Of a stretch of DNA of 64,000 nt, positions 1 to 64,000 are shown piece by piece. Each line of letters begins with the position of its first letter. Position 1 is the first letter of the stretch. The stretch comes from Syntrophotalea acetylenica. GTDB lineage: Bacteria; Desulfobacterota; Desulfuromonadia; Desulfuromonadales; Syntrophotaleaceae. Position numbers and translations under genes: made by a program. Under the pieces are notes generated by a model. It saw only the letters and a program-made list of their open reading frames with translations. It did no database searches and was not told where the DNA came from. Location: contig NZ_CP015455.1 in the NCBI RefSeq assembly GCF_001888165.1, positions 3,094,001 through 3,158,000 of the forward strand, in the 5' to 3' direction.

Positions 1-138
1 TACGGCCGCAAAATGAATTTCCGTCATGTCATGATCGTGACGGCCCAAACCGGTGAGGTGCGGTTGATCAAGCTTGCGGACAACAGCGAACAGATGATTT
101 CACTGCAAGCGATTCTCGCCGGAGACTTTCGCCTGTAA
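1..138 (+). CDS. C-terminal end of a CDS upstream of purA, possibly HisZ (ATP phosphoribosyltransferase regulatory subunit)
   Basis: An open frame enters from the left edge and stops with TAA at 136-138, leaving 45 residues of a protein whose start lies outside the window. The visible tail is a plausible alpha/beta C-terminus containing the short run VRLIKLAD and ending in GDFRL. In many proteobacteria the gene directly before purA is hisZ, a catalytically inactive HisRS-like subunit that regulates histidine biosynthesis. The HisZ assignment rests mostly on that gene order, because the fragment is too short for motif support. The gap to purA is only 21 bases, so the two genes are probably co-transcribed. 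Confidence 0.5.
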   Translation, partial: YGRKMNFRHVMIVTAQTGEVRLIKLADNSEQMISLQAILAGDFRL

Positions 139-1470
<1,332 letters not shown>

Positions 1471-1567
1471 AAATCCATCCATTCGGCGGCAGTATGCGAG
1501 TCGCTTTCCCGCCTTGGGGCAAACATCCGGGGCACGGGAGAAAAAATGACAAACCTGAAAAAAAGGG

Positions 1568-1596
1568 TTGACTCGCAAAAAGCTTTCAAGTATAAA
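1568..1596 (+). promoter_or_regulatory. sigma-70-type promoter of the tRNA-Lys/tRNA-Glu unit
   Basis: A TTGACT -35 box (1568-1573) and a TATAAA -10 box (1591-1596) are separated by exactly 17 bases. The start of tRNA-Lys is 17 bases below the -10 box. This near-consensus arrangement fits a strong stable-RNA promoter. Confidence 0.8.
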
Positions 1597-1613
1597 GTGG
1601 CCTCCGTAGCAAG

Positions 1614-1689
1614 GAGCCGCTAGCTCAGTTGGTAGAGCATCTGACTTTTAATCAGATGGTCGTAGGTTCGAATCCTACGCGGCTCACCA
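1614..1689 (+). tRNA. tRNA-Lys (anticodon TTT)
   Basis: The 76-base cloverleaf has a 7-bp acceptor stem (GAGCCGC with GCGGCTC), a D-arm containing AGCTCAGTTGGTAGAGC, an anticodon stem TCTGA/TCAGA enclosing CTTTTAA, and a T-arm with GGTTCGAATCC. The anticodon TTT reads AAA/AAG lysine codons. The discriminator A and the CCA end are encoded. Confidence 0.96.
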
Positions 1690-1694
1690 TTTAA

Positions 1695-1772
<78 letters not shown>

Positions 1773-1778
1773 GAGTCA

Positions 1779-1813
1779 ACAGCCCCACTGCCATAAGGCG
1801 GTGGGGCTGTTTT
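1779..1813 (+). terminator. rho-independent terminator after the tRNA pair
   Basis: ACAGCCCCACTGCC (1779-1792) pairs with GGCGGTGGGGCTGT (1797-1810) around an ATAA loop. The stem runs directly into a short T-run. Confidence 0.88.
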
Positions 1814-1851
1814 CGTTCCGGCCTCCGGCGGCCGTCCGATGAAAGGTCAGC

Positions 1852-2307
1852 ATGTCCGAATCCCGCCCCGTAGTTGAAATTTTCAGTGACGGTGCCTGCT
1901 CAGGCAACCCCGGCCCCGGCGGGTGGGGTACGCTGCTGCGCTGCGGAGGCCATGTGCGTGAACTGTCAGGTTTCGATCCGCAGACCACCAACAACCGCAT
2001 GGAACTGCTCGGTGCCATTGCCGGCCTCGAAGCCCTCAAACGCCCTTGCCTGGTGCATCTGACCACCGACTCCCAGTATGTCTGCAAAGGCATCACCGAG
2101 TGGATTCACAGCTGGCGCAAAAAAGGCTGGAAAAACTCTAAAAAGGAAGAGGTCGCCAACCGCGACCTGTGGGAACGCCTGCTGAAACTGACGGCCAGAC
2201 ACCAGGTGGAATGGCACTGGGTGCGGGGGCATGCCGGCCACCCGGAAAACGAACGCTGTGACGAACTGGCGCGCCAGGCCATCGCCAGCGGCCAGAAAAG
2301 TTCCTGA
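1852..2307 (+). CDS. rnhA: ribonuclease HI
   Basis: This 151-residue protein matches the single-domain bacterial RNase HI, which cuts the RNA strand of RNA-DNA hybrids and clears R-loops and Okazaki primers. Conserved blocks are [15 protein letters not shown] near residue 10 (first catalytic Asp), NRMELLGAI near 46 (Glu), LTTDSQYV near 67 (Asp) and the His/Asp C-terminal block [15 protein letters not shown]. The basic segment [13 protein letters not shown] is the substrate-handling handle. It sits alone between the tRNA terminator and the nuo operon. A GC-rich inverted repeat downstream (2352-2358 with 2378-2384) may end its transcript. Confidence 0.96.
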
Positions 2308-2396
2308 CCCCCCTGCCGGAAAGGCGACCGCGCCGGCCGATGCGGCAAACAGCGGCCCATTGCCCTTTTTCGCCAACGGGCCGCGCTACAGGTACC

Positions 2397-2425
2397 TTGG
2401 ATATCCTTTAAAACTGTGTTATCCT
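2397..2425 (+). promoter_or_regulatory. candidate sigma-70 promoter of the nuo operon
   Basis: TTGGAT (2397-2402) and TATCCT (2420-2425) are separated by 17 bases in the gap between rnhA and nuoA. Both hexamers are two mismatches from consensus. No better candidate was seen in the 173-base gap. Confidence 0.45.
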
Positions 2426-2480
2426 TGGCCAGATTCACTGCCGCCGGGCTTTTTCCTGGGACAGAAGGGGGGAAGACCAC

Positions 2481-2903
2481 ATGTCTGCTGACAGAGCCTT
2501 GCATCTGGCCGACTCCGGCGTATTGCCGCCGGCTCCCGGTTGGGATTTTGTGGCGTTCTTCATGTATGCCGGGGTGGCACTCAGCATCGTCATCGGCCTG
2601 CTGCTGGCGGCACGATTTCTCGGGCATCGCTCCCGCACTCCCCTTAAAAATCAGCCTTACGAATGTGGCGTGGAACCGACCGGAGCCGCCCGGGCAGGCT
2701 ATCCCGTACCCTTTTACCTGACGGCGATCTTTTTCGTGGTATTTGATGTGGAGGTGGCTTTTATCGCCTCCTGGGCTACGGCTTACGACCTGCTGGGTTG
2801 GCGCGGCCTGGCGCAGATTGCCTTTTTCATCGTCACTTTGCTGATGGCGCTGCTCTACCTTTGGCGCCGGGGGGCTCTCGACTGGAGCCGCCAGCGCCGT
2901 TAA
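2481..2903 (+). CDS. nuoA: NADH-quinone oxidoreductase subunit A
   Basis: This 140-residue inner-membrane protein is the first gene of the complex I operon. It has three hydrophobic segments, near residues 20-45, 75-95 and 105-125. Between the first and second lies the conserved loop PYECGVEPTGAARAG, containing the conserved Cys region of NuoA. NuoA helps link the membrane arm to the peripheral arm near the quinone site. The start is the ATG at 2481, preceded by GGGGGGAAG. The next gene, a nuoBCD fusion, begins 15 bases after its stop. Confidence 0.95.
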   Translation: MSADRALHLADSGVLPPAPGWDFVAFFMYAGVALSIVIGLLLAARFLGHRSRTPLKNQPYECGVEPTGAARAGYPVPFYLTAIFFVVFDVEVAFIASWATAYDLLGWRGLAQIAFFIVTLLMALLYLWRRGALDWSRQRR

Positions 2904-2918
2904 AGGATCTCCCCGGGA

Positions 2919-5303
2919 ATGAACCAAGCCTTGCCCAAAAATATTATCCTGACCACCCTGGACGATGCCATCAACTGGGGCAGGAAAAACAGCCTGTGGC
3001 CCATGTTTTTCGGCCTGTCCTGCTGTTTTGTCGAGATGATGGGCAGCATGACGCCGCGCTTTGACCTGGCGCGATTCGGTGCGGAAGTACTGCGAGGCAC
3101 GCCGCGCGAAGCGGACCTGATGGTGATTGCCGGCACGCCATTCAAAAAAATGGCGGCCAGCATGCTGCGTATCTACGAAGAAATGGCCAATCCCAAATGG
3201 GTGATCGCTATGGGCAGCTGTGCCAACTCCGGCGGCATGTACGATGTCTACAGCGTCATGCAGGGCGTCAACCAGATTCTGCCCGTGGATGTTTACATTC
3301 CCGGCTGTCCGCCGCGCCCTGAAGCCTTTATGCAGGGGCTGATGATGCTGCAGGACAAAATCGCCTGTGAGGAGCGCCCGGCGCGGCCTGTATTGAACCT
3401 GGCCGGCGGCTGCGAAGGCACCACGGTGCCCATTCTGATTGACGGCCACAGTAAAACCCGGGATACCCGCGGTCCCGGATACGGAAGCTGTCCGATTCGC
3501 GGGACCTCCCAGCAGCCCCCCGAATTTCGCGGCAGCCGCGTGGATGGCATGTGGCGGCCACAGCAGCCGCGCATCGCTTTTTCTCCCGCAACCATGCCAA
3601 TGCTGGAGCAGATCCGGCAGCGTTTCGGCGACAGCGTCAGGGAAGATGCCTCTGCCGACATGCCGACCCTCATCACCGACCCTGCCCGGGTCCCTGCGTT
3701 GCTGGGTTTTTTAAAACAGGACATCGAACAGCCCTACCTGCGTCTCGAAGACCTGACCGCGGTTGACGAAACGGCCCGCCGGCACCGCCCGGACCACGAA
3801 TTGACCCTGATCTATCACCTGCTGTCCTTTGATCGGGCTGCTTACCTGCGGGTCAAGACACCACTGCCCGCGGAACGGGCCGAGGCGCCATCCATCACCG
3901 GTTTGTGGCCGGCTGCCGGGTGGTACGAGCGAGAGGTGTTCGACATGTTCGGCGTGAAATTTGCCGGGCACCCGGACCTGCGCCGTATCCTGATGCCGGA
4001 AGGCTGGCAGGGACATCCGCTGCGCAAGGATCATCCCAGCCGCGCCACGGAAATGCCGCCGTTTACCCGCGACACCGCAACCACCATGGTGCCACCGGAA
4101 GGATCGCACTTTTTCCGGGGCCGCGAAAAAACCGATGGCCAGCGTCTTTCAATCCTTAATCTCGGCCCCCAGCATCCGGGGACGCACGGCATTTTGCGGG
4201 TCATAATGATGCTGGCGGGAGAAGAGGTGGTCGATCTCGATCTGGAAATCGGCTATCACCATCGCGGCGCCGAAAAAATCGGCGAACGCCAGCACTGGAA
4301 TCAGTTCATCCCCTACACCGACCGCATCGATTATCTTGCCGGATCCCTGAACAATCTGGCCTACCTGCAGACGGTGGAAGCCCTCTGCGGCGTGGAAGTG
4401 CCAGCCCGCGCCCGCACCATCCGCATCCTGCTCAGCGAACTGTTCCGCATCGCCAGCCATCTGGTCTGGCTCGGCACCTTCGCCCACGATGTAGGAGCCA
4501 TGACCCCGGTGTTCTACGCCTTTGACAGCCGCGAAAAGATTTTCGACATCGTCGAGTTGATCACCGGCGGGCGCATGCATCCGGCGTGGTTCCGCATCGG
4601 CGGCGTGCCGGATGACCTGCCCGACGGCTGGTGGGCGGCCGTGGACGCCTTCTGCAAGGATTTTGCCACCCGCATCGACGAGTTCGATCGCCTGTTGACC
4701 GATGGCCCGATCTTTCGGGCCCGCACCGAAGGCATTGGCGCCATCAGCCGGCAACAGGCCATCGATCTGGGGTTCAGCGGACCCAACCTGCGCGCCACCG
4801 GACTTTCCTGGGATCTGCGCAAGACCATGCCCTACGCCGGCTACGATGACTTTGACTTCGAGGTGGTGACAGCCCATCAGGGAGACTGCTTTGCGCGCTA
4901 CCTGGTGCGGCTCGGGGAATTGCGCCAGAGTCTGTCCATTGTGCAACAGGCCGCCCAGCGCATGCCGCAGGGCCGCTGGATCAGCGACGACTACCGGTAT
5001 GCCTATCCCAAACGCGAAGACGGCCTGCAGGACATCGAAAGTCTGATCCATCATTTCCTGCATGTCAGCCGCGGGCCGGCGGCGCCGCGCGGCGAATGCT
5101 ACCGCGCCATCGAATCGAGCAAGGGCGAGTGCGGGTACTACGCCGTCAGCGACGGCGGCAGCGGCGCCTACCGAATGCGCATTCGCACCCCGAGCTTCCC
5201 TCACCTGCAGGCGCTGCCCGAGCTCTGCCGCGGCCTGCTGGTGGCCGATGTCATCACTATCCTCGGCTCACTCGATTACGTGCTGGCCGACCTGGACCGC
5301 TGA
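2919..5303 (+). CDS. nuoBCD: NADH-quinone oxidoreductase fused subunits B, C and D
   Basis: A single 794-residue reading frame joins three complex I subunits usually encoded separately. Residues 1 to about 175 are NuoB, the carrier of cluster N2, with cysteines at 35, 36, 101 (GSCANSGG) and 130 (PGCPPRPEA). About residues 220-400 are NuoC, recognisable by ERE[VA]FDMFG-type and [15 protein letters not shown]-type blocks. Residues from about 412 are NuoD, starting at [12 protein letters not shown] and containing GYHHRGAEK, and line the quinone pocket. The linker between B and C (about 150-230) is rich in Pro, Arg and Gly. NuoCD fusions are common, and triple BCD fusions are known in some deltaproteobacteria. 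The following nuoE starts one base after this stop. Confidence 0.95.
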
Positions 5304-5304
5304 C

Positions 5305-5793
5305 ATGGCAATGTTGCTTTCGGAAAAACAGATCGCGCAACTTAAACGGCGCGTTACGGAAACACCTCATCCCCGGGAAATGGTACTGGACGTACTGCAT
5401 GCCATCCAGGAAGCCAAGGGCTGGGTGTCCGATGAAGGTATCGAGCTGGCAGCGGCCATCCTCGGCCTGACGCCGCTGCAGGTCGAGGAAATTGCCACCT
5501 TTTATGACAAGATCTATCGCCGCCCGGTGGGACGCAAGGTCATTCACGTGTGCGATTCCATATGCTGCTGGAGCCGCGGCAGCGAGGCCATCATGCTGCG
5601 GCTTCAGCAACTGCTCGGCATCGCGCCCGGGGAAACCACCGCGGACGGCATGTTCACCCTGCTGCCGACCTGCTGTCTGGGCGCCTGCGGCGACGCACCG
5701 GCGATACGGATCGGCAAAAACCTGTACGGGCGGGTCACGCCGGAAGACCTGGCCGGGATTCTGGAAGGCGAGCGAACGGAGGCGGGCCCATGA
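5305..5793 (+). CDS. nuoE: NADH-quinone oxidoreductase subunit E
   Basis: The protein of 162 residues is a thioredoxin-like [2Fe-2S] subunit of the NADH dehydrogenase arm, carrying cluster N1a. It shows the helical N-terminal bundle, then HVCDSICC and later TCCLGACGDAP, which supply the four cluster cysteines. I chose the ATG at 5305, one base after the nuoBCD stop, because upstream in-frame sequence overlaps the NuoD coding end. Its stop overlaps the nuoF start in an ATGA arrangement, pointing to translational coupling. Confidence 0.94.
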   Translation: MAMLLSEKQIAQLKRRVTETPHPREMVLDVLHAIQEAKGWVSDEGIELAAAILGLTPLQVEEIATFYDKIYRRPVGRKVIHVCDSICCWSRGSEAIMLRLQQLLGIAPGETTADGMFTLLPTCCLGACGDAPAIRIGKNLYGRVTPEDLAGILEGERTEAGP

Positions 5794-7067
5794 GGATCTG
5801 CGCGCCGCTGCTGTTCAAAAACCGCCAACCCTCAATGACGGTCTTTCTGGAGGGTTACCGCAAAACCGGCGGCTACCAGGGTCTGAAAAAGGCCCTGCGC
5901 GACATGACGCCGGCGGCGGTACGCCAGGAGGTCAAGGCGTCCGCCCTGCGCGGACGCGGTGGCGCCGGTTTTTCCACCGGCCTGAAATGGTCGTTCTTCC
6001 CGGCGGACGAACCCGGTGATAAATATCTGGTGTGCAACGGCGACGAAATGGAGCCCGGCACCTTCAAGGATCGCCAGCTGCTGCTGGCCGACCCCCATCA
6101 CCTGCTCGAAGGTATCCTCATTGCCTGCTATGCCCTGGGCATCGCCACGGCCTACATTTTTTTGCGCGACGCCTATCGCGACTGCGCGGCCAACCTGGAA
6201 CGGGCGATGGCCGAAGCTCGCGACGCCGGGCTGCTGGGGGACAACATCCTTGGCAGCGGATTCAACTGTGAAATCCATCTTCATCGCAGCGCCGGACGCT
6301 ATGTCTGCGGCGAAGAGACCGCACTGCTCAACAGCCTCGAGGGCCGGCGTCCTAATCCCCGCGCAAAACCGCCGTTTCCGGCCGTCAAGGGGCTGTTCGG
6401 CAAACCGACGGCGCTGAACAACATCGAAACCCTCGCCAACGTGCCGCATATCATCACCGGCGGCGCCGACTGGTACCGGGGCCTGGCACTGACCGAACAA
6501 GGCGCCGGCACCAAACTCTACGGGCTGGCGGGACATATCGAAACCCCGGGTTGCGTGGAACTGCCCATCGGCATGCCGCTGGGGGAACTGATCCGCGATT
6601 TCGGCGGAGGCGTATGGCAACAACGCTCTTTCAAGGCATGCCTGCCCGGCGGAGCCTCGACGCCTTACCTGACAGCCGCACATCTGGATGTGGCACTCGA
6701 TTACGACCCCCTGGAGCAGCTTGGCACCCGCCTCGGCACCGGCGGCGTGGTGGTGTTCGACGACCGCACCTGCATGGTCGCCGCCACTCTCAATTTACTG
6801 CGGTTTTTTGCGCGGGAAAGCTGCGGATGGTGCACGCCGTGCCGCGACGGGCTGCCTCTGGTCTGCTGGCTGCTGGAACGCATCGAATCAGGGCAGGGCA
6901 GCCATGAACACCTGGCCATGCTGCAGGAACAGCTGCGCCACATCAACGGGCGTTCCTTCTGCGCCCTTGCCCTCGGAGCGATGGGGCCGGTCGAGGGGCT
7001 TTTGCGGCATTTCTCCGAAGAAGTAGTGGACCATATCCGGCGCGGTTGCTGCCCGCTGAAGAACTGA
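5790..7067 (+). CDS. nuoF: NADH-quinone oxidoreductase subunit F (NADH- and FMN-binding)
   Basis: The 425-residue NuoF oxidises NADH through FMN and passes electrons to cluster N3. The glycine-rich NADH/FMN loop RGRGGAGFSTG lies at residues 54-64 and the FMN motif GDEMEPGTFKD near 84-94. Cysteines 345, 348 and 351 (SCGWCTPCRDG) plus Cys391 bind the [4Fe-4S] cluster. The start is the ATG at 5790, overlapping the nuoE stop, because the frame further upstream lies inside nuoE and is not protein-like. Length is normal for a bacterial NuoF. A 34-base gap follows before nuoG. Confidence 0.95.
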   Translation: MRICAPLLFKNRQPSMTVFLEGYRKTGGYQGLKKALRDMTPAAVRQEVKASALRGRGGAGFSTGLKWSFFPADEPGDKYLVCNGDEMEPGTFKDRQLLLADPHHLLEGILIACYALGIATAYIFLRDAYRDCAANLERAMAEARDAGLLGDNILGSGFNCEIHLHRSAGRYVCGEETALLNSLEGRRPNPRAKPPFPAVKGLFGKPTALNNIETLANVPHIITGGADWYRGLALTEQGAGTKLYGLAGHIETPGCVELPIGMPLGELIRDFGGGVWQQRSFKACLPGGASTPYLTAAHLDVALDYDPLEQLGTRLGTGGVVVFDDRTCMVAATLNLLRFFARESCGWCTPCRDGLPLVCWLLERIESGQGSHEHLAMLQEQLRHINGRSFCALALGAMGPVEGLLRHFSEEVVDHIRRGCCPLKN

Positions 7068-7101
7068 AATTCATTTTTCTCGAACCCGCGGAAAGCCCAG
7101 A

Positions 7102-9495
7102 ATGCCGACGCTTATAATCGACAACCAAACCGTCACCGTGCCAGAGGGGACCAGCGTCCTTGAAGCCGCCCTCAAGCTCGGCATTGAAATCCCCCATTTC
7201 TGCCACCACGAAGCGCTGGGGGCCATCGGGGCCTGCCGCATGTGTGCCGTGGATATCATCGAAGGACCGGCCAGGGGCATCCAGATGTCCTGCATGCTTG
7301 CCGCAAAAAACGACATGGTGGTTGCCACCGGCAGCGAGGCTGTGCTGGCCTATCGCGCCCAGGTCATCGAGTGGCTGATGACCAACCACCCGCACGATTG
7401 TCCGGTATGCGATGCGGGCGGTGAGTGCCAGCTGCAGGACATGACCGTGGCCGGGGGCCACGGTATCCGGCGTTACACCGGACCGAAGCGGACCTATCGC
7501 AACCAGGATCTGGGGCCGTTTATCGCCCATGAAATGAACCGCTGCATCCAATGTTACCGCTGCGTGCGCACCTACCAGGACTACTGCGGCGGTACCGATT
7601 TCGGCGTGCTCGGCTCCCGCCAGCGTCTTTATTTCGGGCGCTTTGCCGACGGCCCGCTGGAGAGCCCCTTTGCCGGAAATCTGGTGGATGTATGCCCTAC
7701 CGGAGTACTGACGGATAAAACCTGCCGATTCAAAAGCCGCGGCTGGGATCTTCAGGAAGCGCCGTCCGTCTGCCTGCACTGCTCGCTGGGCTGTGCCGTG
7801 ACCGGCGGCGCCCGCTACCGGGAACTGCAACGCCGTCGGGCGCGCACCAACCTGCAAACCAATGGTTATTTCATCTGCGACCGGGGACGTTTCGGTTATG
7901 GGTACGTTAACCGCGCCGACCGCCCCCGCCATCCGATGATCGGCCACCGGCGAGCGACCTGGCAGGAAGCATTGGCCACCCTCGAAAACAGGTTGCAGGA
8001 GATGATTGAAGTTTTCGGCGCCGCCAGCATCGCACTGCTGACCTCCTCCCGGGCCTGCCTCGAAACCCAGTTCCTGGCGAAACGCTGGGCCGCGGCGCTG
8101 GGAAGCCCCCATGTGTGCTTTGAGCCTCATCCTCGCCGGGATCTTGCGGCCCGCGTCGCCGCCTCGCAATCCTCGGATTATTGTGCAAGCCTTGCCGACA
8201 TACGGCAATGCGATGTGGCCGTCCTGGTTGGCGCCGATCCCCTGTCCGAGGCACCGGTGCTGGCTTTGGCCCTGCGCCAGGCAGCGCGCCGTGGCGCACG
8301 CATCGTGGTGATCGATCCACGGCCGGTGGACCTGCCCCTGACTTTCGAGCGGCATGCCATACCGCCGGAAAGCCTTTCGCGGGTGCTGCAGGCAATAAGA
8401 CATCCCGACCAGGAAGACGAAACCAGAACCGGAAGGCTGGGCCGGCCCCTGGGCCGCGCCTTGCGCAAGGCGCAGAACCCGGTGCTGATCGGGGGTACCG
8501 ATATTCTCGGTCCGCAAGGGTCCCTTGCCCTGCTACAGGCAGCGGCCGCCTGTTCTGGCCACCAGGCTCCCTGCCGCAGCATGCTGCTGCTGGGCGGCGC
8601 CAACAGCTTTGGCGGAGCCCTGCTAGGTGGCGACAATCCCGGCTTCGATGACGTGATCGAAGGCATGGAACAAGGCCGCATCAAAGCCCTGTTGTGCATA
8701 GAGGCGGATCCGTTGGCCGATTTCCCGGATCGCAAGCGCAGCCGTGCCGCCCTGGCCCGGCTCGAATGGCTGGCGGTCTTCGACTACGCCGCCACCGCGA
8801 CCTTGCAGGAGGCGGATTATTTCCTGCCCACCACCGCACTGGAAGAAAGCTTTGGCACCCTGATCAACAACGAAGGTCGCATGCAGTCCTTCGACCGGGT
8901 GTTCACCGCCGGGGCACCTGTTGCCGAAACGGCCGGGGACAGCCACCCGCCCCGCATCTTTACCCGCGAGATTCCCGGAGCCGAACCGCAGCCGGCGTGG
9001 GCCTTGATGGCCGGGCTGATGGGACGGGACGCCAACCTTGATGTGTTGCGGGGCGAAATCGATCATGCCGGCCGACATTTTGCGGGCATTTCAACCCTGA
9101 TCGCCGATGGGGAGGGATGCCGCATCGCCATCCCCGGCCCGGTTCCGGAACTTGCTGAAACCAGCCATGGGGAGACTGTTTTTATCGATGACCTGCGGCT
9201 GCTGATCACCCAGGCCTTGTACGGATCGGAAGCACTCAGCAGTCTTTCACCACACATCGAGCCCCTGCTACCCCGTCCATTCGTTATGCTGCACCCCCAG
9301 GATGCAGCTCGTTTTAAGATCACGGAAGGCGCGCAGGTCACCCTCTTCACACCGCTTGGCGACTTCCCGTTGACGCTTCGGCTCAGCGAGGAAATGGCCC
9401 GAGGGCTTGCCATCGTGCCGCGCTTGCGCAACACGGTGACCGAACCGCTGGTGTCGGGCGGCGAACCGATGATCTGTCGCATCGAGAAAGTCTGA
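7102..9495 (+). CDS. nuoG: NADH-quinone oxidoreductase subunit G
   Basis: This 797-residue iron-sulfur subunit forms the electron wire in the peripheral arm. The N-terminal [2Fe-2S] ferredoxin domain has Cys34, Cys45 and Cys48 (GACRMC). Next come the His/Cys cluster region CPVCDAGGECQLQD and the pair CIQCYRC followed by CGG. The N7-type motif CLHCSLGC lies near 225-232. The remainder resembles the molybdopterin-oxidoreductase fold but serves only a structural role in NuoG. All clusters expected for a large NuoG are present. nuoH begins three bases after the stop. Confidence 0.95.
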   Translation: MPTLIIDNQTVTVPEGTSVLEAALKLGIEIPHFCHHEALGAIGACRMCAVDIIEGPARGIQMSCMLAAKNDMVVATGSEAVLAYRAQVIEWLMTNHPHDCPVCDAGGECQLQDMTVAGGHGIRRYTGPKRTYRNQDLGPFIAHEMNRCIQCYRCVRTYQDYCGGTDFGVLGSRQRLYFGRFADGPLESPFAGNLVDVCPTGVLTDKTCRFKSRGWDLQEAPSVCLHCSLGCAVTGGARYRELQRRRARTNLQTNGYFICDRGRFGYGYVNRADRPRHPMIGHRRATWQEALATLENRLQEMIEVFGAASIALLTSSRACLETQFLAKRWAAALGSPHVCFEPHPRRDLAARVAASQSSDYCASLADIRQCDVAVLVGADPLSEAPVLALALRQAARRGARIVVIDPRPVDLPLTFERHAIPPESLSRVLQAIRHPDQEDETRTGRLGRPLGRALRKAQNPVLIGGTDILGPQGSLALLQAAAACSGHQAPCRSMLLLGGANSFGGALLGGDNPGFDDVIEGMEQGRIKALLCIEADPLADFPDRKRSRAALARLEWLAVFDYAATATLQEADYFLPTTALEESFGTLINNEGRMQSFDRVFTAGAPVAETAGDSHPPRIFTREIPGAEPQPAWALMAGLMGRDANLDVLRGEIDHAGRHFAGISTLIADGEGCRIAIPGPVPELAETSHGETVFIDDLRLLITQALYGSEALSSLSPHIEPLLPRPFVMLHPQDAARFKITEGAQVTLFTPLGDFPLTLRLSEEMARGLAIVPRLRNTVTEPLVSGGEPMICRIEKV

Positions 9496-9498
9496 ACC

Positions 9499-10491
9499 AT
9501 GCATGAGGTGCTGCCGAACATCATTCTGATCCTGGCCAAACTGGCGCTGGTGCTGGGATTCGCCCTCACCCTGGCCGCGTATCTGGTTTTGGCCGAACGC
9601 AAGATCCTCGGCCGCATGCAGATGCGCCACGGACCCAACCGCGTCGGCCCCTTCGGCCTGCTGCAGCCGTTGGCGGATCTTATCAAACTGCTTTGCAAGG
9701 AAGACCTGATCCCCGACAAGGCCGATCGCCCAATTTTCATGCTGGCCCCAGCCATCCCCGTCATAACGGCACTGCTGGCCTTCGCCGTCATCCCCTTCGG
9801 TCCGCCCGCGGTGTTTTTCGGCCGCGAAATTCCCCTGGTCATCTGCGGTTCGGATATCGGCGTGCTGTACCTGTTCGCCCTGTCCTCCCTGGCGGTGTAC
9901 GGCGTCGCCCTCGCCGGATGGGCATCGGCCAGCAAATACGCCCTGCTGGGCGGCCTGCGGGCCATGGCGCAAATGATCTCCTACGAACTCGCCATGGGGC
10001 TGGCCATCGTGCCGGTCGTTATGACGGCGCGCTCCTTTTCCCTCACCGCCATCGTCGAGGCACAGCGCCCCCTGCCGAATCTGCTGGTTCATCCCCTGGC
10101 TTTTCTTATTTTCCTGATCGCCATCATGGCTGAATCGAAACGCACGCCCTTCGATATGCCAGAGGCGGAAAACGAACTGGTGGCGGGTTTCCACACGGAA
10201 TATTCCGGCATGCGTTTCGGCATGTTCTTCGTCGGCGAATACCTCAACCTGATCGTGCTCGGCGCCATGCTCACCCTGTTGTTTCTCGGCGGCTGGCACG
10301 GTCCGCTGCTTCCCGCAGCCTGCTGGTTTATTCTCAAGGTGCTGGCCGTGGCCTTTTTCTTCATCTGGGTGCGCGGCACCCTGCCGCGTCTGCGCTACGA
10401 TCAGCTCATGGCCCTCGGCTGGAAGGTCCTCGTGCCACTGGGCCTGCTGAACATTCTGGCCACGGCGTCCTGGCTGACCTGGAGAGGTTGA
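9499..10491 (+). CDS. nuoH: NADH-quinone oxidoreductase subunit H
   Basis: The 330-residue integral membrane protein, with about eight hydrophobic helices, contacts the quinone chamber. Conserved loops are seen: the region LAERKILGRMQMRHGPNRVGP near residues 31-51, the stretch GLRAMAQMISYE near 152, and AESKRTPFDMPEAENELVAG followed by FHTEYSGM near 210-235. These are the most conserved NuoH signatures. The stop is followed after one base by the nuoI start, so the two are tightly coupled. Confidence 0.95.
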   Translation: MHEVLPNIILILAKLALVLGFALTLAAYLVLAERKILGRMQMRHGPNRVGPFGLLQPLADLIKLLCKEDLIPDKADRPIFMLAPAIPVITALLAFAVIPFGPPAVFFGREIPLVICGSDIGVLYLFALSSLAVYGVALAGWASASKYALLGGLRAMAQMISYELAMGLAIVPVVMTARSFSLTAIVEAQRPLPNLLVHPLAFLIFLIAIMAESKRTPFDMPEAENELVAGFHTEYSGMRFGMFFVGEYLNLIVLGAMLTLLFLGGWHGPLLPAACWFILKVLAVAFFFIWVRGTLPRLRYDQLMALGWKVLVPLGLLNILATASWLTWRG

Positions 10492-10492
10492 C

Positions 10493-11023
10493 ATGCGTTT
10501 CTGGAAGCACATCAAAGGGGCGATCCTGCCCTTCTGGGTCACATTGCGCTATCTGTTCAAACGGCCAGTGACTGTTTGTTATCCCGAGCGCAAACAAACA
10601 CCGGCGCCGCGCTACCGGGGCCGGCTGGTACTAACCCGTGATCCCGACGGCGAGGAGCGTTGCGTGGCCTGCTACCTGTGCAGTGCCGCCTGTCCCGTGG
10701 ACTGTATTTCCCTGCAGGCTGCCGAAAGGGAAGACGGGCGCCGCTATGCGGCCTGGTTCCGCATCAATTTCTCCCGCTGCATTTTTTGCGGCCTGTGCGC
10801 CGAGGCCTGCCCTACCCTGGCGTTGCAGATGACCCCTGAATACGAATTGGCCACTCGCGAACTGCTGCAGGTGGTTTATGAAAAGGAAGACCTTCTGATT
10901 GACGGCTGCGGTAAAAACACCGAATACCATTTCTATCGGCACACCGGCATCGGGGTCGTCGCGCCACGCGGTGGCAATCCTGGCGAAACGCCACCGGAAG
11001 ATATCCGGAGCAACCTGCCCTGA
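10493..11023 (+). CDS. nuoI: NADH-quinone oxidoreductase subunit I
   Basis: This 176-residue ferredoxin-like subunit carries clusters N6a and N6b. The first motif uses Cys57, 60, 63 and 67 (CVACYLCSAACP) and the second Cys96, 99, 102 and 106 (CIFCGLCAEACP). An amphipathic N-terminal helix precedes them. It transfers electrons from NuoG toward N2 in the NuoB part of the fusion. A 39-base gap with RBS GGAAGG precedes nuoJ. Confidence 0.95.
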   Translation: MRFWKHIKGAILPFWVTLRYLFKRPVTVCYPERKQTPAPRYRGRLVLTRDPDGEERCVACYLCSAACPVDCISLQAAEREDGRRYAAWFRINFSRCIFCGLCAEACPTLALQMTPEYELATRELLQVVYEKEDLLIDGCGKNTEYHFYRHTGIGVVAPRGGNPGETPPEDIRSNLP

Positions 11024-11062
11024 GGCTGCGCCGCCCCGGCGCGGAACCCGGAAGGAATCATC

Positions 11063-11575
11063 ATGACGGCTTTGTTGTTTTACATATTGTCCGCCCTGGC
11101 ACTGCTGGCCACGCTCCTGTGCCTGACACGCCCGAATCCCGTGCATGCGTTGCTCTACCTGATGCAGGCCCTGTTTGCCGTAGCTCTGCTGTATTACCTG
11201 CTCGGAGCGCCTCTGCTGGCGGCGTGGCAGGTCATTCTGTATGCCGGAGCCATCATGGTGCTGTTTTTGTTCGTGATCATGCTGCTTGAACCTGCATCCG
11301 CAGCAAAAAATGCCGCTGCAAAACGATTTCGATGGATTCCCCCGGCCATGATCGGTAGCCTTTTACTGGCATGCGGCGGGATTCTGGTCGGCATGGATCC
11401 TTTAAAAAGCGGCGAGATTGCCGGATTCTGGTTGTCCCCACGAGGCTTCGGCCAGGCCCTGTTCGAACATTTCGGCCTGGCGGTGGAAATCGTATCCCTG
11501 ATCCTGCTGTTTGCCGCGGTGGGCGCATTTCACCTGGCCCGTCGTCACAGTGCCAACCGGGAGGATGCCTCATGA
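11063..11575 (+). CDS. nuoJ: NADH-quinone oxidoreductase subunit J
   Basis: The 170-residue hydrophobic protein has about five transmembrane helices, including the conserved third-helix region QVILYAGAIMVLFLFVIML near residues 55-75. NuoJ belongs to the proton-translocating membrane arm next to NuoA and NuoK. Its stop (TGA, 11573-11575) overlaps the nuoK start, as is usual in nuo operons. Confidence 0.93.
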   Translation: MTALLFYILSALALLATLLCLTRPNPVHALLYLMQALFAVALLYYLLGAPLLAAWQVILYAGAIMVLFLFVIMLLEPASAAKNAAAKRFRWIPPAMIGSLLLACGGILVGMDPLKSGEIAGFWLSPRGFGQALFEHFGLAVEIVSLILLFAAVGAFHLARRHSANREDAS

Positions 11576-11877
11576 TGGTGCCACTCGGACATGTTGTGAC
11601 TTTGGCCGGCCTGCTGTTTACGGCAGGGCTTTTGGGCGTTTTGCTGCGACGCAATCTGATCATGATTCTGATTGGCGTGGAAATCATGCTGAATGCTGCC
11701 GGGATCGTCCTGGTCGGCGCCTCCGCCTACTGGCGGCATCCGGCCGGCCAATTGTTCGCCCTGCTTCTGATGGCCGTGGCCGCCGCCGAAGTGACCGTGG
11801 CCCTGGCTCTGGTCATCTACCTGAAGCGCAGTCGCGGCACCCTCGATGTGAACCGCTTTGACGGGATGAAGGGATGA
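11572..11877 (+). CDS. nuoK: NADH-quinone oxidoreductase subunit K
   Basis: This small subunit of 101 residues has three transmembrane helices and belongs to the MrpC-like family. The conserved buried glutamates used in proton transfer are visible in GVEIMLNAAG near residues 35-44 and AAAEVTVALAL near 69-79. The start at 11572 overlaps the nuoJ stop, and a second in-frame ATG at 11575 is possible. The stop overlaps the nuoL start at 11874. Confidence 0.94.
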   Translation: MMVPLGHVVTLAGLLFTAGLLGVLLRRNLIMILIGVEIMLNAAGIVLVGASAYWRHPAGQLFALLLMAVAAAEVTVALALVIYLKRSRGTLDVNRFDGMKG

Positions 11878-13727
11878 TGGTCGAATTGCTGTTTCTTATA
11901 CCGTTGCTGCCCCTGGCCAGCGCCTTGTTCATCATGGTTGCCGGCGATGCCGTGCCGCGGCGGGTACTGACAACCATGGCTGCCGGCGCGGTCGGCATCG
12001 CCGCCGCGCTGACCATCTGGATGTGGCCCCTGGCGGCCGACGGCGCCCGTGCGACCCTTTACACCTGGATCGAATCGGGCCCGCTGCAGATACCGGTACA
12101 GATTCTTTTTTCGCGTCTTTCAGCGACCATGACCCTGATGGTGACCGGCGTTTCATTTCTGATCCACGTCTACGCGGTCTCCTATCTGCACCAGGAAAGG
12201 GATCTCCGTCGTTTTTTCAGCCTTTTCAATCTGTTCGTCGGGGCCATGCTGGTCATCGTGCTGGCCGACAATCTGCTGCTGCTGTTTCTTGGATGGGAAG
12301 GCGTAGGTTTCTGCTCCTACGCCTTGATCGGCTACTGGTACCGCAATCCGGAGTTCGCCGATGCCGGCCGCAAAGCGTTTTTGACCACGCGCGCCGCCGA
12401 TGTGCTGTTTGGCATCGCCCTGCTGTGGCTTTTCCAGTTGACCGGCAGTCTGTCCATCACCGCCATCAACCAGCAAGCCGTCATGCTCCCATCAGGCTCG
12501 GTGACGGCGGTGGCGCTGTTGCTGGCGGCAGGCGCCTGCGGAAAATCGGCACAGTTGCCCTTCAGTTCCTGGCTGCCCGATGCCATGGCCGGCCCGACCC
12601 CGGTGTCCGCCCTGATTCATGCTGCCACCATGGTAACTGCCGGCGTTTATCTGCTCTGCCGCCTGTTCCCGCTGATATCCCTGTCACCCACGGCGCTCGC
12701 GGCCATCGGCCTGACCGGCGCAGCCACCGCTTTCTACGCTGCCGCCAGTGCCTTGGTGCAACGGGACATCAAGCGGCTGCTGGCCTACTCCACGATCAGC
12801 CAGGTTGGCTATATGTTTCTTGCCGTCGGTGCCGGAACCGTAACGGGCGCCATGTTTCACCTTCTGACCCATGCGTTTTTCAAATCCCTCATGTTCATGG
12901 CAGCGGGGCTCGTTATACATCTGGCCGGCGGCGAACAGGACCTGTACCGGCTCGGCCAATTGCCAAAACGCGCCCCGGTGCTGTTCTGGCTGATGCTGGC
13001 CGGCGCCGTGGCTCTGGCCGGAGTCCCCCCGAGCAGCGGCTTCTTCTCCAAGGATGCCATCCTTGCAGCCTGTTTCGCCCGGGCCACACCTTACTGGACC
13101 GGGCTGGGCGGCCTGGGCCTGCTGGCCGCCTTTTTGACTGCCCTTTACGCGTTGCGTCTGGTCTATCTGCTGATCGCCGCCCCCATGGACCTCCCGTCAC
13201 ACGGCCAAGCACCGCTGGGCAAGACCTGGCCATTGCTGCCGCTGAGCCTGCTGGCTTTGACGGCCGGCCTGCTCAACGTGCCGCATACGCTGGGCGGGAC
13301 AGCCCTTCTTGACCAATGGCTGTCCGCACCGACAGGCATCGCGCCTGCCCGGCGCATGGAATGGGGGCTGGCGGTAGCAACCTGCCTGTTGGTCATGGCA
13401 GCCTGGCAGCTGATCCGTAATTGGCGCCGGTCCGCGCCGGTTTTCACCGTTGGCGGCTGTACGCGGTTTTTTGCCTCGGGCTGGCGGCTGGACAAAATGA
13501 TCCGGGCCGTGCTGACCGTACCGTTTCGGAACACCGGGCGATGGCTGCAGAGATGTCCCGAAAAATGGTTGACACTTGTTTTGCCCGGCAGGCTTGGCCG
13601 ATGGAGCCAGAACGCGGGCCAGGCCTTTCGCCATGTCACATCTGGTCATGTCAGTGACTACCTGTCGGCCATGCTCTGGGGCACGGCCTGGCTGCTGATT
13701 ATGCTGACCGCTTTGCTGGCGCTTTGA
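11874..13727 (+). CDS. nuoL: NADH-quinone oxidoreductase subunit L
   Basis: NuoL is the distal antiporter-like proton pump of complex I. The 617-residue protein is intact, with many hydrophobic helices. The N-terminal quinone/oxidoreductase signature is seen as LGWEGVGFCSYALIGYW, and the antiporter core as KSAQLPFSSWLPDAMAGPTPVSALIHAATMV in two adjacent blocks. Key lysines and glutamates of the channel lie in these blocks. The C-terminal part should include the long lateral helix. The start overlaps the nuoK stop by four bases, and a 37-base gap precedes nuoM. Confidence 0.94.
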   Translation: MMVELLFLIPLLPLASALFIMVAGDAVPRRVLTTMAAGAVGIAAALTIWMWPLAADGARATLYTWIESGPLQIPVQILFSRLSATMTLMVTGVSFLIHVYAVSYLHQERDLRRFFSLFNLFVGAMLVIVLADNLLLLFLGWEGVGFCSYALIGYWYRNPEFADAGRKAFLTTRAADVLFGIALLWLFQLTGSLSITAINQQAVMLPSGSVTAVALLLAAGACGKSAQLPFSSWLPDAMAGPTPVSALIHAATMVTAGVYLLCRLFPLISLSPTALAAIGLTGAATAFYAAASALVQRDIKRLLAYSTISQVGYMFLAVGAGTVTGAMFHLLTHAFFKSLMFMAAGLVIHLAGGEQDLYRLGQLPKRAPVLFWLMLAGAVALAGVPPSSGFFSKDAILAACFARATPYWTGLGGLGLLAAFLTALYALRLVYLLIAAPMDLPSHGQAPLGKTWPLLPLSLLALTAGLLNVPHTLGGTALLDQWLSAPTGIAPARRMEWGLAVATCLLVMAAWQLIRNWRRSAPVFTVGGCTRFFASGWRLDKMIRAVLTVPFRNTGRWLQRCPEKWLTLVLPGRLGRWSQNAGQAFRHVTSGHVSDYLSAMLWGTAWLLIMLTALLAL

Positions 13728-13764
13728 TATTGATCGTTTCCATCCATCCGATTGCGAGCCGAGA

Positions 13765-15238
13765 ATGAATGGTTTTATCCAATTACCCTGGCTGACCCTG
13801 CTGGTGCTTGCTCCCTTGGGCGGCGCCCTGGCCTGCATGGCATGGGGGCGGCGCGCCGCCGTCATCGCGGCAATGACGGAAATCGCCATCGCGCTGCGGC
13901 TGTCACTCGGGCAGAAGCCGGCCGTCGAAGCCTGGATCCGCTTTGAGTCCTGGCCCTGGATTAAAACCTACGGAGCCCGTTTTTCCCTCGGCATGGATGG
14001 CCTGGCGCTGCTGCTGATCTGGCTTACAGTGATCCTGATGGCCGTGGCGCTCGGCATTTCCTGGCCGCGGTACCGCCAGGGCGGATATTATGCCCTGCTG
14101 CTGACCAGCTGCAGCGGCACCCTCGGGGTGTTTCTGGCACGGGATCTGTTGCTGTTTTATCTGTGCTGGGAGATCATGTTGCTGCCGCTGGTGCTGTGCA
14201 TTGCGCTGTGGGGAGAAGCCCGGAGAGTCGAGGCCGGCCTGAAACTGCTGCTCTTCACCCTGACCGGCAGTCTTTTGATGCTGTTTGCCTTTTTGACACT
14301 CTATATCCTGCACGGTCGGACCACGGGGGATTATACCTTCGCCATGCAGGCGATTCTGGCAACCCCTGTCGCCCCCGAGCTCGTACCCTGGCTTTTTGGC
14401 TGCCTGATGGTGGCTTTTCTGATCAAGGTGCCGGCAATCCCCCTGCAGGGATGGCTGCCGGATGCCTACCAGCAGGCCCCGCTGGCGGTCGCTCTGCTGC
14501 TGGCCGGAGCGCTTGCCAAAACCGGCATCTTTGGCCTGATACGCATCGTGCTGCCCCTGTTTCCTGACTGCTGGGTCGGCTTTGCACCGTTTCTGGCAGG
14601 CATCGGCCTGGCAGGCACGATTTATGGCGCCTGGCTGGCCTTCGTACAGGATGACCTCAAGCGCCTGATTGCCTACATGTCCGTTGCGCACCTCGGTTTC
14701 GTCCTTCTGGGTATTGCGGCAGGCAACGAACTGGCCCTCCAGGGAAGCCTTTTGCAGCTGTTCAGCCATGGCATCACCATAAGCGCCCTGTTCGTGCTGG
14801 TCGCCTTCGTGGAGCGACGCACCACTGTACGTCAGTTGCCCGAACTGGGGGCCTCTGGTCCCGGGCTCCCCGTCTTGGCGCCCTGTTTCTGCTGTTTTCC
14901 CTGGCTTCGCTCGGGCTGCCGGGTCTCAACCTTTTCGTCGGGGAAATTCTCATTCTGATGGGCGCCTTCCTGGTGCGTCCCTGGTGGGGCGCCGTCGGCA
15001 TGGTCGGTGTCCTGCTGGCAGCCTGCTACACGCTGCGCATGGTGCAGGGGGTACTGTGGGGAGCTTGCAAGGGGGGGAGCAACCCGCGGATCTTCGCCAC
15101 GGTGAAGCGGCGCTGCTTATCCCGCTTGCGATCCTGGTACTGTGGACAGGACTTTATCCGGCGCCGTTCATGAAACTGCTGGACAATCCGGTACGGCAGA
15201 TTGTGCTGCAACTCACGTCCACGGGAGGACTGCCATGA
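13765..15238 (+). pseudogene. nuoM: NADH-quinone oxidoreductase subunit M, two frameshifts (disrupted gene or sequence error)
   Basis: The first frame gives a normal NuoM start and antiporter core (KVPAIPLQGWLPDAYQQAP) but runs out of homology after RQLPELG and stops at 14958. Conserved sequence resumes in a second frame (GLWSRAPRLGALFLL, then FVGEILILMGAF) and again in a third (EQPADLRHGEA, TGLYPAPFM), stopping at 15238. Adding one G to the run at 14847-14851 and one G to the run at 15071-15077 restores a single 491-residue protein of normal NuoM length. The restored stop overlaps the nuoN start in the ATGA style of this operon. Homopolymer sequencing error is the simplest reading; true inactivation would cripple complex I. 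Confidence 0.88.
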
Positions 15239-16626
15239 TCGGCAACATCCTGGGATTGATGCCGATGCTGGTACTGTTCCTCGGTTCCGTAGCGGCTCTG
15301 TTCCTTCCGGCGCGGCGCTCCCTGGTCTTCGGTGCCTGCTGTGCCTTGCTGGCCGCGGCCACGGCCTGTTGGCCGGAACCGCCCGGCGCTGCCGAGACGC
15401 CGTTGATCGCAACTCACCTGTTCGCCAGGGGATGCACCATTCTGTGGTCACTGTTCGGAGCTTCCGCCTGCCTGCTGGCCGGGCGTTACCGCCGCGGCAG
15501 TCGCCTGCCGGGTCCCGAATTCGCCGCGTTAACGCTGTTTACCGTTCTCGGCATGGCAATTCTTTCAGCCGCGACATCCTTGGTCAGCCTGTTTCTCGGG
15601 CTGGAAACCATGACCCTGGGATTCTATATCCTGATTGCTTTCGACCGGCAAAATCCAACCGGTGCCGAGGCCGGTCTCAAATATCTTCTCCCCGGGCTCG
15701 TGGCGAGCGCGCTGCTTGCTTTTGGAACGGCTCTTGTTTTTACAGCGACAGGAACTTTTGCCCTGCCCGATGCCGTCACTTTGTCGATGGCCGGCGCTTC
15801 CATGCACGGCATTGCGCTTCTGGGGTGGACCTTGATTTTATGTGCCGTTGCTTTCAAAGCTTCTCTGGCGCCGTTTCATCTGTGGACCCCCGATGTGTAC
15901 CAGGGGGCTCCGGCACCGGTAACCGCACTGCTTGCCAGCGGATCCAAGGGCGCGGTATTTGCGGTGCTGCTGTCATCCGCCCCGATAGCGCTGTTGTTGC
16001 CAATGCGGCCCCTGCTGACCGGGCTGGCAGCCTTGTCCATGATCGTCGGCAGCTTCGCCGCCCTGCCTCAGACCAACCTCAAGCGTATGCTGGCTTATTC
16101 ATCCATAGTGCATATGGGCTACCTTGTCCTCGCCGTGCTTGTCGGAGGGGACTCCGGTCTCAAAACAGGGCTGTTTTATCTGATCTCGTACGCAGCCGCC
16201 ACTCTGGCAGCCTTTGGCCTGCTCGCTTCTCTGTCCGAAGATGGGGAGGAGCCGCAGCAATACGCCGCGCTGGAAGGGCTTGCCCGCAGGTCCCCATGGC
16301 GCGCCGCCATACTTGGCGGCGCGCTGCTGTCGCTGGCCGGCTTCCCCCCCATGGCGGGCTTCATGGCCAAAATGGTGCTTTTCACCAGCAGCCTGAGCGC
16401 CGGCTTCAGGGAGCTTGTTATCCTGGCTTTGCTATCTTCGCTGGTTTCCTGTTATTATTACATGCGTCCGATACTGGCCATGTTCCGCCGCAGCCCGATA
16501 CAAGGGTGTTTATTACCGCCCAGTCTGACCGAGGGCGTGGTGCTTGGCCTCTGGTCGATTATCATGCTGACAGGCGGTTTCTACCCGGAGCCGATTTTTC
16601 TCTGGATCGCATCTCTCGTGCCCTGA
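15235..16626 (+). CDS. nuoN: NADH-quinone oxidoreductase subunit N
   Basis: The 463-residue antiporter-like subunit is the third proton pump module of complex I. Signature stretches include FKASLAPFHLWTPDVYQGAP near residue 205-225 and the MLAYSSIVHMGYL block near 280. The start was set at the ATG at 15235, which overlaps the restored nuoM stop and begins with a typical hydrophobic N-terminus. A longer in-frame extension would lie inside nuoM. The nuo operon is complete through this gene, and the CoA-binding gene follows after 18 bases. Confidence 0.94.
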   Translation: MIGNILGLMPMLVLFLGSVAALFLPARRSLVFGACCALLAAATACWPEPPGAAETPLIATHLFARGCTILWSLFGASACLLAGRYRRGSRLPGPEFAALTLFTVLGMAILSAATSLVSLFLGLETMTLGFYILIAFDRQNPTGAEAGLKYLLPGLVASALLAFGTALVFTATGTFALPDAVTLSMAGASMHGIALLGWTLILCAVAFKASLAPFHLWTPDVYQGAPAPVTALLASGSKGAVFAVLLSSAPIALLLPMRPLLTGLAALSMIVGSFAALPQTNLKRMLAYSSIVHMGYLVLAVLVGGDSGLKTGLFYLISYAAATLAAFGLLASLSEDGEEPQQYAALEGLARRSPWRAAILGGALLSLAGFPPMAGFMAKMVLFTSSLSAGFRELVILALLSSLVSCYYYMRPILAMFRRSPIQGCLLPPSLTEGVVLGLWSIIMLTGGFYPEPIFLWIASLVP

Positions 16627-16644
16627 CCCCCGACAGGAGTTGCC

Positions 16645-17049
16645 ATGGACATCACCGAACGTATTGCCCAGTTCCTTGCCGCCGACGGTTTCGCCGTTGC
16701 GGGGGCTTCCACCAATCGTGAAAAATACGGCAACAAGGTGCTTCGCTGTTACATGCAGCACGGCAAGCACGTCGTGCCCGTCAATCCCCATGCCGTGCAG
16801 GTCGAAGGACTGCCCAGCGTAACAAGTGTTTCCGAACTGCCCGACGGCATTCAGAGCCTGTCCATCATCACGCCGCCGCAAATCACGGACAAGGTCGTCG
16901 AAGAGGCCATTGCCAAGGGCATCCGGAATATCTGGATGCAGCCTGGCGCACAAAGTCCCCAGTCAATACAACGCTGCGAGGACGCCGGGTTGAATCTTAT
17001 TGCCGACGGCAGTTGCGTACTGGTGGTGATGGGCTATCACGAATCCTGA
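16645..17049 (+). CDS. CoA-binding domain protein (YccU-like)
   Basis: A 134-residue single-domain Rossmann protein resembles the stand-alone CoA-binding family related to the N-terminal domain of succinyl-CoA synthetase alpha. The nucleotide-binding turn is AVAGASTNREKYGN near residues 18-31, and the P-x-N-P block VPVNPHAVQVEGLP follows. GIRNIWMQPGAQS near 91-103 is also typical of the family. The cellular function is not established. It is placed 18 bases behind nuoN with a GACAGGAG ribosome site and shares the operon terminator, but no role in complex I is implied. Confidence 0.85.
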   Translation: MDITERIAQFLAADGFAVAGASTNREKYGNKVLRCYMQHGKHVVPVNPHAVQVEGLPSVTSVSELPDGIQSLSIITPPQITDKVVEEAIAKGIRNIWMQPGAQSPQSIQRCEDAGLNLIADGSCVLVVMGYHES

Positions 17050-17097
17050 TATCTGGCAAAACCGCGTTTTTATTCCACCAGACCAGCCGAATCGCTG

Positions 17098-17145
17098 CGC
17101 CAGGCGCAGGGTCCCAAAAAACCCTGCCAGCCCCCCTGGCGTTTT
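17098..17145 (+). terminator. terminator of the nuo operon
   Basis: CGCCAGG (17098-17104) pairs with CCTGGCG (17135-17141) and is followed by TTTT. An inner hairpin GCAGGG/CCCTGC lies inside. It is 48 bases past the last gene. Confidence 0.7.
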
Positions 17146-17206
17146 GCTCAAGCGTATACACAACATCTGCTAACCTATTTTTTTTAAAGGTTTTTTGTTG
17201 CTTTTG

Positions 17207-17230
17207 CGTTATACCGCATGTTATATAACC
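17207..17230 (+). promoter_or_regulatory. ModE-like inverted repeat, candidate molybdate-responsive operator
   Basis: GTTATA (17208-17213) and TATAAC (17224-17229) form a perfect 6-bp inverted repeat with a 10-base spacer, the left half extended to CGTTATA. The classical ModE operator has CGTTATA and TATAACG half-sites. It lies 33 bases before the proposed start of the first DUF2292-like gene in a molybdenum-related neighbourhood. No ModE gene is in the window. Confidence 0.4.
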
Positions 17231-17232
17231 GA

Positions 17233-17247
17233 AACCTGTTTCAGGTT
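17233..17247 (+). promoter_or_regulatory. palindrome AACCTG-TTT-CAGGTT upstream of DUF2292-like gene 1
   Basis: A perfect 6-bp inverted repeat with a 3-base centre lies 15 bases before the proposed start at 17263. A related perfect palindrome (CCTGTTAACAGG, 18590-18601) lies upstream of the second DUF2292-like gene, so both could be sites for one regulator. Confidence 0.3.
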
Positions 17248-17262
17248 GCAATTTAACAGAAA

Positions 17263-17529
17263 ATGGATTTTGTTTTTCTCTCGGAAACGAGTTGCTTACA
17301 CTTTAACCAAAGAAAATCAAAGTATTCAGAAATGCACGATAGTGAAGAGCGTCAACGTAGAAGACAAGTCGTCACCAACATCCGGGTTCCTAACTCTGTC
17401 TGGAAAAAGCGAGTATGTGATACGTTTGTCGATTTACTCATCATCCCTGAAGGTTTTTCAGGAAAGCTGGTGATCTCATTTAAAGACGGGGGCATCAGTT
17501 ACATTGAAAAAACCCAGACATACAAATAA
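17263..17529 (+). CDS. DUF2292-like small protein, copy 1
   Basis: The predicted protein has 88 residues. Its last 30 residues (FSGKLVISFKDGGISYIEKT) match the compact beta-rich DUF2292/YezD-type pattern and strongly resemble the end of the protein encoded at 18754-19074. The N-terminus is uncertain: an ATG at 17332 would give a 65-residue product, and neither start has a clear ribosome site. The function of the family is unknown. The base composition is more AT-rich than the neighbouring nuo genes. It is followed by a structured element and terminator that is also matched in copy 2. Confidence 0.6.
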   Translation: MDFVFLSETSCLHFNQRKSKYSEMHDSEERQRRRQVVTNIRVPNSVWKKRVCDTFVDLLIIPEGFSGKLVISFKDGGISYIEKTQTYK

Positions 17530-17530
17530 C

Positions 17531-17619
17531 CCGCGCTAATTTCGACCTCTGTCTTCCAGTACAGACTCAACGAAACCCGCACTGAATGCCACTCTCGATG
17601 GTATTGGTGCGGGTTTTTT
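17531..17619 (+). promoter_or_regulatory. structured RNA element plus terminator, copy 1
   Basis: TTTCG (17540-17544) pairs with CGAAA (17571-17575). Inside sits a second stem, TCTGT (17548-17552) with ACAGA (17561-17565), leaving an internal loop of ACC on one side and CTCAA on the other. A terminator hairpin follows at once: CCCGCAC (17576-17582) with GTGCGGG (17607-17613), an inner AATGCCA/TGGTATT stem, then six Ts. The same architecture recurs at 19099-19187 with a compensating base-pair change. It could simply end the DUF2292 transcript or act as a terminator-type leader for the gene at 17709. Confidence 0.6.
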
Positions 17620-17708
17620 CTTTATTCGAAAAACAGCACATAAACACCTGTTTTTCTGTTTTTACAAGGACTTCCATCCTGAAATGGATGGTTAAAAAGG
17701 AGAGTTCC

Positions 17709-17879
17709 ATGGCTATTGTCAAATGTGCGATTTGCGGCGAAGAAGTCGATAGCGAATTTTATGGCGTCAAGCAATGCTCTAATTGTGGATTATGGTTCTG
17801 TTATAAACACCTGGGGCAATATAAGTCCCAATGCATTGTATGTAAGGAATATGCGCTTAAAAACAAATACGGCAGATAG
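17709..17879 (+). CDS. small Cys-rich (zinc-ribbon-like) protein
   Basis: The 56-residue protein has four CxxC pairs or near-pairs: CAIC near residue 6, CSNC near 23, FCYKH with a His, and CIVC near 43, ending in basic residues. This looks like a small zinc-binding RING- or AN1-like fold. A strong ribosome site AAGGAG precedes the ATG at 17709. It lies 90 bases below the copy 1 terminator and 82 bases before the NifX-like gene. I do not recognise a named family, so the function is unknown. Confidence 0.7.
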   Translation: MAIVKCAICGEEVDSEFYGVKQCSNCGLWFCYKHLGQYKSQCIVCKEYALKNKYGR

Positions 17880-17961
17880 TCAGGACGAACCTTTCCATGG
17901 CAAATTTCACCAACTTCGATCACCCAAAAAAATAATTACAATCCATCAAGGAGCCTGTCTG

Positions 17962-18384
17962 ATGAAACTATGCTTCCCGGTTGCCGAGGATCGCGGCATC
18001 AACAGTAAAATTTACGGGCATTTCAATTCCGCGCCTTTTTTCCTCATCGTGGATGCGGATAGCCTGGAAACCGAGACGGTGGCCAACATCGACCCTGACA
18101 ATCCGGCAACCAGCTGCAACCCCTTCGCGGCCCTCAAAGGGCACCAAATTGACGGCCTGATTACCGCCGGCATGGGGGATTCCGCGCTGCAGGCCATGCA
18201 TCTGTGCGGATTTCGGGCATACGAGGCCCAATCGGAAAACCTCCTTGAGAATATGGAGATGTTCAAACGCAAAGAGCTCCCGGAAAGCCTCGTGCAGGAC
18301 AGCGCCGCCCAGGGAAGATGCTCCGATGGCGACGATACTGCCGACAGCGGGTCCGGATCCTGCGGCGATGCCCACGAGCATTAA
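17962..18384 (+). CDS. NifX/NifB-type dinitrogenase iron-molybdenum cofactor-binding domain protein
   Basis: The 140-residue protein begins MKLCFPVAEDRGINSKIYGHF, the usual start of the NifX-NifB-VnfY (dinitrogenase FeMo-cofactor biosynthesis) superfamily, and contains DGLITAGMGDSALQAM near residue 68-83. Members bind metal-sulfur cofactors or precursors, and many exist in organisms outside nitrogen fixation with unknown roles. The tail is acidic and rich in Ser, Gly and His (GSGSCGDAHEH), possibly metal-binding. The start at 17962 has an AAGGAG site. It is placed in a molybdenum-themed gene group, but no nif genes are visible. Confidence 0.85.
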   Translation: MKLCFPVAEDRGINSKIYGHFNSAPFFLIVDADSLETETVANIDPDNPATSCNPFAALKGHQIDGLITAGMGDSALQAMHLCGFRAYEAQSENLLENMEMFKRKELPESLVQDSAAQGRCSDGDDTADSGSGSCGDAHEH

Positions 18385-18753
18385 CCCGGGCAGGCTTTCC
18401 CGGGGTGTGTGTGGCATGCACCGTTTTGACTCTGCCAGAGGCGTCTGGCCCCTTCGGGCAGGCCCGACCGCTGGGGAATAGGACCTTCGCTATGCTCGGT
18501 TGAATGACAAATTTTCGGCAACACTGTTATTTATGGTTGTTTACGGTAAAGTATAGTTTTTTTTGTCCGGTGTGGTTATTTTTAGCTTGCCTGTTAACAG
18601 GTGCTTTGTTAAAAAGGCACTGCAGCCGGATCGCTGGTTCAAAAAAGAAACACTGTTTTTCTCTTAGCACCGGCACTGCGGTCCCAGAAAGGCCGGAATT
18701 TCATCGAGCGCAAGTCTGGAGAAGGCATATCGATCCTGTCTGGCGGAGACGAT
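18385..18753 (+). other. intergenic region upstream of DUF2292-like gene 2
   Basis: This 369-base gap begins with a CCCGGG(8 nt)CCCGGG hairpin (18385-18404) that may weakly end the NifX-like transcript. It becomes AT-rich between 18510 and 18620. The perfect palindrome CCTGTTAACAGG lies at 18590-18601. I see no convincing coding frame: the open frame there has a hydrophobic start but then reads through the next gene out of frame. Confidence 0.5.
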
Positions 18754-19074
18754 ATGCTACATGGGAGCACCGGCGACATGAAACCTCCCTTTACGGCATT
18801 CAACGCCAGAGACGTGGGCAAAAGCCTCCAGGTGGAAATCATGCATATCCCTGAACTCTGTTATCAGGACCAGGTGCTGGAACAAAAAGCCCGCCTTCGG
18901 GCAGAGAAGAAACGGCTGGGCAACGGACCCAAAAACATCGCTGCGTGCAAAAAGGCCATTGCAAAATTTCTTGCAAGCACTGAATTGATTGCAACGGATT
19001 TTTCCGGCAAGTTGATTATCTCTTTCAAGGAAGGTGGCGTGAGCTACATCGAGAAGGTAGAACAGATCAAGTAA
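18754..19074 (+). CDS. DUF2292-like small protein, copy 2
   Basis: The product has 106 residues, with a charged helical middle (residues about 40-65, rich in Lys, Arg and Glu) and a C-terminal part (FSGKLIISFKEGGVSYIEKV) closely matching the protein at 17263-17529. GGCGGAG seven bases before the ATG at 18754 supports that start, although a shorter start at 18778 or 18841 is possible. As with copy 1, the stop is followed by a structured element and terminator. Paralogy of gene plus 3' element suggests a local duplication. The function is unknown. Confidence 0.62.
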   Translation: MLHGSTGDMKPPFTAFNARDVGKSLQVEIMHIPELCYQDQVLEQKARLRAEKKRLGNGPKNIAACKKAIAKFLASTELIATDFSGKLIISFKEGGVSYIEKVEQIK

Positions 19075-19098
19075 CCGCCATCGACAAAACCAGAAACT

Positions 19099-19187
19099 AC
19101 GCGCTTATTTCGTCCTCTGCTTTGGCAGACACACCGAAACCCGCATTGATTCCGAGTAGTCCCGGAATTTAATGCGGGTTTTTTATT
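19099..19187 (+). promoter_or_regulatory. structured RNA element plus terminator, copy 2
   Basis: TTTCG (19108-19112) pairs with CGAAA (19135-19139), enclosing TCTGC (19116-19120) with GCAGA (19125-19129) around a TTTG loop. The internal loop is TCC on one side and CACAC on the other. Directly downstream, CCCGCATT (19140-19147) pairs with AATGCGGG (19171-19178), with an inner ATTCCG/CGGAAT stem and a T-run. Relative to copy 1 the last pair of the inner stem changed from T-A to C-G, which preserves pairing. The MoeA-like gene starts 24 bases after the T-run, so control of that gene by read-through is possible. Confidence 0.6.
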
Positions 19188-19210
19188 CATCAAAACCTGG
19201 GGAAAAGAAC

Positions 19211-20236
19211 ATGGTACAGATCATTCCGGTTGAAGAGGCTGTAGGCAAGATTTTATCCCACGATATCACCCGTATTGTGCCAGGTGAGTTCAAGGGTCGT
19301 GCCTTCAAAAAGGGTCATATGATCACGGATGAGGATGTACCAAAGCTCAAACAGCTCGGCAAGGACCACATCTATGTACTCAACCTCTGTGAGGGGTTGG
19401 TACACGAAAACCTCGCTGCAGAGCGCATCGCCAAAGCGATTTGTGGTCCTTGCCTGAAGTTCGGAGAGCCGAATCAGGGGAAAATCGAGCTGACGTCGCA
19501 ATTGAGCGGGTTGCTTAAAATCGATGTTTCACTGTTGCAAAAGCTCAATGAGATCCCGGACGTAACCATAGCGACCCTGCTGACCAATCAGCCGGTGTGC
19601 GTTGGAACAACGGTTGCCGGCACACGTATTATCCCGCTGTTTACCCGGGAAGAAAACCTGCTTCGATTGGAAGATGTCTGCCGACAGCACGCCCCCCTGA
19701 TTACGGTCAAACCCTTCCTGCCTTTTCGCGTGGGCCTGATCACAACAGGAACCGAGGTATTTCACGGCCGCATCCCGGACGGTTTCGGGCCTATCGTTCG
19801 CAGCAAGTTTAAAGCGATGGGGAGCGAAATCTATCGGCAGGATATTGTTCCTGATGAAATTCCCATTATTGCGGAAGCCATTAGCAGACAAGTCTCCGAG
19901 GGTGCGCAACTGGTGGTTCTTACCGGGGGGATGTCGGTCGATCCGGATGACCTCACGCCTGCCTCCATACGCGCCACGGGCGCCTCTGTCATCTCCTACG
20001 GTGCTCCTACATATCCCGGTGCCATGTTCATGCTGGCGGAACTGAACGGGGTCCCGATCCTGGGCCTCCCGGGTTGCACCATGTACCACAAAGCCACCAT
20101 CTTCGAGCTGGTAGTCACCCGCCTGCTGGCGGGCGAAAGAGTCACACGCTCCGACATTATCGCTTTGGGCCATGGAGGTCTTTGCGCTGGCTGCCAGAAT
20201 TGCCACTACCCCAACTGCGGATTCGGAAAGAGCTGA
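19211..20236 (+). CDS. molybdopterin-binding MoeA/MogA-like protein
   Basis: The 341-residue protein resembles the stand-alone molybdopterin-binding proteins that accompany molybdenum hydroxylases. An N-terminal MoeA-like segment (residues 1-60, containing KILSHDITRIVPGEFKG) is followed by the MoCF-type domain from about 175: LITTGTEVFHGRIPDG, LVVLTGGMSVDPDD and GVPILGLPGC. The C-terminus carries a Cys-rich tail (CAGCQNCHYPNCGFG) that could bind metal. It probably binds or inserts molybdopterin for the aldehyde oxidoreductase encoded next. The ATG at 19211 with GGGGAAAAG upstream was preferred to an earlier frame extension that would overlap the terminator. A true moeA lies at 57952. Confidence 0.85.
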   Translation: MVQIIPVEEAVGKILSHDITRIVPGEFKGRAFKKGHMITDEDVPKLKQLGKDHIYVLNLCEGLVHENLAAERIAKAICGPCLKFGEPNQGKIELTSQLSGLLKIDVSLLQKLNEIPDVTIATLLTNQPVCVGTTVAGTRIIPLFTREENLLRLEDVCRQHAPLITVKPFLPFRVGLITTGTEVFHGRIPDGFGPIVRSKFKAMGSEIYRQDIVPDEIPIIAEAISRQVSEGAQLVVLTGGMSVDPDDLTPASIRATGASVISYGAPTYPGAMFMLAELNGVPILGLPGCTMYHKATIFELVVTRLLAGERVTRSDIIALGHGGLCAGCQNCHYPNCGFGKS

Positions 20237-20343
20237 GAGTTCGCAAAAACGGGAGCATTCGCTTCTAACCGGTTTTTGTTCGGGGTTCCCCGGGGCTTCC
20301 GGAAGGACACTAACTGAAAACGACAACAAGGAGGAAAACAGGA

Positions 20344-23118
20344 ATGATCAAAAAGGTACTGAATGTCAACGGCATCGACCGTACCCTGATCGTCGATCAG
20401 GAAGCGTTGCTGTGCGACGTACTGCGCAAACAGTTGCAGCTGACCGGCACCAAGGTCGGGTGCGGAACCGGCGTGTGTGGCGCCTGCAACGTCATTGTTG
20501 ACGGCAAACTGGTGCGTTCTTGCGTGACCAAGATGAAGCGGATTCCGAACCTCGCAAAAATCACCACCATCGAGGGTATCGGATCGCCCCTGAATCTGCA
20601 TCCCATCCAGAAGGCTTTCATCTTTCATGGCGCCATCCAGTGCGGCTTCTGCACCCCCGGCTTCGTTGTGTCGACCAAGGTTCTGCTCGACCAGAATCCC
20701 AACCCGACCCGCGAACAAGTCCGCGACTGGTTCCAGAAGCATCGCAACGCCTGCCGCTGCACCGGCTACATCATGATCGTCAACGCAGTCATGGATGCGG
20801 CCAAGGTGCTGCGCGGAGAAATGCCCGTGTCCGCCATCGAGTACAAAACTCCCGCCGATGGCAAGGTCTATGGCACCTGCATGCCGCGGCCGACATCGGT
20901 GGCCAAGGCCTGCGGCCTGTGGGACTTCGGCGAGGACATGCGCCAGCAGCTGCCTGAGAACACCCTGGAATGCGCCCTGGTACAGCCGGAAGTTTCCCAT
21001 GCCATCATTAAGGGCATCGATACCTCCGAGGCCGAAAAAATGCCCGGCGTAGTCAAAGTCGTCACCCACAAGGACGTCAAGGGCAAGAACCGCATTACCG
21101 GCCTGATCACCTTCCCCACCAACAAAGGCGACGGCTGGGATCGTCCGATTCTGAACGATGAAAAAATCTTCCAGTATGGTGACGTTGTTGCCATCGTCTG
21201 CGCCGATACGCGGGAGAACGCCAAAGCGGCGGCGGCCAAGGTCAAGGTTGATCTGGAAGTGCTGCCCTCCTATATGAACGCCATCGCGGCCAAGGCCGAG
21301 GACGCTATCGAGATTCACCCCGGCACTCCCAACGTATATTATGACTGCATCATCAAAAAAGGCGAAGAAACCAAGCCGATCTTTGAAAAAGCCGCCCACG
21401 TGGCCGAGGGCTATTACTACCTGCAGCGCCAGCCGCATATGCCCATCGAGCCCGACGTCGGCTTCGCCTACATCGACGACGACAAGCGAGTGATTGTGCA
21501 TTCCAAGTCCATCGGCATCCATTTGCACCACGCAATGATCTGCCCGGGGCTGGGCCTCGAGCCCGAACAACTGGTGCTCATCCAGAACCCCACCGGCGCC
21601 ACCTTCGGCTACAAATTCAGCCCGACCATGGAAGCCTTGGTCGCCGTGGCCACCATGGCTACCGGCCGCCCCTGCTTCCTCGGTTACGACTGGGCCCAGC
21701 AGCAGTTCTACACCGGCAAGCGTTCGCCGGCATTCCTGAATGTACGCCTTGCCGCTGACGAGGAAGGCAATTTCCTGGGCTTGGAAAGCGACTGGGATCT
21801 GGACCATGGCCCCTATTCCGAATTCGGCGACCTGGTAACCGTGCGACAGGCCCAGTTCTGCGGCGCCGGTTATGACATCAGAAATATCCGCGGCCACGGC
21901 CGCACCGTCTGCACCAACCACGGCTGGGGCTCGGCCTTCCGCGCTTACGGTTCCCCCCAGGCGTTCATGGCTTCCGAGTCGCTGGTCGACGAACTGGCCA
22001 AGCAGATGGGCGTGGACCCCTTCGAATTGCGCTACAAAAACCTGTATCGCGAAGGCGCCACCACGCCGACCGGCCAGGAACCCGAAGTGCTGTGCTTCCC
22101 GGAGATGTTCGACATCCTGCGGCCCAAGTACAAGGCAGCCGTGGAACGTGCCAAGCGTGAATCCACCGACACCAAGAAACGTGGCGTCGGCATCTCCCTC
22201 GGTATCTATGGCTGCGGTCTCGACGGACCGGATACCTCCGGTGCCTGGGCGCAGCTGGAAAAAGACGGCAGCGTAACCATCGGCAATGCCTGGGAATGCC
22301 ACGGTCAGGGCGCGGACATGGGTACAGTGGCCTTCGCGCATCATACCCTGCGTCCCCTCGGCCTGTCGGCCGATCAGATTAATCTGTGCATGAACGATAC
22401 CAGCCTGACCCCCAACAGCGGCCCTTCCGGCGGCAGCCGCCAGAACGTGGTTACCGGCAACGCCATCCACTCGGCCTGTACCAACCTGCTGAACGCCATG
22501 CGCAAGAGCGACGGCAGCTTCCGCACCTACGACGAAATGGTCGCGGATGGCAAGGAGCTCAAATACGAAGGCACCTGGACAACGCCCTGCACGCACATGG
22601 ACCTCGATACCCAGCAGGGCAAGCCTTTCTGCATCTACATGTACGCGCTGTTTATGGCCGAGGTCGAAGTGGACGTTACCACCGGCAAGGTTGACGTGCT
22701 CAAGATGACCTATGTCGGCGACAACGGCACCATTACCAACCGTCTGGTGGTTGACGGGCAGGTCTATGGTGGCCTTGCCCAGGGTATCGGCCTGGCCCTG
22801 ACCGAAGATTTCGAGTTTATCAAGAAGCACTCGAATATGGTCGGAGCCGGCTTCCCCTACATCAAGGATATCACCGACGATATGGAGCTGATCTATATCG
22901 AAACACCGCGCAAGGACGGAGCCTTCGGCCAGGCCGGCGTCGGAGAAGGTCCGCTCACCTCGCCGCACGTGTCGATCGTCAATGCCATCGACAACGCCTG
23001 TGGGGTGCGTATCCGCCATCTCCCCGTGTATCCTGAAAAAGTGCTGGCCGCCCTCAAGTCGGAGAAAAAATCCTTCGATGTCGAGGACGCATTTGCCGGC
23101 GGATTCTTCACCGAGTAA
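20344..23118 (+). CDS. mop: molybdenum aldehyde oxidoreductase (xanthine oxidase family, Mop type)
   Basis: The 924-residue single-chain enzyme matches the Desulfovibrio gigas aldehyde oxidoreductase in architecture. It oxidises aldehydes to carboxylic acids at a molybdopterin-cytosine-dinucleotide centre and passes electrons through two [2Fe-2S] clusters. Cysteines fall at the same positions as in that enzyme: 40, 45, 48, 60 for the plant-ferredoxin-like cluster and 100, 103, 137, 139 for the second. The molybdenum domains follow from about 200, with GPSGGSRQ near 696 and the catalytic glutamate at 868 in GVGEGPLTSPH. No FAD domain is present. AAGGAGG precedes the ATG. A hairpin and a terminator separate it from the accessory genes. 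Confidence 0.95.
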   Translation: MIKKVLNVNGIDRTLIVDQEALLCDVLRKQLQLTGTKVGCGTGVCGACNVIVDGKLVRSCVTKMKRIPNLAKITTIEGIGSPLNLHPIQKAFIFHGAIQCGFCTPGFVVSTKVLLDQNPNPTREQVRDWFQKHRNACRCTGYIMIVNAVMDAAKVLRGEMPVSAIEYKTPADGKVYGTCMPRPTSVAKACGLWDFGEDMRQQLPENTLECALVQPEVSHAIIKGIDTSEAEKMPGVVKVVTHKDVKGKNRITGLITFPTNKGDGWDRPILNDEKIFQYGDVVAIVCADTRENAKAAAAKVKVDLEVLPSYMNAIAAKAEDAIEIHPGTPNVYYDCIIKKGEETKPIFEKAAHVAEGYYYLQRQPHMPIEPDVGFAYIDDDKRVIVHSKSIGIHLHHAMICPGLGLEPEQLVLIQNPTGATFGYKFSPTMEALVAVATMATGRPCFLGYDWAQQQFYTGKRSPAFLNVRLAADEEGNFLGLESDWDLDHGPYSEFGDLVTVRQAQFCGAGYDIRNIRGHGRTVCTNHGWGSAFRAYGSPQAFMASESLVDELAKQMGVDPFELRYKNLYREGATTPTGQEPEVLCFPEMFDILRPKYKAAVERAKRESTDTKKRGVGISLGIYGCGLDGPDTSGAWAQLEKDGSVTIGNAWECHGQGADMGTVAFAHHTLRPLGLSADQINLCMNDTSLTPNSGPSGGSRQNVVTGNAIHSACTNLLNAMRKSDGSFRTYDEMVADGKELKYEGTWTTPCTHMDLDTQQGKPFCIYMYALFMAEVEVDVTTGKVDVLKMTYVGDNGTITNRLVVDGQVYGGLAQGIGLALTEDFEFIKKHSNMVGAGFPYIKDITDDMELIYIETPRKDGAFGQAGVGEGPLTSPHVSIVNAIDNACGVRIRHLPVYPEKVLAALKSEKKSFDVEDAFAGGFFTE

Positions 23119-23129
23119 CACCTGCCACG

Positions 23130-23155
23130 GCGGGCCCGGCTTGAGCCGGGCCCGC
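23130..23155 (+). terminator. strong GC hairpin after mop
   Basis: GCGGGCCCGGC (23130-23140) pairs perfectly with GCCGGGCCCGC (23145-23155) around TTGA. No T-run follows, so it may stabilise the mop transcript end or act as a pause rather than a full terminator. Confidence 0.6.
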
Positions 23156-23200
23156 ATGGGTTGCGATGACTTTGCGGCAAACATGAAAAGTTTAGTATTC

Positions 23201-23240
23201 GATGGAGGGGATGTCCCATGGAGCCCCTCCATCGTCTTTT
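23201..23240 (+). terminator. rho-independent terminator between mop and its accessory genes
   Basis: GATGGAGGGG (23201-23210) pairs with CCCCTCCATC (23224-23233), followed by GTCTTTTCTTT. It makes mop expression separable from the downstream accessory operon. Confidence 0.8.
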
Positions 23241-23302
23241 CTTTGATCCTGACAGTTTAACCTCTAGGTTTGGTCGACCGCCAAACCCCGCGAGAGCGAC
23301 GG

Positions 23303-25651
23303 ATGGAAAAACAAGAACTTACAGCCTGGGAACAGAGATGCATTCAGGACGAGGCGCCAGCTTGTACCAGTGCCTGTCCTATCCACGTCGATGTACGGCA
23401 GTTTGTTCAGCAGATAGGGCAGGAAAACTGGAAGGGCGCCCTGGACACCCTGGCCCGCACCATGCCCTTTCCGCGGATTCTGGCGCACATATGCGATCAC
23501 CCCTGTGAAGAGCACTGCAAGCGTCGCCAGGCCGGCGGCGCCATTGCCATTGGCGCTCTGGAACGGGCCTGCATCCAGCATGCGCAAAACTGGCGACCCA
23601 AAGCCGTCATGGCGCAGAAACGCGCACATGTCGCCGTGGTTGGCAGTTCGCTCAGCAGCCTGACCGCAGCCTGGGATCTGCTCACAAAAGGCTATGCCGT
23701 CACCATAATCGAGCCGCAACAGCGCCTTGGCGGACGCCTGTGGGAGTTGCCGGAGGAACTGCTTCCCCGGGCTATCCTTGACCAGGACCTGCAGGCTCTG
23801 AACGCCCTGAGAGCAACGGTGGAACTGGCTGCGAAATGCGACGGCGAACGATGTCTGGAGCGACTGCAGGCTGAATTTGACGCCGTGTATATCGGCTTCG
23901 ACCACGATCTGGGCAAGGCCTTTCCCGAGCTGCGCGATGATTCGGGCCGTTTTATTTCAAACCTGCCCCTGATGACCACGGTGTGTCAGAATGTTTTTGC
24001 CGGCGGCATCGCGCCCGATGGGGAAGCCTGCTCCAACATCATGCAGGTACTTGACGGTCGCCGCGGCGCGACTTCCATAGACCGCTACCTGGCAAAAGTC
24101 GCTCTTACCTATGGCCGAGATGGTGAAGGGCCCCATGATACGCGTTTGTTCACCAACCTGACGGGCATCGAAGCACAAGCGCCGCTATTGTCATCCGACG
24201 AAACCGAACCTGCCACCGACGACGATGCCGTAAAAGAGGCGCGGCGCTGCATACAGTGCGAGTGTCTTGAATGCGTAAAGGTCTGCGATTATCTGCGCCA
24301 GGCCAAAAGTTATCCCAAAAAATACGCCCGCCAGATCTACAACAACGAGCGGGTGATTTTTGGCAGTGCCCATACCAAAAACCAGTTTGTAAATTCCTGC
24401 AGTCTTTGTGGGCTGTGCGCGGCTGTCTGTCCGACCAACTTTTCCATGGGCGAGTTGTCCCTGCAAGCGCGTCGCACCATGGTGGAGCAGAACTCCATGC
24501 CGGCCTCGTTTCACGAGTTCGCCCTGCAGGACATGGCCTTCAGCAACAGCGACAAATTCGCCCTGTGCCGCCATCAACCACGGCACAACAGCAGCAGATA
24601 CCTGTACTTTCCCAGTTGTCAGCTGTGCTCCACCTGTCCTGGTGAAGTGCTGGACTCCTATGCATACCTGTGCGATCACCTGACCGGTGGCGTCGGTATC
24701 TGGCTGGGCTGCTGCGGTGCGCCGGCGCTGTGGGCCGGCCAGGAAGAGCTTTTCAAACAAGCCCTGACGGCCATGCGGGACCAGTGGTGCGAAATGGGCC
24801 TGCCCAAAATTATTGTCGCCTGCAGCAGTTGTCAACAGCTTCTGGAAAAACATTTACCCGACATCGAAACCATTTCATTATGGTCCCTGGTCGATACCGA
24901 CACGTTGGCATCACGCGGCCAGACAACTAACCACACCGCCACGCCTCGAACACTGGCAATCGTCGATCCCTGCAGCAGCCGTCACAACCATGCCGGCCAG
25001 CAGACAGTCAGGAAACTGGTGCGGGATCTGGGCTTCCGCATCGAGGAGTTGCCATTGCACGGGGAAGAAGCAGAATGTTGCGGTTATGGCGGGTTGATGT
25101 TCAACACCAACCCGCGACTGGCAAGGGAGATCGTGAACCGTCGCGCCCAGGACAGCCCGTGCGACTACCTGGCCTATTGCGGCATGTGCCGGGACAACTT
25201 CGCCGCGACCGGCAAACGTACGGCGCACCTCATCGAGCTGCTTTTTTCCGGTCCGGGAAAAGGCGATCCGGCGGCACGCGGCTGGATTTCCTGGTCAGAG
25301 CGACGGGCCAATCGCAGCAAGATAAAAACACACCTGCTCCAGACCCGGTGGAACGAAAACGCTACCCGGACGGATTCGGAAAACAAAATGATCCTGCACA
25401 TGTCACCCGAGATCCAAAGGCGCATTGATGAGCGCCGCATACTGGAAGATGACATCCAGCGCGTTATCGCCCATGCCGAGAAAACAGGTCAGCGTCTGAT
25501 CGACAAGCGCAACGGGAACTTCCGGGCCTGCCAGGCACTGGAAAATGTTACCTTCTGGGTGGAGTACGCTCCCGAAGATCAGGGCTTCACGGTCTACAAT
25601 GCCTACAGTCATCGGATGAAAATCAAGGGAGTCAAGCATGATACCGCCTGA
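23303..25651 (+). CDS. FAD/Fe-S/CCG-domain fusion oxidoreductase, partner of Mop (DVU_1558-like)
   Basis: The 782-residue protein combines three electron-transfer modules. Residues 1-120 resemble the GltD N-terminal Fe-S region (ACTSACPIHVDVRQF, CDHPCEEHCKR). About 120-310 is a GltD-like flavoprotein fold in which the dinucleotide loop reads VGSSLSSLTAA instead of the usual GxGxxG. Residues 320-400 carry ferredoxin-like Cys motifs (CIQCECLECVKVC; CSLCGLCAAVCP). From 440 come two CCG modules (CCGAPALW and CCGYGG) of the heterodisulfide reductase B type. The last 90 residues are a separate charged domain of unknown function. It probably moves electrons from the aldehyde oxidoreductase. The start is the ATG at 23303; a TTG at 23270 is the alternative. 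Confidence 0.85.
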   Translation: MEKQELTAWEQRCIQDEAPACTSACPIHVDVRQFVQQIGQENWKGALDTLARTMPFPRILAHICDHPCEEHCKRRQAGGAIAIGALERACIQHAQNWRPKAVMAQKRAHVAVVGSSLSSLTAAWDLLTKGYAVTIIEPQQRLGGRLWELPEELLPRAILDQDLQALNALRATVELAAKCDGERCLERLQAEFDAVYIGFDHDLGKAFPELRDDSGRFISNLPLMTTVCQNVFAGGIAPDGEACSNIMQVLDGRRGATSIDRYLAKVALTYGRDGEGPHDTRLFTNLTGIEAQAPLLSSDETEPATDDDAVKEARRCIQCECLECVKVCDYLRQAKSYPKKYARQIYNNERVIFGSAHTKNQFVNSCSLCGLCAAVCPTNFSMGELSLQARRTMVEQNSMPASFHEFALQDMAFSNSDKFALCRHQPRHNSSRYLYFPSCQLCSTCPGEVLDSYAYLCDHLTGGVGIWLGCCGAPALWAGQEELFKQALTAMRDQWCEMGLPKIIVACSSCQQLLEKHLPDIETISLWSLVDTDTLASRGQTTNHTATPRTLAIVDPCSSRHNHAGQQTVRKLVRDLGFRIEELPLHGEEAECCGYGGLMFNTNPRLAREIVNRRAQDSPCDYLAYCGMCRDNFAATGKRTAHLIELLFSGPGKGDPAARGWISWSERRANRSKIKTHLLQTRWNENATRTDSENKMILHMSPEIQRRIDERRILEDDIQRVIAHAEKTGQRLIDKRNGNFRACQALENVTFWVEYAPEDQGFTVYNAYSHRMKIKGVKHDTA

Positions 25652-25841
25652 AGAAGCAGAAGCCTGGATCTGCGCCAAATGCGGAGCGCCACTGAAAATT
25701 CTCAAGGTGGAGTTCAGTTACATGAAGGGAAATTTCACCGTTGACCTGCCGGCCTGTGCCGGATGCGGAATGGTTCTGGTCACGGAAGATCTTGCTCTCG
25801 GGAAAATGGCCGAGGTGGAACGCATTCTTGAGGACAAATAG
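25638..25841 (+). CDS. small CxxC-CxxC protein of the Mop cluster (DVU_1557-like redox protein)
   Basis: The 67-residue protein has CAKCG near residue 12 and CAGCG near 40, the spacing of a single zinc ribbon or rubredoxin-like site. The start overlaps the preceding gene by 14 bases, and a ribosome site GGAG lies before it. Small proteins of this type accompany mop and the large fusion protein in Desulfovibrio-type clusters. Its role (redox carrier or metal site) is not established. Confidence 0.75.
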   Translation: MIPPEEAEAWICAKCGAPLKILKVEFSYMKGNFTVDLPACAGCGMVLVTEDLALGKMAEVERILEDK

Positions 25842-25857
25842 CGTCGACCCGTGTTGC

Positions 25858-26577
25858 ATGGCAGAACCGCCGCGGCTCTACGAATCGGCTCTTGTGCGCC
25901 AGGCCACCGGAAATACGATTCGTCCCGGAGGCCTGACCCTCTTGCAGCGCGCCATGGAACTCTGCGCCATGGCCAGCGGGGCGCGGGTGCTGGACGTCGG
26001 CTGCGGTACGGGCGCCAGCACAACATACCTGAGACATCGATATCAGTTGCGAGCGGCAGGGGTGGATCTTTCCGCCAAACTCCTCTTGGAAGGATCAGTG
26101 ACAGTTCCGGGTCTGCCACTGATCCGGGGGAGAGCGGAATACCTCCCCTGCCGAAACGCATGTCTCGACGGACTGGTATGTGAGTGCGTTCTATCCCTGC
26201 TACCCGACAGCCATGCGACCCTGTGCGAATTCAACCGGGTTCTGAAACCTAGCGCCAGGCTGATTGTCAGCGATCTATACCGGCGCGCGCCGGATGAAAA
26301 CGGGCAGGCTGAGGTATCCGTACCCTGCTGCGTCGCAAGCGCCCGAAGCCATTCGTTCATTCGGAAGCAGGTGCTTTCGGCAGGTTTCGAGTTGCAGCTT
26401 TGGGAAGACCACTCTTATCTGCTTGGCAATCTGGCGGCTCGACTGATACTGGATCATGGTTCCCTGCAAGCGTTTTGGGTAAAGGTTTTCGGCGAGACGG
26501 CGGGCCAGGAGATAGCGCACGCCGTGGCGGCCTCCCGCCCTGGATATTTTCTGATGATTGCGCAAAAACGGATTTGA
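25858..26577 (+). CDS. class I SAM-dependent methyltransferase of the Mop cluster (DVU_1556-like)
   Basis: The 239-residue protein has the class I methyltransferase fold. Motif I is VLDVGCGTGAST near residues 44-55, the acidic end of strand 2 is GVDLSAK near 68-74, and motif II falls at LVCECVLSLLPD. It belongs to the Methyltransf_11-like group, and its substrate is unknown. The ATG at 25858 gives the usual N-terminal helix; a longer frame would overlap the previous gene and is not protein-like. It is followed by the C-GCAxxG-C-C gene after 10 bases. Confidence 0.85.
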   Translation: MAEPPRLYESALVRQATGNTIRPGGLTLLQRAMELCAMASGARVLDVGCGTGASTTYLRHRYQLRAAGVDLSAKLLLEGSVTVPGLPLIRGRAEYLPCRNACLDGLVCECVLSLLPDSHATLCEFNRVLKPSARLIVSDLYRRAPDENGQAEVSVPCCVASARSHSFIRKQVLSAGFELQLWEDHSYLLGNLAARLILDHGSLQAFWVKVFGETAGQEIAHAVAASRPGYFLMIAQKRI

Positions 26578-26587
26578 AGGAGACGGG

Positions 26588-27037
26588 ATGATGCTTGAAA
26601 ATACAATGCGTATGTTTGAACTGGCCGAAAAAGGTTATTACTGCAGCCAGATACTGTTGTCTCTTGCCCTGGACAGCTGTGGCCGAACCAATCCCGACCT
26701 GATCAGAACCATGGCCGGGCTTGCGCACGGTGCGGGTTTCGGTGCCGGCACCTGCGGCGCTCTGACTGGCGGCTGTTGTCTGCTCGCTTTCTATTCCGCC
26801 AAGGGCAGCGATACGGAAGAAGAGACCGAGCTTTTCATGGGCATGCGCCAGCAACTGACCGAATGGTTCATTGAATCCGTCGGCGAGCAGTATGGTGGCG
26901 TCGACTGTGAAACCATCGTCGGAGACGGCGCGGACAAACAGATTCGCTGCGGACAGATTGTCGGGGCGGTTTATGCCAAGGCACGGGATATCCTGACCCG
27001 TAACGGTTTTGACATGTCGATTTGCAAACAGGACTGA
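26588..27037 (+). CDS. C-GCAxxG-C-C family protein (DVU_1555-like)
   Basis: The 149-residue protein contains the family pattern: Cys in GYYCSQ near residue 19, TCGALTGGCC near 55-64, a Cys in GGVDCETI near 105, and one near 120 (IRCGQI). These cysteines probably bind a metal cluster or form redox disulfides. Members often sit beside oxidoreductases, and the biochemical function is unknown. RBS AAGGAGA precedes ATG 26588. It lies between the methyltransferase and the radical SAM gene of the accessory operon. Confidence 0.85.
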   Translation: MMLENTMRMFELAEKGYYCSQILLSLALDSCGRTNPDLIRTMAGLAHGAGFGAGTCGALTGGCCLLAFYSAKGSDTEEETELFMGMRQQLTEWFIESVGEQYGGVDCETIVGDGADKQIRCGQIVGAVYAKARDILTRNGFDMSICKQD

Positions 27038-27044
27038 CACCATT

Positions 27045-28435
27045 ATGTCGATGCCACTGGAAACCGCCAGCCTGTGCCCTTACTGCCTGCGCCGGGTACC
27101 CGCCCGCCGGATTTTTAGCGGAAATGACGTGCAGCTGGTAAAAGAGTGCCCCGAGCACGGCCGGACAAGTACCGTTATCTGGCGCGGAACGCCGTCCATG
27201 CCGACCTGGCGACGCCCCAAAACACCCTCCCGGCCGCCGGTCTGTTTTACAGAAAGCAAACACGGTTGCCCCTTCGACTGCGGACTTTGTCCCGACCATG
27301 GCCAGCACAGTTGCTCCGCCCTTCTGGAAATAACCCAGCGCTGCAACCTGCACTGCCCGGTCTGCTTTGCCGACAGTGGTGACACCGGGACTGCTGATCC
27401 GGATCTTGAAACAATCGAATCATGGTACCGTTCAGTGCGGCATGCCTGCGGTGATCACATTGCCGTTCAGCTCTCCGGGGGGGAACCGACCGTGCGTCAG
27501 GATCTGCCGGAAATCATCGCCGCGGGGCGTCGCCATGGCTTCAGCTTCCTTCAACTCAATACTAACGGCCTGCGGGTGGCAAAAGACCCGAATTATGCAC
27601 GGCAACTCAAGGAAGCAGGGCTCGCCACCATGTTTCTGCAATTCGACGGCACCGATGATACCATCTATCGGAAACTGCGAGGCCGCGATCTGCTGGAAAT
27701 AAAGTTGCGTGCCATTGATCATGCCGTGGCCGCGCGGTTGGGTGTGGTGCTGGTGCCGACCATCGTGCCCCGGGTCAACACGCAAAACATTGGCGACATC
27801 CTTCGTTTTGGCCTGGAGCGCAGTCCGGGAGTGCGCGGCGTGCATTTTCAGCCAATCAGCTATTTCGGCCGGTTCCCCTACCCCCCTCGGATGAAGACCG
27901 CATTACGCTGCCGGAAATTCTGCAGGCCATTGAGCGCCAGTCAGGCGGCGACATGCGCGTCGATCATTTTGCCCCGCCCGGCTGTGAGCATTCCCTGTGT
28001 TCTTTTCACGGCAACTTCGTGTCATTGCCGGACGGCCGACTGCACGCGCTTACAGACCCATCTTCAAGCTGCTGCTGCAAGCCAATCGTGGCGGCAGAAG
28101 GTGCCAGGAAATCAACGGCTTTTCTTACCCGACAGTGGGCCGCGCCCGAATCCGCCACAGAGCAGAAGAAAAAAACCGGAACAGAAGCCTGCGGTTGCGA
28201 GCCGGCAGCATCCGACCTGGACGATTTTCTGCAAAGGGTCAAAACCCATACCTTCGCCGTTTCGGCAATGGCTTTTCAGGACGCCTGGAACGTTGACCTT
28301 GAGCGCACCCGCAATTGCTGTATTCATGTGGTCGCGCCCGATGGTCGCCTCGTCCCTTTCTGCCTGTATAACCTGACTTCAGCCGAGGGCAAAACTCTTT
28401 ATCGTGGTCACAATCGTGCAGATGTCGCCCATTGA
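27045..28435 (+). pseudogene. radical SAM protein of the Mop cluster (TrsS/DVU_1554-like), one frameshift
   Basis: The first frame encodes an N-terminal Cys-rich module (CPYC near residue 8; CPFDCGLCPDH near 75) and a radical SAM core with CNLHCPVC near 100-107 and SGGEPTVRQD. Homology stops after FGRFPYPP. The continuation (SDEDRITLPEIL, SLCSFHGNF, SSCCCKP, ACGCEP) lies in another frame and ends at 28435. One extra C in the run 27881-27886 joins the halves into a protein of about 463 residues. This is probably a homopolymer under-call. The reaction is unknown: relatives accompany molybdenum aldehyde oxidoreductases and some are annotated as selenoproteins, but I see no in-frame TGA here. The restored stop overlaps the next gene. 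Confidence 0.8.
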
Positions 28436-29771
28436 AAACTGGACCGCCCGACAGATTGGCCTGCCAGGCGGAGAAAATCTGTCCCTGCAGGCGCTGCGCG
28501 CTTATCAGCTTGACCGCCTGAATGCAACCCTTGCGCACGCTGTCGTTAACAGCCCGTTTTATGGGCACCGGCTGCAAAGCTGTGGACCTTTGCGAAAGCT
28601 GGAAGAACTGAACCGGCTGCCCTTCACGACAGCGGCGCACCTTTCCGGGCAGGGCCTGCAGATGCTGGCCGTCTCTCAAAGCAAAATCGATCGCATTGTA
28701 ACTTTGCGCAGTTCCGGAACCACCGGGCAAGCCAAGCGGCTTTACTTCACACGCGCGGATCTGCGGCGGACCCAGGATTTTTTCCGTTGTGGCATGTCCC
28801 AGGTACTGCAACCCGGCAGCCGGGTGCTGGTCCTGCTGCCCGGCGACCTGCCGGACAGCCAGGGACGCCTGCTGGCGGAGGCCCTTGAAACCGTCGATGT
28901 GGAATGCGAGATTTATGGCCTGCTGAACAAGCCAGGCCACGCCGCCTCATTGCTGGTCAAAGAACCCTTCGACTGCGTAGTGGGCATACCGACGCAAGTG
29001 CTGGCGTTGGTAAGGCACCCCATGGCGGCCGACGTACCGCGCGGTCGCATCGGCGGCGTTTTTCTGACCTCGGACTATGTCCCCTCGGCGCTGGTGCAGG
29101 ATATCAGTCGCATCTGGGGGTGCCCGGCCTTCAACCATTACGGCATGACCGAACTTGGTTTGACGGGGGGCGTGGAATGCCAGGCATTGAGCGGCTATCA
29201 CCTGCGCGAAACCGACTTTTATTTCGAGGTGATCGATCCCGACTCCGGTAAGGGATTGCCCGCCGGTGAAACTGGCGAGGTCGTGGTCACCAGTCTGCAG
29301 CGCACCGGCATGCCTCTGATCCGCTACCGTACCGGGGACCTCGCCCGCTTTATTGACACCCCCTGCCCCTGTGGGAGCAGCCTGCCGCGCCTGAGCAAAC
29401 TTCAGGGACGCCTTGCTGGGCAGATCGATATCGGCGGCCCCCTGAAACTCTCCATGTCAGACCTGGATGAAGCATTGTTCACCATTTCCGGTCTGCTCAA
29501 CTACCGCGTCAGGCTGTATACCCCGGCGTCCGGCAAAAAGGCCTTGCAGCTGACCCTGGAAACCCTGCCCGGCAGGGAAGGCCAAACCCGCGACACCATC
29601 AACCGACGCCTGCCAGCCATCCCTGCACTGCACGAGGCGGCTGCCACCGGAGCCCTTGTTCTGCTCCCCGCACAGCTGGCCGAAGCACCCTTTTCCGCGT
29701 CGGCGAGGACTAAACGTATGATTGAAATATCAGAAAAGGAGCATCCCTGCCTTGAAACAGCTCATCACTGA
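28422..29771 (+). CDS. AMP-dependent CoA ligase, PaaK-like, of the Mop cluster (DVU_1553-like)
   Basis: The 449-residue protein belongs to the phenylacetate-CoA ligase-like branch of adenylate-forming enzymes. It shows the AMP-binding loop LRSSGTTGQAKRLYFT near residue 92-107, NHYGMTELG near 236-244 and RYRTGDLARF near 297-306, followed by CPCGSSLPRL. It would activate a carboxylic acid, either as an acyl-adenylate or a CoA thioester; the substrate is unknown. The start at 28422 overlaps the end of the radical SAM gene, consistent with one operon. Confidence 0.85.
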   Translation: MSPIENWTARQIGLPGGENLSLQALRAYQLDRLNATLAHAVVNSPFYGHRLQSCGPLRKLEELNRLPFTTAAHLSGQGLQMLAVSQSKIDRIVTLRSSGTTGQAKRLYFTRADLRRTQDFFRCGMSQVLQPGSRVLVLLPGDLPDSQGRLLAEALETVDVECEIYGLLNKPGHAASLLVKEPFDCVVGIPTQVLALVRHPMAADVPRGRIGGVFLTSDYVPSALVQDISRIWGCPAFNHYGMTELGLTGGVECQALSGYHLRETDFYFEVIDPDSGKGLPAGETGEVVVTSLQRTGMPLIRYRTGDLARFIDTPCPCGSSLPRLSKLQGRLAGQIDIGGPLKLSMSDLDEALFTISGLLNYRVRLYTPASGKKALQLTLETLPGREGQTRDTINRRLPAIPALHEAAATGALVLLPAQLAEAPFSASARTKRMIEISEKEHPCLETAHH

Positions 29772-30807
29772 AATTTGTAAATACCTCGGCGCCGGAGAAT
29801 CTCTGGCCGTGGCGACCATCCTTACACGCAGTGGCTCGGCACCGCGCACGGCCGGAACCAAAATGATCATTCGCGCCAATGGCGATATCTCAGGGACGAT
29901 CGGCGGCGGGCTCGTGGAAGCGCGAACCCAGGAAGCGGCCCGGGAAATTTTTACCACGCGCCAATCCCGAACCTACGCTTTTGATATGACCGGAGCCGCG
30001 GCCGATACCATGGATATGATCTGTGGCGGCGTTGTCGAAATTCTGCTGGAATACGTGGATGCCACCGATGAAACGCGAACCGTTTTCGAGGCTTGGCTTG
30101 CCGCGCTGCAGACCGGCAGGGATTGCCTGCTGATCACACCTTTGCCGGCGGAAAAACAGGCACCGACGTTGAAACGCTGCCTGCTGTACGCGGACGCCTC
30201 CTGTTTCGGACCGACCCTTCTGCCTCAGCAGCTCCGCCAGAATTTACTGACGGCCGCCGATGGCAGTCGTTACCCGATGCTGATCGACGTAATGGGTTCC
30301 CTCTTCTTTGTCGAACCCAGCCATGCTCCCACAACGCTTTATCTGTTCGGGGCGGGGCATGTCTCCCGGCCCACGGCGGCATTGGCGTCAATGGTCGGAT
30401 TTCGCACAGTGGTTCTCGACGATCGCGCTGAATTTGCCAACCGGCAACGGTTTCCCGAGGCACAGGAAATCTTGGTGGTTCCCTCCTTTGACGACTGCAT
30501 GACACCGCTGGGTATCGATCGCCACAGTTTCCTGGTAATCCTCAGCCGCGGCCATCTGCACGATCAGAACCTGTTGCGCCAGGCGGTACAGACTTCGGCC
30601 GGATATATCGGTATGATCGGCAGTCTGGGCAAACGCGACAAAATCTACCAGAACCTGCAGGCCGAAGGCATCCCCAAACAAACCCTGGACAACGTCTTCT
30701 CGCCCGTAGGTATCGCCATCAATGCCGAAACGCCGCAAGAAATCGCCGTCAGCATTGTTGCGGAACTGATCAAGGTCCGTGCCACCCTGGGGCAGGGTCA
30801 TGAATGA
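29752..30807 (+). CDS. XdhC-family molybdenum hydroxylase maturation factor (DVU_1552-like)
   Basis: The 351-residue protein has an N-terminal XdhC/CoxI segment (SAPRTAGTKM near 30, then GTIGGGLVE) and a C-terminal Rossmann domain (LFGAGHVSRPTA near 203, then GMIGSLGKRDK). XdhC proteins bind the Mo cofactor, hold it during sulfuration and hand it to xanthine-oxidase-family enzymes, here very likely the adjacent Mop. AAGGAG lies 10 bases before a TTG at 29752, which I prefer over the TTG at 29722. It overlaps the end of the CoA ligase gene by 20 bases. Confidence 0.9.
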   Translation: MKQLITEICKYLGAGESLAVATILTRSGSAPRTAGTKMIIRANGDISGTIGGGLVEARTQEAAREIFTTRQSRTYAFDMTGAAADTMDMICGGVVEILLEYVDATDETRTVFEAWLAALQTGRDCLLITPLPAEKQAPTLKRCLLYADASCFGPTLLPQQLRQNLLTAADGSRYPMLIDVMGSLFFVEPSHAPTTLYLFGAGHVSRPTAALASMVGFRTVVLDDRAEFANRQRFPEAQEILVVPSFDDCMTPLGIDRHSFLVILSRGHLHDQNLLRQAVQTSAGYIGMIGSLGKRDKIYQNLQAEGIPKQTLDNVFSPVGIAINAETPQEIAVSIVAELIKVRATLGQGHE

Positions 30808-31941
30808 ATCGTTTGCCGCCATCATTCTGGCTGCCGGCTTTTCATCCCGCATGGGGGCTTTCAAGCCCCTTTTGCGATTGGGCGCGGAAACCGCCCTGGA
30901 AAAATCGATAAAGCTGTTCCGCCGAACCGGCATCGCGCATCTGCAGGTGGTTGTCGGACACCAGTCCGAGGCGCTGATACCCCTAATCGAGGATTTGAAC
31001 GTCTGCTGCACCATCAACCCCCGCTACCAGGAGGGCATGTTCACTTCGGTGCAATGCGCCATGGCCCGCTTGCCGGAGGGGATAGATGCTTTCTTTATGC
31101 AACCGGTGGACATACCGCTGACCAGAAACCGGACTCTGGATGCCCTGATTCGGGCCCGCCAGGCAACCGGCAAGGGGATCATTCATCCGGTATTTTGGGG
31201 CAAACGCGGACACCCGCCCCTGATCAGCACCACATATCGGGACCTGATTCTGCAAAGCGACGGAGAAGGCGGACTCAAGGCTCTGCTGCTGCCATTTGCC
31301 GATAATATCCTCGAAATCGAGGTCCCGGATGAACATTGTACCCTGGATATGGACACCCCTGCGGATTACGCTTATCTGCTCTATCGCCAGGAACACTTTG
31401 CCGTGCCTTCCCATCGGGAATGCGAACATCTTCTGACGCATCATTTTTCGGTATCCGAGAAGGTTGCGGCACACAGTCGCCAGGTTGCTCGGGTGGCCCT
31501 GACCCTGACGTCGCACCTGAACCAGGCGGGCATCGTGATGGATCGCGAGCTTGTCCGGGCGGCAGCATTGCTGCACGATTGCTGTCGCAGCCAGACGGAT
31601 CACGCCCGGACGGGGGCCAGGGCGCTGCGGGAACTCGGTTACGAAACCATCGCCGGGCCGGTCGCTTCACATATGGATATTGACGTTCCCCGGAGGCAGT
31701 TCCCACTTTGCACGAAGTGCTGTTTTTGGCGGATAAGCTGGTGATGGGTTCTCGGTTGACCGACCTGAATGAGAGGTTTGCGGAAAAGCTGGAACGTTTC
31801 TCCGGCCAACCGGCCATTGTTGACGCGATAGAACGTCGCCGGCAGGCCGCCTGCCGGATCGGAAAAAAATGCGAGACGATTTTCAAGAGATCGCTGACCG
31901 AGGTACTCAGGCGCGATCATCTGGACGAACTGGAAGGGTAA
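30800..31941 (+). pseudogene. MobA/MocA-like nucleotidyltransferase with HD domain (DVU_1551-like), one frameshift
   Basis: Residues 1-200 are an NTP transferase of the MocA/YgfJ group: IILAAGFSSRMG near 8-19, MQPVDIPL near 99, and DMDTPADY near 184-191. Such enzymes attach CMP to molybdopterin, giving the dinucleotide cofactor used by Mop. An HD phosphohydrolase domain follows (AALLHDCC near 255). The frame then leaves homology after DIDVP and stops at 31744. The rest (LHEVLFLADKLVMGSRL) continues in another frame to 31941. One extra C in the run 31688-31691 restores a protein of about 380 residues. The start ATG overlaps the XdhC stop. Confidence 0.82.
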
Positions 31942-31953
31942 AAGGTCGCAACC

Positions 31954-32706
31954 ATGCCACATAACAGTGATAATTCCTGCACCCTCTACCTGGTGCGACA
32001 CGGAGATTCACGTCAGGACGCTAACCGGCGCTATATCGGACAGTGCGATCCGCCCCTCAATCCGCAAGGACGCGCCCAGGCCAAATCTCTGCAACAGATG
32101 CTGGCGCATACCGACCTGAAGAGTGTGTATTGCAGCGATTTGCGCCGCTGTCGGGAAACCGCCCGCATTGTTGGCGGGCACCGGGGGCTGAGAATTCGTC
32201 CCGTGCCAGCCCTGCGCGAGATTGCCCTGGGTGACTGGGATGGTCTGACCGTGGCGGAAGTTTGCCATCGTTTTCCCGGTGAATATGAAAAACGCGGCAA
32301 GGACATGGTCAACTACAGACCCCCCTCGGGGGAAAGCTTTGCCGATCTTCAGGCGCGGGTGGTTCCGGCGTTCCTCGAAGTGATCCGCGAGGCGAGAGGT
32401 CCGGTTCTGCTGGTCGGCCATGCCGGCGTCAACCGTGTCATCCTGTGTCATGTCATGCGGCGTGCACTGGAGGAGTTATTCGAGATTCCACAAAACTATG
32501 CACGCCTGAACATCATCGAACGCCGCGACGACACATTAAATGTGAAAGCCATGGATATTGCCCCGCGAAGCACGGCCTGGGAGGCGCTGGAAATTTCGCC
32601 GGTCCGAAGCGCGCAAACCTCACCCTTTGCAGCGGAGCAGGTACGCAAATATGGCACGGGACAATCGACCGTGAAGCCGTTATCGAAACCGGCTGTTTCT
32701 TCATAA
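31954..32706 (+). CDS. histidine phosphatase family protein (phosphoglycerate mutase-like)
   Basis: The 250-residue protein has the catalytic LVRHGDS (Arg15, His16), the conserved CSDLRRCRETA near 59-69 and the second catalytic His in LVGHAGVNR near 153. The sequence resembles CobC-type alpha-ribazole phosphatases and broad small-molecule phosphatases. It follows the nucleotidyltransferase by 12 bases and closes the Mop accessory operon, so a phosphate ester in cofactor synthesis is a plausible substrate, but this is inference. The last 40 residues are low in conservation. Confidence 0.85.
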   Translation: MPHNSDNSCTLYLVRHGDSRQDANRRYIGQCDPPLNPQGRAQAKSLQQMLAHTDLKSVYCSDLRRCRETARIVGGHRGLRIRPVPALREIALGDWDGLTVAEVCHRFPGEYEKRGKDMVNYRPPSGESFADLQARVVPAFLEVIREARGPVLLVGHAGVNRVILCHVMRRALEELFEIPQNYARLNIIERRDDTLNVKAMDIAPRSTAWEALEISPVRSAQTSPFAAEQVRKYGTGQSTVKPLSKPAVSS

Positions 32707-32965
32707 ACCTGAAGGTCTGCCTGCAAGACATGTCTCCATTGCTGCTTAAAATACAGGCAAATATTGCATCGATACGCTTATCGCAGAAACGGCTCCTGAA
32801 GGGTGCGAAAAACCGGATATCGCGCTGCACGCCTTCCAGGCCGGATCTGACAATTCCAAATTCCGATCAGCGCAGCCTGCACAGCGACCGGCACAAATCT
32901 TGCCCATATAATAAAAACCGCCTTGATGCCGAGGTGCTTATTTCCGGGGGGAAGCCGTTGCCGCC

Positions 32966-33652
32966 ATGATCACACCCATTGTCCTTTCGCTCAAAGTCGC
33001 CCTGATCGCCGCCGGCGTCGATGCCGTACTCGGCACCCTTCTGGCCCGCACCATGGCCCGCAGGGATTTTTCCGGCAAAAATCTGATTGAATCGTGCATC
33101 ATGCTGCCGATGGTTCTACCTCCTACCGTGCTCGGCTATGGACTGCTCATGCTTCTGGGCAAACGCGGACCGCTTGGAAGATTATTGCAGGAAATCCTGG
33201 GAGTGCAGATCGTGTTTACCTGGTGGGCGGCCATCATCGCCGCCGCCGTTGTATCCTTTCCCCTTATGTATCAGAGCGCCAAAGCCGCATTCTGCAGCGT
33301 CGACGTATCCCTGGAACAAGCTGCCAGAACCCTCGGCAGCGGTGAAGCCAGGGTTTTCATGCGTATCACTTTGCCCCTGGCCTACCCCGGCCTGCTGGCC
33401 GGCGTGGTACTGTCACTGGCCCGGGCCCTCGGCGAATTCGGTGCCACTTTGATGATCGCCGGCAACATCCCCGGTAAAACCCAGACGATCCCCCTGGCGA
33501 TCTACTTTGCCGTCGAGACTGGCGACAACCTGCTGGCAAGAAACCTGGTTCTGGTCATCACGGCCATGGCGGTCGGAGCCCTTTTCTGGCTTAACAGCTG
33601 GTCGAGGAAAAAACTTCAGACCCTGCAAAAAGGAGGCGATGCGCGTGCTTAA
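32966..33652 (+). CDS. modB: molybdate/tungstate ABC transporter permease
   Basis: The 228-residue inner-membrane protein has about five transmembrane helices and the ModB inner-membrane permease signature EQAARTLGSGEARVFMRITLP near residue 112-132, which couples to the ATPase through its EAA-type loop. The stretch ARALGEFGATLMIAGNIPG near 151-169 is typical of ModB and related tungstate permeases. It forms a transporter with ModC and the separately encoded ModA at 36961. Its stop lies inside the start of modC, so translation is coupled. Confidence 0.93.
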   Translation: MITPIVLSLKVALIAAGVDAVLGTLLARTMARRDFSGKNLIESCIMLPMVLPPTVLGYGLLMLLGKRGPLGRLLQEILGVQIVFTWWAAIIAAAVVSFPLMYQSAKAAFCSVDVSLEQAARTLGSGEARVFMRITLPLAYPGLLAGVVLSLARALGEFGATLMIAGNIPGKTQTIPLAIYFAVETGDNLLARNLVLVITAMAVGALFWLNSWSRKKLQTLQKGGDARA

Positions 33653-34345
33653 GGCTGCCATTTTCAAAAAACTTCCGAATTTTGCCGTCGAAGCCGAACT
33701 GGCCATCGACCAGGGAATTCTGGTACTGTTCGGCCCCTCGGGCTCTGGCAAAACCACGATTCTGAACTGTCTTGCCGGTCTGCAAAAACCGACATCGGGA
33801 CAGATCTCCCTCGGTGACAGGCTGTTTTTCGACTCGGCCCGCAACGTGAATATTCCAGCCCGGCTACGACGCATCGGTTATGTCTTCCAGGACTATGCGC
33901 TGTTTCCGCACATGACGGTCAAAAACAATACGCTTTATGGAATGCCGTCCAGTGCCATGCTTGCCAAAAAAAATGCCGGCAACGCCAATGCCCTGGCGGA
34001 AATACTCGCCATGTTGCGCATTTCCCATCTGCGGGACCGCTACCCGGCACAACTGTCGGGGGAGAAAAGCAGCGCGTGGCACTGGCACGCGCCCTGATGA
34101 TGGAGCCGGACCTGTTGCTGCTGGACGAACCCCTCTCGGCGCTTGATGCCGATACCCGATGCGCCCTGCAGCAGGAATTGAAAAAAATCCAGCGCATCCG
34201 GAACATTCCTTTTGTGCTGGTTACCCATAGCAAAAAGGAGCTGGATGCCCTTGCCGACACGGTGGTCTTCCTGAACAATGGAAAGGTCGCCACCCCGGCC
34301 GCCCAAAAAATCCCCCTGGGCTGGGCCACGGGTCAATGGGCCTGA
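33639..34345 (+). pseudogene. modC: molybdate/tungstate ABC transporter ATPase, one frameshift
   Basis: Walker A GPSGSGKTT (near residue 33), the Q-loop GYVFQDYALFPHMTV, and the start of the signature AQLSG are in the first frame. After the run at 34058-34062 the frame turns to SSAWHWHAP and stops. In another frame the rest reads QRVALARAL, LLLLDEPLSALD (Walker B) and VTHSKKEL (H-loop) to 34345. One extra G restores LSGGEKQRVALA, the exact ABC signature, giving a protein of about 235 residues. It is shorter than ModC forms carrying a molybdate-binding regulatory domain. Homopolymer error is likely. Confidence 0.85.
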
Positions 34346-34359
34346 GTCCCGGGTGTTTC

Positions 34360-34388
34360 GGCGTCCCGACAAAATGACGCCGGTTTTT
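34360..34388 (+). terminator. terminator after modBC
   Basis: GGCGTC (34360-34365) pairs with GACGCC (34376-34381), followed by GGTTTTT. It separates modBC from the structured leader and genes downstream. Confidence 0.75.
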
Positions 34389-34395
34389 CGCCGCT

Positions 34396-34574
34396 ATCCA
34401 TCCGGAAACTCCGGATGGATACAGCGTAGTTTTCATATGGGAAACGAGCAATTTTTCGTTGTGGCAAGGAAATCAAGGGGTTGCGCGGAGGCGTACATCG
34501 GTACGCCGCACAAGCAAGCCTGCCGATTGACGCCGCCACAGCGGAAAAGGGCTGTTTCCGGATGGAAACCAGCT
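34396..34574 (+). promoter_or_regulatory. structured leader upstream of the DUF364 gene
   Basis: Three nested or consecutive inverted repeats lie in this stretch. The first is ATCCATCCGG/CCGGATGGAT (34396-34405 with 34411-34420). A larger fold has an outer stem CGTTGTGGC (34457-34465) with GCCACAGCG (34535-34543), an intermediate TTGC/GCAA stem, and a perfect GGCGTAC-ATCG-GTACGCC hairpin (34490-34507). A third hairpin, GCTGTTTCC with GGAAACCAGC, spans 34551-34573. It lies between the modBC terminator and the DUF364 start, so it may be a cis-acting RNA or a dispersed repeat. Confidence 0.5.
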
Positions 34575-34627
34575 ATCTCCAACAGATCGTCATTGATCGT
34601 CACCTGATATCGGAAAGGAACAGCAGA

Positions 34628-35374
34628 ATGAGTCTTTTGCAACAAGCGCAGACCAAATTGACAAGCCTGTGCGATGCCGCGCGACTGGAACGCGACAGCA
34701 CCGTAACCGTTCGGGTACTGACCCCCGACGAGGCCATTGGCGCCAAGGCCGATCCGAATTTTGTCATTAAAAAGGGCAAAGAGCGGGTCATTGAAGCCTG
34801 CTGGAATGAATCTCGCGGGCAAGCCTTTACGGATCGCCCCTGCGACTGGCAAGGCAGCCTCGACGAATTACTGACCATGGATCTGCACCAGGTCGATCGC
34901 AGGGCGGTATTCACCGCCGGCCTGAACGCCGTGCTGTGCGGATTGAAGCAGGCGGAGGGCACCATCCACTGCAAGGATGAGGAACCGGCTCGCTGCGGAG
35001 AGGAATTTACCCGACGGCTGCATGCGCGTTTTGGCGTCAAGCGTTTCGGCATGATCGGATTGCAACCGGCCATTCTGGACGCCATGGTGGAGGGCTTCGG
35101 CGCCGTCAGGATGCGGGTGGTGGATCTGAACGAGGACAACATCAACAAAAAGATTTGTGATGTCATGGTCTGGGATGGGGAAAAAGATCTGGAAAAATTG
35201 ATCGAATTCTGTGACGTGGGTGTCGCCACCGGTTCCACCGTCGTGAACGGCAGCATCAACGATCTGATAGAAAAGTTTCAGGAAGCCGGCAAGCCACTGG
35301 TTTTCTTCGGCAACACCATCGCCGGGGTGGCTTCACTTATGAACCTGGACCGCATTTGCCCTTTCGCCCACTAA
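34628..35374 (+). CDS. DUF364 protein (putative heavy-metal chelation, Rossmann-like)
   Basis: The 248-residue protein resembles the DUF4213/DUF364 family described as putative heavy-metal chelation proteins. The C-terminal half has the Rossmann-like blocks KRFGMIGLQPAIL near residue 138, VMVWDGEKDLE near 180 and VATGSTVVNGSI near 200. No biochemical function is established. AAAGGAAC precedes the ATG at 34628. It lies between modBC and the DUF3343-desulfurase pair, suggesting a metal or cofactor role, which is inference. Confidence 0.75.
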   Translation: MSLLQQAQTKLTSLCDAARLERDSTVTVRVLTPDEAIGAKADPNFVIKKGKERVIEACWNESRGQAFTDRPCDWQGSLDELLTMDLHQVDRRAVFTAGLNAVLCGLKQAEGTIHCKDEEPARCGEEFTRRLHARFGVKRFGMIGLQPAILDAMVEGFGAVRMRVVDLNEDNINKKICDVMVWDGEKDLEKLIEFCDVGVATGSTVVNGSINDLIEKFQEAGKPLVFFGNTIAGVASLMNLDRICPFAH

Positions 35375-35411
35375 CATAAAAAGCCTGTGTGAACCTGGAC
35401 GACGCAAACCG

Positions 35412-35681
35412 ATGATAAATGACGATCAACTGCTGGCCCTGTTCAATTCCCCGGCCAGGGTGCTGAAAGCGGAGCAGATATTGCGCAAGTCCGCGCTGTC
35501 CTGTCGGCTGGTTCCGGCACCGCGCGAGGTGGCCGAAGGCTGCGCGCTGGCATTGCGGTTTGCGATGTCCGACAAGAATTTGGTCCTGTCGGAGCTTGCC
35601 CGGCAGGAACTGCCCCCGCAGCGCATCTATCGAAAGAAAAAAAGGCTTTTTCAGAAGGTTTTCCCCTTGCAGGAAACCTGA
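35412..35681 (+). CDS. DUF3343 protein (putative Se/S carrier-like)
   Basis: The 89-residue protein fits DUF3343, annotated as putative Se/S carrier, which is typically found beside TIGR01977-type cysteine desulfurases. Recognisable features are the N-terminal helix and LKAEQILRK, then CRLVPAPREVAEGCALALRF at about residues 31-50, with two cysteines, and a basic C-terminus. It starts with ATG 35412 and is followed after 35 bases by the desulfurase. A role in passing sulfur or selenium to the molybdenum cofactor is likely but unproven. Confidence 0.8.
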   Translation: MINDDQLLALFNSPARVLKAEQILRKSALSCRLVPAPREVAEGCALALRFAMSDKNLVLSELARQELPPQRIYRKKKRLFQKVFPLQET

Positions 35682-35716
35682 GAGTACCATCTTGTTGATA
35701 TTGTCCGGAGACAAAC

Positions 35717-36886
35717 GTGGCCATTTATCTCGATAACGCCGCAACCAGCTTTCCCAAGCCTGACAGTGTTTACCGCGCCGTCGATGCAACCTTTCGGAAT
35801 CTCGGAGTCAGCCCGGGCCGCGGCAGTTACCAGCTTTCGCTGGATGCGGGGCGGCTGGTGCTGGAAACCCGGGAGACCGTCGCCCGGTTTTTCGGCATCG
35901 CCGATCCCCTGCGCGTGGTATTTTGCGCCAACGCCACGGAAGCCATCAATATCGGCCTGTTTGGCACGCTGCGACCCGGAGACCGGGTTATCACCTCAAC
36001 CATGGAACACAATGCGGTGAGTCGCCCCCTGCACGCCCTTGCTTCCCACGGGATCGAGGTTGTGCGGGTGACGGCCGATGCGAAGGGACGCATAGAGCCG
36101 GGCGCCATCCGCGAGGCGGCGCGCCGTGGCACAGGACCAACCCGCATGGTCGTGATGAGCCACTGTTCCAACGTCACCGGCACCGTACAGCCCGTCGAGG
36201 AAATCGGCACCTGGTGCCGTCGCGAGGGGATACTGTTCATGGTCGATGCGGCACAGAGCGCGGGAATACTGCCTGTCGATGTCCATGAGATGGGCATCGA
36301 CCTGCTGGCCGTTCCGGGGCATAAGGGCCTTTTAGGGCCGCCCGGCACCGCCATCCTCTACGTAGCGCCGCAGCTTGCGCCACAGCCGCTGATTTTCGGC
36401 GGCACCGGAGGGAACTCCATGTCTCGGCACATGCCGGACGAACTGCCCGAACGTCTGGAGAGCGGTACCATCAATACGCCGGGACTGGCCGGCCTGCATG
36501 CCGGCATCACGTTCGTCACACAAACCGGTCCGGATCGAATTCTGCGGCATAAAACGGCCTTGCTGGAGCGGCTGTGCTATGGGTTGCGTTCCCTGCCCGG
36601 TTGCTGTCTTTACGGTACCGGGTCCGCCGCCCAGGCGGGCGGCGTGCTGTCCTTCAATATCACCGGTCGCGACCCGGCCGAAATCGGTTTTTTTCTGGAC
36701 GAACAATACGCTATCTGCGTGCGCACCGGCCTGCATTGCGCACCGGATGCTCACCGCAGCATCGGCACGCTGCCCAGTGGCACGATCCGTGTCAGCCCGG
36801 GACTGTTCAATACAGAAAGCGATATCGATGCGTTGCTGGCTGCTTTGGAGAATATCGTCCGCAAACGTGAAGGCCTCGGTTCGTAA
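35717..36886 (+). CDS. cysteine desulfurase family protein (aminotransferase class V)
   Basis: This PLP enzyme of 389 residues takes sulfur (or selenium) from cysteine. The PLP lysine is Lys203 in VPGHKGLLG, the catalytic cysteine is Cys341 in RTGLHCAPDAH, and the substrate-binding segment DAAQSAG is near 177. The sequence belongs to the TIGR01977-like group that accompanies DUF3343. The start is GTG at 35717 with GGAGAC upstream. The gene lies in the interval that separates modBC from modA. It probably supplies sulfur for the sulfido ligand of the Mo centre in Mop, as NifS-like proteins do with XdhC. Confidence 0.88.
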   Translation: MAIYLDNAATSFPKPDSVYRAVDATFRNLGVSPGRGSYQLSLDAGRLVLETRETVARFFGIADPLRVVFCANATEAINIGLFGTLRPGDRVITSTMEHNAVSRPLHALASHGIEVVRVTADAKGRIEPGAIREAARRGTGPTRMVVMSHCSNVTGTVQPVEEIGTWCRREGILFMVDAAQSAGILPVDVHEMGIDLLAVPGHKGLLGPPGTAILYVAPQLAPQPLIFGGTGGNSMSRHMPDELPERLESGTINTPGLAGLHAGITFVTQTGPDRILRHKTALLERLCYGLRSLPGCCLYGTGSAAQAGGVLSFNITGRDPAEIGFFLDEQYAICVRTGLHCAPDAHRSIGTLPSGTIRVSPGLFNTESDIDALLAALENIVRKREGLGS

Positions 36887-36960
36887 GGGCCTGCTACCGG
36901 GCCAAGCCGGCAATGCCCGAGCATGCCGACTGGTCGATCAAATTTTAAAGGAGAGGTTTG

Positions 36961-37773
36961 ATGCGCTGCGCAATCGTGCGATGGATGCTTGCCTTTTTCA
37001 TCATGGCCACAGCCCTGATCCCCACACCGGGCTTTGCCCGGGAAGACAAACCGACCGTTCTTCACATATCGGCCGGAGTCGGCCTGAAGGATGCTCTTTT
37101 CGACATTCAAAAAGCCTATGCGCGAAAACAACCGGGCGTTGTCCTGGAACTCAATTTCGCCGCTTCCGGATTTTTGCGCAAGCAGATCGAACAGGGAGCC
37201 CCGGTCGATCTGTTCCTGGCACCGGGCATACAACATCTGCAGGCCCTTATCGATGCCGGGCACACCGACGCCAGGCATTCCTGCGCCCTGCTGGGCAATC
37301 GTCTGGTGCTTATTGTTTCCAAGGAAAAACGACACGTCATTAAAGGCTTCGCTGATCTTTCCAGGCATGCGCACAGCATCAGCATCGGTCTCCCGGAGAT
37401 GGTGCCGGCCGGCAGTTACGCCCGGCAGGCCCTCGAACACCAGCAACTTTGGAAAAACCTGGAACCGCGGATGATCTATGGTAAAAGCGTCCGTCAGGTG
37501 CTCGCTTATGTCGACTCGGGAAATGTGGATGCCGGTCTGGTATTTGCCTCGGATGCGCCATTGGCCAACAACGCCACGGTGGCAGCTCTGGCCCCCGAGT
37601 CCAGTCATCAGCCTATCGTGTTTGCCATGGCCGGAATGCTCGGCAGTCCCCGCAGCGCCGCACTGCAGGTATTCATGACCTTCCTGAAAGGAGGCGAAGC
37701 TGCTGCGATCTTTGCCCGTCACGGTTTTACCCCCCTGCAAGGCAAGCCATATCAAGCCGTGCTCGACAAGTAA
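36961..37773 (+). CDS. modA: molybdate/tungstate-binding periplasmic protein
   Basis: The 270-residue protein has a Sec signal peptide (residues 1 to about 24, basic start, hydrophobic core, cleavage after GFA). The mature start contains LHISAGVGLKDALFDIQKAY, the ModA pattern, and NFAASGFLRKQIEQGAPVDLFL follows with the oxyanion-binding Ser near the ASG turn. YGKSVRQVLAYVDSGNVDAGLVF near residues 175-200 is the conserved hinge block. It delivers molybdate or tungstate to ModBC. AGGAGAGG precedes the ATG. It is separated from modBC by three genes, an unusual order. Confidence 0.92.
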   Translation: MRCAIVRWMLAFFIMATALIPTPGFAREDKPTVLHISAGVGLKDALFDIQKAYARKQPGVVLELNFAASGFLRKQIEQGAPVDLFLAPGIQHLQALIDAGHTDARHSCALLGNRLVLIVSKEKRHVIKGFADLSRHAHSISIGLPEMVPAGSYARQALEHQQLWKNLEPRMIYGKSVRQVLAYVDSGNVDAGLVFASDAPLANNATVAALAPESSHQPIVFAMAGMLGSPRSAALQVFMTFLKGGEAAAIFARHGFTPLQGKPYQAVLDK

Positions 37774-37786
37774 AAACGGAACCGGG

Positions 37787-38182
37787 TCAGGGAAGGTCAG
37801 GGAAGGGGCTGACAATTTTCCAGCCCTTCTCCCGGAATTCCCACTCCAGCCGGATTTTCAGGTTTTTCAGGGTGTTGGATGGCAGACGGTAATAGTCAAT
37901 ACGCAACAGGCAAACGGCTCGCTGCTGCTCAGGGTCTTCAAACAGCACCTCTTCGGGGCGTATTTCCAGGATGCGTATATCCCCGCGCTGAGGAAATTTT
38001 TCCTGAAAATCATGCCGGTAGTCCTGCGCCATGAAACCCGCCGCACTATCATAATCCTGCCAGACCAGACGCTTGGCAAATTCCTGATAGTTTTCACCGA
38101 AACTGTCGGCTGGCCGTGGTTGCAGGACGGGGGCACAAGCGGCTATCCCAAAAAACAGCAGAAGAAGGTATACTGTTTTCAT
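37787..38182 (-). CDS. putative lipoprotein, unknown function
   Basis: The 131-residue protein starts MKTVYLLLLFFGIAAC, a lipoprotein signal peptide ending in an Ala-Ala-Cys lipobox near residue 16, so the mature protein is probably lipid-anchored. The remainder is a soluble domain rich in aromatic and charged residues (YRHDFQEKFPQRGDI, EWEFREKGWKIV) and resembles small NTF2-like lipoproteins in pattern, which is not certain. It converges with modA and diverges from the glutaredoxin gene. No named family was recognised. Confidence 0.75.
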   Translation of the reverse strand: MKTVYLLLLFFGIAACAPVLQPRPADSFGENYQEFAKRLVWQDYDSAAGFMAQDYRHDFQEKFPQRGDIRILEIRPEEVLFEDPEQQRAVCLLRIDYYRLPSNTLKNLKIRLEWEFREKGWKIVSPFPDLP

Positions 38183-38246
38183 GCTCTCTCCTGTGTGCGG
38201 GCATGGCATATGACAACCCGGATATCAAGTGATCAAATTTGCCGCC

Positions 38247-38501
38247 ATGAAAAAAATCGAAGTCTACACAAAAAACTATTGCCCCCACTGCCAGCGAGCC
38301 AAAGAGCTGCTGCGCCGCAAAGGGATCACCTTCATCGAATACGATGTCACCGACGACCCTCTCCTGGAGCAGGAAATGCGAAAACGCTCGGGACATGCGA
38401 CGGTTCCGGAAATCTTCATCGAAGATGCCTGGGTAGGCGGCTGCGACAGCCTTCATGCCCTTGAGCAAAGCGGAACCCTGGACCGGATGCTCGAAGACTG
38501 A
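38247..38501 (+). CDS. grxC: glutaredoxin 3-type protein
   Basis: The 84-residue protein is a compact glutaredoxin: EVYTKNYCPHCQRAKELL has the catalytic CPHC at residues 11-14, ATVPEIFI carries the conserved cis-proline and GGCDSL the glutathione-binding Gly-Gly. It reduces disulfides or glutathionylated proteins in the cytoplasm. The ATG at 38247 fits the family start; a GTG at 38229 is possible. It stands alone, convergent with the minus-strand methionine gene (two bases apart). Confidence 0.9.
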   Translation: MKKIEVYTKNYCPHCQRAKELLRRKGITFIEYDVTDDPLLEQEMRKRSGHATVPEIFIEDAWVGGCDSLHALEQSGTLDRMLED

Positions 38502-38503
38502 TA

Positions 38504-40333
38504 TCAGACCCGGATAGCCTCGATCAGGCTCAGAGCCATGTCGACCTTGCCAAACGGCGGCATGAGATAAAACCCGTCCACCCGGCCGCGACCCGCCTCG
38601 ACAAGTTCCCGGGAAATGGCCAGGCCCCGGCGCACACCCTCTTCTCCGCTGGCGCCATGCATGCGCCGGCGAACCTCTTCCGGCAGCCGGATGCCAGGCA
38701 CCTCGTTGTGCAAAAACTCCGCATTGCGCTCACTCACCAGGGGCAAAATCCCTACCAGCACGGGTATGTCGACATCCGCCATCCCATCGAGCATGGCATC
38801 AAGCACCGGGATCGAATAGATCGGCTGCGTCTGAACAAAACAGGCCCCGGCGGCGATTTTCTTCCCCAATCGGCGCAACTGGGCGTCCATGTCCGACACA
38901 TTGGGGTTGAAAGCGGCACCGGCTTTGAATCGGGTCGGCTCCCCCAATTCCCCGCCCACCAAAGTGTGCCCGTTGTTAAGCGCCCTCACAAGCTCCAGCA
39001 AACCGATACTGTTCAGGTCAAAGACATTGCTGGCGCCGGATTCTCCACCGACGGCCACAGGGTCTCCGGTGACCGCCAGCACATTGCGCAGCCCAAGCAG
39101 ATGCGCACCCATGAGTTCCGAGTGCAGACCGATCAGATTGCGATCCCGGCCGGTCACATGGATGATGGTTTCAATGCCGATTTCATCCTGAATCCGTTTG
39201 GCCAGGGCAATGTTTCCCATGCGGATACGCGCCAAAGGGTTTTCCGCCAGACTGATGGCATCGGCGCCGGCTACCGCCAGGCGCCGGGCTCCTTCCAGAA
39301 TTTTTCGGCAATCCATGCCGCGCGGGGGATCGAGCTCGACCGTGATCAGAGGGCGTTTGCCCCAATCGGACAGAAAACCCTGCCGTGGAGTGTCCCTTGC
39401 AACGGTTGCGGGAGCGACTGCTGCAACCTGCGGCTTTATCCTGCGTATTGAGGGTTTGAACCCGGCCACGGCGGCGGCCAGAGCGCGTATGTGCTCGGGG
39501 GTCGTGCCGCAGCAGCCACCAACCAGACAGGCGCCGGCTTCCACCATTTCGCGGCCTCGCGCCGCAAAATACCCGGGGGTTGCCAGATAGATGTAACGGC
39601 CGTCGACATATTCGGGAAAGCCGCTGTTGGCAAAACCGGAAAGAGGAATGTTTACCTGTGTCGCCATGGTGCGCAGCACCGCCAGCACATCGCGGGGCCC
39701 CGACCCGCAATTGGCCCCGACCACCGATGCACCCGCTCCGACCAGACGTCTGGCGACTTCGGCGGCCGTCACCCCTTCGCGGGTTTTGCCCCCCTCAAAA
39801 AACGCCATCTGGGCCACCACCGGCAGACCCGTGCCGCCAGCTTCGGCAACTGCCAGTTCCAGTTCTTCGAGGCTGGCAAAGGTTTCCAGCAGCAGAAGAT
39901 CCACGCCACCTTCCGCCAGCCCTTCCATCTGCTCGCGGAACAGGGCGGCCCGCTGCTCCCGTGACAACTCCGCGGTCTCGCCCGGCGCCCTGCCCAACGG
40001 CCCTACGGCGCCGGCAACCAGAAACCGGCGACCAGCCTCCTGCCGCGCCAGTCGTGCACCAAGGGCATTGATTTGTCGCGTCTGCTCCTCCAGACCGGCG
40101 GCAGCCAATCGCAGCCGGTTGGCCGCGAAGGTATTGGTCTCCACCAATTCGGCCCCGGCCGCCAGATAATCCCGGTGAATACGGCGCACCACATCCGGCT
40201 GCCGCAGATTGAGGCATTCGAAACAAAAGGACAGGGGAATCCCCCGCTGATAGAGCAGGGTTCCCATGGCGCCATCGCCAACAATGACACCCTGCTCCAG
40301 ACGCTCCAGAAAACCGCAAGCGGCGCGTTTCAT
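38504..40333 (-). CDS. bifunctional homocysteine S-methyltransferase / 5,10-methylenetetrahydrofolate reductase
   Basis: The 609-residue fusion has an N-terminal homocysteine methyltransferase (residues 1-290) with DGAMGTLLYQRG near 18 and the zinc motif GGCCGTTPEHI near 275, and a C-terminal MetF-type methylenetetrahydrofolate reductase (from about 320), starting ITVELDPPRG. It couples methyl-THF formation to methionine synthesis. The flavin site is in VTGRDRN and VTGDPVAVG. The ATG at 40333 overlaps the nudix stop. Such fusions are known in Firmicutes and some deltaproteobacteria. Confidence 0.92.
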   Translation of the reverse strand: MKRAACGFLERLEQGVIVGDGAMGTLLYQRGIPLSFCFECLNLRQPDVVRRIHRDYLAAGAELVETNTFAANRLRLAAAGLEEQTRQINALGARLARQEAGRRFLVAGAVGPLGRAPGETAELSREQRAALFREQMEGLAEGGVDLLLLETFASLEELELAVAEAGGTGLPVVAQMAFFEGGKTREGVTAAEVARRLVGAGASVVGANCGSGPRDVLAVLRTMATQVNIPLSGFANSGFPEYVDGRYIYLATPGYFAARGREMVEAGACLVGGCCGTTPEHIRALAAAVAGFKPSIRRIKPQVAAVAPATVARDTPRQGFLSDWGKRPLITVELDPPRGMDCRKILEGARRLAVAGADAISLAENPLARIRMGNIALAKRIQDEIGIETIIHVTGRDRNLIGLHSELMGAHLLGLRNVLAVTGDPVAVGGESGASNVFDLNSIGLLELVRALNNGHTLVGGELGEPTRFKAGAAFNPNVSDMDAQLRRLGKKIAAGACFVQTQPIYSIPVLDAMLDGMADVDIPVLVGILPLVSERNAEFLHNEVPGIRLPEEVRRRMHGASGEEGVRRGLAISRELVEAGRGRVDGFYLMPPFGKVDMALSLIEAIRV

Positions 40334-40926
40334 GGCCGGGCTCCGCAAGGATGGTCCTGTGGCAACAGCCCGGTGCGCTGCAGAAACTGACGCAGAATCG
40401 CCCCGGTCAATCCCCAGATCCGATTGCCATCCACATTGAAGAAACAGACAGGGTAAAGACGTCCGAGATGTTCCCAGCTTTCGGTGTGATAAATGCGCGG
40501 ATCGCACAACCTGTCAACAGGAACTTCAATCACTTCGGCAATCTCCTGATGGTTGACGGTAAAAGGGTAGCCGGCAGCGATGCTCCCGACATAGGGCACC
40601 ACATGAAAACCGTACACCGAAATAAAGTCATCCAGACGCCCAAGGATCGTCACATCTTCCTGGCGCACGCCCATTTCTTCTTCCGTCTCACGCAACGCCG
40701 TGGCGCACAGATCTGCATCCTCGGGCTGGGCGCGGCCGCCCGGAAAAGCAATTTCTCCGGCATGATGCGGCAGATGCTCGGTACGACGGGTAAACAGAAT
40801 GGTATCGATGCCTTGCCTTGGATAAAACAGGAGCAGCACGGCCGCCGGTTTCAGCACGCCCCGATCGACGCGGCGGCAGGTATGCCGTGACAGGTCTTGC
40901 CGGACCTGTTCCGGCTCCAGCTTCAC
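40330..40926 (-). CDS. Nudix hydrolase, CoA-pyrophosphatase-like
   Basis: The 198-residue protein shows the Nudix box around residues 75-97, read as [12 protein letters not shown] followed by [10 protein letters not shown]. The sequence upstream ([20 protein letters not shown]) is the signature of the NudL/CoA diphosphatase group, and downstream comes [19 protein letters not shown]. It would hydrolyse CoA or related dinucleotides. GTG at 40926 overlaps the rpe stop. The stop overlaps the following gene, so four genes here are translationally coupled. Confidence 0.85.
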
Positions 40927-41585
40927 CGTCCAACCCCGCAGGCAGCCTTTAAAGCGGCAATAGTGGCCGCGTAGTCTTCGGTACCGTACACGGCACTGCC
41001 CGCCACCATCACATCCGCACCGGCCGCGGCGATGCGGGCGATGTTGTCCAGCTTGACGCCGCCGTCCACCTCCAGCTCGACCGGCAGGCCACGGCGATCG
41101 ATCTCCTTGCGCAAAGCCTCGATTTTTGAAAGGCATACGGGAATGAACTGCTGGCCGCCAAAACCGGGATTGACGGACATGATCAGCACCAGTTCCAGTT
41201 CCTCCAGGATAATATCAAGACAGCTGACCGGCGTGGCGGGATTGATGGAGACGCCGGCCTTTTTGCCGAGGCTGTGAATCAGCTGCACGGTGCGGTGCAG
41301 ATGCGTGGAGGCCTCGTAATGCACGGTGATGATATCGGCGCCGGCCTTTGCAAAGGCGGGAATGTAACTGTCGGGATTTTCAATCATCAGGTGCACATCC
41401 AGGGGCAAATCGGTAACCCGGCGTGCCGCTTCGACCACCAAAGGCCCGATGGTGATGTTGGGGACGAAATGTCCGTCCATGACATCGACATGCACATAGT
41501 CGGCGCCGCCGGATTCAATGGCGCCAATTTCCTCTCCCAGACGGGAAAAATCCGCGGACAGAATGGAAGGAGCGATTTTGATCAT
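40923..41585 (-). CDS. rpe: ribulose-phosphate 3-epimerase
   Basis: The 220-residue TIM-barrel enzyme interconverts ribulose 5-phosphate and xylulose 5-phosphate in the pentose phosphate pathway. Conserved blocks are [15 protein letters not shown] at 5-19, [17 protein letters not shown] at 33-49, HLMIENPD near 67-74, [12 protein letters not shown] near 138-149 and the phosphate-binding DGGVKLDNI and AGSAVYG. All the metal-binding His and Asp residues are visible. It lies between rsmB and the nudix gene. Confidence 0.96.
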
Positions 41586-41624
41586 GATGTACTCCGTGTT
41601 TTGGAAACAAAGGGCGCCGCCGGA

Positions 41625-42980
41625 TCAGGCGCGTTTTTCGAAAGCTGTCGCATAGAAGGCATCCATGCCGTCATGCCGATGAGGCATGGTGCGCAGGCTG
41701 CCCGCGTCATCGAAGAGTTCATGCCATTCGGCGGGGGTCGTGGCGCGCAGATCGCAGCGCACAAAATCAGGATGTTTTGCAAGAAACGTCCGCACCACCC
41801 CTTCCGTTTCCTCCGGAGTGAACGTGCAGAGGGAGTAAATCAGTCGGCCTCCCGGCCGCAACAGCGATGCCGTATTCTCCAGGATAACGGCTTGTTGGCC
41901 AGCCAGTTCTCTGATATCGGAAGCGGTGCGACGCCAGCGAATCTCGGGGTTGCGGCGCAAAACGCCGAGGCCGCTACAGGGTGCGTCGACCAGCACCCGG
42001 TCGAAACTTTCCGGTTCGAGGAACGGGGCGGGGCGGGTCAAATCCCAGCTTCGGCCTTCAATCCCCAGGCAGCCGAGACGCCTGGCGCCGCGCATGAGCA
42101 GCTCTATCCGCCGGGCGTGCAGATCGAGGGCCACGATGGTGGCGCGGTTGCCCGTCAAAGCGGCGATGTGCGTGGTCTTGCCGCCCGGCGCCGCGCAGGC
42201 ATCGAGAATGCGCTGCCCCGGCCGGGGATCCAGCAGGTGGCTGATCAGCATGCTGGCCTCATCCTGCAACTGGAACAATCCTTCACGGTGCCCCGGCAGA
42301 TGCCGGATGTTACCGTGCAGAATACGCACCCCTTCCGGAGCAAAACAGGTCGGGCGCACCTCGCATGAGTCCTCCGCCAGCGCCTTGAGCAGATCATCGC
42401 GGGTTATTTTCAGAGTATTGGCGCGCACGCAGCAGGGAGCGGGCTGCAGCATGGCTTCGGCCAGCGCACAGGCCTCTTCGACACCGTAACTGTCCAGCCA
42501 GCAAGCAGCCAGCCAACGGGGCAGGCCAAGCACGCACTCCAGGTAGGCCAGCGGTTGTGCCTGTCGGTCAGGCCAGGGCAACATGCCGGCCTGACGCACC
42601 ACGGACCGCAACATGCCATTGATAAATCCGGTAGCCCTGTGCAGTTTCAGGCGTCGGGCCATTTCCACGGTTTCAAAAACCGCCGCATGGTGCGGGATCC
42701 GCTCCAGCAAAAGGAGCTGATAACACCCCAGTCGCAGCAAAATCAGTATCGCGGCTTCGACCTTGGCCAGGGGTTTTTGGCAAACCTGCTGCAGGACAAA
42801 ATCGAGGCGCCCCTGATAGCGAAGCACGCCGTAGACAAGTTCCGTTGCAAGAGCCCGGTCCCGGGGGTCCATGTCGGGCAGCTTTTCCAGCGCACCGTCC
42901 AGCGCCAGATCGGCAAAGGCCCCATGCTGTACTCTCTCGAGCACGTCAAAGGCAATGTCACGCGGATCTTTCCGAACCAC
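41625..42980 (-). CDS. rsmB: 16S rRNA m5C967 methyltransferase (RsmB/Sun)
   Basis: The 451-residue protein has an N-terminal NusB-like RNA-binding domain (residues 1-140, DPRDIAFDVLERV) and a C-terminal SAM methyltransferase domain. Motifs include CAAPGGKTTHIA near 245, DAPCSGLGVLRRNPEIRW near 315-332 and YSLCTFTPEE near 375, with both catalytic cysteines. It methylates C967 in 16S rRNA. I prefer GTG at 42980 with an AGGA site; an ATG at 43022 would add 14 residues. Typical neighbours (fmt, def) lie upstream in the same direction. Confidence 0.93.
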   Translation of the reverse strand: MVRKDPRDIAFDVLERVQHGAFADLALDGALEKLPDMDPRDRALATELVYGVLRYQGRLDFVLQQVCQKPLAKVEAAILILLRLGCYQLLLLERIPHHAAVFETVEMARRLKLHRATGFINGMLRSVVRQAGMLPWPDRQAQPLAYLECVLGLPRWLAACWLDSYGVEEACALAEAMLQPAPCCVRANTLKITRDDLLKALAEDSCEVRPTCFAPEGVRILHGNIRHLPGHREGLFQLQDEASMLISHLLDPRPGQRILDACAAPGGKTTHIAALTGNRATIVALDLHARRIELLMRGARRLGCLGIEGRSWDLTRPAPFLEPESFDRVLVDAPCSGLGVLRRNPEIRWRRTASDIRELAGQQAVILENTASLLRPGGRLIYSLCTFTPEETEGVVRTFLAKHPDFVRCDLRATTPAEWHELFDDAGSLRTMPHRHDGMDAFYATAFEKRA

Positions 42981-43066
42981 CAGGAGTATTCCTTTCCGGA
43001 CATGGACGCAAGGCGGGGGCATGTTGTGCCATGCCCCCGAATAAAAATTCCGCCAGAATGCCCTTA

Positions 43067-43906
43067 TCAGGGCATGACCATGTTCTCAAGACGCCGGATA
43101 CGCTCTTCCACCGGCGGATGGGTCGAGAACAAAGACTTCAGACCGTCACCCCGCAGCGGATTGACGATAAACATATGCGCCGTGGCCTCATTGACCCTGG
43201 GCATGGGCGCGCGACTGTTGGCCATCTCCAGTTTTAGCAGGGCGCTGGCAAGATAATGGGGCGTACCGCACAAAGCCGCACCACCCCGATCAGCGGCGTA
43301 TTCACGGGAACGGGAAATGGCCATCTGCACCAGCATGGCGGCCAGTGGCGCAAAAATAATCAGCAGCAACAGGCCCAGCGGATTGCCGTTATCGTCATCC
43401 CGCCCGCCGAAGCCCCCAAACAGGGCAGCCCACTGGGCCATGTGGGCCAGGTAGGAAATAGCCCCGGCAATGGTGGCGGCAATGGATCCGATCAGAATAT
43501 CCCGATGGCGCACGTGGCTCATTTCATGGGCCATGACCCCCATCAGTTCTTCCCGGGAGAGGATCTGCAGAATCCCTTCGGTCGCCGCCACGGCGGCGTG
43601 TTGCGGATTGCGTCCGGTGGCAAACGCATTGGGCGTCGCCTGGGGCAAAATGTACACCTTCGGCATGGGCAGGCCATTGCGCACGCAGAGCTCCTGCACC
43701 ACATGGTACAAGGGGCCGCTGTTCACCTCGCGCCCGCGATACATGGCAATGACAATCTTGTCGGAAAACCAGTAGGAACCAAGGTTCATGACCGCCGCCA
43801 GTACCAGCGCGATCAATGCGCCGCCACGGCCGCCCATCATGCCGCCTGCCCACACCAGCAACAGGGTGAGCACGGTCATCAGCAGTACCGTCCTCAAAAT
43901 ATTCAT
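43067..43906 (-). CDS. htpX: zinc metalloprotease HtpX
   Basis: The 279-residue membrane protease has two N-terminal hydrophobic helices (about residues 7-50), then the zinc-binding [10 protein letters not shown] near residues 127-136 and a second pair of helices. The third zinc ligand is Glu in [10 protein letters not shown] near 204. HtpX degrades misfolded membrane proteins in the cytoplasmic membrane. ATG 43906 with RBS GAGAGG is a clear start. It lies between rsmB and DUF116. Confidence 0.95.
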
Positions 43907-44036
43907 GGTTCACCTCTCTTTTGTGGCGTTCTTTGGGTTGCATCCTGTCGCGACCACCCCCGAAAGGGCCGGAAGGCCTGACCAAAGCAGGCAGGCGCGT
44001 TCCTGATTCGCTGAAGCACTTGCATCGCGGATATCT

Positions 44037-44870
44037 CTACGCACTGACGACATGCGCATCCAGCGCCTGCCGGACAGCCTCGATATCGATGCGAGTGTTG
44101 AAGCAGGGTCCTTCGGGGCGGGTATTGAAAACGCCGATGACCGGCAGAGGATAGGCATCACGAATCCCGGAAGCGAGATCGCGTTCACAGGCCACCGCAA
44201 TGACAAGCCGGGGACGTTTTTCCATAAGCAGCTTGCGCGCCAGGGTTCCGCCGGTCGCCACGGCCAGCCCTACGCCACGCTCCTTCGCAAGAGTAGCCAG
44301 ATCGCCAATGTCGCAACGGCCACAACGCGCGCATTTATCCACATCGCCGGTGACCTTGATGGAGCAATCGAAAAGTTGCAGGCAATGGGGCAACAGGATC
44401 ATGACCCTGTCGGCCGGCACACGGGGATTGCGGGAACACACCAGCTGGTTGTTCAGGTGGATGAAGCAACGCTGCAAAGCATCGCGATCGAGCCGCATGA
44501 CCGCACCGATAGCGATAACCGCCGGCATCAGGTAACGAATCACGATGCCGCGCAATTGCGGAAAAACAAACAGGTCACGGCCGGTCACCATGCTCAGGGC
44601 CAGAAGAAGCAATCCCCCGACAATCACGGCAACCAGCGTCAGGACGGCCAGGCCAAACCAGTAAGGCAGTCGGGGATGGATGGCGGACAACCCGATACTT
44701 GGCAACCACCAGACCAGGAATCCGCCGCAGGCGAACAAGCCTCCGACCAGCGCCAGAAGAATCAGAAACGGTCGTTGCTGGGACAGTGCGCTTTCCGGGG
44801 CTCCGGTTTTTCCGCATGCCGCCGAGCAGGCATGACCGCAAGCCTTGTCAGCTTCCTTCGGGCAAGCCAT
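44037..44870 (-). CDS. DUF116 membrane protein
   Basis: The 277-residue protein has a Cys-rich start (CPKEADKACGHACSAACG), two hydrophobic segments (about 35-60 and 75-100) and the soluble DUF116 domain. Family blocks visible are LLPHCLQLFDCSIKV near 170, CARCGRCDIGDL near 190, GGTLARKLLMEKRP near 215 and GPCFNTRIDIEAV. The cysteines suggest a metal or Fe-S site. Function is unknown, but association with def-fmt-rsmB is usual in Geobacter-like genomes. The start lies 22 bases inside the end of fmt. Confidence 0.85.
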   Translation of the reverse strand: MACPKEADKACGHACSAACGKTGAPESALSQQRPFLILLALVGGLFACGGFLVWWLPSIGLSAIHPRLPYWFGLAVLTLVAVIVGGLLLLALSMVTGRDLFVFPQLRGIVIRYLMPAVIAIGAVMRLDRDALQRCFIHLNNQLVCSRNPRVPADRVMILLPHCLQLFDCSIKVTGDVDKCARCGRCDIGDLATLAKERGVGLAVATGGTLARKLLMEKRPRLVIAVACERDLASGIRDAYPLPVIGVFNTRPEGPCFNTRIDIEAVRQALDAHVVSA

Positions 44871-45819
44871 GTCCGGTCTCCAGGCGGGTACCGACCGACA
44901 GGCTGGCCCCCCGCAGAAAATCACCTGCCGGCAACTTTTTTTTGCCGGCTAATTGCAGTTCGCGCACCCGCAACACGCCCTGCCCGCAAGCTATGCAGAC
45001 CCCGCAACCATCCGCCGCGACCACGGTACCCGGCTCGGCGTCAGGCCCTTCTTCCGCCAGGGTGCGCCCAAGCTTCAGCATCTGGCCGTTCCAGGAGGTA
45101 AACGCTCCCGGCCAGGGGCTCAATCCCCGCACCAGATTGTGAATGTCCCGGGCTGGATGTCGCCAGTCAATGCGTCCATCCTCTTTTTTCATCATGGGCG
45201 CGTAACTGCTCTGTGCATCATCCTGCGGCTCCGGCCGCAGGGTACCTTCGCACAATCGCCGCAGCGTCTCAGCCATGGCTTCCCGGCCCAGCAGCGCCAG
45301 TCGATCATGCAACTGTCCGGCCGTTTCTTCGATGCCGATTTCCGTGGCACGCTTCACCAGCATATCGCCGGTATCCAGACCCACATCCATAAGCATGGTG
45401 GTGACGCCGGTGACCTGCTCTCCATCGACAATCGCCTTGTTGATGGGCGCGGCGCCCCGATATCGCGGCAGCAGAGAGGCATGCACGTTGATGCAGCCGT
45501 AGCGCGGAATGTCAAGAATGCTCGCGGGGAGGATCTGACCATAGGCCACCACCACGATCAGGTCGGGGCGCAGCGACCGAAGGGTCTCGACCACCGCCGG
45601 ATCGCGCAGCTTTTGCGGCTGGAATATCGGCAGGCCGTGGGCCACGGCCATCTCCTTGACAGGCGGCGGAGCAAGCAGTTTGCCCCGCCCCCGGGGCCGG
45701 TCGGGTTGGGTAAACACGGCGCAAAGATCAACCCCGGCGGAGAGCAGACCCTGCAGAGTCGGCAAAGCAAACTCCGGTGTCCCCATGAAAACAGTACGGA
45801 TAGCCGCTGGCGCGATCAT
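44848..45819 (-). CDS. fmt: methionyl-tRNA formyltransferase
   Basis: The 323-residue enzyme formylates initiator Met-tRNA. The formyl-THF-binding and catalytic motifs are HASLLPRYRGAAPIN near 110-124 and MLMDVGLDTGDML near 144-156; the N-terminus reads TVFMGTPEFALPTLQ. The C-terminal OB-like domain ends near 310. The ATG at 45819 (TGATG overlap with def) was preferred to GTG at 45822. Pairing with def is the usual arrangement, because deformylase removes the group added here. Confidence 0.95.
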   Translation of the reverse strand: MIAPAAIRTVFMGTPEFALPTLQGLLSAGVDLCAVFTQPDRPRGRGKLLAPPPVKEMAVAHGLPIFQPQKLRDPAVVETLRSLRPDLIVVVAYGQILPASILDIPRYGCINVHASLLPRYRGAAPINKAIVDGEQVTGVTTMLMDVGLDTGDMLVKRATEIGIEETAGQLHDRLALLGREAMAETLRRLCEGTLRPEPQDDAQSSYAPMMKKEDGRIDWRHPARDIHNLVRGLSPWPGAFTSWNGQMLKLGRTLAEEGPDAEPGTVVAADGCGVCIACGQGVLRVRELQLAGKKKLPAGDFLRGASLSVGTRLETGHGLPEGS

Positions 45820-46334
45820 CACAATTCGTGCTCCTGTTGCCGGCGGAGTTTTTCGTATTTTTTGCGAAACATGCCCTTTTTCAGGGACGAAAGGTGATCC
45901 ACAAACAGCAGGCCGTGCAAGTGATCGATTTCATGCTGAAAGGCGATCGCAAGCAACCCGGAGGCTTCCCGGACCACCTCCTGCCCCGCGAGATCAAGAT
46001 AACGGACCTTGACCCTGGCACTACGCTCGATGCGGGCGTAGTAACCGGGCACCGACAGACAGCCTTCCTCTTCAAAGCTCTCGCCGTCGCGCGCAATGAT
46101 CTCAGGGTTTATCGCGACAATGAGATCCTTTTCTTCCTGTGGAGAGCAATCGATAATGATCAGATTTTTGTTGATACCCACCTGGGGCGCCGCAAGACCG
46201 ACACCGGGGGCGGCATACATGGTATCGGCCATATCCGCCACCAGGGTTCGAATTTCCTCGGTGATGCTCTGGATTGGCGCCGATGTTTGCTTCAAGACCG
46301 GATCGGGATAATGTCGGATAGGTAAAATTGCCAT
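45819..46334 (-). CDS. def: peptide deformylase
   Basis: The 171-residue metalloenzyme removes the N-formyl group from nascent proteins. The three family motifs are GVGLAAPQVG near 44-53, EEGCLSVPG near 91-99 and HEIDHLHG near 135-142. The Cys in EEGCLS and both His of HEIDH bind the metal. The C-terminus extends slightly beyond the core. The first base of the stop (TGA) overlaps the fmt start. A terminator of the sucCD operon lies upstream, so def begins a new transcript. Confidence 0.95.
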   Translation of the reverse strand: MAILPIRHYPDPVLKQTSAPIQSITEEIRTLVADMADTMYAAPGVGLAAPQVGINKNLIIIDCSPQEEKDLIVAINPEIIARDGESFEEEGCLSVPGYYARIERSARVKVRYLDLAGQEVVREASGLLAIAFQHEIDHLHGLLFVDHLSSLKKGMFRKKYEKLRRQQEHEL

Positions 46335-46349
46335 TTAATCAACCTGTTA

Positions 46350-46375
46350 TGAAATAAACCTGGGCAGGACCCAGG
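46350..46375 (-). terminator. terminator downstream of sucD
   Basis: On the minus strand CCTGGG (46375-46370) pairs with CCCAGG (46364-46359), followed by TTTATTT. It lies in the 100 bases between sucD and def. Confidence 0.7.
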
Positions 46376-46390
46376 CCAAAAAGAGCCACT

Positions 46391-46432
46391 GTTGACTTTT
46401 CATGATACGTGCAGGCAATACGCAAAGTCAAC
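46391..46432 (-). repeat. 9-bp inverted repeat next to the sucD stop
   Basis: GTTGACTTT (46391-46399) and AAAGTCAAC (46424-46432) form a perfect 9-bp inverted repeat around 24 bases. Within it is a TTGACT-like box. It may be a transcript-end hairpin or an operator for def. Confidence 0.35.
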
Positions 46433-46434
46433 CA

Positions 46435-47334
46435 TCATGGGGCTTGTCGCGGATGGCCCCCATTGGGTTCCAGCGCCTGCCGCATGGCATCGGCCATGCG
46501 GGCCGGACTCTCGGCGACCACCACGCCGGCCCCACGCAATGCCGCGATTTTGTCCCGGGCCAGGCCCGATCCGCCATGAACAATGGCACCGGCGTGACCC
46601 ATGCGTTTTCCAGGTGGCGCCGTGACTCCGGCAATATAAGCCGCCACCGGCTTTTGCATGTGGCAACGGATCCAATGCGCGGCCTCTTCTTCCGCGGACC
46701 CTCCGATTTCGCCGATGAGAAATACGCCGGCGGTTTCAGGATCATCGTTGAACAGCGCCAGAACATCGATAAAGGACGTCCCGATAATCGGATCGCCGCC
46801 AATCCCGACACAGGTCGACTGACCCAATCCCGCCTCGCTCAATTGCAGAACCGCTTCATAGGTCAGAGTCCCGCTACGAGACACCACGCCGATATGCCCG
46901 GGACGATGAATGTCGGCGGGCAAAATACCTACCTTGCACTGGCCGGGGGTAATGAGACCCGGGCAGTTTGGACCGAGCAGGCGCATGGGGCGACCGGCCA
47001 GTGCCCTGTTGACCAGCACCATATCCTGAACCGGTACCCCTTCAGTTATGCAGACCCCCAGCCGGATGCCGGCATCCGCGGCTTCCAGAATTGCCTCCGC
47101 CGCTGCCGGAGGCGGCACAAAAACCATCGATACATCGGCCGCGGTATGCTCCACCGCCTCCAGAACCGTATCGAAGACGGGAATGCCTTCCACCTGCGAA
47201 CCTCCCTTGCCAGGCGTGACGCCAGCCACGATCCGGCTGCCGTAATCACGACATGACAAACCATGGTGGCGTCCGGCGCTGCCGGTCAGCCCCTGGACCA
47301 GAATACGTGCATTGCGGTCGATAAGAATGGCCAT
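46435..47334 (-). CDS. sucD: succinyl-CoA synthetase alpha subunit
   Basis: The 299-residue subunit holds the CoA-binding domain (residues 1-130, with [12 protein letters not shown] near 13) and the ligase domain. The phosphorylated active-site histidine lies in [12 protein letters not shown] near 245. [12 protein letters not shown] near 155 is also conserved. It makes succinate and ATP from succinyl-CoA, or the reverse, with SucC. It starts 12 bases after the sucC stop. The C-terminus is normal in length. Confidence 0.94.
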
Positions 47335-47346
47335 GCTGTCGATCCT

Positions 47347-48513
47347 TCAGGCAGACGCGGCAATACGTCCGACGATGGTTCTGGCTGCCGATTCCAGACA
47401 ATCCTGCCAGACGATGTTTAATGCGGAACCTTCGAGCAATTTACGCCCCTCTTCCCGTCGCGCCCCGGCCATGCGAACCACGATGGGCAGGCGACAATCC
47501 TTCTCTTGCGCGGCGGCGACCAGACTTTCGGCAATCAGATCGCAACGCATGATGCCACCGAAAATATTGACCAGGATACCCGCCACCATCGGATCTTCGA
47601 GCAATATGCGAAAGGCCTCCACAACCTTGCCCTGGTCGGCCCCTCCCCCGACATCGAGGAAATTGGCCGGTTGCCCGCCGCACTCGGCAAGCATATCGAG
47701 AGTCGCCATGGCCAGTCCCGCGCCGTTTACCAGGCATCCGATACGGCCATCCATTTTGATGTAGGCAATATCCGAAGCCGCAGCCCGCACCTCCAGCGGC
47801 TCGAATTGCCGGTCATCACGCAGCGCGGAAAGAGCCGGCTGCCGGAACAGGGCACTGTCGTCAACCGTAAATTTGGCATCCATCGCCAGCAGGCGCTCAT
47901 CTTCAGTCACCACCAGCGGATTGATCTCTATCAAAGAAGCGTCCTTGTCCTGAAAACATTGATACAGCGACAGGATCATGCTGGTAGCGGTTTCCGCCAC
48001 CCGGCCCTCCAGACCAAGAAACCGGGCAATATCCCGGGCATGAAAGGCGCGCAGCCCGATCAGCGGGTCAACAACCACGCGCCGGACAAGCCGCGGAGAC
48101 TGGCGCGCGAGTTGTTCGATATCGACGCCACCTTCAGCGGAAGCGATAAGACAATAACGCCCGGCACCGCGATCAAGGGTCACAGAGAGATACATTTCGC
48201 GGCGCACGGCAACAAGCTCTTCCACCAGCAGGCTGTTGACCGGCAACCCCGCCTCTCCGGTCTGCGACGTCACCAGATGGCTGTCCAGCAGACGGCCAGC
48301 CAGAACGCGCGCCGCATCGGCGCTATCCACCCGAACCACCCCGCCGGCCTTGCCCCGCCCACCGGCATAAATCTGCGCCTTGACCACACAGGCCCCGCCC
48401 AGCGCTTTTGCAGCCAATGCCGCCGCATCGGCGGAATCGACCAGACGGGCGCGGGGCACCGGGATGCCGTAGCCCTGGAGAAGCTCCTTGGCCTGATACT
48501 CATGCATTTTCAT
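47347..48513 (-). CDS. sucC: succinyl-CoA synthetase beta subunit
   Basis: The 388-residue subunit starts MKMHEYQAKELLQGYGIPVP, the typical N-terminus with the ATP-grasp domain, and contains VVKAQIYAGGRGKAGGV near residue 42-58. The C-terminal domain shows INPLVVTEDE near 195, LVNGAGLAMATLDM near 255 and NIFGGIMRCD near 310. It pairs with SucD. ATG 48513 was preferred to a longer start. The transaldolase gene ends 46 bases upstream of it. Confidence 0.94.
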   Translation of the reverse strand: MKMHEYQAKELLQGYGIPVPRARLVDSADAAALAAKALGGACVVKAQIYAGGRGKAGGVVRVDSADAARVLAGRLLDSHLVTSQTGEAGLPVNSLLVEELVAVRREMYLSVTLDRGAGRYCLIASAEGGVDIEQLARQSPRLVRRVVVDPLIGLRAFHARDIARFLGLEGRVAETATSMILSLYQCFQDKDASLIEINPLVVTEDERLLAMDAKFTVDDSALFRQPALSALRDDRQFEPLEVRAAASDIAYIKMDGRIGCLVNGAGLAMATLDMLAECGGQPANFLDVGGGADQGKVVEAFRILLEDPMVAGILVNIFGGIMRCDLIAESLVAAAQEKDCRLPIVVRMAGARREEGRKLLEGSALNIVWQDCLESAARTIVGRIAASA

Positions 48514-48559
48514 GACGATAACCGGTGCCTCTGAAGAAGCGGTCGACGAACCCGCCCCC

Positions 48560-49207
48560 TCACTGTTGGGATTTATTCCAGTCCGCCAGGAATTTTTCAA
48601 TCCCGACATCCGTCAAGGGGTGTTTGGTGAGTTGCATGATGACCCCGTAGGGGATGGTGCAGATGTGAGCACCCATCAGTCCGGCCCTGAGCACATGCAG
48701 CGGACTGCGCACCGATGCAACAATCACTTCGGTCTCAAAACCGTAGTTTTTGAAAATGGTCAGAATTTCCCCAACCCCGCTCATGCCGTCATGCCCGACA
48801 TCGTCCAAGCGGCCGACAAAGGGGGAGACATAGGCAGCTCCGGCCTTGGCCGCCAGCAACGCCTGCAGTGGAGAGAAGACCAGGGTCATATTGACACGGA
48901 TGCCCTCGGCGGCCAGCGCGCGGGTGGCTTTGAGTCCTTCTCCGGTCATGGGAATCTTGATGACGATATTGGTTGGATGATACTGGATCAATTCCCGGGC
49001 CTCGGCGACCATGCCTTCCGCGTCGGTCGCAACCACTTCCGCGGAAATCGGGCCGTCGATAAGGGCGACTATGTCCTTCAGTACATCGGTAAATTTGCGG
49101 CCGGTTTTGGCGACCAACGAAGGGTTGGTGGTGACGCCATCGACCAACCCCATGTCGTGGGCGGCTTTAATCTGTTCGATATCGGCGGTATCGATAAAAA
49201 ATTTCAT
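48560..49207 (-). CDS. tal: transaldolase / fructose-6-phosphate aldolase family
   Basis: The 215-residue protein belongs to the short transaldolase group. [28 protein letters not shown] near 24-37 and [14 protein letters not shown] near 80-93 (with the Schiff-base lysine in VKIP-like position) are diagnostic. [11 protein letters not shown] near 126-136 binds the sugar phosphate. It acts in the non-oxidative pentose phosphate pathway. RBS AGGAGG lies just before the start. Confidence 0.93.
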
Positions 49208-49265
49208 GTGGACCTCCTTCCGCGATTAGCGGTGACAAGGATGGATTCGGGAAAAGGGTAATTTT

Positions 49266-49538
49266 TTATCCCTGAGACGTGTCGGAAGCATCGGCAGGAT
49301 CGAAACTTTCCAGACACCGTTGCGAGCAGAAATAGTAGGTTTGTCCTTTGATCACCTTTTTAAGAGCCAGGCTTCGAGGCACAAAGGTGCCGCAATGCGG
49401 ATCGCGCACCATGACCTCTCCCTCCGGGCTTTTCGCGGGCGGGGGTCGGTGGGTACTGCTTTTAAACAGTCCGGATACCGCCGTAACAAGGTAATAACAT
49501 AGCAGAAAAAGAAAAAACAGCCACAGCAAACGAAGCAT
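49266..49538 (-). CDS. small membrane-anchored PP0621-like protein
   Basis: The 90-residue protein has one N-terminal transmembrane segment (residues 3-22), a short linker, and a C-terminal Cys-containing module. DPHCGTFVPR near 46-55 and YYFCSQRCLESF near 67-78 match the PP0621/YHS-like pattern, a probable small metal-binding site. The function is unknown. It is placed between folK and the transaldolase, seven bases after folK. Confidence 0.8.
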   Translation of the reverse strand: MLRLLWLFFLFLLCYYLVTAVSGLFKSSTHRPPPAKSPEGEVMVRDPHCGTFVPRSLALKKVIKGQTYYFCSQRCLESFDPADASDTSQG

Positions 49539-49545
49539 AGTCGGC

Positions 49546-50061
49546 TCACCATTGATCGCGCAGACAGCGAATGCCCGCAGGAGAAGATAATCTGGCCATC
49601 ATTTCCTCCACGGTCTGCCCCAGCAGCGGGTGGAGGAGGCCGGGTGACAGATCCCTGAGAGGAACAAGCACAAAGGCGCGTTGATGCAAACGGGGATGGG
49701 GAATCGTCAGATCCGCCTGACGGTGGATTTCGTCGCCGAAAAGCAACAGATCGACGTCGAGAGTGCGAGGCCCCCAGAGTTCCGTGCGACGTCGGCCGAA
49801 AAGTTTCTCGACGGCAAGGGCCTCAGCCAGCAGTTCGGCCGCTGAAAGCAGGGTTTCCACTCGGAGAACGGCGTTAAGGTAGGGGGATTGGCCTGCCGGA
49901 CCGCCGACCGGCGCGGTCTCATAGATGGGGGATGCGGCCACGACCCGAATCAGCGGTGGCCGATGCAACGCCCGTCTCGCCCCGCGCAGACAGGCGAGGC
50001 GATTCCCGAGGTTGGACCCCAGGGCCAGATAGGCGGTAATGGATCGGCGGCAACCGTTCAT
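49546..50061 (-). CDS. folK: 2-amino-4-hydroxy-6-hydroxymethyldihydropteridine pyrophosphokinase
   Basis: The 171-residue enzyme transfers pyrophosphate to the pterin in folate synthesis. LALGSNLGNR near residue 12-21, YETAPVGGP near 50, and the ATP/Mg site GPRTLDVDLLLFG near 93-105 with HPRLHQRAFVLVPL near 116-129 are typical. The start was set at M7 of a longer frame (50061). It begins a minus-strand run of housekeeping genes. Confidence 0.94.
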   Translation of the reverse strand: MNGCRRSITAYLALGSNLGNRLACLRGARRALHRPPLIRVVAASPIYETAPVGGPAGQSPYLNAVLRVETLLSAAELLAEALAVEKLFGRRRTELWGPRTLDVDLLLFGDEIHRQADLTIPHPRLHQRAFVLVPLRDLSPGLLHPLLGQTVEEMMARLSSPAGIRCLRDQW

Positions 50062-50120
50062 AGGGGAGCATTTAACCACAGGCTTTCGCCGGGAGTCAAT
50101 CGGATCAGGCTTTGCGGAGG

Positions 50121-50160
50121 CAAACTAAAAAGAGCGGCCGGGATTGCTCCCGGCCGCTCC
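50121..50160 (-). terminator. terminator of ADH1
   Basis: GAGCGGCCGGGA (50132-50143) pairs with TCCCGGCCGCTC (50148-50159). On the minus strand the hairpin is followed by TTTTAGTTT (50130-50121). It lies 72 bases past the ADH1 stop. Confidence 0.85.
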
Positions 50161-50231
50161 TGATCGTACCTTGCTCGTTGACCGTCCGGATGTCACCCAG
50201 TGACCATTCGGCAAGTCGATACGGGCGATGA

Positions 50232-51403
50232 TTACATGGCTGCCTTGTAGATAGCGATGACCTGATCCAGAGTAGCTTTGCGGGGATTGGTCAGCATGCA
50301 GGCGTCCTTCTGAGCATTTTCAGCCATGGTCTTGAGGTCTGCTTCTTTAACATTCAGCTCGGTCAGACCGGCAGGAATGCCGATGGAAGCGGACAGTTCG
50401 CGGATGGCTTCGATACCGGCGGCGGCAGCTTCGATCACGCTCAGGCCCTCGGTGTTGACGCCCATGAAGTCGGCGATGTCAGCAAAGCGGTCCGGGCAGG
50501 CGATCAGGTTGAAATCGCAAACGGACGGCAGCAGGATAGCGTTGCAGACACCGTGGGGCAGGTTGTAGAAGCCGCCCAGCTGATGAGCCATGGCGTGTAC
50601 GTAGCCGAGGGAGGCGTTGTTGAACGCCATGCCGGCCAGGTACTGAGCGTAGCACATAGCGTCGCGGGCTTCGATGTTGGCGCCCATGGCAACGGCGGGA
50701 CGCAGCCACTGGGCGATCAGACGGATGGCTTTTTCAGCGCAGGCGTCGGTGATCGGAGTAGCGATGGTGGAAACATAAGCTTCGATAGCGTGGGTCAGAG
50801 CGTCCATGCCGGTGGCGGCGGTCAGTGCGGGGGGCTTGCCCAGCATCAGAACGGGATCGTCAACAGCGATCAACGGCGTTACACGCCAGTCAACGATAGC
50901 CATTTTGACATGGGTATCCAAGTTGGTGATGATGCAGAAGCGGGTCATTTCGGAAGCGGTACCCGCGGTGGTGTTGATGGCGATGAGGGGAGTCATGGGC
51001 ACGGTGCTCTTGTTCACGCCCTCGTAATCGCGGATGTTGCCGCCGCCAGCGGTAACCAGGCCGATGCCTTTGGCGCAGTCATGGGAAGAACCGCCACCCA
51101 GAGAGACGATAAAGTCACAGCCGTTGTCGGTGAAAACCTTAACGCCGTCATGCACGTTCTTGTCGGTCGGGTTGGGCTCGGCACCGGGGTAGATGACGAC
51201 GTCAACACCAGCGGCTTTAACATAGCCGGCGATGGTATCGGCAACACCCATTTTCATCAAACCGGCGTCGGTAACGAGAAGGGCTTTTTAGCGCCGAGTT
51301 CCTTGGCCTTGGGACCAACTTCTTTGGCGCAACCAGGACCCATCAGGGTAACGCTGGGGATGAAAAAGCCGTAGGTGGTTTCTGCGAGGTTGACAATTGG
51401 CAT
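50232..51403 (-). pseudogene. iron-containing alcohol dehydrogenase ADH1, one frameshift
   Basis: The gene encodes a near-copy of ADH2 (55580-56752). After MPIVNLAETTYGFFIP and [19 protein letters not shown] the frame turns to PFSLPTPV and stops. The rest ([16 protein letters not shown] onward) is in another frame. The A-run (minus strand; 51289-51285) has five bases, where the same site of ADH2 has six; adding one restores 390 residues. Iron ligands are present ([29 protein letters not shown]), and the NAD loop [11 protein letters not shown] is intact. It would oxidise ethanol or similar alcohols. AGGAGG precedes the start. The disruption is probably a sequencing under-call. Confidence 0.85.
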
Positions 51404-52144
51404 GATTAATCCTCCTAGATTGAGCGTTGATGGAAATAACCCACACAACCAAAACTGCCCGAATTACTTACTACAATGAAAAATACAAATCAAACCATTT
51501 TTTTAAACTATTGTTTCCGTATACGTTACGTTCAAAATATCCCAAAAGGTATTAAAAAATATTTTTTGTATACGAAAATGCTGCAACCAGAAAATAACGA
51601 CTATAACTTGATAAGTTATCGGTTTTTTCAAATGCAAATACAAAAAGAATTTATAAGGTATACGATACTTTTATAACTAATAAAAAGTTGGTTGTTTTGA
51701 AAGAATTTTTTAGAAATTATCACCAGAAAACTTTTTCAGTAGCACTTATGATCGATTTCATTGAAACAAAATACTTCAATTTTAAAACAGTATTTTGTTG
51801 ATTTTTTGTCTGGTCTACAGGTTGCGGAATTTTTTTAATAACGGAAAAACACCTATTCAATGGCGATTTGTAAAAAAATCAACAATCAAGGACCTAAAAC
51901 CCATATAATTACTTAACAATTTTCTTCAAAAGGCATACAAACATCGTTTCAAACAAATGCGCCGCCAAGGGAACTCTGGGAAGAGCATGAAACCATGAAC
52001 GTTTGCGGGGAAAATCAATGGAGCATTGCAGCCCCAAACTACGGCAGGAGAGACCGCACAGGACGCACCCCAATCGTGTACATCCAAAGCGATAGTCTCG
52101 AAATCAACTAATGTTCAACCGGAGTTTTCAGATGGGAAAGGGGC
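51404..52144 (-). other. AT-rich regulatory island upstream of ADH1
   Basis: Nearly 600 bases (about 51420-52000) are strikingly AT-rich compared with the rest of the window. I see no convincing gene; the one open frame (51476-51676) is low-complexity Lys/Ile/Tyr/Phe translation of AT-rich DNA. The heptamer GTATACG occurs three times (51519, 51568, 51658). ATAACTT-GAT-AAGTTAT is a perfect palindrome at 51603-51619. AACAAAATACT with AGTATTTTGTT (51765-51775, 51789-51799) is an 11-bp perfect repeat followed by a T-run. This could hold the ADH1 promoter and operators, or be foreign DNA. Confidence 0.5.
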
Positions 52145-52170
52145 AAAAAAAGCCGGCTCATGGCCGGCTT
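52145..52170 (-). terminator. terminator downstream of the ThiF-like gene
   Basis: AAGCCGGC (52150-52157) pairs with GCCGGCTT (52163-52170). On the minus strand the hairpin is followed by TTTTTT. It lies about 110 bases beyond the ThiF-like stop. Confidence 0.75.
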
Positions 52171-52281
52171 CGATTCGGAACAAATTACCCTGCCACCTTT
52201 ATGGAAATAATACAGCCACGAAGCATTGCGGGGTCCTGGAAATACGGGACAGGTCCACGGAATGGAATTTTCGAGATGCCA

Positions 52282-53100
52282 TCAGCATTCAATCTCGACA
52301 AATTCCATATCGTAGAGATCGATGGACAGGCAGCGGCGGCGGGCAAGAGTCCCCCGATTCAGCAAGATCTTGCAGGCTTCGGCTACCTCAAGGCTGGCAA
52401 CAACGGCGGGCGTAAAGGAGGGGTTTCCAAGTTGCTTTTCCAGCCCCCCTTCCTGCGAATTATGGGAAAAGAATTTCTGCAAGGTCCGCTCGCCGGGAAA
52501 CTGGGTCATCAGATATCCGTACCAGCCCGCTATCGCACCGTGCACCAGGGGAATGCCCAGGTCCTGGCAGACCTCCGCCAACTCCAGACGCACCGCAATG
52601 CTATCGAGCGCATCGACCGCAACCTGGCTGCCTTCCAGTATCTGCTTGCCATTGTCCCGGCTAAAAGCCAGACCCACGGGAAGAAGCTCCACGGCGGGGT
52701 TGACCCTGTCGACCCGACGCGCCGCAGCCGCGACCTTTTTGATTCCCAGAAAATCCGGAGTGGCCAACAGCTGGCGATTCATGTTGTGTTCTTCGAAAAC
52801 ATCGGGATCCACCGCAACGATGGTGCCGACCCCAAGGCGCGCAAGCTCTTCGATAATGTAGCCGCCAAGCCCTCCGCAACCGATAACCGTTACCTTGCTT
52901 CTATAAAACTTCAGCTGATCGTCAAGGCAAAACATATTGCGGTTACGCTGATAGCGAGCTGGCAACAAGCCGTTTTCAAGAGCGACGCCCTCGACCTCGC
53001 GGACACTTATTTTAAACCGATTGGCGGCTGACAGCTGATCTGCCCAAAGCAGCAGGTCGTCCTTGGCTCTTTCTTTCAGCCAGCTCAGCAGTTCTGCCAT
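52282..53100 (-). CDS. ThiF/MoeB/HesA-family adenylyltransferase
   Basis: The 272-residue protein is an E1-like enzyme that adenylates the C-terminal Gly-Gly of a ThiS/MoaD-type carrier, here probably the one encoded directly upstream. VTVIGCGGLGGYIIEELARLG near residue 70-90 is the ATP loop, AVDPDVFEEHNMNRQ near 94-108 is the second conserved block, and AVDALDSIAVR near 155 is the third. I see no CxxC pair for the zinc site present in ThiF and MoeB, so a variant is likely. The ATG at 53100 lies one base after the MoaD/ThiS-like stop. Confidence 0.88.
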   Translation of the reverse strand: MAELLSWLKERAKDDLLLWADQLSAANRFKISVREVEGVALENGLLPARYQRNRNMFCLDDQLKFYRSKVTVIGCGGLGGYIIEELARLGVGTIVAVDPDVFEEHNMNRQLLATPDFLGIKKVAAAARRVDRVNPAVELLPVGLAFSRDNGKQILEGSQVAVDALDSIAVRLELAEVCQDLGIPLVHGAIAGWYGYLMTQFPGERTLQKFFSHNSQEGGLEKQLGNPSFTPAVVASLEVAEACKILLNRGTLARRRCLSIDLYDMEFVEIEC

Positions 53101-53101
53101 G

Positions 53102-53326
53102 TCACCCTCCGCCAACTTTGGGAAACAGGGAAACGGTTTCCCCGTCCTGCAAAACCTGCTCCGGCAAAACATGCCGTCCGTTGATCAGTGCTACGCCCAA
53201 TTCAGGGAGTTCGATCGCCAGTTCGGCGAGCACATCCGCTACAGTGCAACCTTCAGGGACGTCCCGTTCGGCAACCTTGAAACGGTTTACTCGAAAACCC
53301 GCAAACAGCTTTACCGTTACCTTCAT
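53102..53326 (-). CDS. MoaD/ThiS-like sulfur-carrier protein
   Basis: The 74-residue ubiquitin-fold protein has MKVTVKLFAGFRVNRF at the start, GCTVADVLAELAI near 28-40, and an exact C-terminal Gly-Gly-Gly end (VGGG). This tail is adenylated by the ThiF-like protein and thiocarboxylated to donate sulfur. With AOR upstream, a dedicated role in tungsten-pterin synthesis is plausible (inference). RBS GGGGGAAAA precedes the ATG. A 190-base leader lies between the AOR terminator and this gene; it contains GATGGAAAGGT but no clear known riboswitch. Confidence 0.88.
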   Translation of the reverse strand: MKVTVKLFAGFRVNRFKVAERDVPEGCTVADVLAELAIELPELGVALINGRHVLPEQVLQDGETVSLFPKVGGG

Positions 53327-53516
53327 TGTAATTTTCCCCCTGTCTCCCGGAACAAATGGTGGCACGCCATCCATCCCGATCATGGCCTCCGCGCCAAACC
53401 TACGCGAAGAATCTACCTTTCCATCAAGGATTATGCAAGCAAAACCGTCGTCTTAGGCTGTTCGCCGTGACCCGCCCGAAAACTCTGTTCATGGCTTTTG
53501 AAAGTCTTGTAACCTG

Positions 53517-53545
53517 AAAAAAGGGCACCCTCGGGATGCCCTTTT
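53517..53545 (-). terminator. terminator downstream of AOR
   Basis: AAAAGGGCA and TGCCCTTTT (53517-53525 with 53537-53545) form a hairpin with an extra CC/GG pair inside. On both strands it reads into T-rich sequence, so it can act on the AOR transcript and shield the MoaD/ThiS-like gene. Confidence 0.8.
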
Positions 53546-53564
53546 GGTCAGAAATCCGGGATTA

Positions 53565-55295
53565 TCAGAAATCCCAGAATGCGTCGAGCTCCTCATCGGA
53601 AAAATCCCAAACAGCGTTGTGCGGAGGAATCGCTTCATAGGAAAAAAATTCCGGCAGGCGGTCATCGGCGGGACCAAACCCGGCGGCAATGTTGAAGTCG
53701 TGTTCCAGCTTGAGAATGTTTTTTCCCAACTCGGTGACGTCATCGGCCGTCAGGCTCAGATCATAGGCGGCATTGATGAGATCGATGAGCGCGGTAAAAG
53801 ACTCGGGGATATCCAGAGCCGGGAAAGCAATAAACACGCACATGCCGGTACTGTCCACGGCAGCGGTTGCAATCTGCAGGTTGCGGGACAGATCGACCTG
53901 TCCGTCCTTCTTCAGCGGATCGACATAGCCGCCAACCTTGAGGATGTTGGTGGCGATGGTATAGCCTGCGGTATGATCGGCCCCCATGGTGGAGGTGGCA
54001 TAGGTTACGCCGATACCTTTGACGGCTCGCGGATCGTAGGCCGGAATACCCTGATTTTTTACCACGGGTACCCGCACCAGACCATAGACCTTGCCCACCG
54101 ATGCGGTCCCGTTGCCAAGAATCCGCCCCAAGGGTGTCCCCTTGCCTATCTCTTCCCGCAACACACGCTGGCACTCCTTGCCATCCCCCCAGGCAATGAT
54201 GCCCGCCTCCATGGCAGCGGACAGCAGCACGGCTCCTTCGATGGAATCAATGCCGATATCGTCCATAAGATGATCGCAGATCGCGATATCGTCAAGATCC
54301 TCGATCATGGCATTGGCGCCAAGTCCCCAGATCGTTTCATATTCAAACCCGGAGGTGATGTACCCTCCCGCCTTGTCCACATAAACCTGAGAGCATTGAA
54401 TAATGCAGCCTGCATGACAACCATGCTTATGCTTGCCACCCCGGGCAACAATGGTGTCGTGCATGGTTTCACCGCAGATCTTTTCGTGGTGAGCGCATTG
54501 TCCGTAGCGAAAATTTTTGGTGGGCAAGCCACCGGCTTCGTTGAGAATATTGATGAGGATATTGGTGCCGTAAGTGGGCAACCCCTCGCCACTGACCGGA
54601 TGATCGAGCAGTGACTTGGCGAAAATCTTGGCCGCCTCGCGGAACTTGTCGGGATTCGCGATGGGCACCTTGCCGGCCCCGGCATCATCGATCGTAATGC
54701 ATTTGATCCTTTTGGCCCCCATCACCGCGCCCAGCCCCCCGCGGCCATGGCTGCGGATTTTCTGATCGGGATCCTTCACGGAAATATTGGCGGCACACAT
54801 ACGCAACTCCCCGGGCACACCGATGGACATCACCCCTATCTTGGGGCCGTAAGTATCGATCATCTTATCGATAACGGCAAAATTCTGCTTGCCCGTCAGT
54901 TCGGCGGCGGATTCAATGGAGACGCCCTGCTGCGTCACATGCAGGCGATACCATGTGTCCCCGGCTGGCAAGCCTTCGACAATAAGGGCCTTGATCCCGA
55001 GGCGAGCCAACTGCTGTGCCGCTGTTCCACCGGCATTACTTTCCTTGATGGTACCGGTAAGGGGGCTTTTGGCGCCCGCCGAAAGCCGGCCGGACTGGGC
55101 TGCCGGAGTCCCGGACAACAGCCCCGGCGCAAACACCAGTTTATTGTTGGGCCCGAGAGGATGACACCCGGGAGGGACTTCCTCGGCAACGATGGTCGAG
55201 GTCAGGCCACGGCCTCCAAGACCCGCCCATCGTGTCGGGACCGGCTCAACACTGACCGTCAACTGCGACATGTCGACACGAATAACCTTGTTCAT
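53565..55295 (-). CDS. aor: tungsten-type aldehyde:ferredoxin oxidoreductase
   Basis: The 576-residue enzyme belongs to the AOR family that oxidises aldehydes with ferredoxin at a bis-tungstopterin centre. The N-terminal domain has WAGLGGRGLTS near 23-33 and GRLSAGAKSPLTGTIKESNAGG at about 69-90. The [4Fe-4S] cluster is bound by Cys293, Cys297 and Cys301 (GCHAGCIIQCS) and Cys486 (STGMCVF). The Pyrococcus archetype has C-x2-C-x3-C, and the spacing here is C-x3-C-x3-C. It probably turns acetaldehyde from ADH into acetate plus reduced ferredoxin. It is followed by its MoaD-like and ThiF-like genes. The length is slightly under the usual 600. Confidence 0.93.
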   Translation of the reverse strand: MNKVIRVDMSQLTVSVEPVPTRWAGLGGRGLTSTIVAEEVPPGCHPLGPNNKLVFAPGLLSGTPAAQSGRLSAGAKSPLTGTIKESNAGGTAAQQLARLGIKALIVEGLPAGDTWYRLHVTQQGVSIESAAELTGKQNFAVIDKMIDTYGPKIGVMSIGVPGELRMCAANISVKDPDQKIRSHGRGGLGAVMGAKRIKCITIDDAGAGKVPIANPDKFREAAKIFAKSLLDHPVSGEGLPTYGTNILINILNEAGGLPTKNFRYGQCAHHEKICGETMHDTIVARGGKHKHGCHAGCIIQCSQVYVDKAGGYITSGFEYETIWGLGANAMIEDLDDIAICDHLMDDIGIDSIEGAVLLSAAMEAGIIAWGDGKECQRVLREEIGKGTPLGRILGNGTASVGKVYGLVRVPVVKNQGIPAYDPRAVKGIGVTYATSTMGADHTAGYTIATNILKVGGYVDPLKKDGQVDLSRNLQIATAAVDSTGMCVFIAFPALDIPESFTALIDLINAAYDLSLTADDVTELGKNILKLEHDFNIAAGFGPADDRLPEFFSYEAIPPHNAVWDFSDEELDAFWDF

Positions 55296-55444
55296 TTCGG
55301 CTTCCTTCCATTTGTGGGTTTGATTCGCGGGAACGCAAGGTGTCTCTCCGACACACGCCCCCCCTCATGCCAGACACTGGCAACCACATTTCAAATGGCG
55401 AAAACTGACACGCCGAAGGATTTCTCCGTGGAACATATACTGTG

Positions 55445-55473
55445 ATTATATCCCGCAGGATGTTTCAACGCAA
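55445..55473 (-). promoter_or_regulatory. sigma-70-type promoter of AOR
   Basis: On the minus strand TTGCGT (55473-55468) and TATAAT (55450-55445) are 17 bases apart; the -10 box is a perfect consensus. It lies 150 bases before the AOR start, directly below a terminator T-run. Confidence 0.65.
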
Positions 55474-55506
55474 AAAAGGAGCAACAGAAAACTTTTCCAT
55501 TGCTCC
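55472..55506 (-). terminator. second terminator of ADH2, next to the AOR promoter
   Basis: On the minus strand GGAGCAA pairs with TTGCTCC (55506-55500 with 55484-55478), with inner GAAAA/TTTTC pairing, and TTTTTT follows directly. It blocks read-through from ADH2 into AOR. Confidence 0.75.
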
Positions 55507-55534
55507 GCAATATTGAACACAAAAAATTTTGAGA

Positions 55535-55560
55535 TCGCGCCCGCGAAAACGCGGGCGCGA
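55535..55560 (-). terminator. first terminator of ADH2
   Basis: A perfect 11-bp stem TCGCGCCCGCG with CGCGGGCGCGA encloses AAAA (55535-55545, 55550-55560). On the minus strand it is followed by a short spacer and a T-run. It lies 19 bases after the ADH2 stop. Confidence 0.85.
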
Positions 55561-55579
55561 TAGTGGTAAAACCGGATGA

Positions 55580-56752
55580 TTACATGGCAGCTTTGTAGAT
55601 GCCGATGATTTGATCCAGGGTAGCTTTACGGGGGTTGGTAAGTCCGCAAGCGTCTTTCATGGCGTTTTCGGCCATGGTCTTGAGGTCTGCTTCTTTAACA
55701 TTCAGTTCGGCCAAGCCGGACGGGATGCCGATGGAAGCGGACAGTTCGCGGATGGCTTCGATACCGGCAGCGGCTGCTTCGGTAATGCTCAGGCCTTCGG
55801 TCGGCACGCCCATGAAACGGGCGATGTCAGCGTAGCGATCCGGGCAGGCGATCAGGTTGAAGTCGCAGACGGCCGGCAGCAGGATGGCGTTGCAGACGCC
55901 GTGGGGCAGATTGTAGAAGCCGCCCAGCTGGTGAGCCATGGCATGTACGTGACCCAGAGAAGCGTTGTTGAAGGCCATGCCGGCCATGTATTGTGCATAG
56001 CACATGGCGTCGCGAGCAGCGATGTTGGAGCCGAGTGCAACGGCGGGACGCAGCCACTGGGCGATCAGACGGATGGCTTTTTCAGCAACGGCGTCGGTGA
56101 TCGGGGTGGCGATGGTGGAGACATAGGCTTCCACGGCGTGGGTCAGGGCGTCCATACCGGTAGCGGCGGTCAGTGCGGGGGGCTTGCCCAGCATCAGGAT
56201 GGGATCGTCGATCGCCACGATCGGGGTTACACGCCAGTCAACGATAGCCATTTTGACATGGGTATCGGTATTGGTGATGATGCAGAAGCGGGTCATTTCA
56301 GAAGCGGTACCCGCGGTGGTGTTGATGGAGATCAGGGGAGTCAGAGGCACGGAGCTCTTGTTTACGCCCTCGTAATCGCGGATGTTGCCGCCGCCAGCGG
56401 CAACCAGGCCGACGCCTTTGGCGCAGTCATGGGAAGAACCGCCACCCAGAGAAACGAGGAAGTCACAACCGTTGTCCTTGAATGCCTTCAAGCCAGCGGC
56501 GACGTTTTGGTCGGTCGGGTTGGGTTCGGCACCAGGGAAAATAGCTACATCGACGCCAGCTTCTTTCAGATAACCGGCGATTTTTTCGGACACGCCCATT
56601 TTATGGAGACCGGCGTCGGTGATGATCAACGCTTTTTTAGCGCCCAGCTCTTTCGCCTTGGGGCCGACTTCCTTGGCACAACCAGGGCCCATCAGGGTAA
56701 CGCTAGGAATGAAGAAGCCGAAAGTAGTTTCTGCGAGATTTACAACGGGCAT
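55580..56752 (-). CDS. iron-containing alcohol dehydrogenase ADH2
   Basis: The 390-residue intact group III alcohol dehydrogenase has the NAD-binding loop [11 protein letters not shown] near residue 97-107, DALTHAVEAYVS near 202-213 (iron-binding Asp/His), and the two further histidines in MAHQLGGF and NLPHGVCNA. It probably oxidises ethanol or related alcohols to aldehyde for AOR or Mop. It is nearly identical to ADH1 over long stretches, and it has its own promoter and two terminators. AGGAGG precedes the start. Confidence 0.93.
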   Translation of the reverse strand: MPVVNLAETTFGFFIPSVTLMGPGCAKEVGPKAKELGAKKALIITDAGLHKMGVSEKIAGYLKEAGVDVAIFPGAEPNPTDQNVAAGLKAFKDNGCDFLVSLGGGSSHDCAKGVGLVAAGGGNIRDYEGVNKSSVPLTPLISINTTAGTASEMTRFCIITNTDTHVKMAIVDWRVTPIVAIDDPILMLGKPPALTAATGMDALTHAVEAYVSTIATPITDAVAEKAIRLIAQWLRPAVALGSNIAARDAMCYAQYMAGMAFNNASLGHVHAMAHQLGGFYNLPHGVCNAILLPAVCDFNLIACPDRYADIARFMGVPTEGLSITEAAAAGIEAIRELSASIGIPSGLAELNVKEADLKTMAENAMKDACGLTNPRKATLDQIIGIYKAAM

Positions 56753-56932
56753 GATGAATCCTCCTCATAAGATGAGTTTTTGTGAAAGCACCAAGCTCTC
56801 ACACACTAAGTGGAACATCCGCTTGAAAATCTTACTACGTAATGCCGACACAAATTCAAAGACAGCTCAAATCACAATACCGCGTCTCTGGTGAGTCACC
56901 TCCTTCCGCACGATGTAGCGATTCCTCGACTC

Positions 56933-56961
56933 AAATAAAGCATATGTTTACTTTTTGTCAA
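56933..56961 (-). promoter_or_regulatory. candidate sigma-70 promoter of ADH2
   Basis: On the minus strand a perfect TTGACA (56961-56956) and TTATTT (56938-56933) are 17 bases apart, 180 bases above the start codon. The leader contains AAGGAGGTGA (minus strand, about 56904-56895), a perfect ribosome-binding sequence with no start codon at the usual distance. Confidence 0.5.
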
Positions 56962-57951
56962 AACACCGTTTTTGAATTTCCGGGTCGCGGCTTATTGACA
57001 ATAGCAATTAGGGTGCCAGCAACTCTTTTGATGTTTCATTCAAAAACAAAACGGTGGAACTTTTCATCGCCTCGCCACTGGGTGAACTGGGCAACCCCTG
57101 TCGCCTTGGGCAAAACTCTCTTCAAAGAAAACAAAACACGGTTCGCTTTTTACCGAAACCAGCCTGAAACCAAACCGGAATACGGTGAAGCCAGCGTGAA
57201 TCGCCCATGTTCCATAAGTTATCCATTGTATCAATCGCGTTGCGTTCCGTATCGTTTTGGAACACCTGGGAGAAATCGAACCGCATCGCCGCCCCCATCG
57301 CCGCCCCCATCGCCGCCCCTCCGCCAACCCGGGCAAACTGTTGCCGCTTTTGTTTGTGGTTGAAAAATTCCCGACATTATTCTAACTTGGGAGGCCGTTC
57401 AGGGGCCTGGTGAAGGACGGCCTGCTTTTCGCGGACGGACATGACTGTTATCGCAGCGCTGTCCGCCCCGGGAAAAGTGTCGAACTCGAACACTGTTATT
57501 CAGGCTGCATTACCGACGGGGCCGATGGCGCCCGGGCAAGGTTTTGCGCGAAGAAAATCCCTGCGCCTCGCACGGGAGATCTGTGGCGTTTCGGTGACAG
57601 GCGAAACCTGTCCCACCGCGCCCTGCTGACCGAAACGATTGTCCACCGAATCTTCTGTTTTCAAAGAACTCCAGCTTCCGGGCTCTTTCAAGCACGACGA
57701 TTGCCAGTTTAGCAGAGTTTTCTTGAACCGCATCGCCGTGGGCGCTTTTTTCGCAAAGACGTCGTTTTATTCGTCATATTCTTGTTTGTACATAATACAT
57801 CCCGCCCATGCCTGCCGTCTTCGATGACGACAAACCATGGGCGGCAATTTGTGCGGGTGGGTGCCCGGTGCCGTCCTCGCGGGAAATTCCAGTTCACGCA
57901 GCCATGCCGGACGGACGACAAAATATCACTCGCGAAGGAGACCAATTCATC
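56962..57951. other. about 1-kb region without a clear gene, between ADH2 and moeA
   Basis: This region contains several short open frames on both strands but none with a convincing motif. A minus-strand frame at 57122-57310 begins with a ribosome-like GGGGCGG and a repeated Met-Gly-Ala-Ala start; it may be a small protein or a remnant. A 12-base triplet repeat lies at 57284-57319. The stretch 57420-57800 may belong to the moeA leader. No terminator or promoter was clear. Confidence 0.4.
57284..57319 (+). repeat. three tandem copies of a 12-base unit (CATCGCCGCCCC)
   Basis: CATCGCCGCCCC is repeated exactly three times at 57284, 57296 and 57308. On the minus strand it would encode Met-Gly-Ala-Ala repeats in the small frame at 57122-57310. 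Copy number is a multiple of three bases, so any frame is kept. Confidence 0.85.
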
Positions 57952-59169
57952 ATGCCGAGCTTTTATGAAGCCAGGAAACTTATTCTTGACAGCGTTCCCC
58001 TCCTTGGCCGGGAGAGGGTCTTGATCACCGATGCTGTCGGCCGCGTTCTGTCCGAAGACCTCACCGCGACCTGGGATATGCCGCGATGGACCAATTCGGC
58101 CATGGACGGTTATGCCGTGCGCAGTCAGGACTGCCAGCAAGCCGGCCGCCTTCAGGTCATCGACTTTGTCGCCGCAGGAGGCGCTTCGGAAAAAATCGTC
58201 ACAGCCGGCACCGCCATCAAAATCATGACCGGCGCGCCGTTGCCCCAGGGAGCCGATGCTATCATTCCCGTCGAGGAAACCACCCTGGATGGGGCGGATA
58301 TCCTGGTTCATGAAAAGGTGAAACCCGGCGCCCACGTCCGACCCCGTGGCGAAGATGTCAAGATGGGAGAATGTATCGTTCCGCGCGGAACACTGCTGCG
58401 CCCTGCTGAAATCGGCATGCTGGCTTCCTACGGAAAAGCCTTCGTATCCGTGTATCGCAAACCCCGCGTCGCTGTTTTGTCCACGGGGGACGAACTGGTG
58501 GAAATTGGCGATACGCTCGCCGAGGACCGGATCATCAACAGCAATTCCCTGGCGCTGGCAGCAGCCCTCAAGGAAATCGGCGCCGAACCGATGATGCTCG
58601 GCATCGCGGCGGACAACCGTGTCAGCCACATGGAAAAAATCAGCGAAGGGCTCAAGGCCGACGCGCTGATCACGTCCGCGGGGGTCTCGACAGGCGACCG
58701 GGACTTCGTGCGCGCCATACTGGACGAACTTGGGGCGAAAACCCTGTTCTGCAAAGTCGACATAAAGCCCGGAAGGCCGACCACCTTTGCCTTGAAAAAT
58801 GACAAGCCGGTATTTTCCCTGCCTGGCAACCCGGTGTCGACCATGATCACCTTTGAAGAGCTGGTCAAGCCGGCGCTGCTGAAAATGATGGGGCATGCGC
58901 GGGTCATCAAGCAGGAATTTGAAGCGGTTCTGGAAACCGGTCTGAGCAAAAAACGGCTTGGCGTGCTCAACTTTCAGCGGGTGAAAATTACCGTTCGCGA
59001 TGGCAGATACTTTGCCAGCTGCGCCGGCGACCAGAATACCGGGATACTCAAAACCATGGTGCGTGCCGATGCTCTGGCCCTGCTGCCGGAGCACAAGGAT
59101 TCCTTTAATGTAGGCGATGTCGTCAAGGTCCACATGCTGAGTCCCCATATCGCCATGGAAGCGTTCTGA
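57952..59169 (+). CDS. moeA: molybdopterin molybdenumtransferase
   Basis: The 405-residue protein has the full MoeA layout: domain III DMPRWTNSAMDGYAV near residues 42-56, GAPLPQGADAIIPVEET near 98-114, and the MoCF-type domain from about 178 (RVAVLSTGDELVEIG; NSNSLALAAAL; SAGVSTGDRD; FSLPGNPVST). It inserts molybdate or tungstate into adenylated molybdopterin. GAAGGAGA precedes the ATG at 57952; a longer in-frame start exists but carries non-family sequence. A separate MoeA-like gene lies at 19211. It is placed between ADH2 and ADH3, near the W-enzyme. Confidence 0.94.
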   Translation: MPSFYEARKLILDSVPLLGRERVLITDAVGRVLSEDLTATWDMPRWTNSAMDGYAVRSQDCQQAGRLQVIDFVAAGGASEKIVTAGTAIKIMTGAPLPQGADAIIPVEETTLDGADILVHEKVKPGAHVRPRGEDVKMGECIVPRGTLLRPAEIGMLASYGKAFVSVYRKPRVAVLSTGDELVEIGDTLAEDRIINSNSLALAAALKEIGAEPMMLGIAADNRVSHMEKISEGLKADALITSAGVSTGDRDFVRAILDELGAKTLFCKVDIKPGRPTTFALKNDKPVFSLPGNPVSTMITFEELVKPALLKMMGHARVIKQEFEAVLETGLSKKRLGVLNFQRVKITVRDGRYFASCAGDQNTGILKTMVRADALALLPEHKDSFNVGDVVKVHMLSPHIAMEAF

Positions 59170-59308
59170 CGTCCCTAAACGCGGGCGTGTTTTTCATATC
59201 GCCTTTCCGGCGGCCTCCGCCTGACGACGCGACCCGCCCGGAGGATGGAACGAACGGTTTTTACTTTGATATTGCATGCTTTGGCTTCCGGCTTTGAAAA
59301 AGTTTGTT

Positions 59309-59336
59309 TTGACTCCAACTGCCGAATCACTATACT
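59309..59336 (+). promoter_or_regulatory. sigma-70-type promoter of ADH3
   Basis: TTGACT (59309-59314) and TATACT (59331-59336) are 16 bases apart, both one mismatch from consensus. Transcription would begin near 59343, leaving a leader of about 150 bases before the ADH3 start. Confidence 0.7.
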
Positions 59337-59338
59337 GT

Positions 59339-59410
59339 AAACGTCATACGGCCGTTTCGGTTGACGTTTGCGATGCAATGCCCCGTTTCTGTTTGCATCG
59401 GGGCGGTTTT
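59339..59410 (+). promoter_or_regulatory. possible attenuator or pseudoknot leader of ADH3
   Basis: AAACGTCA (59339-59346) pairs with TGACGTTT (59362-59369). CGATGCAA (59371-59378) pairs with TTGCATCG (59393-59400). TGCCCCG (59379-59385) also pairs with CGGGGCG (59399-59405), which runs into GTTTT, a terminator. The second and third helices interlock and share two bases, so they either exclude each other or form a pseudoknot. The ADH3 start is 87 bases downstream. Confidence 0.5.
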
Positions 59411-59496
59411 GAGCCCCCTTGTGATAAACCCGGCACCACCGAAACATTCCACCGTCGGCTGGACCAGTGATGAACCCGCACCCTGAGGGAGATGCC

Positions 59497-60648
59497 GTGA
59501 GCATTCGGAAATTCGTCACGCCGGAAATCATTTTCGGGCAGGGGGCACTCAGCCAGATCGGAGATAGTGCCGCGCGCAGTGGTGCGTCCAAGGTCTTCGT
59601 CGTCACGGACCAGGGGCTTATCGAAGCCGGCTGGGTCGACAAGGCGCTGCACTATCTGCGCACCGCCGGGCTGGAATACGAAATTTTTTCCTCCATCACA
59701 TCCAATCCCAAGGACTTTGAAGTCGCCGAAGGGGTCACCCACTACCTGCGGTCCCGGTGCGATGCGCTGGTGGCCGTGGGAGGCGGCAGCCCGGCGGATA
59801 CCGCCAAGGCTATCGCCATGCTGGCGACCAATGGCGGCGAGTTGCAGGATTACGAAGGAGTGAACCGAATCCGCCATCCGCTGCCGCCCATGGTGATTGT
59901 GCCAAGCACCGCGGGTACCGGTTCGGAAGTCAGCCAGTTCGCCATCATCGTTGACCACCAGCGCCGATTGAAGATGTCGATCATTTCCAAGTCACTGATT
60001 CCCGACATTGCCATCATCGACCCGGATCTGCTCAACACCAAACCCCCCAGGCTCGCCGCGGCCACCGGCATCGATGCCCTGTCCCATGCTATTGAATCCT
60101 ATGTTTCACTGGCCGCGACCCCGTTGACCGACATTCACGCCCTCAATGCCATCCGCTTGATCTTCGGCAACCTCAAACGTTCGGTGTTCGACCGCCATGA
60201 CGCCGAGGCAAACAACAACATGGCCATGGCCAGCCTCAATGCCGGCATAGCCTTTTCGAATGCAATCCTGGGCGCCGGGCATGCCATGACGCACCAGATC
60301 GACGGCCTTTTGGACACCCATCACGGCGAGACCAATGCCACTTTGCTGCCCCATGTCATGCAGTTCAATCTTCCCGAATGCCGCCAGAAGTTTACGCAAA
60401 TAGCCCGACAGATCGAGGCTTCCGCAACGGATCAGGATCGATGCGAGGATCTCTCGGAACAGGCCATCGAAGCGGTGCGCAGGCTGACAAGGGACATCGG
60501 CCTGCACAAAAGCCTGGCCGATGTCGGCCTGAAAAAGGAAAGCATCAAAACCCTGAGCCAGAACGCCCTTAACGATGCCTGTCTGGTGACCAATCCCCGC
60601 AACGCGACCGCCGAGGATATCGAACAGTTGTTTCTCAAGGCTTTTTAG
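59497..60648 (+). CDS. iron-containing alcohol dehydrogenase ADH3
   Basis: The 383-residue protein is a more distant group III alcohol dehydrogenase than ADH1 and ADH2. GGGSPADTAKAIAML near residue 90-104 is the NAD loop; DALSHAIESYVS near 193-204 and GHAMTHQIDGLLDTHHGETNA near 261-281 provide the iron ligands. It starts IRKFVTPEIIFGQGAL, typical of the family. GTG 59497 with GGGAG four bases before was preferred; ATG 59470 would add nine residues. A hairpin at 60661-60707 may end its transcript. It lies between moeA and the two-component pair. Confidence 0.9.
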   Translation: MSIRKFVTPEIIFGQGALSQIGDSAARSGASKVFVVTDQGLIEAGWVDKALHYLRTAGLEYEIFSSITSNPKDFEVAEGVTHYLRSRCDALVAVGGGSPADTAKAIAMLATNGGELQDYEGVNRIRHPLPPMVIVPSTAGTGSEVSQFAIIVDHQRRLKMSIISKSLIPDIAIIDPDLLNTKPPRLAAATGIDALSHAIESYVSLAATPLTDIHALNAIRLIFGNLKRSVFDRHDAEANNNMAMASLNAGIAFSNAILGAGHAMTHQIDGLLDTHHGETNATLLPHVMQFNLPECRQKFTQIARQIEASATDQDRCEDLSEQAIEAVRRLTRDIGLHKSLADVGLKKESIKTLSQNALNDACLVTNPRNATAEDIEQLFLKAF

Positions 60649-60660
60649 GACGCCGGTTAC

Positions 60661-60707
60661 CCGGCAGGCGGGAAGAACGTCCTTCGCACGTTCCCGTAAC
60701 CTGCCGG
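60661..60707 (+). terminator. long hairpin after ADH3
   Basis: CCGGCAGG (60661-60668) pairs with CCTGCCGG (60700-60707), with further GGGAA/TTCCC and AACGT/ACGTT pairing inside. It is followed by ATTTATG, not a strong T-run, so it may be a weak terminator or processing site. Confidence 0.5.
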
Positions 60708-60754
60708 ATTTATGCACAACTTCATGCCAATCCACTTTTGCAACGGTCGGGACC

Positions 60755-62425
60755 ATGCTCGATAAAAAATCGCTTATTGAGAATCTGACGGGGGTCAACT
60801 CCTCGAAGCTGAATTATTACGTCGAACTCAAAAAGCGAAATGCGGAAATCCTCAAACAAAACAGCAGACTTGAAATCCTCCATCAACTTTCCAGGGACAT
60901 CAACCTTGAGATGTCCACCGAAGATATGATCGAGAGGGCCTACCGGCAATTGCACCGCGCCTTGCCCTGCGACTTCCTGGCCCTGGCGCTGCTGCGGGGA
61001 GACGATCTCAGCATGCGCGCCGTGATCCCCCTGAAGCCGCGACGGCTGCCGGTTATCCCTGCCGGTTCCTTTGTCTGGGATGCGATGCGCACTGGTAAGG
61101 TGCGCATGTACGAGCCGGCACAGACCGCCGATCCATTTTTCAGGGTCTATCCGGAGCTGGCCAGGGATCTGCGCTGCATGGCCATCGCACCTCTGTTCAT
61201 GCGCACCGCCATTCAGGGGCTTCTGCTGGTCGGGAGCACCCAGAAAAATGCCTATGCCAAAGAAGAGCTCGGGTTTCTGCAACACCTTGCGGACCACCTG
61301 ACCATCAGCATCCAGAATGCCCGCCTCTACAAGGAGGTATCCCGGGCGCAGCAGGGCTGGGAAGCCACTTTCAAGGCCGTCACCGACCCGATTCTGTTGC
61401 TGGACCCGGACTACAATATTTTGCTCGACAACGGCCGGCAAATGCCTGAAATGGTTTCGGATCAGGCGGGCGCCAGAGGAATGAAGTGCTATGCGCGTCT
61501 TTACGGCCGTGACGTCCCCTGCGAGGGATGCCCCATGGAAACGCTCAAGAAGGATCCCAAACCGGTTTTCAAGCGGCTGGAAACCGATTCCGGCCTGGTC
61601 CTCGACCTCTTCTATTATCCGGTCCTGGATGAAAACCGACGCCTCACCGCCATTACCCACATCATCAAGGATGTCACGCAAAAAACCAACATGGAGGCCA
61701 AGCTCATGCATTCGGCACGACTTGCCGCCATCGGCGAAATGGCTGCCGGCGTCGCGCATGAACTCAACAGTCCCATGACCGTGATCATCGGTACCGCGCA
61801 GCTGATTCATCGCGAGTTTGAAAATCACCGGGAAATCCGCGAACCGCTGGAAGACATCGTCAACTGCGGCCTGCGCTGCAAGCGTATTATTCAGAATCTG
61901 CTGACTTTTTCCCGCCAGGACCACCTGCCCATGGCGGAAACGGACATCAACGAGGAAATCGAACGCGTCCTGCACCTCATCTATTATCAGATCGATCGCA
62001 ATCAGATCAGCGTCTGCAAAAACCTTGATCCCAATCTGCCCTTTACCAAGGCTAACGGGCGTCAGATTCAGCAGGTTCTGACCAATCTTCTCATCAATGC
62101 CAGGGATGCCCTGGCTGGCGTCGACCGTGAAAAGATCATCGAAGTGACATCACGCTGTGAATGCAATAGCAATGGACAGTGGATCATTATTTCTGTAAAA
62201 GACAACGGCATAGGGATCCCGGCGAAAAACCTGCAGCGGGTGTTCACGCCCTTTTATACCAGCAAGGAAGAATCCAAAGGAACCGGGCTGGGGCTGTCCG
62301 TCAGCCTGGGCATTGCCGAAGCACACGGAGGCTCTCTGGAAGTGGAAAGCACCTGCGGCCAGGGCAGCTGTTTTTCACTGCGCCTGCCGGTCAAAAAAGG
62401 TCCGGCTTACGATTTGAATATCTAA
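60755..62425 (+). CDS. GAF-PAS sensor histidine kinase
   Basis: The 556-residue cytoplasmic kinase lacks clear transmembrane segments. Residues 20-50 form a short helical region, about 55-190 a GAF domain (CDFLALALLRGDD, QGLLLVGSTQKNAY), and about 200-310 a PAS domain with the Cys cluster CYARLYGRDVPCEGCP near 248-263. The phosphorylated His335 lies in AAGVAHELNSPMTV. The ATPase has Asn448 (NARDAL), DNGIGIP and GTGLGLSVSLG. It likely phosphorylates the NtrC-type regulator encoded 19 bases downstream. The PAS cysteines suggest redox or metal sensing, an inference. Confidence 0.92.
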   Translation: MLDKKSLIENLTGVNSSKLNYYVELKKRNAEILKQNSRLEILHQLSRDINLEMSTEDMIERAYRQLHRALPCDFLALALLRGDDLSMRAVIPLKPRRLPVIPAGSFVWDAMRTGKVRMYEPAQTADPFFRVYPELARDLRCMAIAPLFMRTAIQGLLLVGSTQKNAYAKEELGFLQHLADHLTISIQNARLYKEVSRAQQGWEATFKAVTDPILLLDPDYNILLDNGRQMPEMVSDQAGARGMKCYARLYGRDVPCEGCPMETLKKDPKPVFKRLETDSGLVLDLFYYPVLDENRRLTAITHIIKDVTQKTNMEAKLMHSARLAAIGEMAAGVAHELNSPMTVIIGTAQLIHREFENHREIREPLEDIVNCGLRCKRIIQNLLTFSRQDHLPMAETDINEEIERVLHLIYYQIDRNQISVCKNLDPNLPFTKANGRQIQQVLTNLLINARDALAGVDREKIIEVTSRCECNSNGQWIIISVKDNGIGIPAKNLQRVFTPFYTSKEESKGTGLGLSVSLGIAEAHGGSLEVESTCGQGSCFSLRLPVKKGPAYDLNI

Positions 62426-62444
62426 ATCCAAAGGTGGTGTAATC

Positions 62445-63989
62445 TTGTCAAAGGTAAGTGTCCTGATCATCGATGACGAGGAATCTGTCTGTACATTTTT
62501 CCGGCGTCTGCTGCAAAGAAAAGGATATCGGACCGTTACCGCGGTCAATGAAGAGGAAGCGCTGCGGGCTCTGGACTGCGGCACCTACAACGTGGCCATG
62601 GTAGACCTGAAGCTGCCAGACACCGACGGCCTGACCCTGTTGAAACATATCAAGGCGCGGCAGCCTGCCTGCGAGGTCATTATCATGACCGGCTTCAGCA
62701 CCATCAAAACCGCAGTGCAGGCCATGCAACTGGGCGCTTACGAATATCTGGAAAAACCCTTTGAAGACATCAAGCTTATCGAAAGGCTGATCGAAAAAGC
62801 CACCGCGGTCAGCTGCCAGGGCCCCAGGGAAGAAGAGGAGGAATGGAGTGAGCTGGCCAAATCGACCGGATTCCTGGTCGGCAACTGCCCCGATATGCGG
62901 CATCTCGTCTCCCTGGCCTACAAAATTGCGCCGAAAGACATCAGCGTCCTGATTCAGGGTGAAACCGGCACCGGCAAGGAAGTGCTGGCACGATTCATTC
63001 ATACGGCTTCGGCCCGCTCCGATCAGATGTTTATCCCCATCAACTGCGGGGCCCTGTCGGACAACCTGCTGGAAAGCGAACTTTTCGGCCACGAACGCGG
63101 GTCCTTCACCGGCGCCGGCAACATGCGCCGTGGCATTTTTGAGATGGCCAACAAGGGAACCCTGTTTCTCGATGAAATCGGCGAGGCCAGCCTGGCCATT
63201 CAGGTCAAGTTGCTGCGCGTGCTGGAAACAGGGGAATTCATGCGCCTGGGCGGGGAAAAGCAGATCCATTGCGACGTTCGGGTGATTTCAGCGTCCAACG
63301 TCGACCTGGAAGAGGCCATGCTGCGGCGGGAGTTTCGCGAAGACCTTTTTTACCGTCTCAACGTGGTCAAGTTGGTCATCCCGCCATTGCGTTCCCGGGC
63401 GCAGGACATTCCAATGCTGGCCAGATATTTCGTCAAGCAGTTCAACCCGACCCTCACCCTCTCGGAGGAAATCCTCGATTTGCTGTGCCAGTACGACTGG
63501 CCGGGCAATATCCGCGAACTTTCCAACACGCTGCGCCAGGCGGTAGCGTTGTGCGACGGCAAGGTCATTCTTCCCGAACATTTTTCCGGCAAGCTGACCG
63601 CCAGCAAACCGCGTTCGGCCGCGCAAAACGGGCAACAGGCCATGACCGCCGCACCCGCCTGCGAAGTCTCGTCGCACCAAGCCCAACCGCCGATGGAAAG
63701 ATTCTGGGAACATTACGGCACTCCGGAGGCATTGTCCCAGCTTTCAGACGGCGAATTGACCCAGTTGCTGAATTCCCTGCGGGGGCTCGAAGCCAACCTG
63801 TATGCCGTCATGCGTCAGAAAGGGCTTTCCTCATCTGGTAGCGAGGCATTGCGGGACTCGGAGGCTGCCTCCATCAAACGCACCCTGTTGCAGCATCGCT
63901 GGAACATCACCGAAGCTGCCCGCTCCCTTGGTATCGCCCGCAACACCCTGCATCGCAAGATCAAGAAATACGGGTTGCAAAATCAGTAA
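62445..63989 (+). CDS. NtrC-family sigma-54-dependent response regulator
   Basis: The 514-residue protein has a receiver domain (Asp54 in [11 protein letters not shown]; Lys near 104), an AAA+ domain from about 144 (Walker A GETGTGKE at 172-179; GSFTGAG where most family members have GAFTGA; Walker B LFLDEIG), and a Fis-type helix-turn-helix at the C-terminus ([24 protein letters not shown]). It activates RNA polymerase with sigma-54. The start is a TTG at 62445 with AGGTGG upstream. It is probably phosphorylated by the neighbouring kinase; targets are unknown, and no clear sigma-54 promoter was found before the ADH genes. Confidence 0.93.
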
Positions 63990-64000
63990 GATCCATAATC

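Follow-up and report, generated by a model that had tools for sequence, protein, structure and literature searches.

Flavodoxin is an acceptor of the Mo-dependent aldehyde oxidoreductase (Mop) of Desulfovibrio gigas in vitro, and the physiological electron partner of Mop is still uncertain. The first member of the xanthine oxidase family to have its crystal structure solved was the D. gigas enzyme (PMC9966888). For Pelobacter, a passage of PMC4275255 assigns a Mo-dependent acetaldehyde dehydrogenase, Pcar_0220, to ethanol oxidation under tungsten shortage; judged from its position in genome G375, its gene is probably the mop of the operon treated here. Accessory operons of xanthine-oxidase-family enzymes (xdhC, mocA, cox, selenium-dependent hydroxylases) share with this operon XdhC, MocA-like and desulfurase genes and a Mo-related leader RNA, but passages of PMC2997495 mention no counterpart to the six genes here called trs (DVU_1558, DVU_1557, DVU_1556, DVU_1555, TrsS and DVU_1553). 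The same genes are covered by the NCBIfam families NF045663-NF045669, NF045645 and NF045646 (DVU_155x, TrsS, pterin_aldehy), whose names are silent on substrate, product and pathway. That the accessions run consecutively and that one family is called 'XdhC family aldehyde oxidoreductase maturation factor' suggests that the neighbourhood was known to the curators. A paper on the gene set was not found in the open-access literature; searches for DVU_155x or TrsS led to DVU_1559 in lists or tables, to DVU_1558 in PMC3114432 and to unrelated uses of 'TRSS'.

The window analysed comprises 64,000 nucleotides of the Syntrophotalea acetylenica contig NZ_CP015455.1 (positions 3,094,001 to 3,158,000). 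An earlier note, made from the sequence alone, had listed beside mop the accessory genes from the FAD/CCG fusion to the phosphatase. Profile searches found all of them on the + strand in the listed order, each matching a curated NCBIfam or TIGR model (Table 1), and the names DVU_1551-1558, given in that note, are NCBIfam family names. TrsS scored 458 bits against a cut-off of 490 because the gene is frameshifted and only its first frame was scored. From DVU_1558 to the phosphatase, neighbouring genes are separated by -50 to +16 bases, hence they look like a single operon; mop and DVU_1558 are 151 bases apart, or 184 if the latter starts at the ATG at 23303. Promoter and terminator scans performed near chance level. 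The operon starts further upstream than the earlier note had claimed, with a MoeA-like gene and a Moco-II RNA. Downstream of the island follow modB, modC, genes for DUF364 and DUF3343 proteins, a TIGR01977 desulfurase (440 bits, cut-off 377) and modA; modB, the desulfurase and modA were identified by family search, the labels modC, DUF364 and DUF3343 are presumptive. Three genes are frameshifted in this assembly: trsS is split near a C6 run (27881-27886), the NTP-HD gene near 31685 and modC near 34055. The second frames of the first two match the remainder of TrsS and, up to 31941, the NTP-HD relatives. Both genes are intact in related genomes, TrsS being in one frame in all seven others that have it (NF045646, 663-687 bits).

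Table 1. Features of the mop operon (window positions, strand, best supporting model)
Feature	Position	Strand	Support
Moco-II RNA (RF01713), operon leader	19100..19144	+	cmscan 47.4 bits, gathering 35
MoeA-like molybdopterin-binding protein	19172..20236	+	TIGR00177 domain 60 bits, below cut-off 85
mop, Mo-dependent aldehyde oxidoreductase	20344..23118	+	NF045668 1643 bits, cut-off 1100
DVU_1558 FAD/dicluster/CCG protein	23303..25651	+	NF045663 1018 bits, cut-off 530
DVU_1557 (DUF7479), CxxC...CxxC mini-protein	25638..25841	+	NF045645 98 bits, cut-off 60
DVU_1556 SAM methyltransferase, ArsM-like	25858..26577 (start may be TTG 25828)	+	NF045667 252 bits, cut-off 155
DVU_1555 C-GCAxxG-C-C protein	26588..27037	+	NF045669 163 bits, cut-off 103
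TrsS radical SAM enzyme, Tes family	27048..28435	+	NF045646 458 bits, first frame
DVU_1553 adenylate-forming (PaaK-like) ligase	28422..29771	+	NF045666 448 bits, cut-off 300
XdhC-type maturation factor	29722..30807 (start may be 29752)	+	NF045664 434 bits, cut-off 350
DVU_1551 NTP transferase (MocA-like)-HD fusion	30800..31941	+	NF045665 364 bits, cut-off 315
CobC-like histidine phosphatase	31954..32706	+	TIGR03162 169 bits, cut-off 163

Mop is full length (profile positions 1-905 of 905) and consists of two 2Fe-2S domains and the Mo domains; a FAD domain was not found in the Pfam domain search. Twelve solved PDB entries belong to close homologues; 1sij matches with 1360 bits and 1dgj with 1355 bits. 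The model of the selenium-dependent xanthine dehydrogenase (TIGR03311) gave 426 bits, below its cut-off of 830. The MoeA-like gene precedes mop likewise in the related loci L171-L176, and one to three copies of the Moco-II RNA lie at or upstream of the MoeA-mop start in all six, in keeping with control by Mo. A second mop of this genome is not accompanied by trs in its 20 kb.

The link of trs to Mop is well supported. The co-occurrence check proposed in the earlier note revealed TrsS in 12 of 12 Mop genomes of the phylum sample (158 searched), in 14 of 17 of the Acetobacterium-phylum sample (199) and in 8 of 9 among 26 relatives, with Fisher p values of 6e-14, 6e-19 and 6e-6 for genomes that are related and thus not independent trials. 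TrsS-like matches of 145-374 bits in the first and 228-363 bits in the second sample were not counted, named fragments excepted. Six genomes of these two samples, whose best Mop relative reached only 670-810 bits, had no TrsS over cut-off, and mop and trs are absent together in the close relative G374. The three exceptions in the second sample (G242, G251, G363) also lack a methyltransferase above about 97 bits; G363 carries four mop copies, but its contigs are short. Eighty database loci were taken as the best of 581, ranked by likeness to a mop-locus TrsS, which inflates the share with mop and guarantees that TrsS is present; 31 loci too short for this count were left out, and 40 of the remaining 49 were counted with mop. 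In these 40 well-flanked loci (best 80 of 581) the four other core genes were always present and the ligase in 39, the matches of L033-L050 being by construction, since these loci seeded the gene profiles. The locus titles extend the conservation beside mop, noted earlier for Desulfovibrio, to Clostridiaceae, Chloroflexi, Acidobacteriota, Spirochaetaceae, Pleomorphomonas and others. An accidental or historical linkage, with genes that merely adjoin mop and do unrelated work, could appeal to the existence of trs without mop; it is extremely improbable in view of the joint absence in G374 and of the same order and strand in 44 of the 48 loci with all seven genes, across several phyla. In-frame fusions were seen of TrsS with the methyltransferase, of the methyltransferase with the ligase, of NTP-HD with TrsS (twice, L082 and L100), of the ligase with CobC (L064) and of DVU_1558 with DVU_1557, which favours trs as a single pathway.

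TrsS is homologous to the tetraether or GDGT-macrocyclic archaeol synthase Tes (MJ0619; PDB 7tol, 428 bits) and has the same four sets of metallocofactor ligands: in the alignment, those of the rubredoxin site and of three 4Fe-4S clusters, including the Met439 position, are kept. Each ligand column was conserved in 62-65 of the 65 mop-linked rows, in 22-25 of the 25 unassigned ones and in all 12 that are mop-free, the misses being mostly gaps. TrsS differs from Tes in genomic setting, in its scores below the Tes cut-off of 450 (NF045702; 257 bits for the first frame in the window, 368-389 bits for the intact proteins of L121, L106 and L122) and at the position of Tyr459, which PMC9433317 reports to be strictly conserved in archaeal Tes. 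None of 65 mop-linked rows has Tyr there (V 43, I 8, E 3, S 3, T 2, one each of Q, P, C and A, two gaps), and the 12 mop-free rows have V (11) or T (1). In the TrsS tree, the mop-type sequences form a single clade; its 90 'mop' tips comprise every locus outside the other groups, among them loci on contigs too short to reveal mop, and L094, whose genome gave no Mop match at E 1e-100. TrsS carries the 'HMPTM' zinc ribbon (Pfam PF23545). Pterin methylation was nevertheless dropped as its function, because the activity once ascribed to MJ0619 was not corroborated and MJ0619 is a lipid synthase, according to PMC9433317, which also describes a substrate-cluster S-C intermediate of Tes.

The methyltransferase DVU_1556 has a pair of cysteines present in 79 of 79 and 67 of 70 relatives (9 gaps left out). 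These SNC and CxxGA cysteines, which bind the substrate in ArsM, did not vary in any of the 13 aligned rows, including three annotated ArsM. The ArsM/ArsS arsenosugar pathway likewise places a two-cysteine methyltransferase beside a radical SAM enzyme; for TrsS the best family is NF045646/Tes and not ArsS (TIGR04167). By analogy, trs might handle arsenic, selenium or a similar metalloid by methylation and TrsS-dependent attachment to carbon. Arsenite inhibits Mo hydroxylases, so that the link to Mop would then be protective. Pairs of TrsS-like and methyltransferase genes that overlap by 1-4 bases, located close to genes for redoxins or thiol-disulfide proteins on plasmids of haloarchaea and Mycolicibacterium, would fit this explanation, as would TIGR04282-like glycosyltransferases (under cut-off) near operons of TrsS-like proteins and Mo enzymes. 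It is nonetheless improbable: DVU_1556 reaches only 57 bits in the window and 98 bits in L121 against the ArsM cut-off of 263 (NF008823), visual inspection of the mop loci, labelled for island families only, revealed no arsenic gene, and trs contains an extra ligase (109 bits to PDB 4r1l), whereas we know of no ligase in the ArsM/ArsS pathways.

Two small proteins accompany the methyltransferase. DVU_1557 resembles a YgiT-like zinc finger just under the cut-off (TIGR03831, 19.2 against 20.2 bits). DVU_1555 has four cysteines invariant in 74 of 74 relatives and a predicted all-helical structure (pLDDT 95), for which the best Foldseek match in the PDB (E 1.5) gave no lead; PDB sequence searches with DVU_1555, DVU_1557 and the C-terminal domain of DVU_1558 yielded nothing significant. 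DVU_1558 combines a GltD-type Fe-S/FAD part, a dicluster ferredoxin, two complete HdrB-type CCG motifs (C..CC..CxxC; Pfam CCG 39.5 bits) and a putatively RelE-like C-terminal domain (about 25394-25648). Each CCG cysteine occurs in 66 of 66 relatives, which were picked for carrying both FAD and CCG parts. The C-terminal domain, modelled from its stand-alone copy in L109 (pLDDT 90.9), had a best Foldseek match at E 0.012 (prob 1.00) and a best VIA match to BrnT (Z 8.1, rmsd 2.8, 74 aligned); the other VIA rows (Z at most 7.6) were mostly RelE/ParE/YoeB-type toxins, and DUF4258 was hit under cut-off (E 0.016).

XdhC, NTP-HD and CobC were optional in the 40 mop-bearing loci (best 80 of 581). The NTP transferase remains below the MocA cut-off (TIGR03310, 127 against 186 bits), and the phosphatase is barely above that of the alpha-ribazole phosphatase CobC. 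XdhC, the NTP-HD protein, the phosphatase and the MoeA-like protein would form a module of ordinary, replaceable Moco maturation. In line with the earlier note, Moco sulfuration and cytidylation leave six island genes unexplained. Cobamide synthesis is not a favoured function, as the phosphatase is dispensable to the set, occurring in 26 of these 40 loci. Near TrsS, genes reminiscent of cobamide synthesis in L155 and of cobalt transport in L088 were seen by eye. Selenium supply was dropped as the common theme: selD is uninformative, since it matches in 25 of the 26 relatives searched (over cut-off in 23) whether or not they have mop. A general role in Moco or tungsten cofactor synthesis is disfavoured by the many genomes that contain below-cut-off Mop relatives without a TrsS over cut-off, and by a chlorate screen: the 15 D. 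vulgaris genes whose loss was beneficial, affiliated to Moco, tungstate uptake, aor and signalling, include none of DVU_1551-1558 in the section of PMC10102598 that lists them.

TrsS and the methyltransferase may instead modify Mop or its molybdopterin cytosine dinucleotide. Their target would be the pterin, the nucleotide or a residue of the active site, and XdhC and the NTP transferase would work along the same line of assembly. The near-obligate tie to Mop, the NTP-HD-TrsS fusions, the position of NTP-HD immediately before TrsS in L086, L087, L102 and L116 and a TrsS-like subgroup adjoining DMSO-reductase-family Mo enzymes (L158 by family search, L151 and L160 by eye) are consistent with such a role. 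We consider it rather unlikely, as trs occurs in archaeal MAGs without a Mop relative at E 1e-100, the pterin methylation by MJ0619 is uncorroborated, and to our knowledge none of the twelve solved homologues has a modified cofactor.

The earlier note had named a frequent occurrence of the set without mop as the contrary finding, and this is partly borne out. No complete locus devoid of mop carried the nine-gene set (L064, the one seeming exception, starts within a mop gene), but most of the core does occur mop-free, also in some archaea and Chloroflexi. Six of the 18 TrsS genomes among the 158 searched lack Mop; all six have the DVU_1558 C-terminal domain, DVU_1557, the methyltransferase and TrsS, five the ligase, four a CCG protein without the FAD part and two DVU_1555. 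The MAG loci L106, L109 and L121 hold the whole core except DVU_1555, L121 also lacking the FAD part, without Mop over cut-off; genome G164, which carries L109, has only a 799-bit Mop relative elsewhere. A smaller set is present in the archaeal loci L115, L122 and L128, in genomes without Mop over cut-off, and no methyltransferase or CCG protein was found in archaeal trs loci. Hence trs is not Mop-only by origin and looks like an older pathway recruited by Mop. Mop could also be one enzyme within an acyl or aldehyde route of trs, in which it oxidises an aldehyde and the ligase activates the acid. Aldehyde oxidase and AMP ligase make a natural sequence, and mop-free clusters have other enzymes nearby: a FAS1/MaoC-type dehydratase between TrsS and the ligase (L121), a URO-D-family protein (L115, L122), and RACo with a corrinoid protein (L109); TRAP-type transporter genes were read by eye in L037, L038 and L109. 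This route is unlikely, for acetaldehyde oxidation itself requires none of the six trs enzymes, and Pcar_0220, probably encoded by the mop of this operon, serves ethanol oxidation (PMC4275255, passage cited above).

We tentatively prefer a dedicated Mop accessory operon in which trs makes and recycles a small organic redox compound, a reading whose chances we put below even. Among the three functions offered earlier (unusual cofactor, enzyme modification, electron carrier), the evidence points more towards a redox-active small molecule or carrier than towards a stable modification of Mop. In this proposal, the PaaK-like ligase would convert a carboxylate to its AMP or CoA ester, TrsS would link an unactivated carbon to sulfur (or to another carbon) via a cluster-bound radical, and the ArsM-like methyltransferase would use its thiol pair to methylate a soft atom (S or Se), with DVU_1557 and DVU_1555 as putative small metal/thiol proteins. 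DVU_1558 could reduce or oxidise the disulfide form and would be the probable electron partner of Mop, itself a protein without FAD. The phylum sample has four mop-free loci whose CCG protein is devoid of the FAD part, so this protein need not be Mop's electron partner. The product serving Mop would be a small compound of thiol or selenol type. The most specific version, clearly unlikely as a whole, is an undescribed thiol/selenol redox cofactor with a TrsS-made C-S bond, ArsM-type methylation and DVU_1558 as heterodisulfide-reductase-like recycler; the cofactor's role in bacteria would resemble that of the coenzyme M/B pair.

Tes couples inert carbon centres, and its relative TrsS points to a branch of the family with a role other than archaeal lipid synthesis. 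A six-gene pathway with a radical enzyme that tracks Mop over several phyla suggests that the Mop structure does not reveal everything the enzyme needs; the identity of the trs molecule would reveal what Mop requires in the cell. In the specific version Mop would be the main and not the sole client, others being DMSO-reductase-family or corrinoid systems.

The gene list that the earlier note gave for the island beside the Mo-dependent aldehyde oxidoreductase (Mop) was borne out: every gene was found and matched to curated families, TrsS only partially because its gene is frameshifted. The island corresponds to the NCBIfam set DVU_1551-1558 plus TrsS, adjoining Mop. In excerpts of two studies the aldehyde oxidoreductase of D. 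vulgaris is DVU_1559 (PMC10920352, PMC11784015), thus the DVU numbers of the families refer to the same neighbourhood. As these families are already catalogued by NCBI, the neighbourhood itself is not new; the papers searched contained neither the pathway reading presented here nor the residue evidence from tetraether synthase (Tes) and arsenite methyltransferase (ArsM), the mop-free and archaeal forms, the plasmid pairs or the RelE-like tail. From DVU_1558 to the phosphatase, adjacent coding genes overlap or are spaced by at most 16 bases, and the unit starts with a Moco-II RNA and a MoeA-like gene. One to three copies of this RNA lie ahead of MoeA-mop in each of six related loci. The gene order of Pelobacter sp. 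UBA6812 (L056), the closest named relative found (84 % Mop identity), matches the window as far as the mod genes. Two Moco-II RNAs are present in the window, each preceded by a small open reading frame; the frames end alike, as if frame and RNA were a duplicated unit. The desulfurase family TIGR01977, encoded between modC and modA, is known from clusters of selenium-dependent Mo hydroxylases; the two genes beside it we take to be DUF364 and DUF3343.

Locations of the features in the window and in other genomes and loci
Feature	Location	Remark
Small ORF	17263-17529	precedes second Moco-II RNA
Second Moco-II RNA	17532-17580	
Small ORF	18754-19074	precedes Moco-II RNA at unit start
Moco-II RNA	19100-19144	unit start
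Mop	20344-23118 (+)	NF045668
Island	20344-32706 (+)	
RelE-like domain, then YgiT-like zinc finger	25394-25841	fused in some genomes (L075, L085, L093)
TrsS frame change	near 27881-27886	C6 run
NTP transferase-HD frame change	near 31685	
ModC split	near 34055	
Genes between modC and modA	34628-36883	TIGR01977 desulfurase and two further genes
mop of G375 (window's genus)	281912	followed by full set
Second Mop of the window genome	G000:C1:2349609-2352326	locus L049; 1226 bits
Mop-related pieces	L066:6595-9488	two, opposite in strand to trs; 313 and 155 bits (own profile)
TrsS with additional cysteine-rich C-terminal domain	L088:9962-12136	
MbdU-like protein	L155:13223-13954	adjoins TrsS
Overlapping TrsS-like/DVU_1556-like pairs	L177, L178, L179	plasmids of Mycolicibacterium, Haloarcula, Salinirubellus; adjoin redoxin, DUF547 or CcdA genes

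Six core genes (DVU_1558, DVU_1557, the methyltransferase DVU_1556, DVU_1555, TrsS and the ligase DVU_1553; together trs) were present in all 11 mop loci retrieved from the phylum sample, in one of which (L043) mop is truncated at a contig end. When genome contigs were scanned with an alignment of TrsS, 581 relatives were obtained; the best 80 were kept and labelled with profiles made from this family set. Gene content was counted in the 49 of these 80 loci with at least 7.4 kb before and at least 4 kb after TrsS. Mop was found in 40 of the 49. DVU_1558 with all its parts, DVU_1557, the methyltransferase and DVU_1555 occurred in 40 of these 40, the ligase in 39 and TrsS, by construction, in all; the nucleotidyltransferase-HD protein (NTP-HD) was present in 30, XdhC in 28, the CobC-like phosphatase in 26 and MoeA in 20. 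The nine-gene set of the earlier note therefore splits: a near-invariant six-gene part stood, while the part for molybdenum cofactor maturation proved replaceable. All seven genes were found in 48 of the best 80 loci, with identical order and strand in 44. Fusions in open frame were observed for the pairs TrsS/methyltransferase, methyltransferase/ligase, NTP-HD/TrsS, ligase/CobC and DVU_1558/DVU_1557.

Whole genomes were searched with Mop (NF045668) and TrsS (NF045646) in three samples of 158, 199 and 26 genomes. In the phylum sample (158 genomes) Mop exceeded the cut-off in 11 genomes and was fragmentary in one more (G092); TrsS was present in 12/12, a count that takes in the frameshifted TrsS of the window genome, and six more genomes had TrsS without Mop. 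These 18 TrsS genomes comprise 16 over the cut-off, the window genome and a fragment in G036. In the sample from the phylum of Acetobacterium (G171; 199 genomes), Mop exceeded the cut-off in 15 genomes and was fragmentary in two (G242, G244). TrsS accompanied it in 14 of the 17 (13 over the cut-off and G241 at 469 bits), and none of the 199 genomes had TrsS without Mop. The exceptions, G242, G251 and G363, had no methyltransferase match above about 97 bits; in G363, which consists of short contigs, a DVU_1558 gene adjoins three of the four mop genes. Nine of the 26 relatives had Mop over the cut-off and eight of these TrsS; the ninth, G383, is 67 % complete, TrsS alone occurred in none of the 26, and G374 of the window's genus (99 % complete) had neither. 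Fisher tests, which ignore the kinship of the genomes, gave p = 6e-14, 6e-19 and 6e-6, respectively. As a control, six genomes from the samples with a best Mop relative of 670-810 bits (G030, G006, G075, G079, G216, G226) had no TrsS over the cut-off. The control has an exception in G164, a genome outside the samples found via its trs locus L109, with a best Mop relative of 799 bits. The co-occurrence with mop that the earlier note proposed to examine was thus observed in all three samples, and a service of trs to Mop in most hosts is well supported. That this service consists in changing Mop or its cofactor ranks second among our readings and appears rather unlikely. Excerpts of PMC4275255 describe that in Pelobacter carbinolicus, grown on ethanol without tungsten, the Mo-dependent acetaldehyde dehydrogenase Pcar_0220 stands in for tungsten enzymes. 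In our reading, the mop of G375 is probably this gene. The second Mop of the window genome has its own Moco-II RNA upstream, and trs is absent from its 20 kb. The opposite-strand pieces in L066 indicate that another Mo hydroxylase perhaps adjoins trs.

TrsS aligned to the tetraether synthase structure 7tol with 428 bits. The ligands for the rubredoxin iron and for the N-terminal, SAM and C-terminal clusters, as well as the Met439 position, were kept in nearly all rows; the position of Tes Tyr459 held a tyrosine in none of 65 mop-linked TrsS rows. According to excerpts of PMC9433317, Tes tethers the substrate radical to a cluster through an S-C bond, and the variants Y459F and Y459L are still active; the missing tyrosine is therefore compatible with a Tes-like chemistry. 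In the methyltransferase, Cys116 (79/79 rows) and Cys163 (67/70 rows) are located where three annotated ArsM proteins have their cysteine pair; handling of a metalloid by trs ranks fourth and is quite improbable. The ligase is PaaK-like. In DVU_1558, Fe-S cysteines of the GltD type and a FAD motif occur together with a dicluster and two complete CCG motifs. Our preferred reading, still a tentative one, is that trs would make a small redox compound of the thiol or selenol type and that DVU_1558 would act as its disulfide and electron partner. The C-terminal domain of DVU_1558 has a predicted RelE-like fold (pLDDT 91) with BrnT as best match (Z 8.1, 74 residues, 2.8 A), borderline for the meaningful range of the aligner, and DVU_1557 resembles the YgiT zinc finger slightly below the cut-off. 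Judged from the predicted fold, tail and DVU_1557 may perhaps be a toxin-antitoxin-like pair reused within a redox operon.

Mop-free trs was found in G115, G070, G096, G036, G109 and G132. All six of these phylum-sample genomes had the C-terminal domain of DVU_1558 (a separate protein of ~90 residues where seen), DVU_1557, the methyltransferase and TrsS; the ligase was present in five, a CCG protein lacking the FAD part in four and DVU_1555 in two. Three loci from metagenome-assembled genomes (L106, L109, L121) had the core except DVU_1555, and L106 and L109 kept the FAD part on a protein distinct from the C-terminal domain. Archaeal loci (L115, L122, L128) retained C-terminal domain, TrsS and ligase, with an attached trace of DVU_1557 in L122 (E 6e-5, under the cut-off) and L128 (E 0.1). 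Mop over the cut-off was absent from all six genomes of these loci. Neighbours of Mop-free trs included URO-D-family genes, a corrinoid protein with RACo, and HGD-type dehydratase genes. Four loci (L073, L088, L092, L101) had no mop in range, yet Mop elsewhere in the genome, likewise L127. A reading of Mop as one step within a trs pathway ranks third and is unlikely.

In a tree of 124 sequences, the mop-type TrsS grouped as a single clade of 90 tips (support 0.90), with nine mop-free TrsS from bacteria as its sister group (joint support 0.999); next outward were three archaeal sequences (0.87) and two haloarchaeal plasmid copies (0.98). On the haloarchaeal plasmids, TrsS-like and DVU_1556-like genes overlap by one base near redoxin/peroxiredoxin genes. 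A similar overlapping pair lies on a Mycolicibacterium plasmid, its TrsS-like protein placed elsewhere among poorly resolved branches. In the simplest reading, with moderate supports, the methyltransferase-TrsS pair is old, ligase and DVU_1557/DVU_1558 joined later, and Mop recruited the set once.

The three frameshifted genes of the window (TrsS, NTP-HD, ModC) are spaced 2-4 kb. TrsS was in one frame in all seven other TrsS-bearing genomes of genus and family, and NTP-HD was intact in the six related loci fetched. Sequencing or assembly error is the simplest cause; recent decay with gene loss in this strain could also account for the frameshifts.

Among further relatives, a TrsS-like subgroup (L151, L158, L160) occurred in operons with Mo enzymes of the DMSO-reductase family; against NF045646, the proteins of L158 and L160 reached about 395 bits. 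Downstream lie TIGR04282-like glycosyltransferases in L151 and L160 and, in L158, MoeA-like genes. The extra domain of the L088 TrsS presumably resembles DUF5714, and MbdU, to which the neighbour of TrsS in L155 is similar, is a metal-binding selenoprotein. Other Tes-like genes (L157, L156, L159, L181; most labels by eye) comprise a tandem pair amid genes resembling those for fatty-acid synthesis, as well as copies next to Lgt-like genes, which suggests more bacterial lipid-coupling systems.
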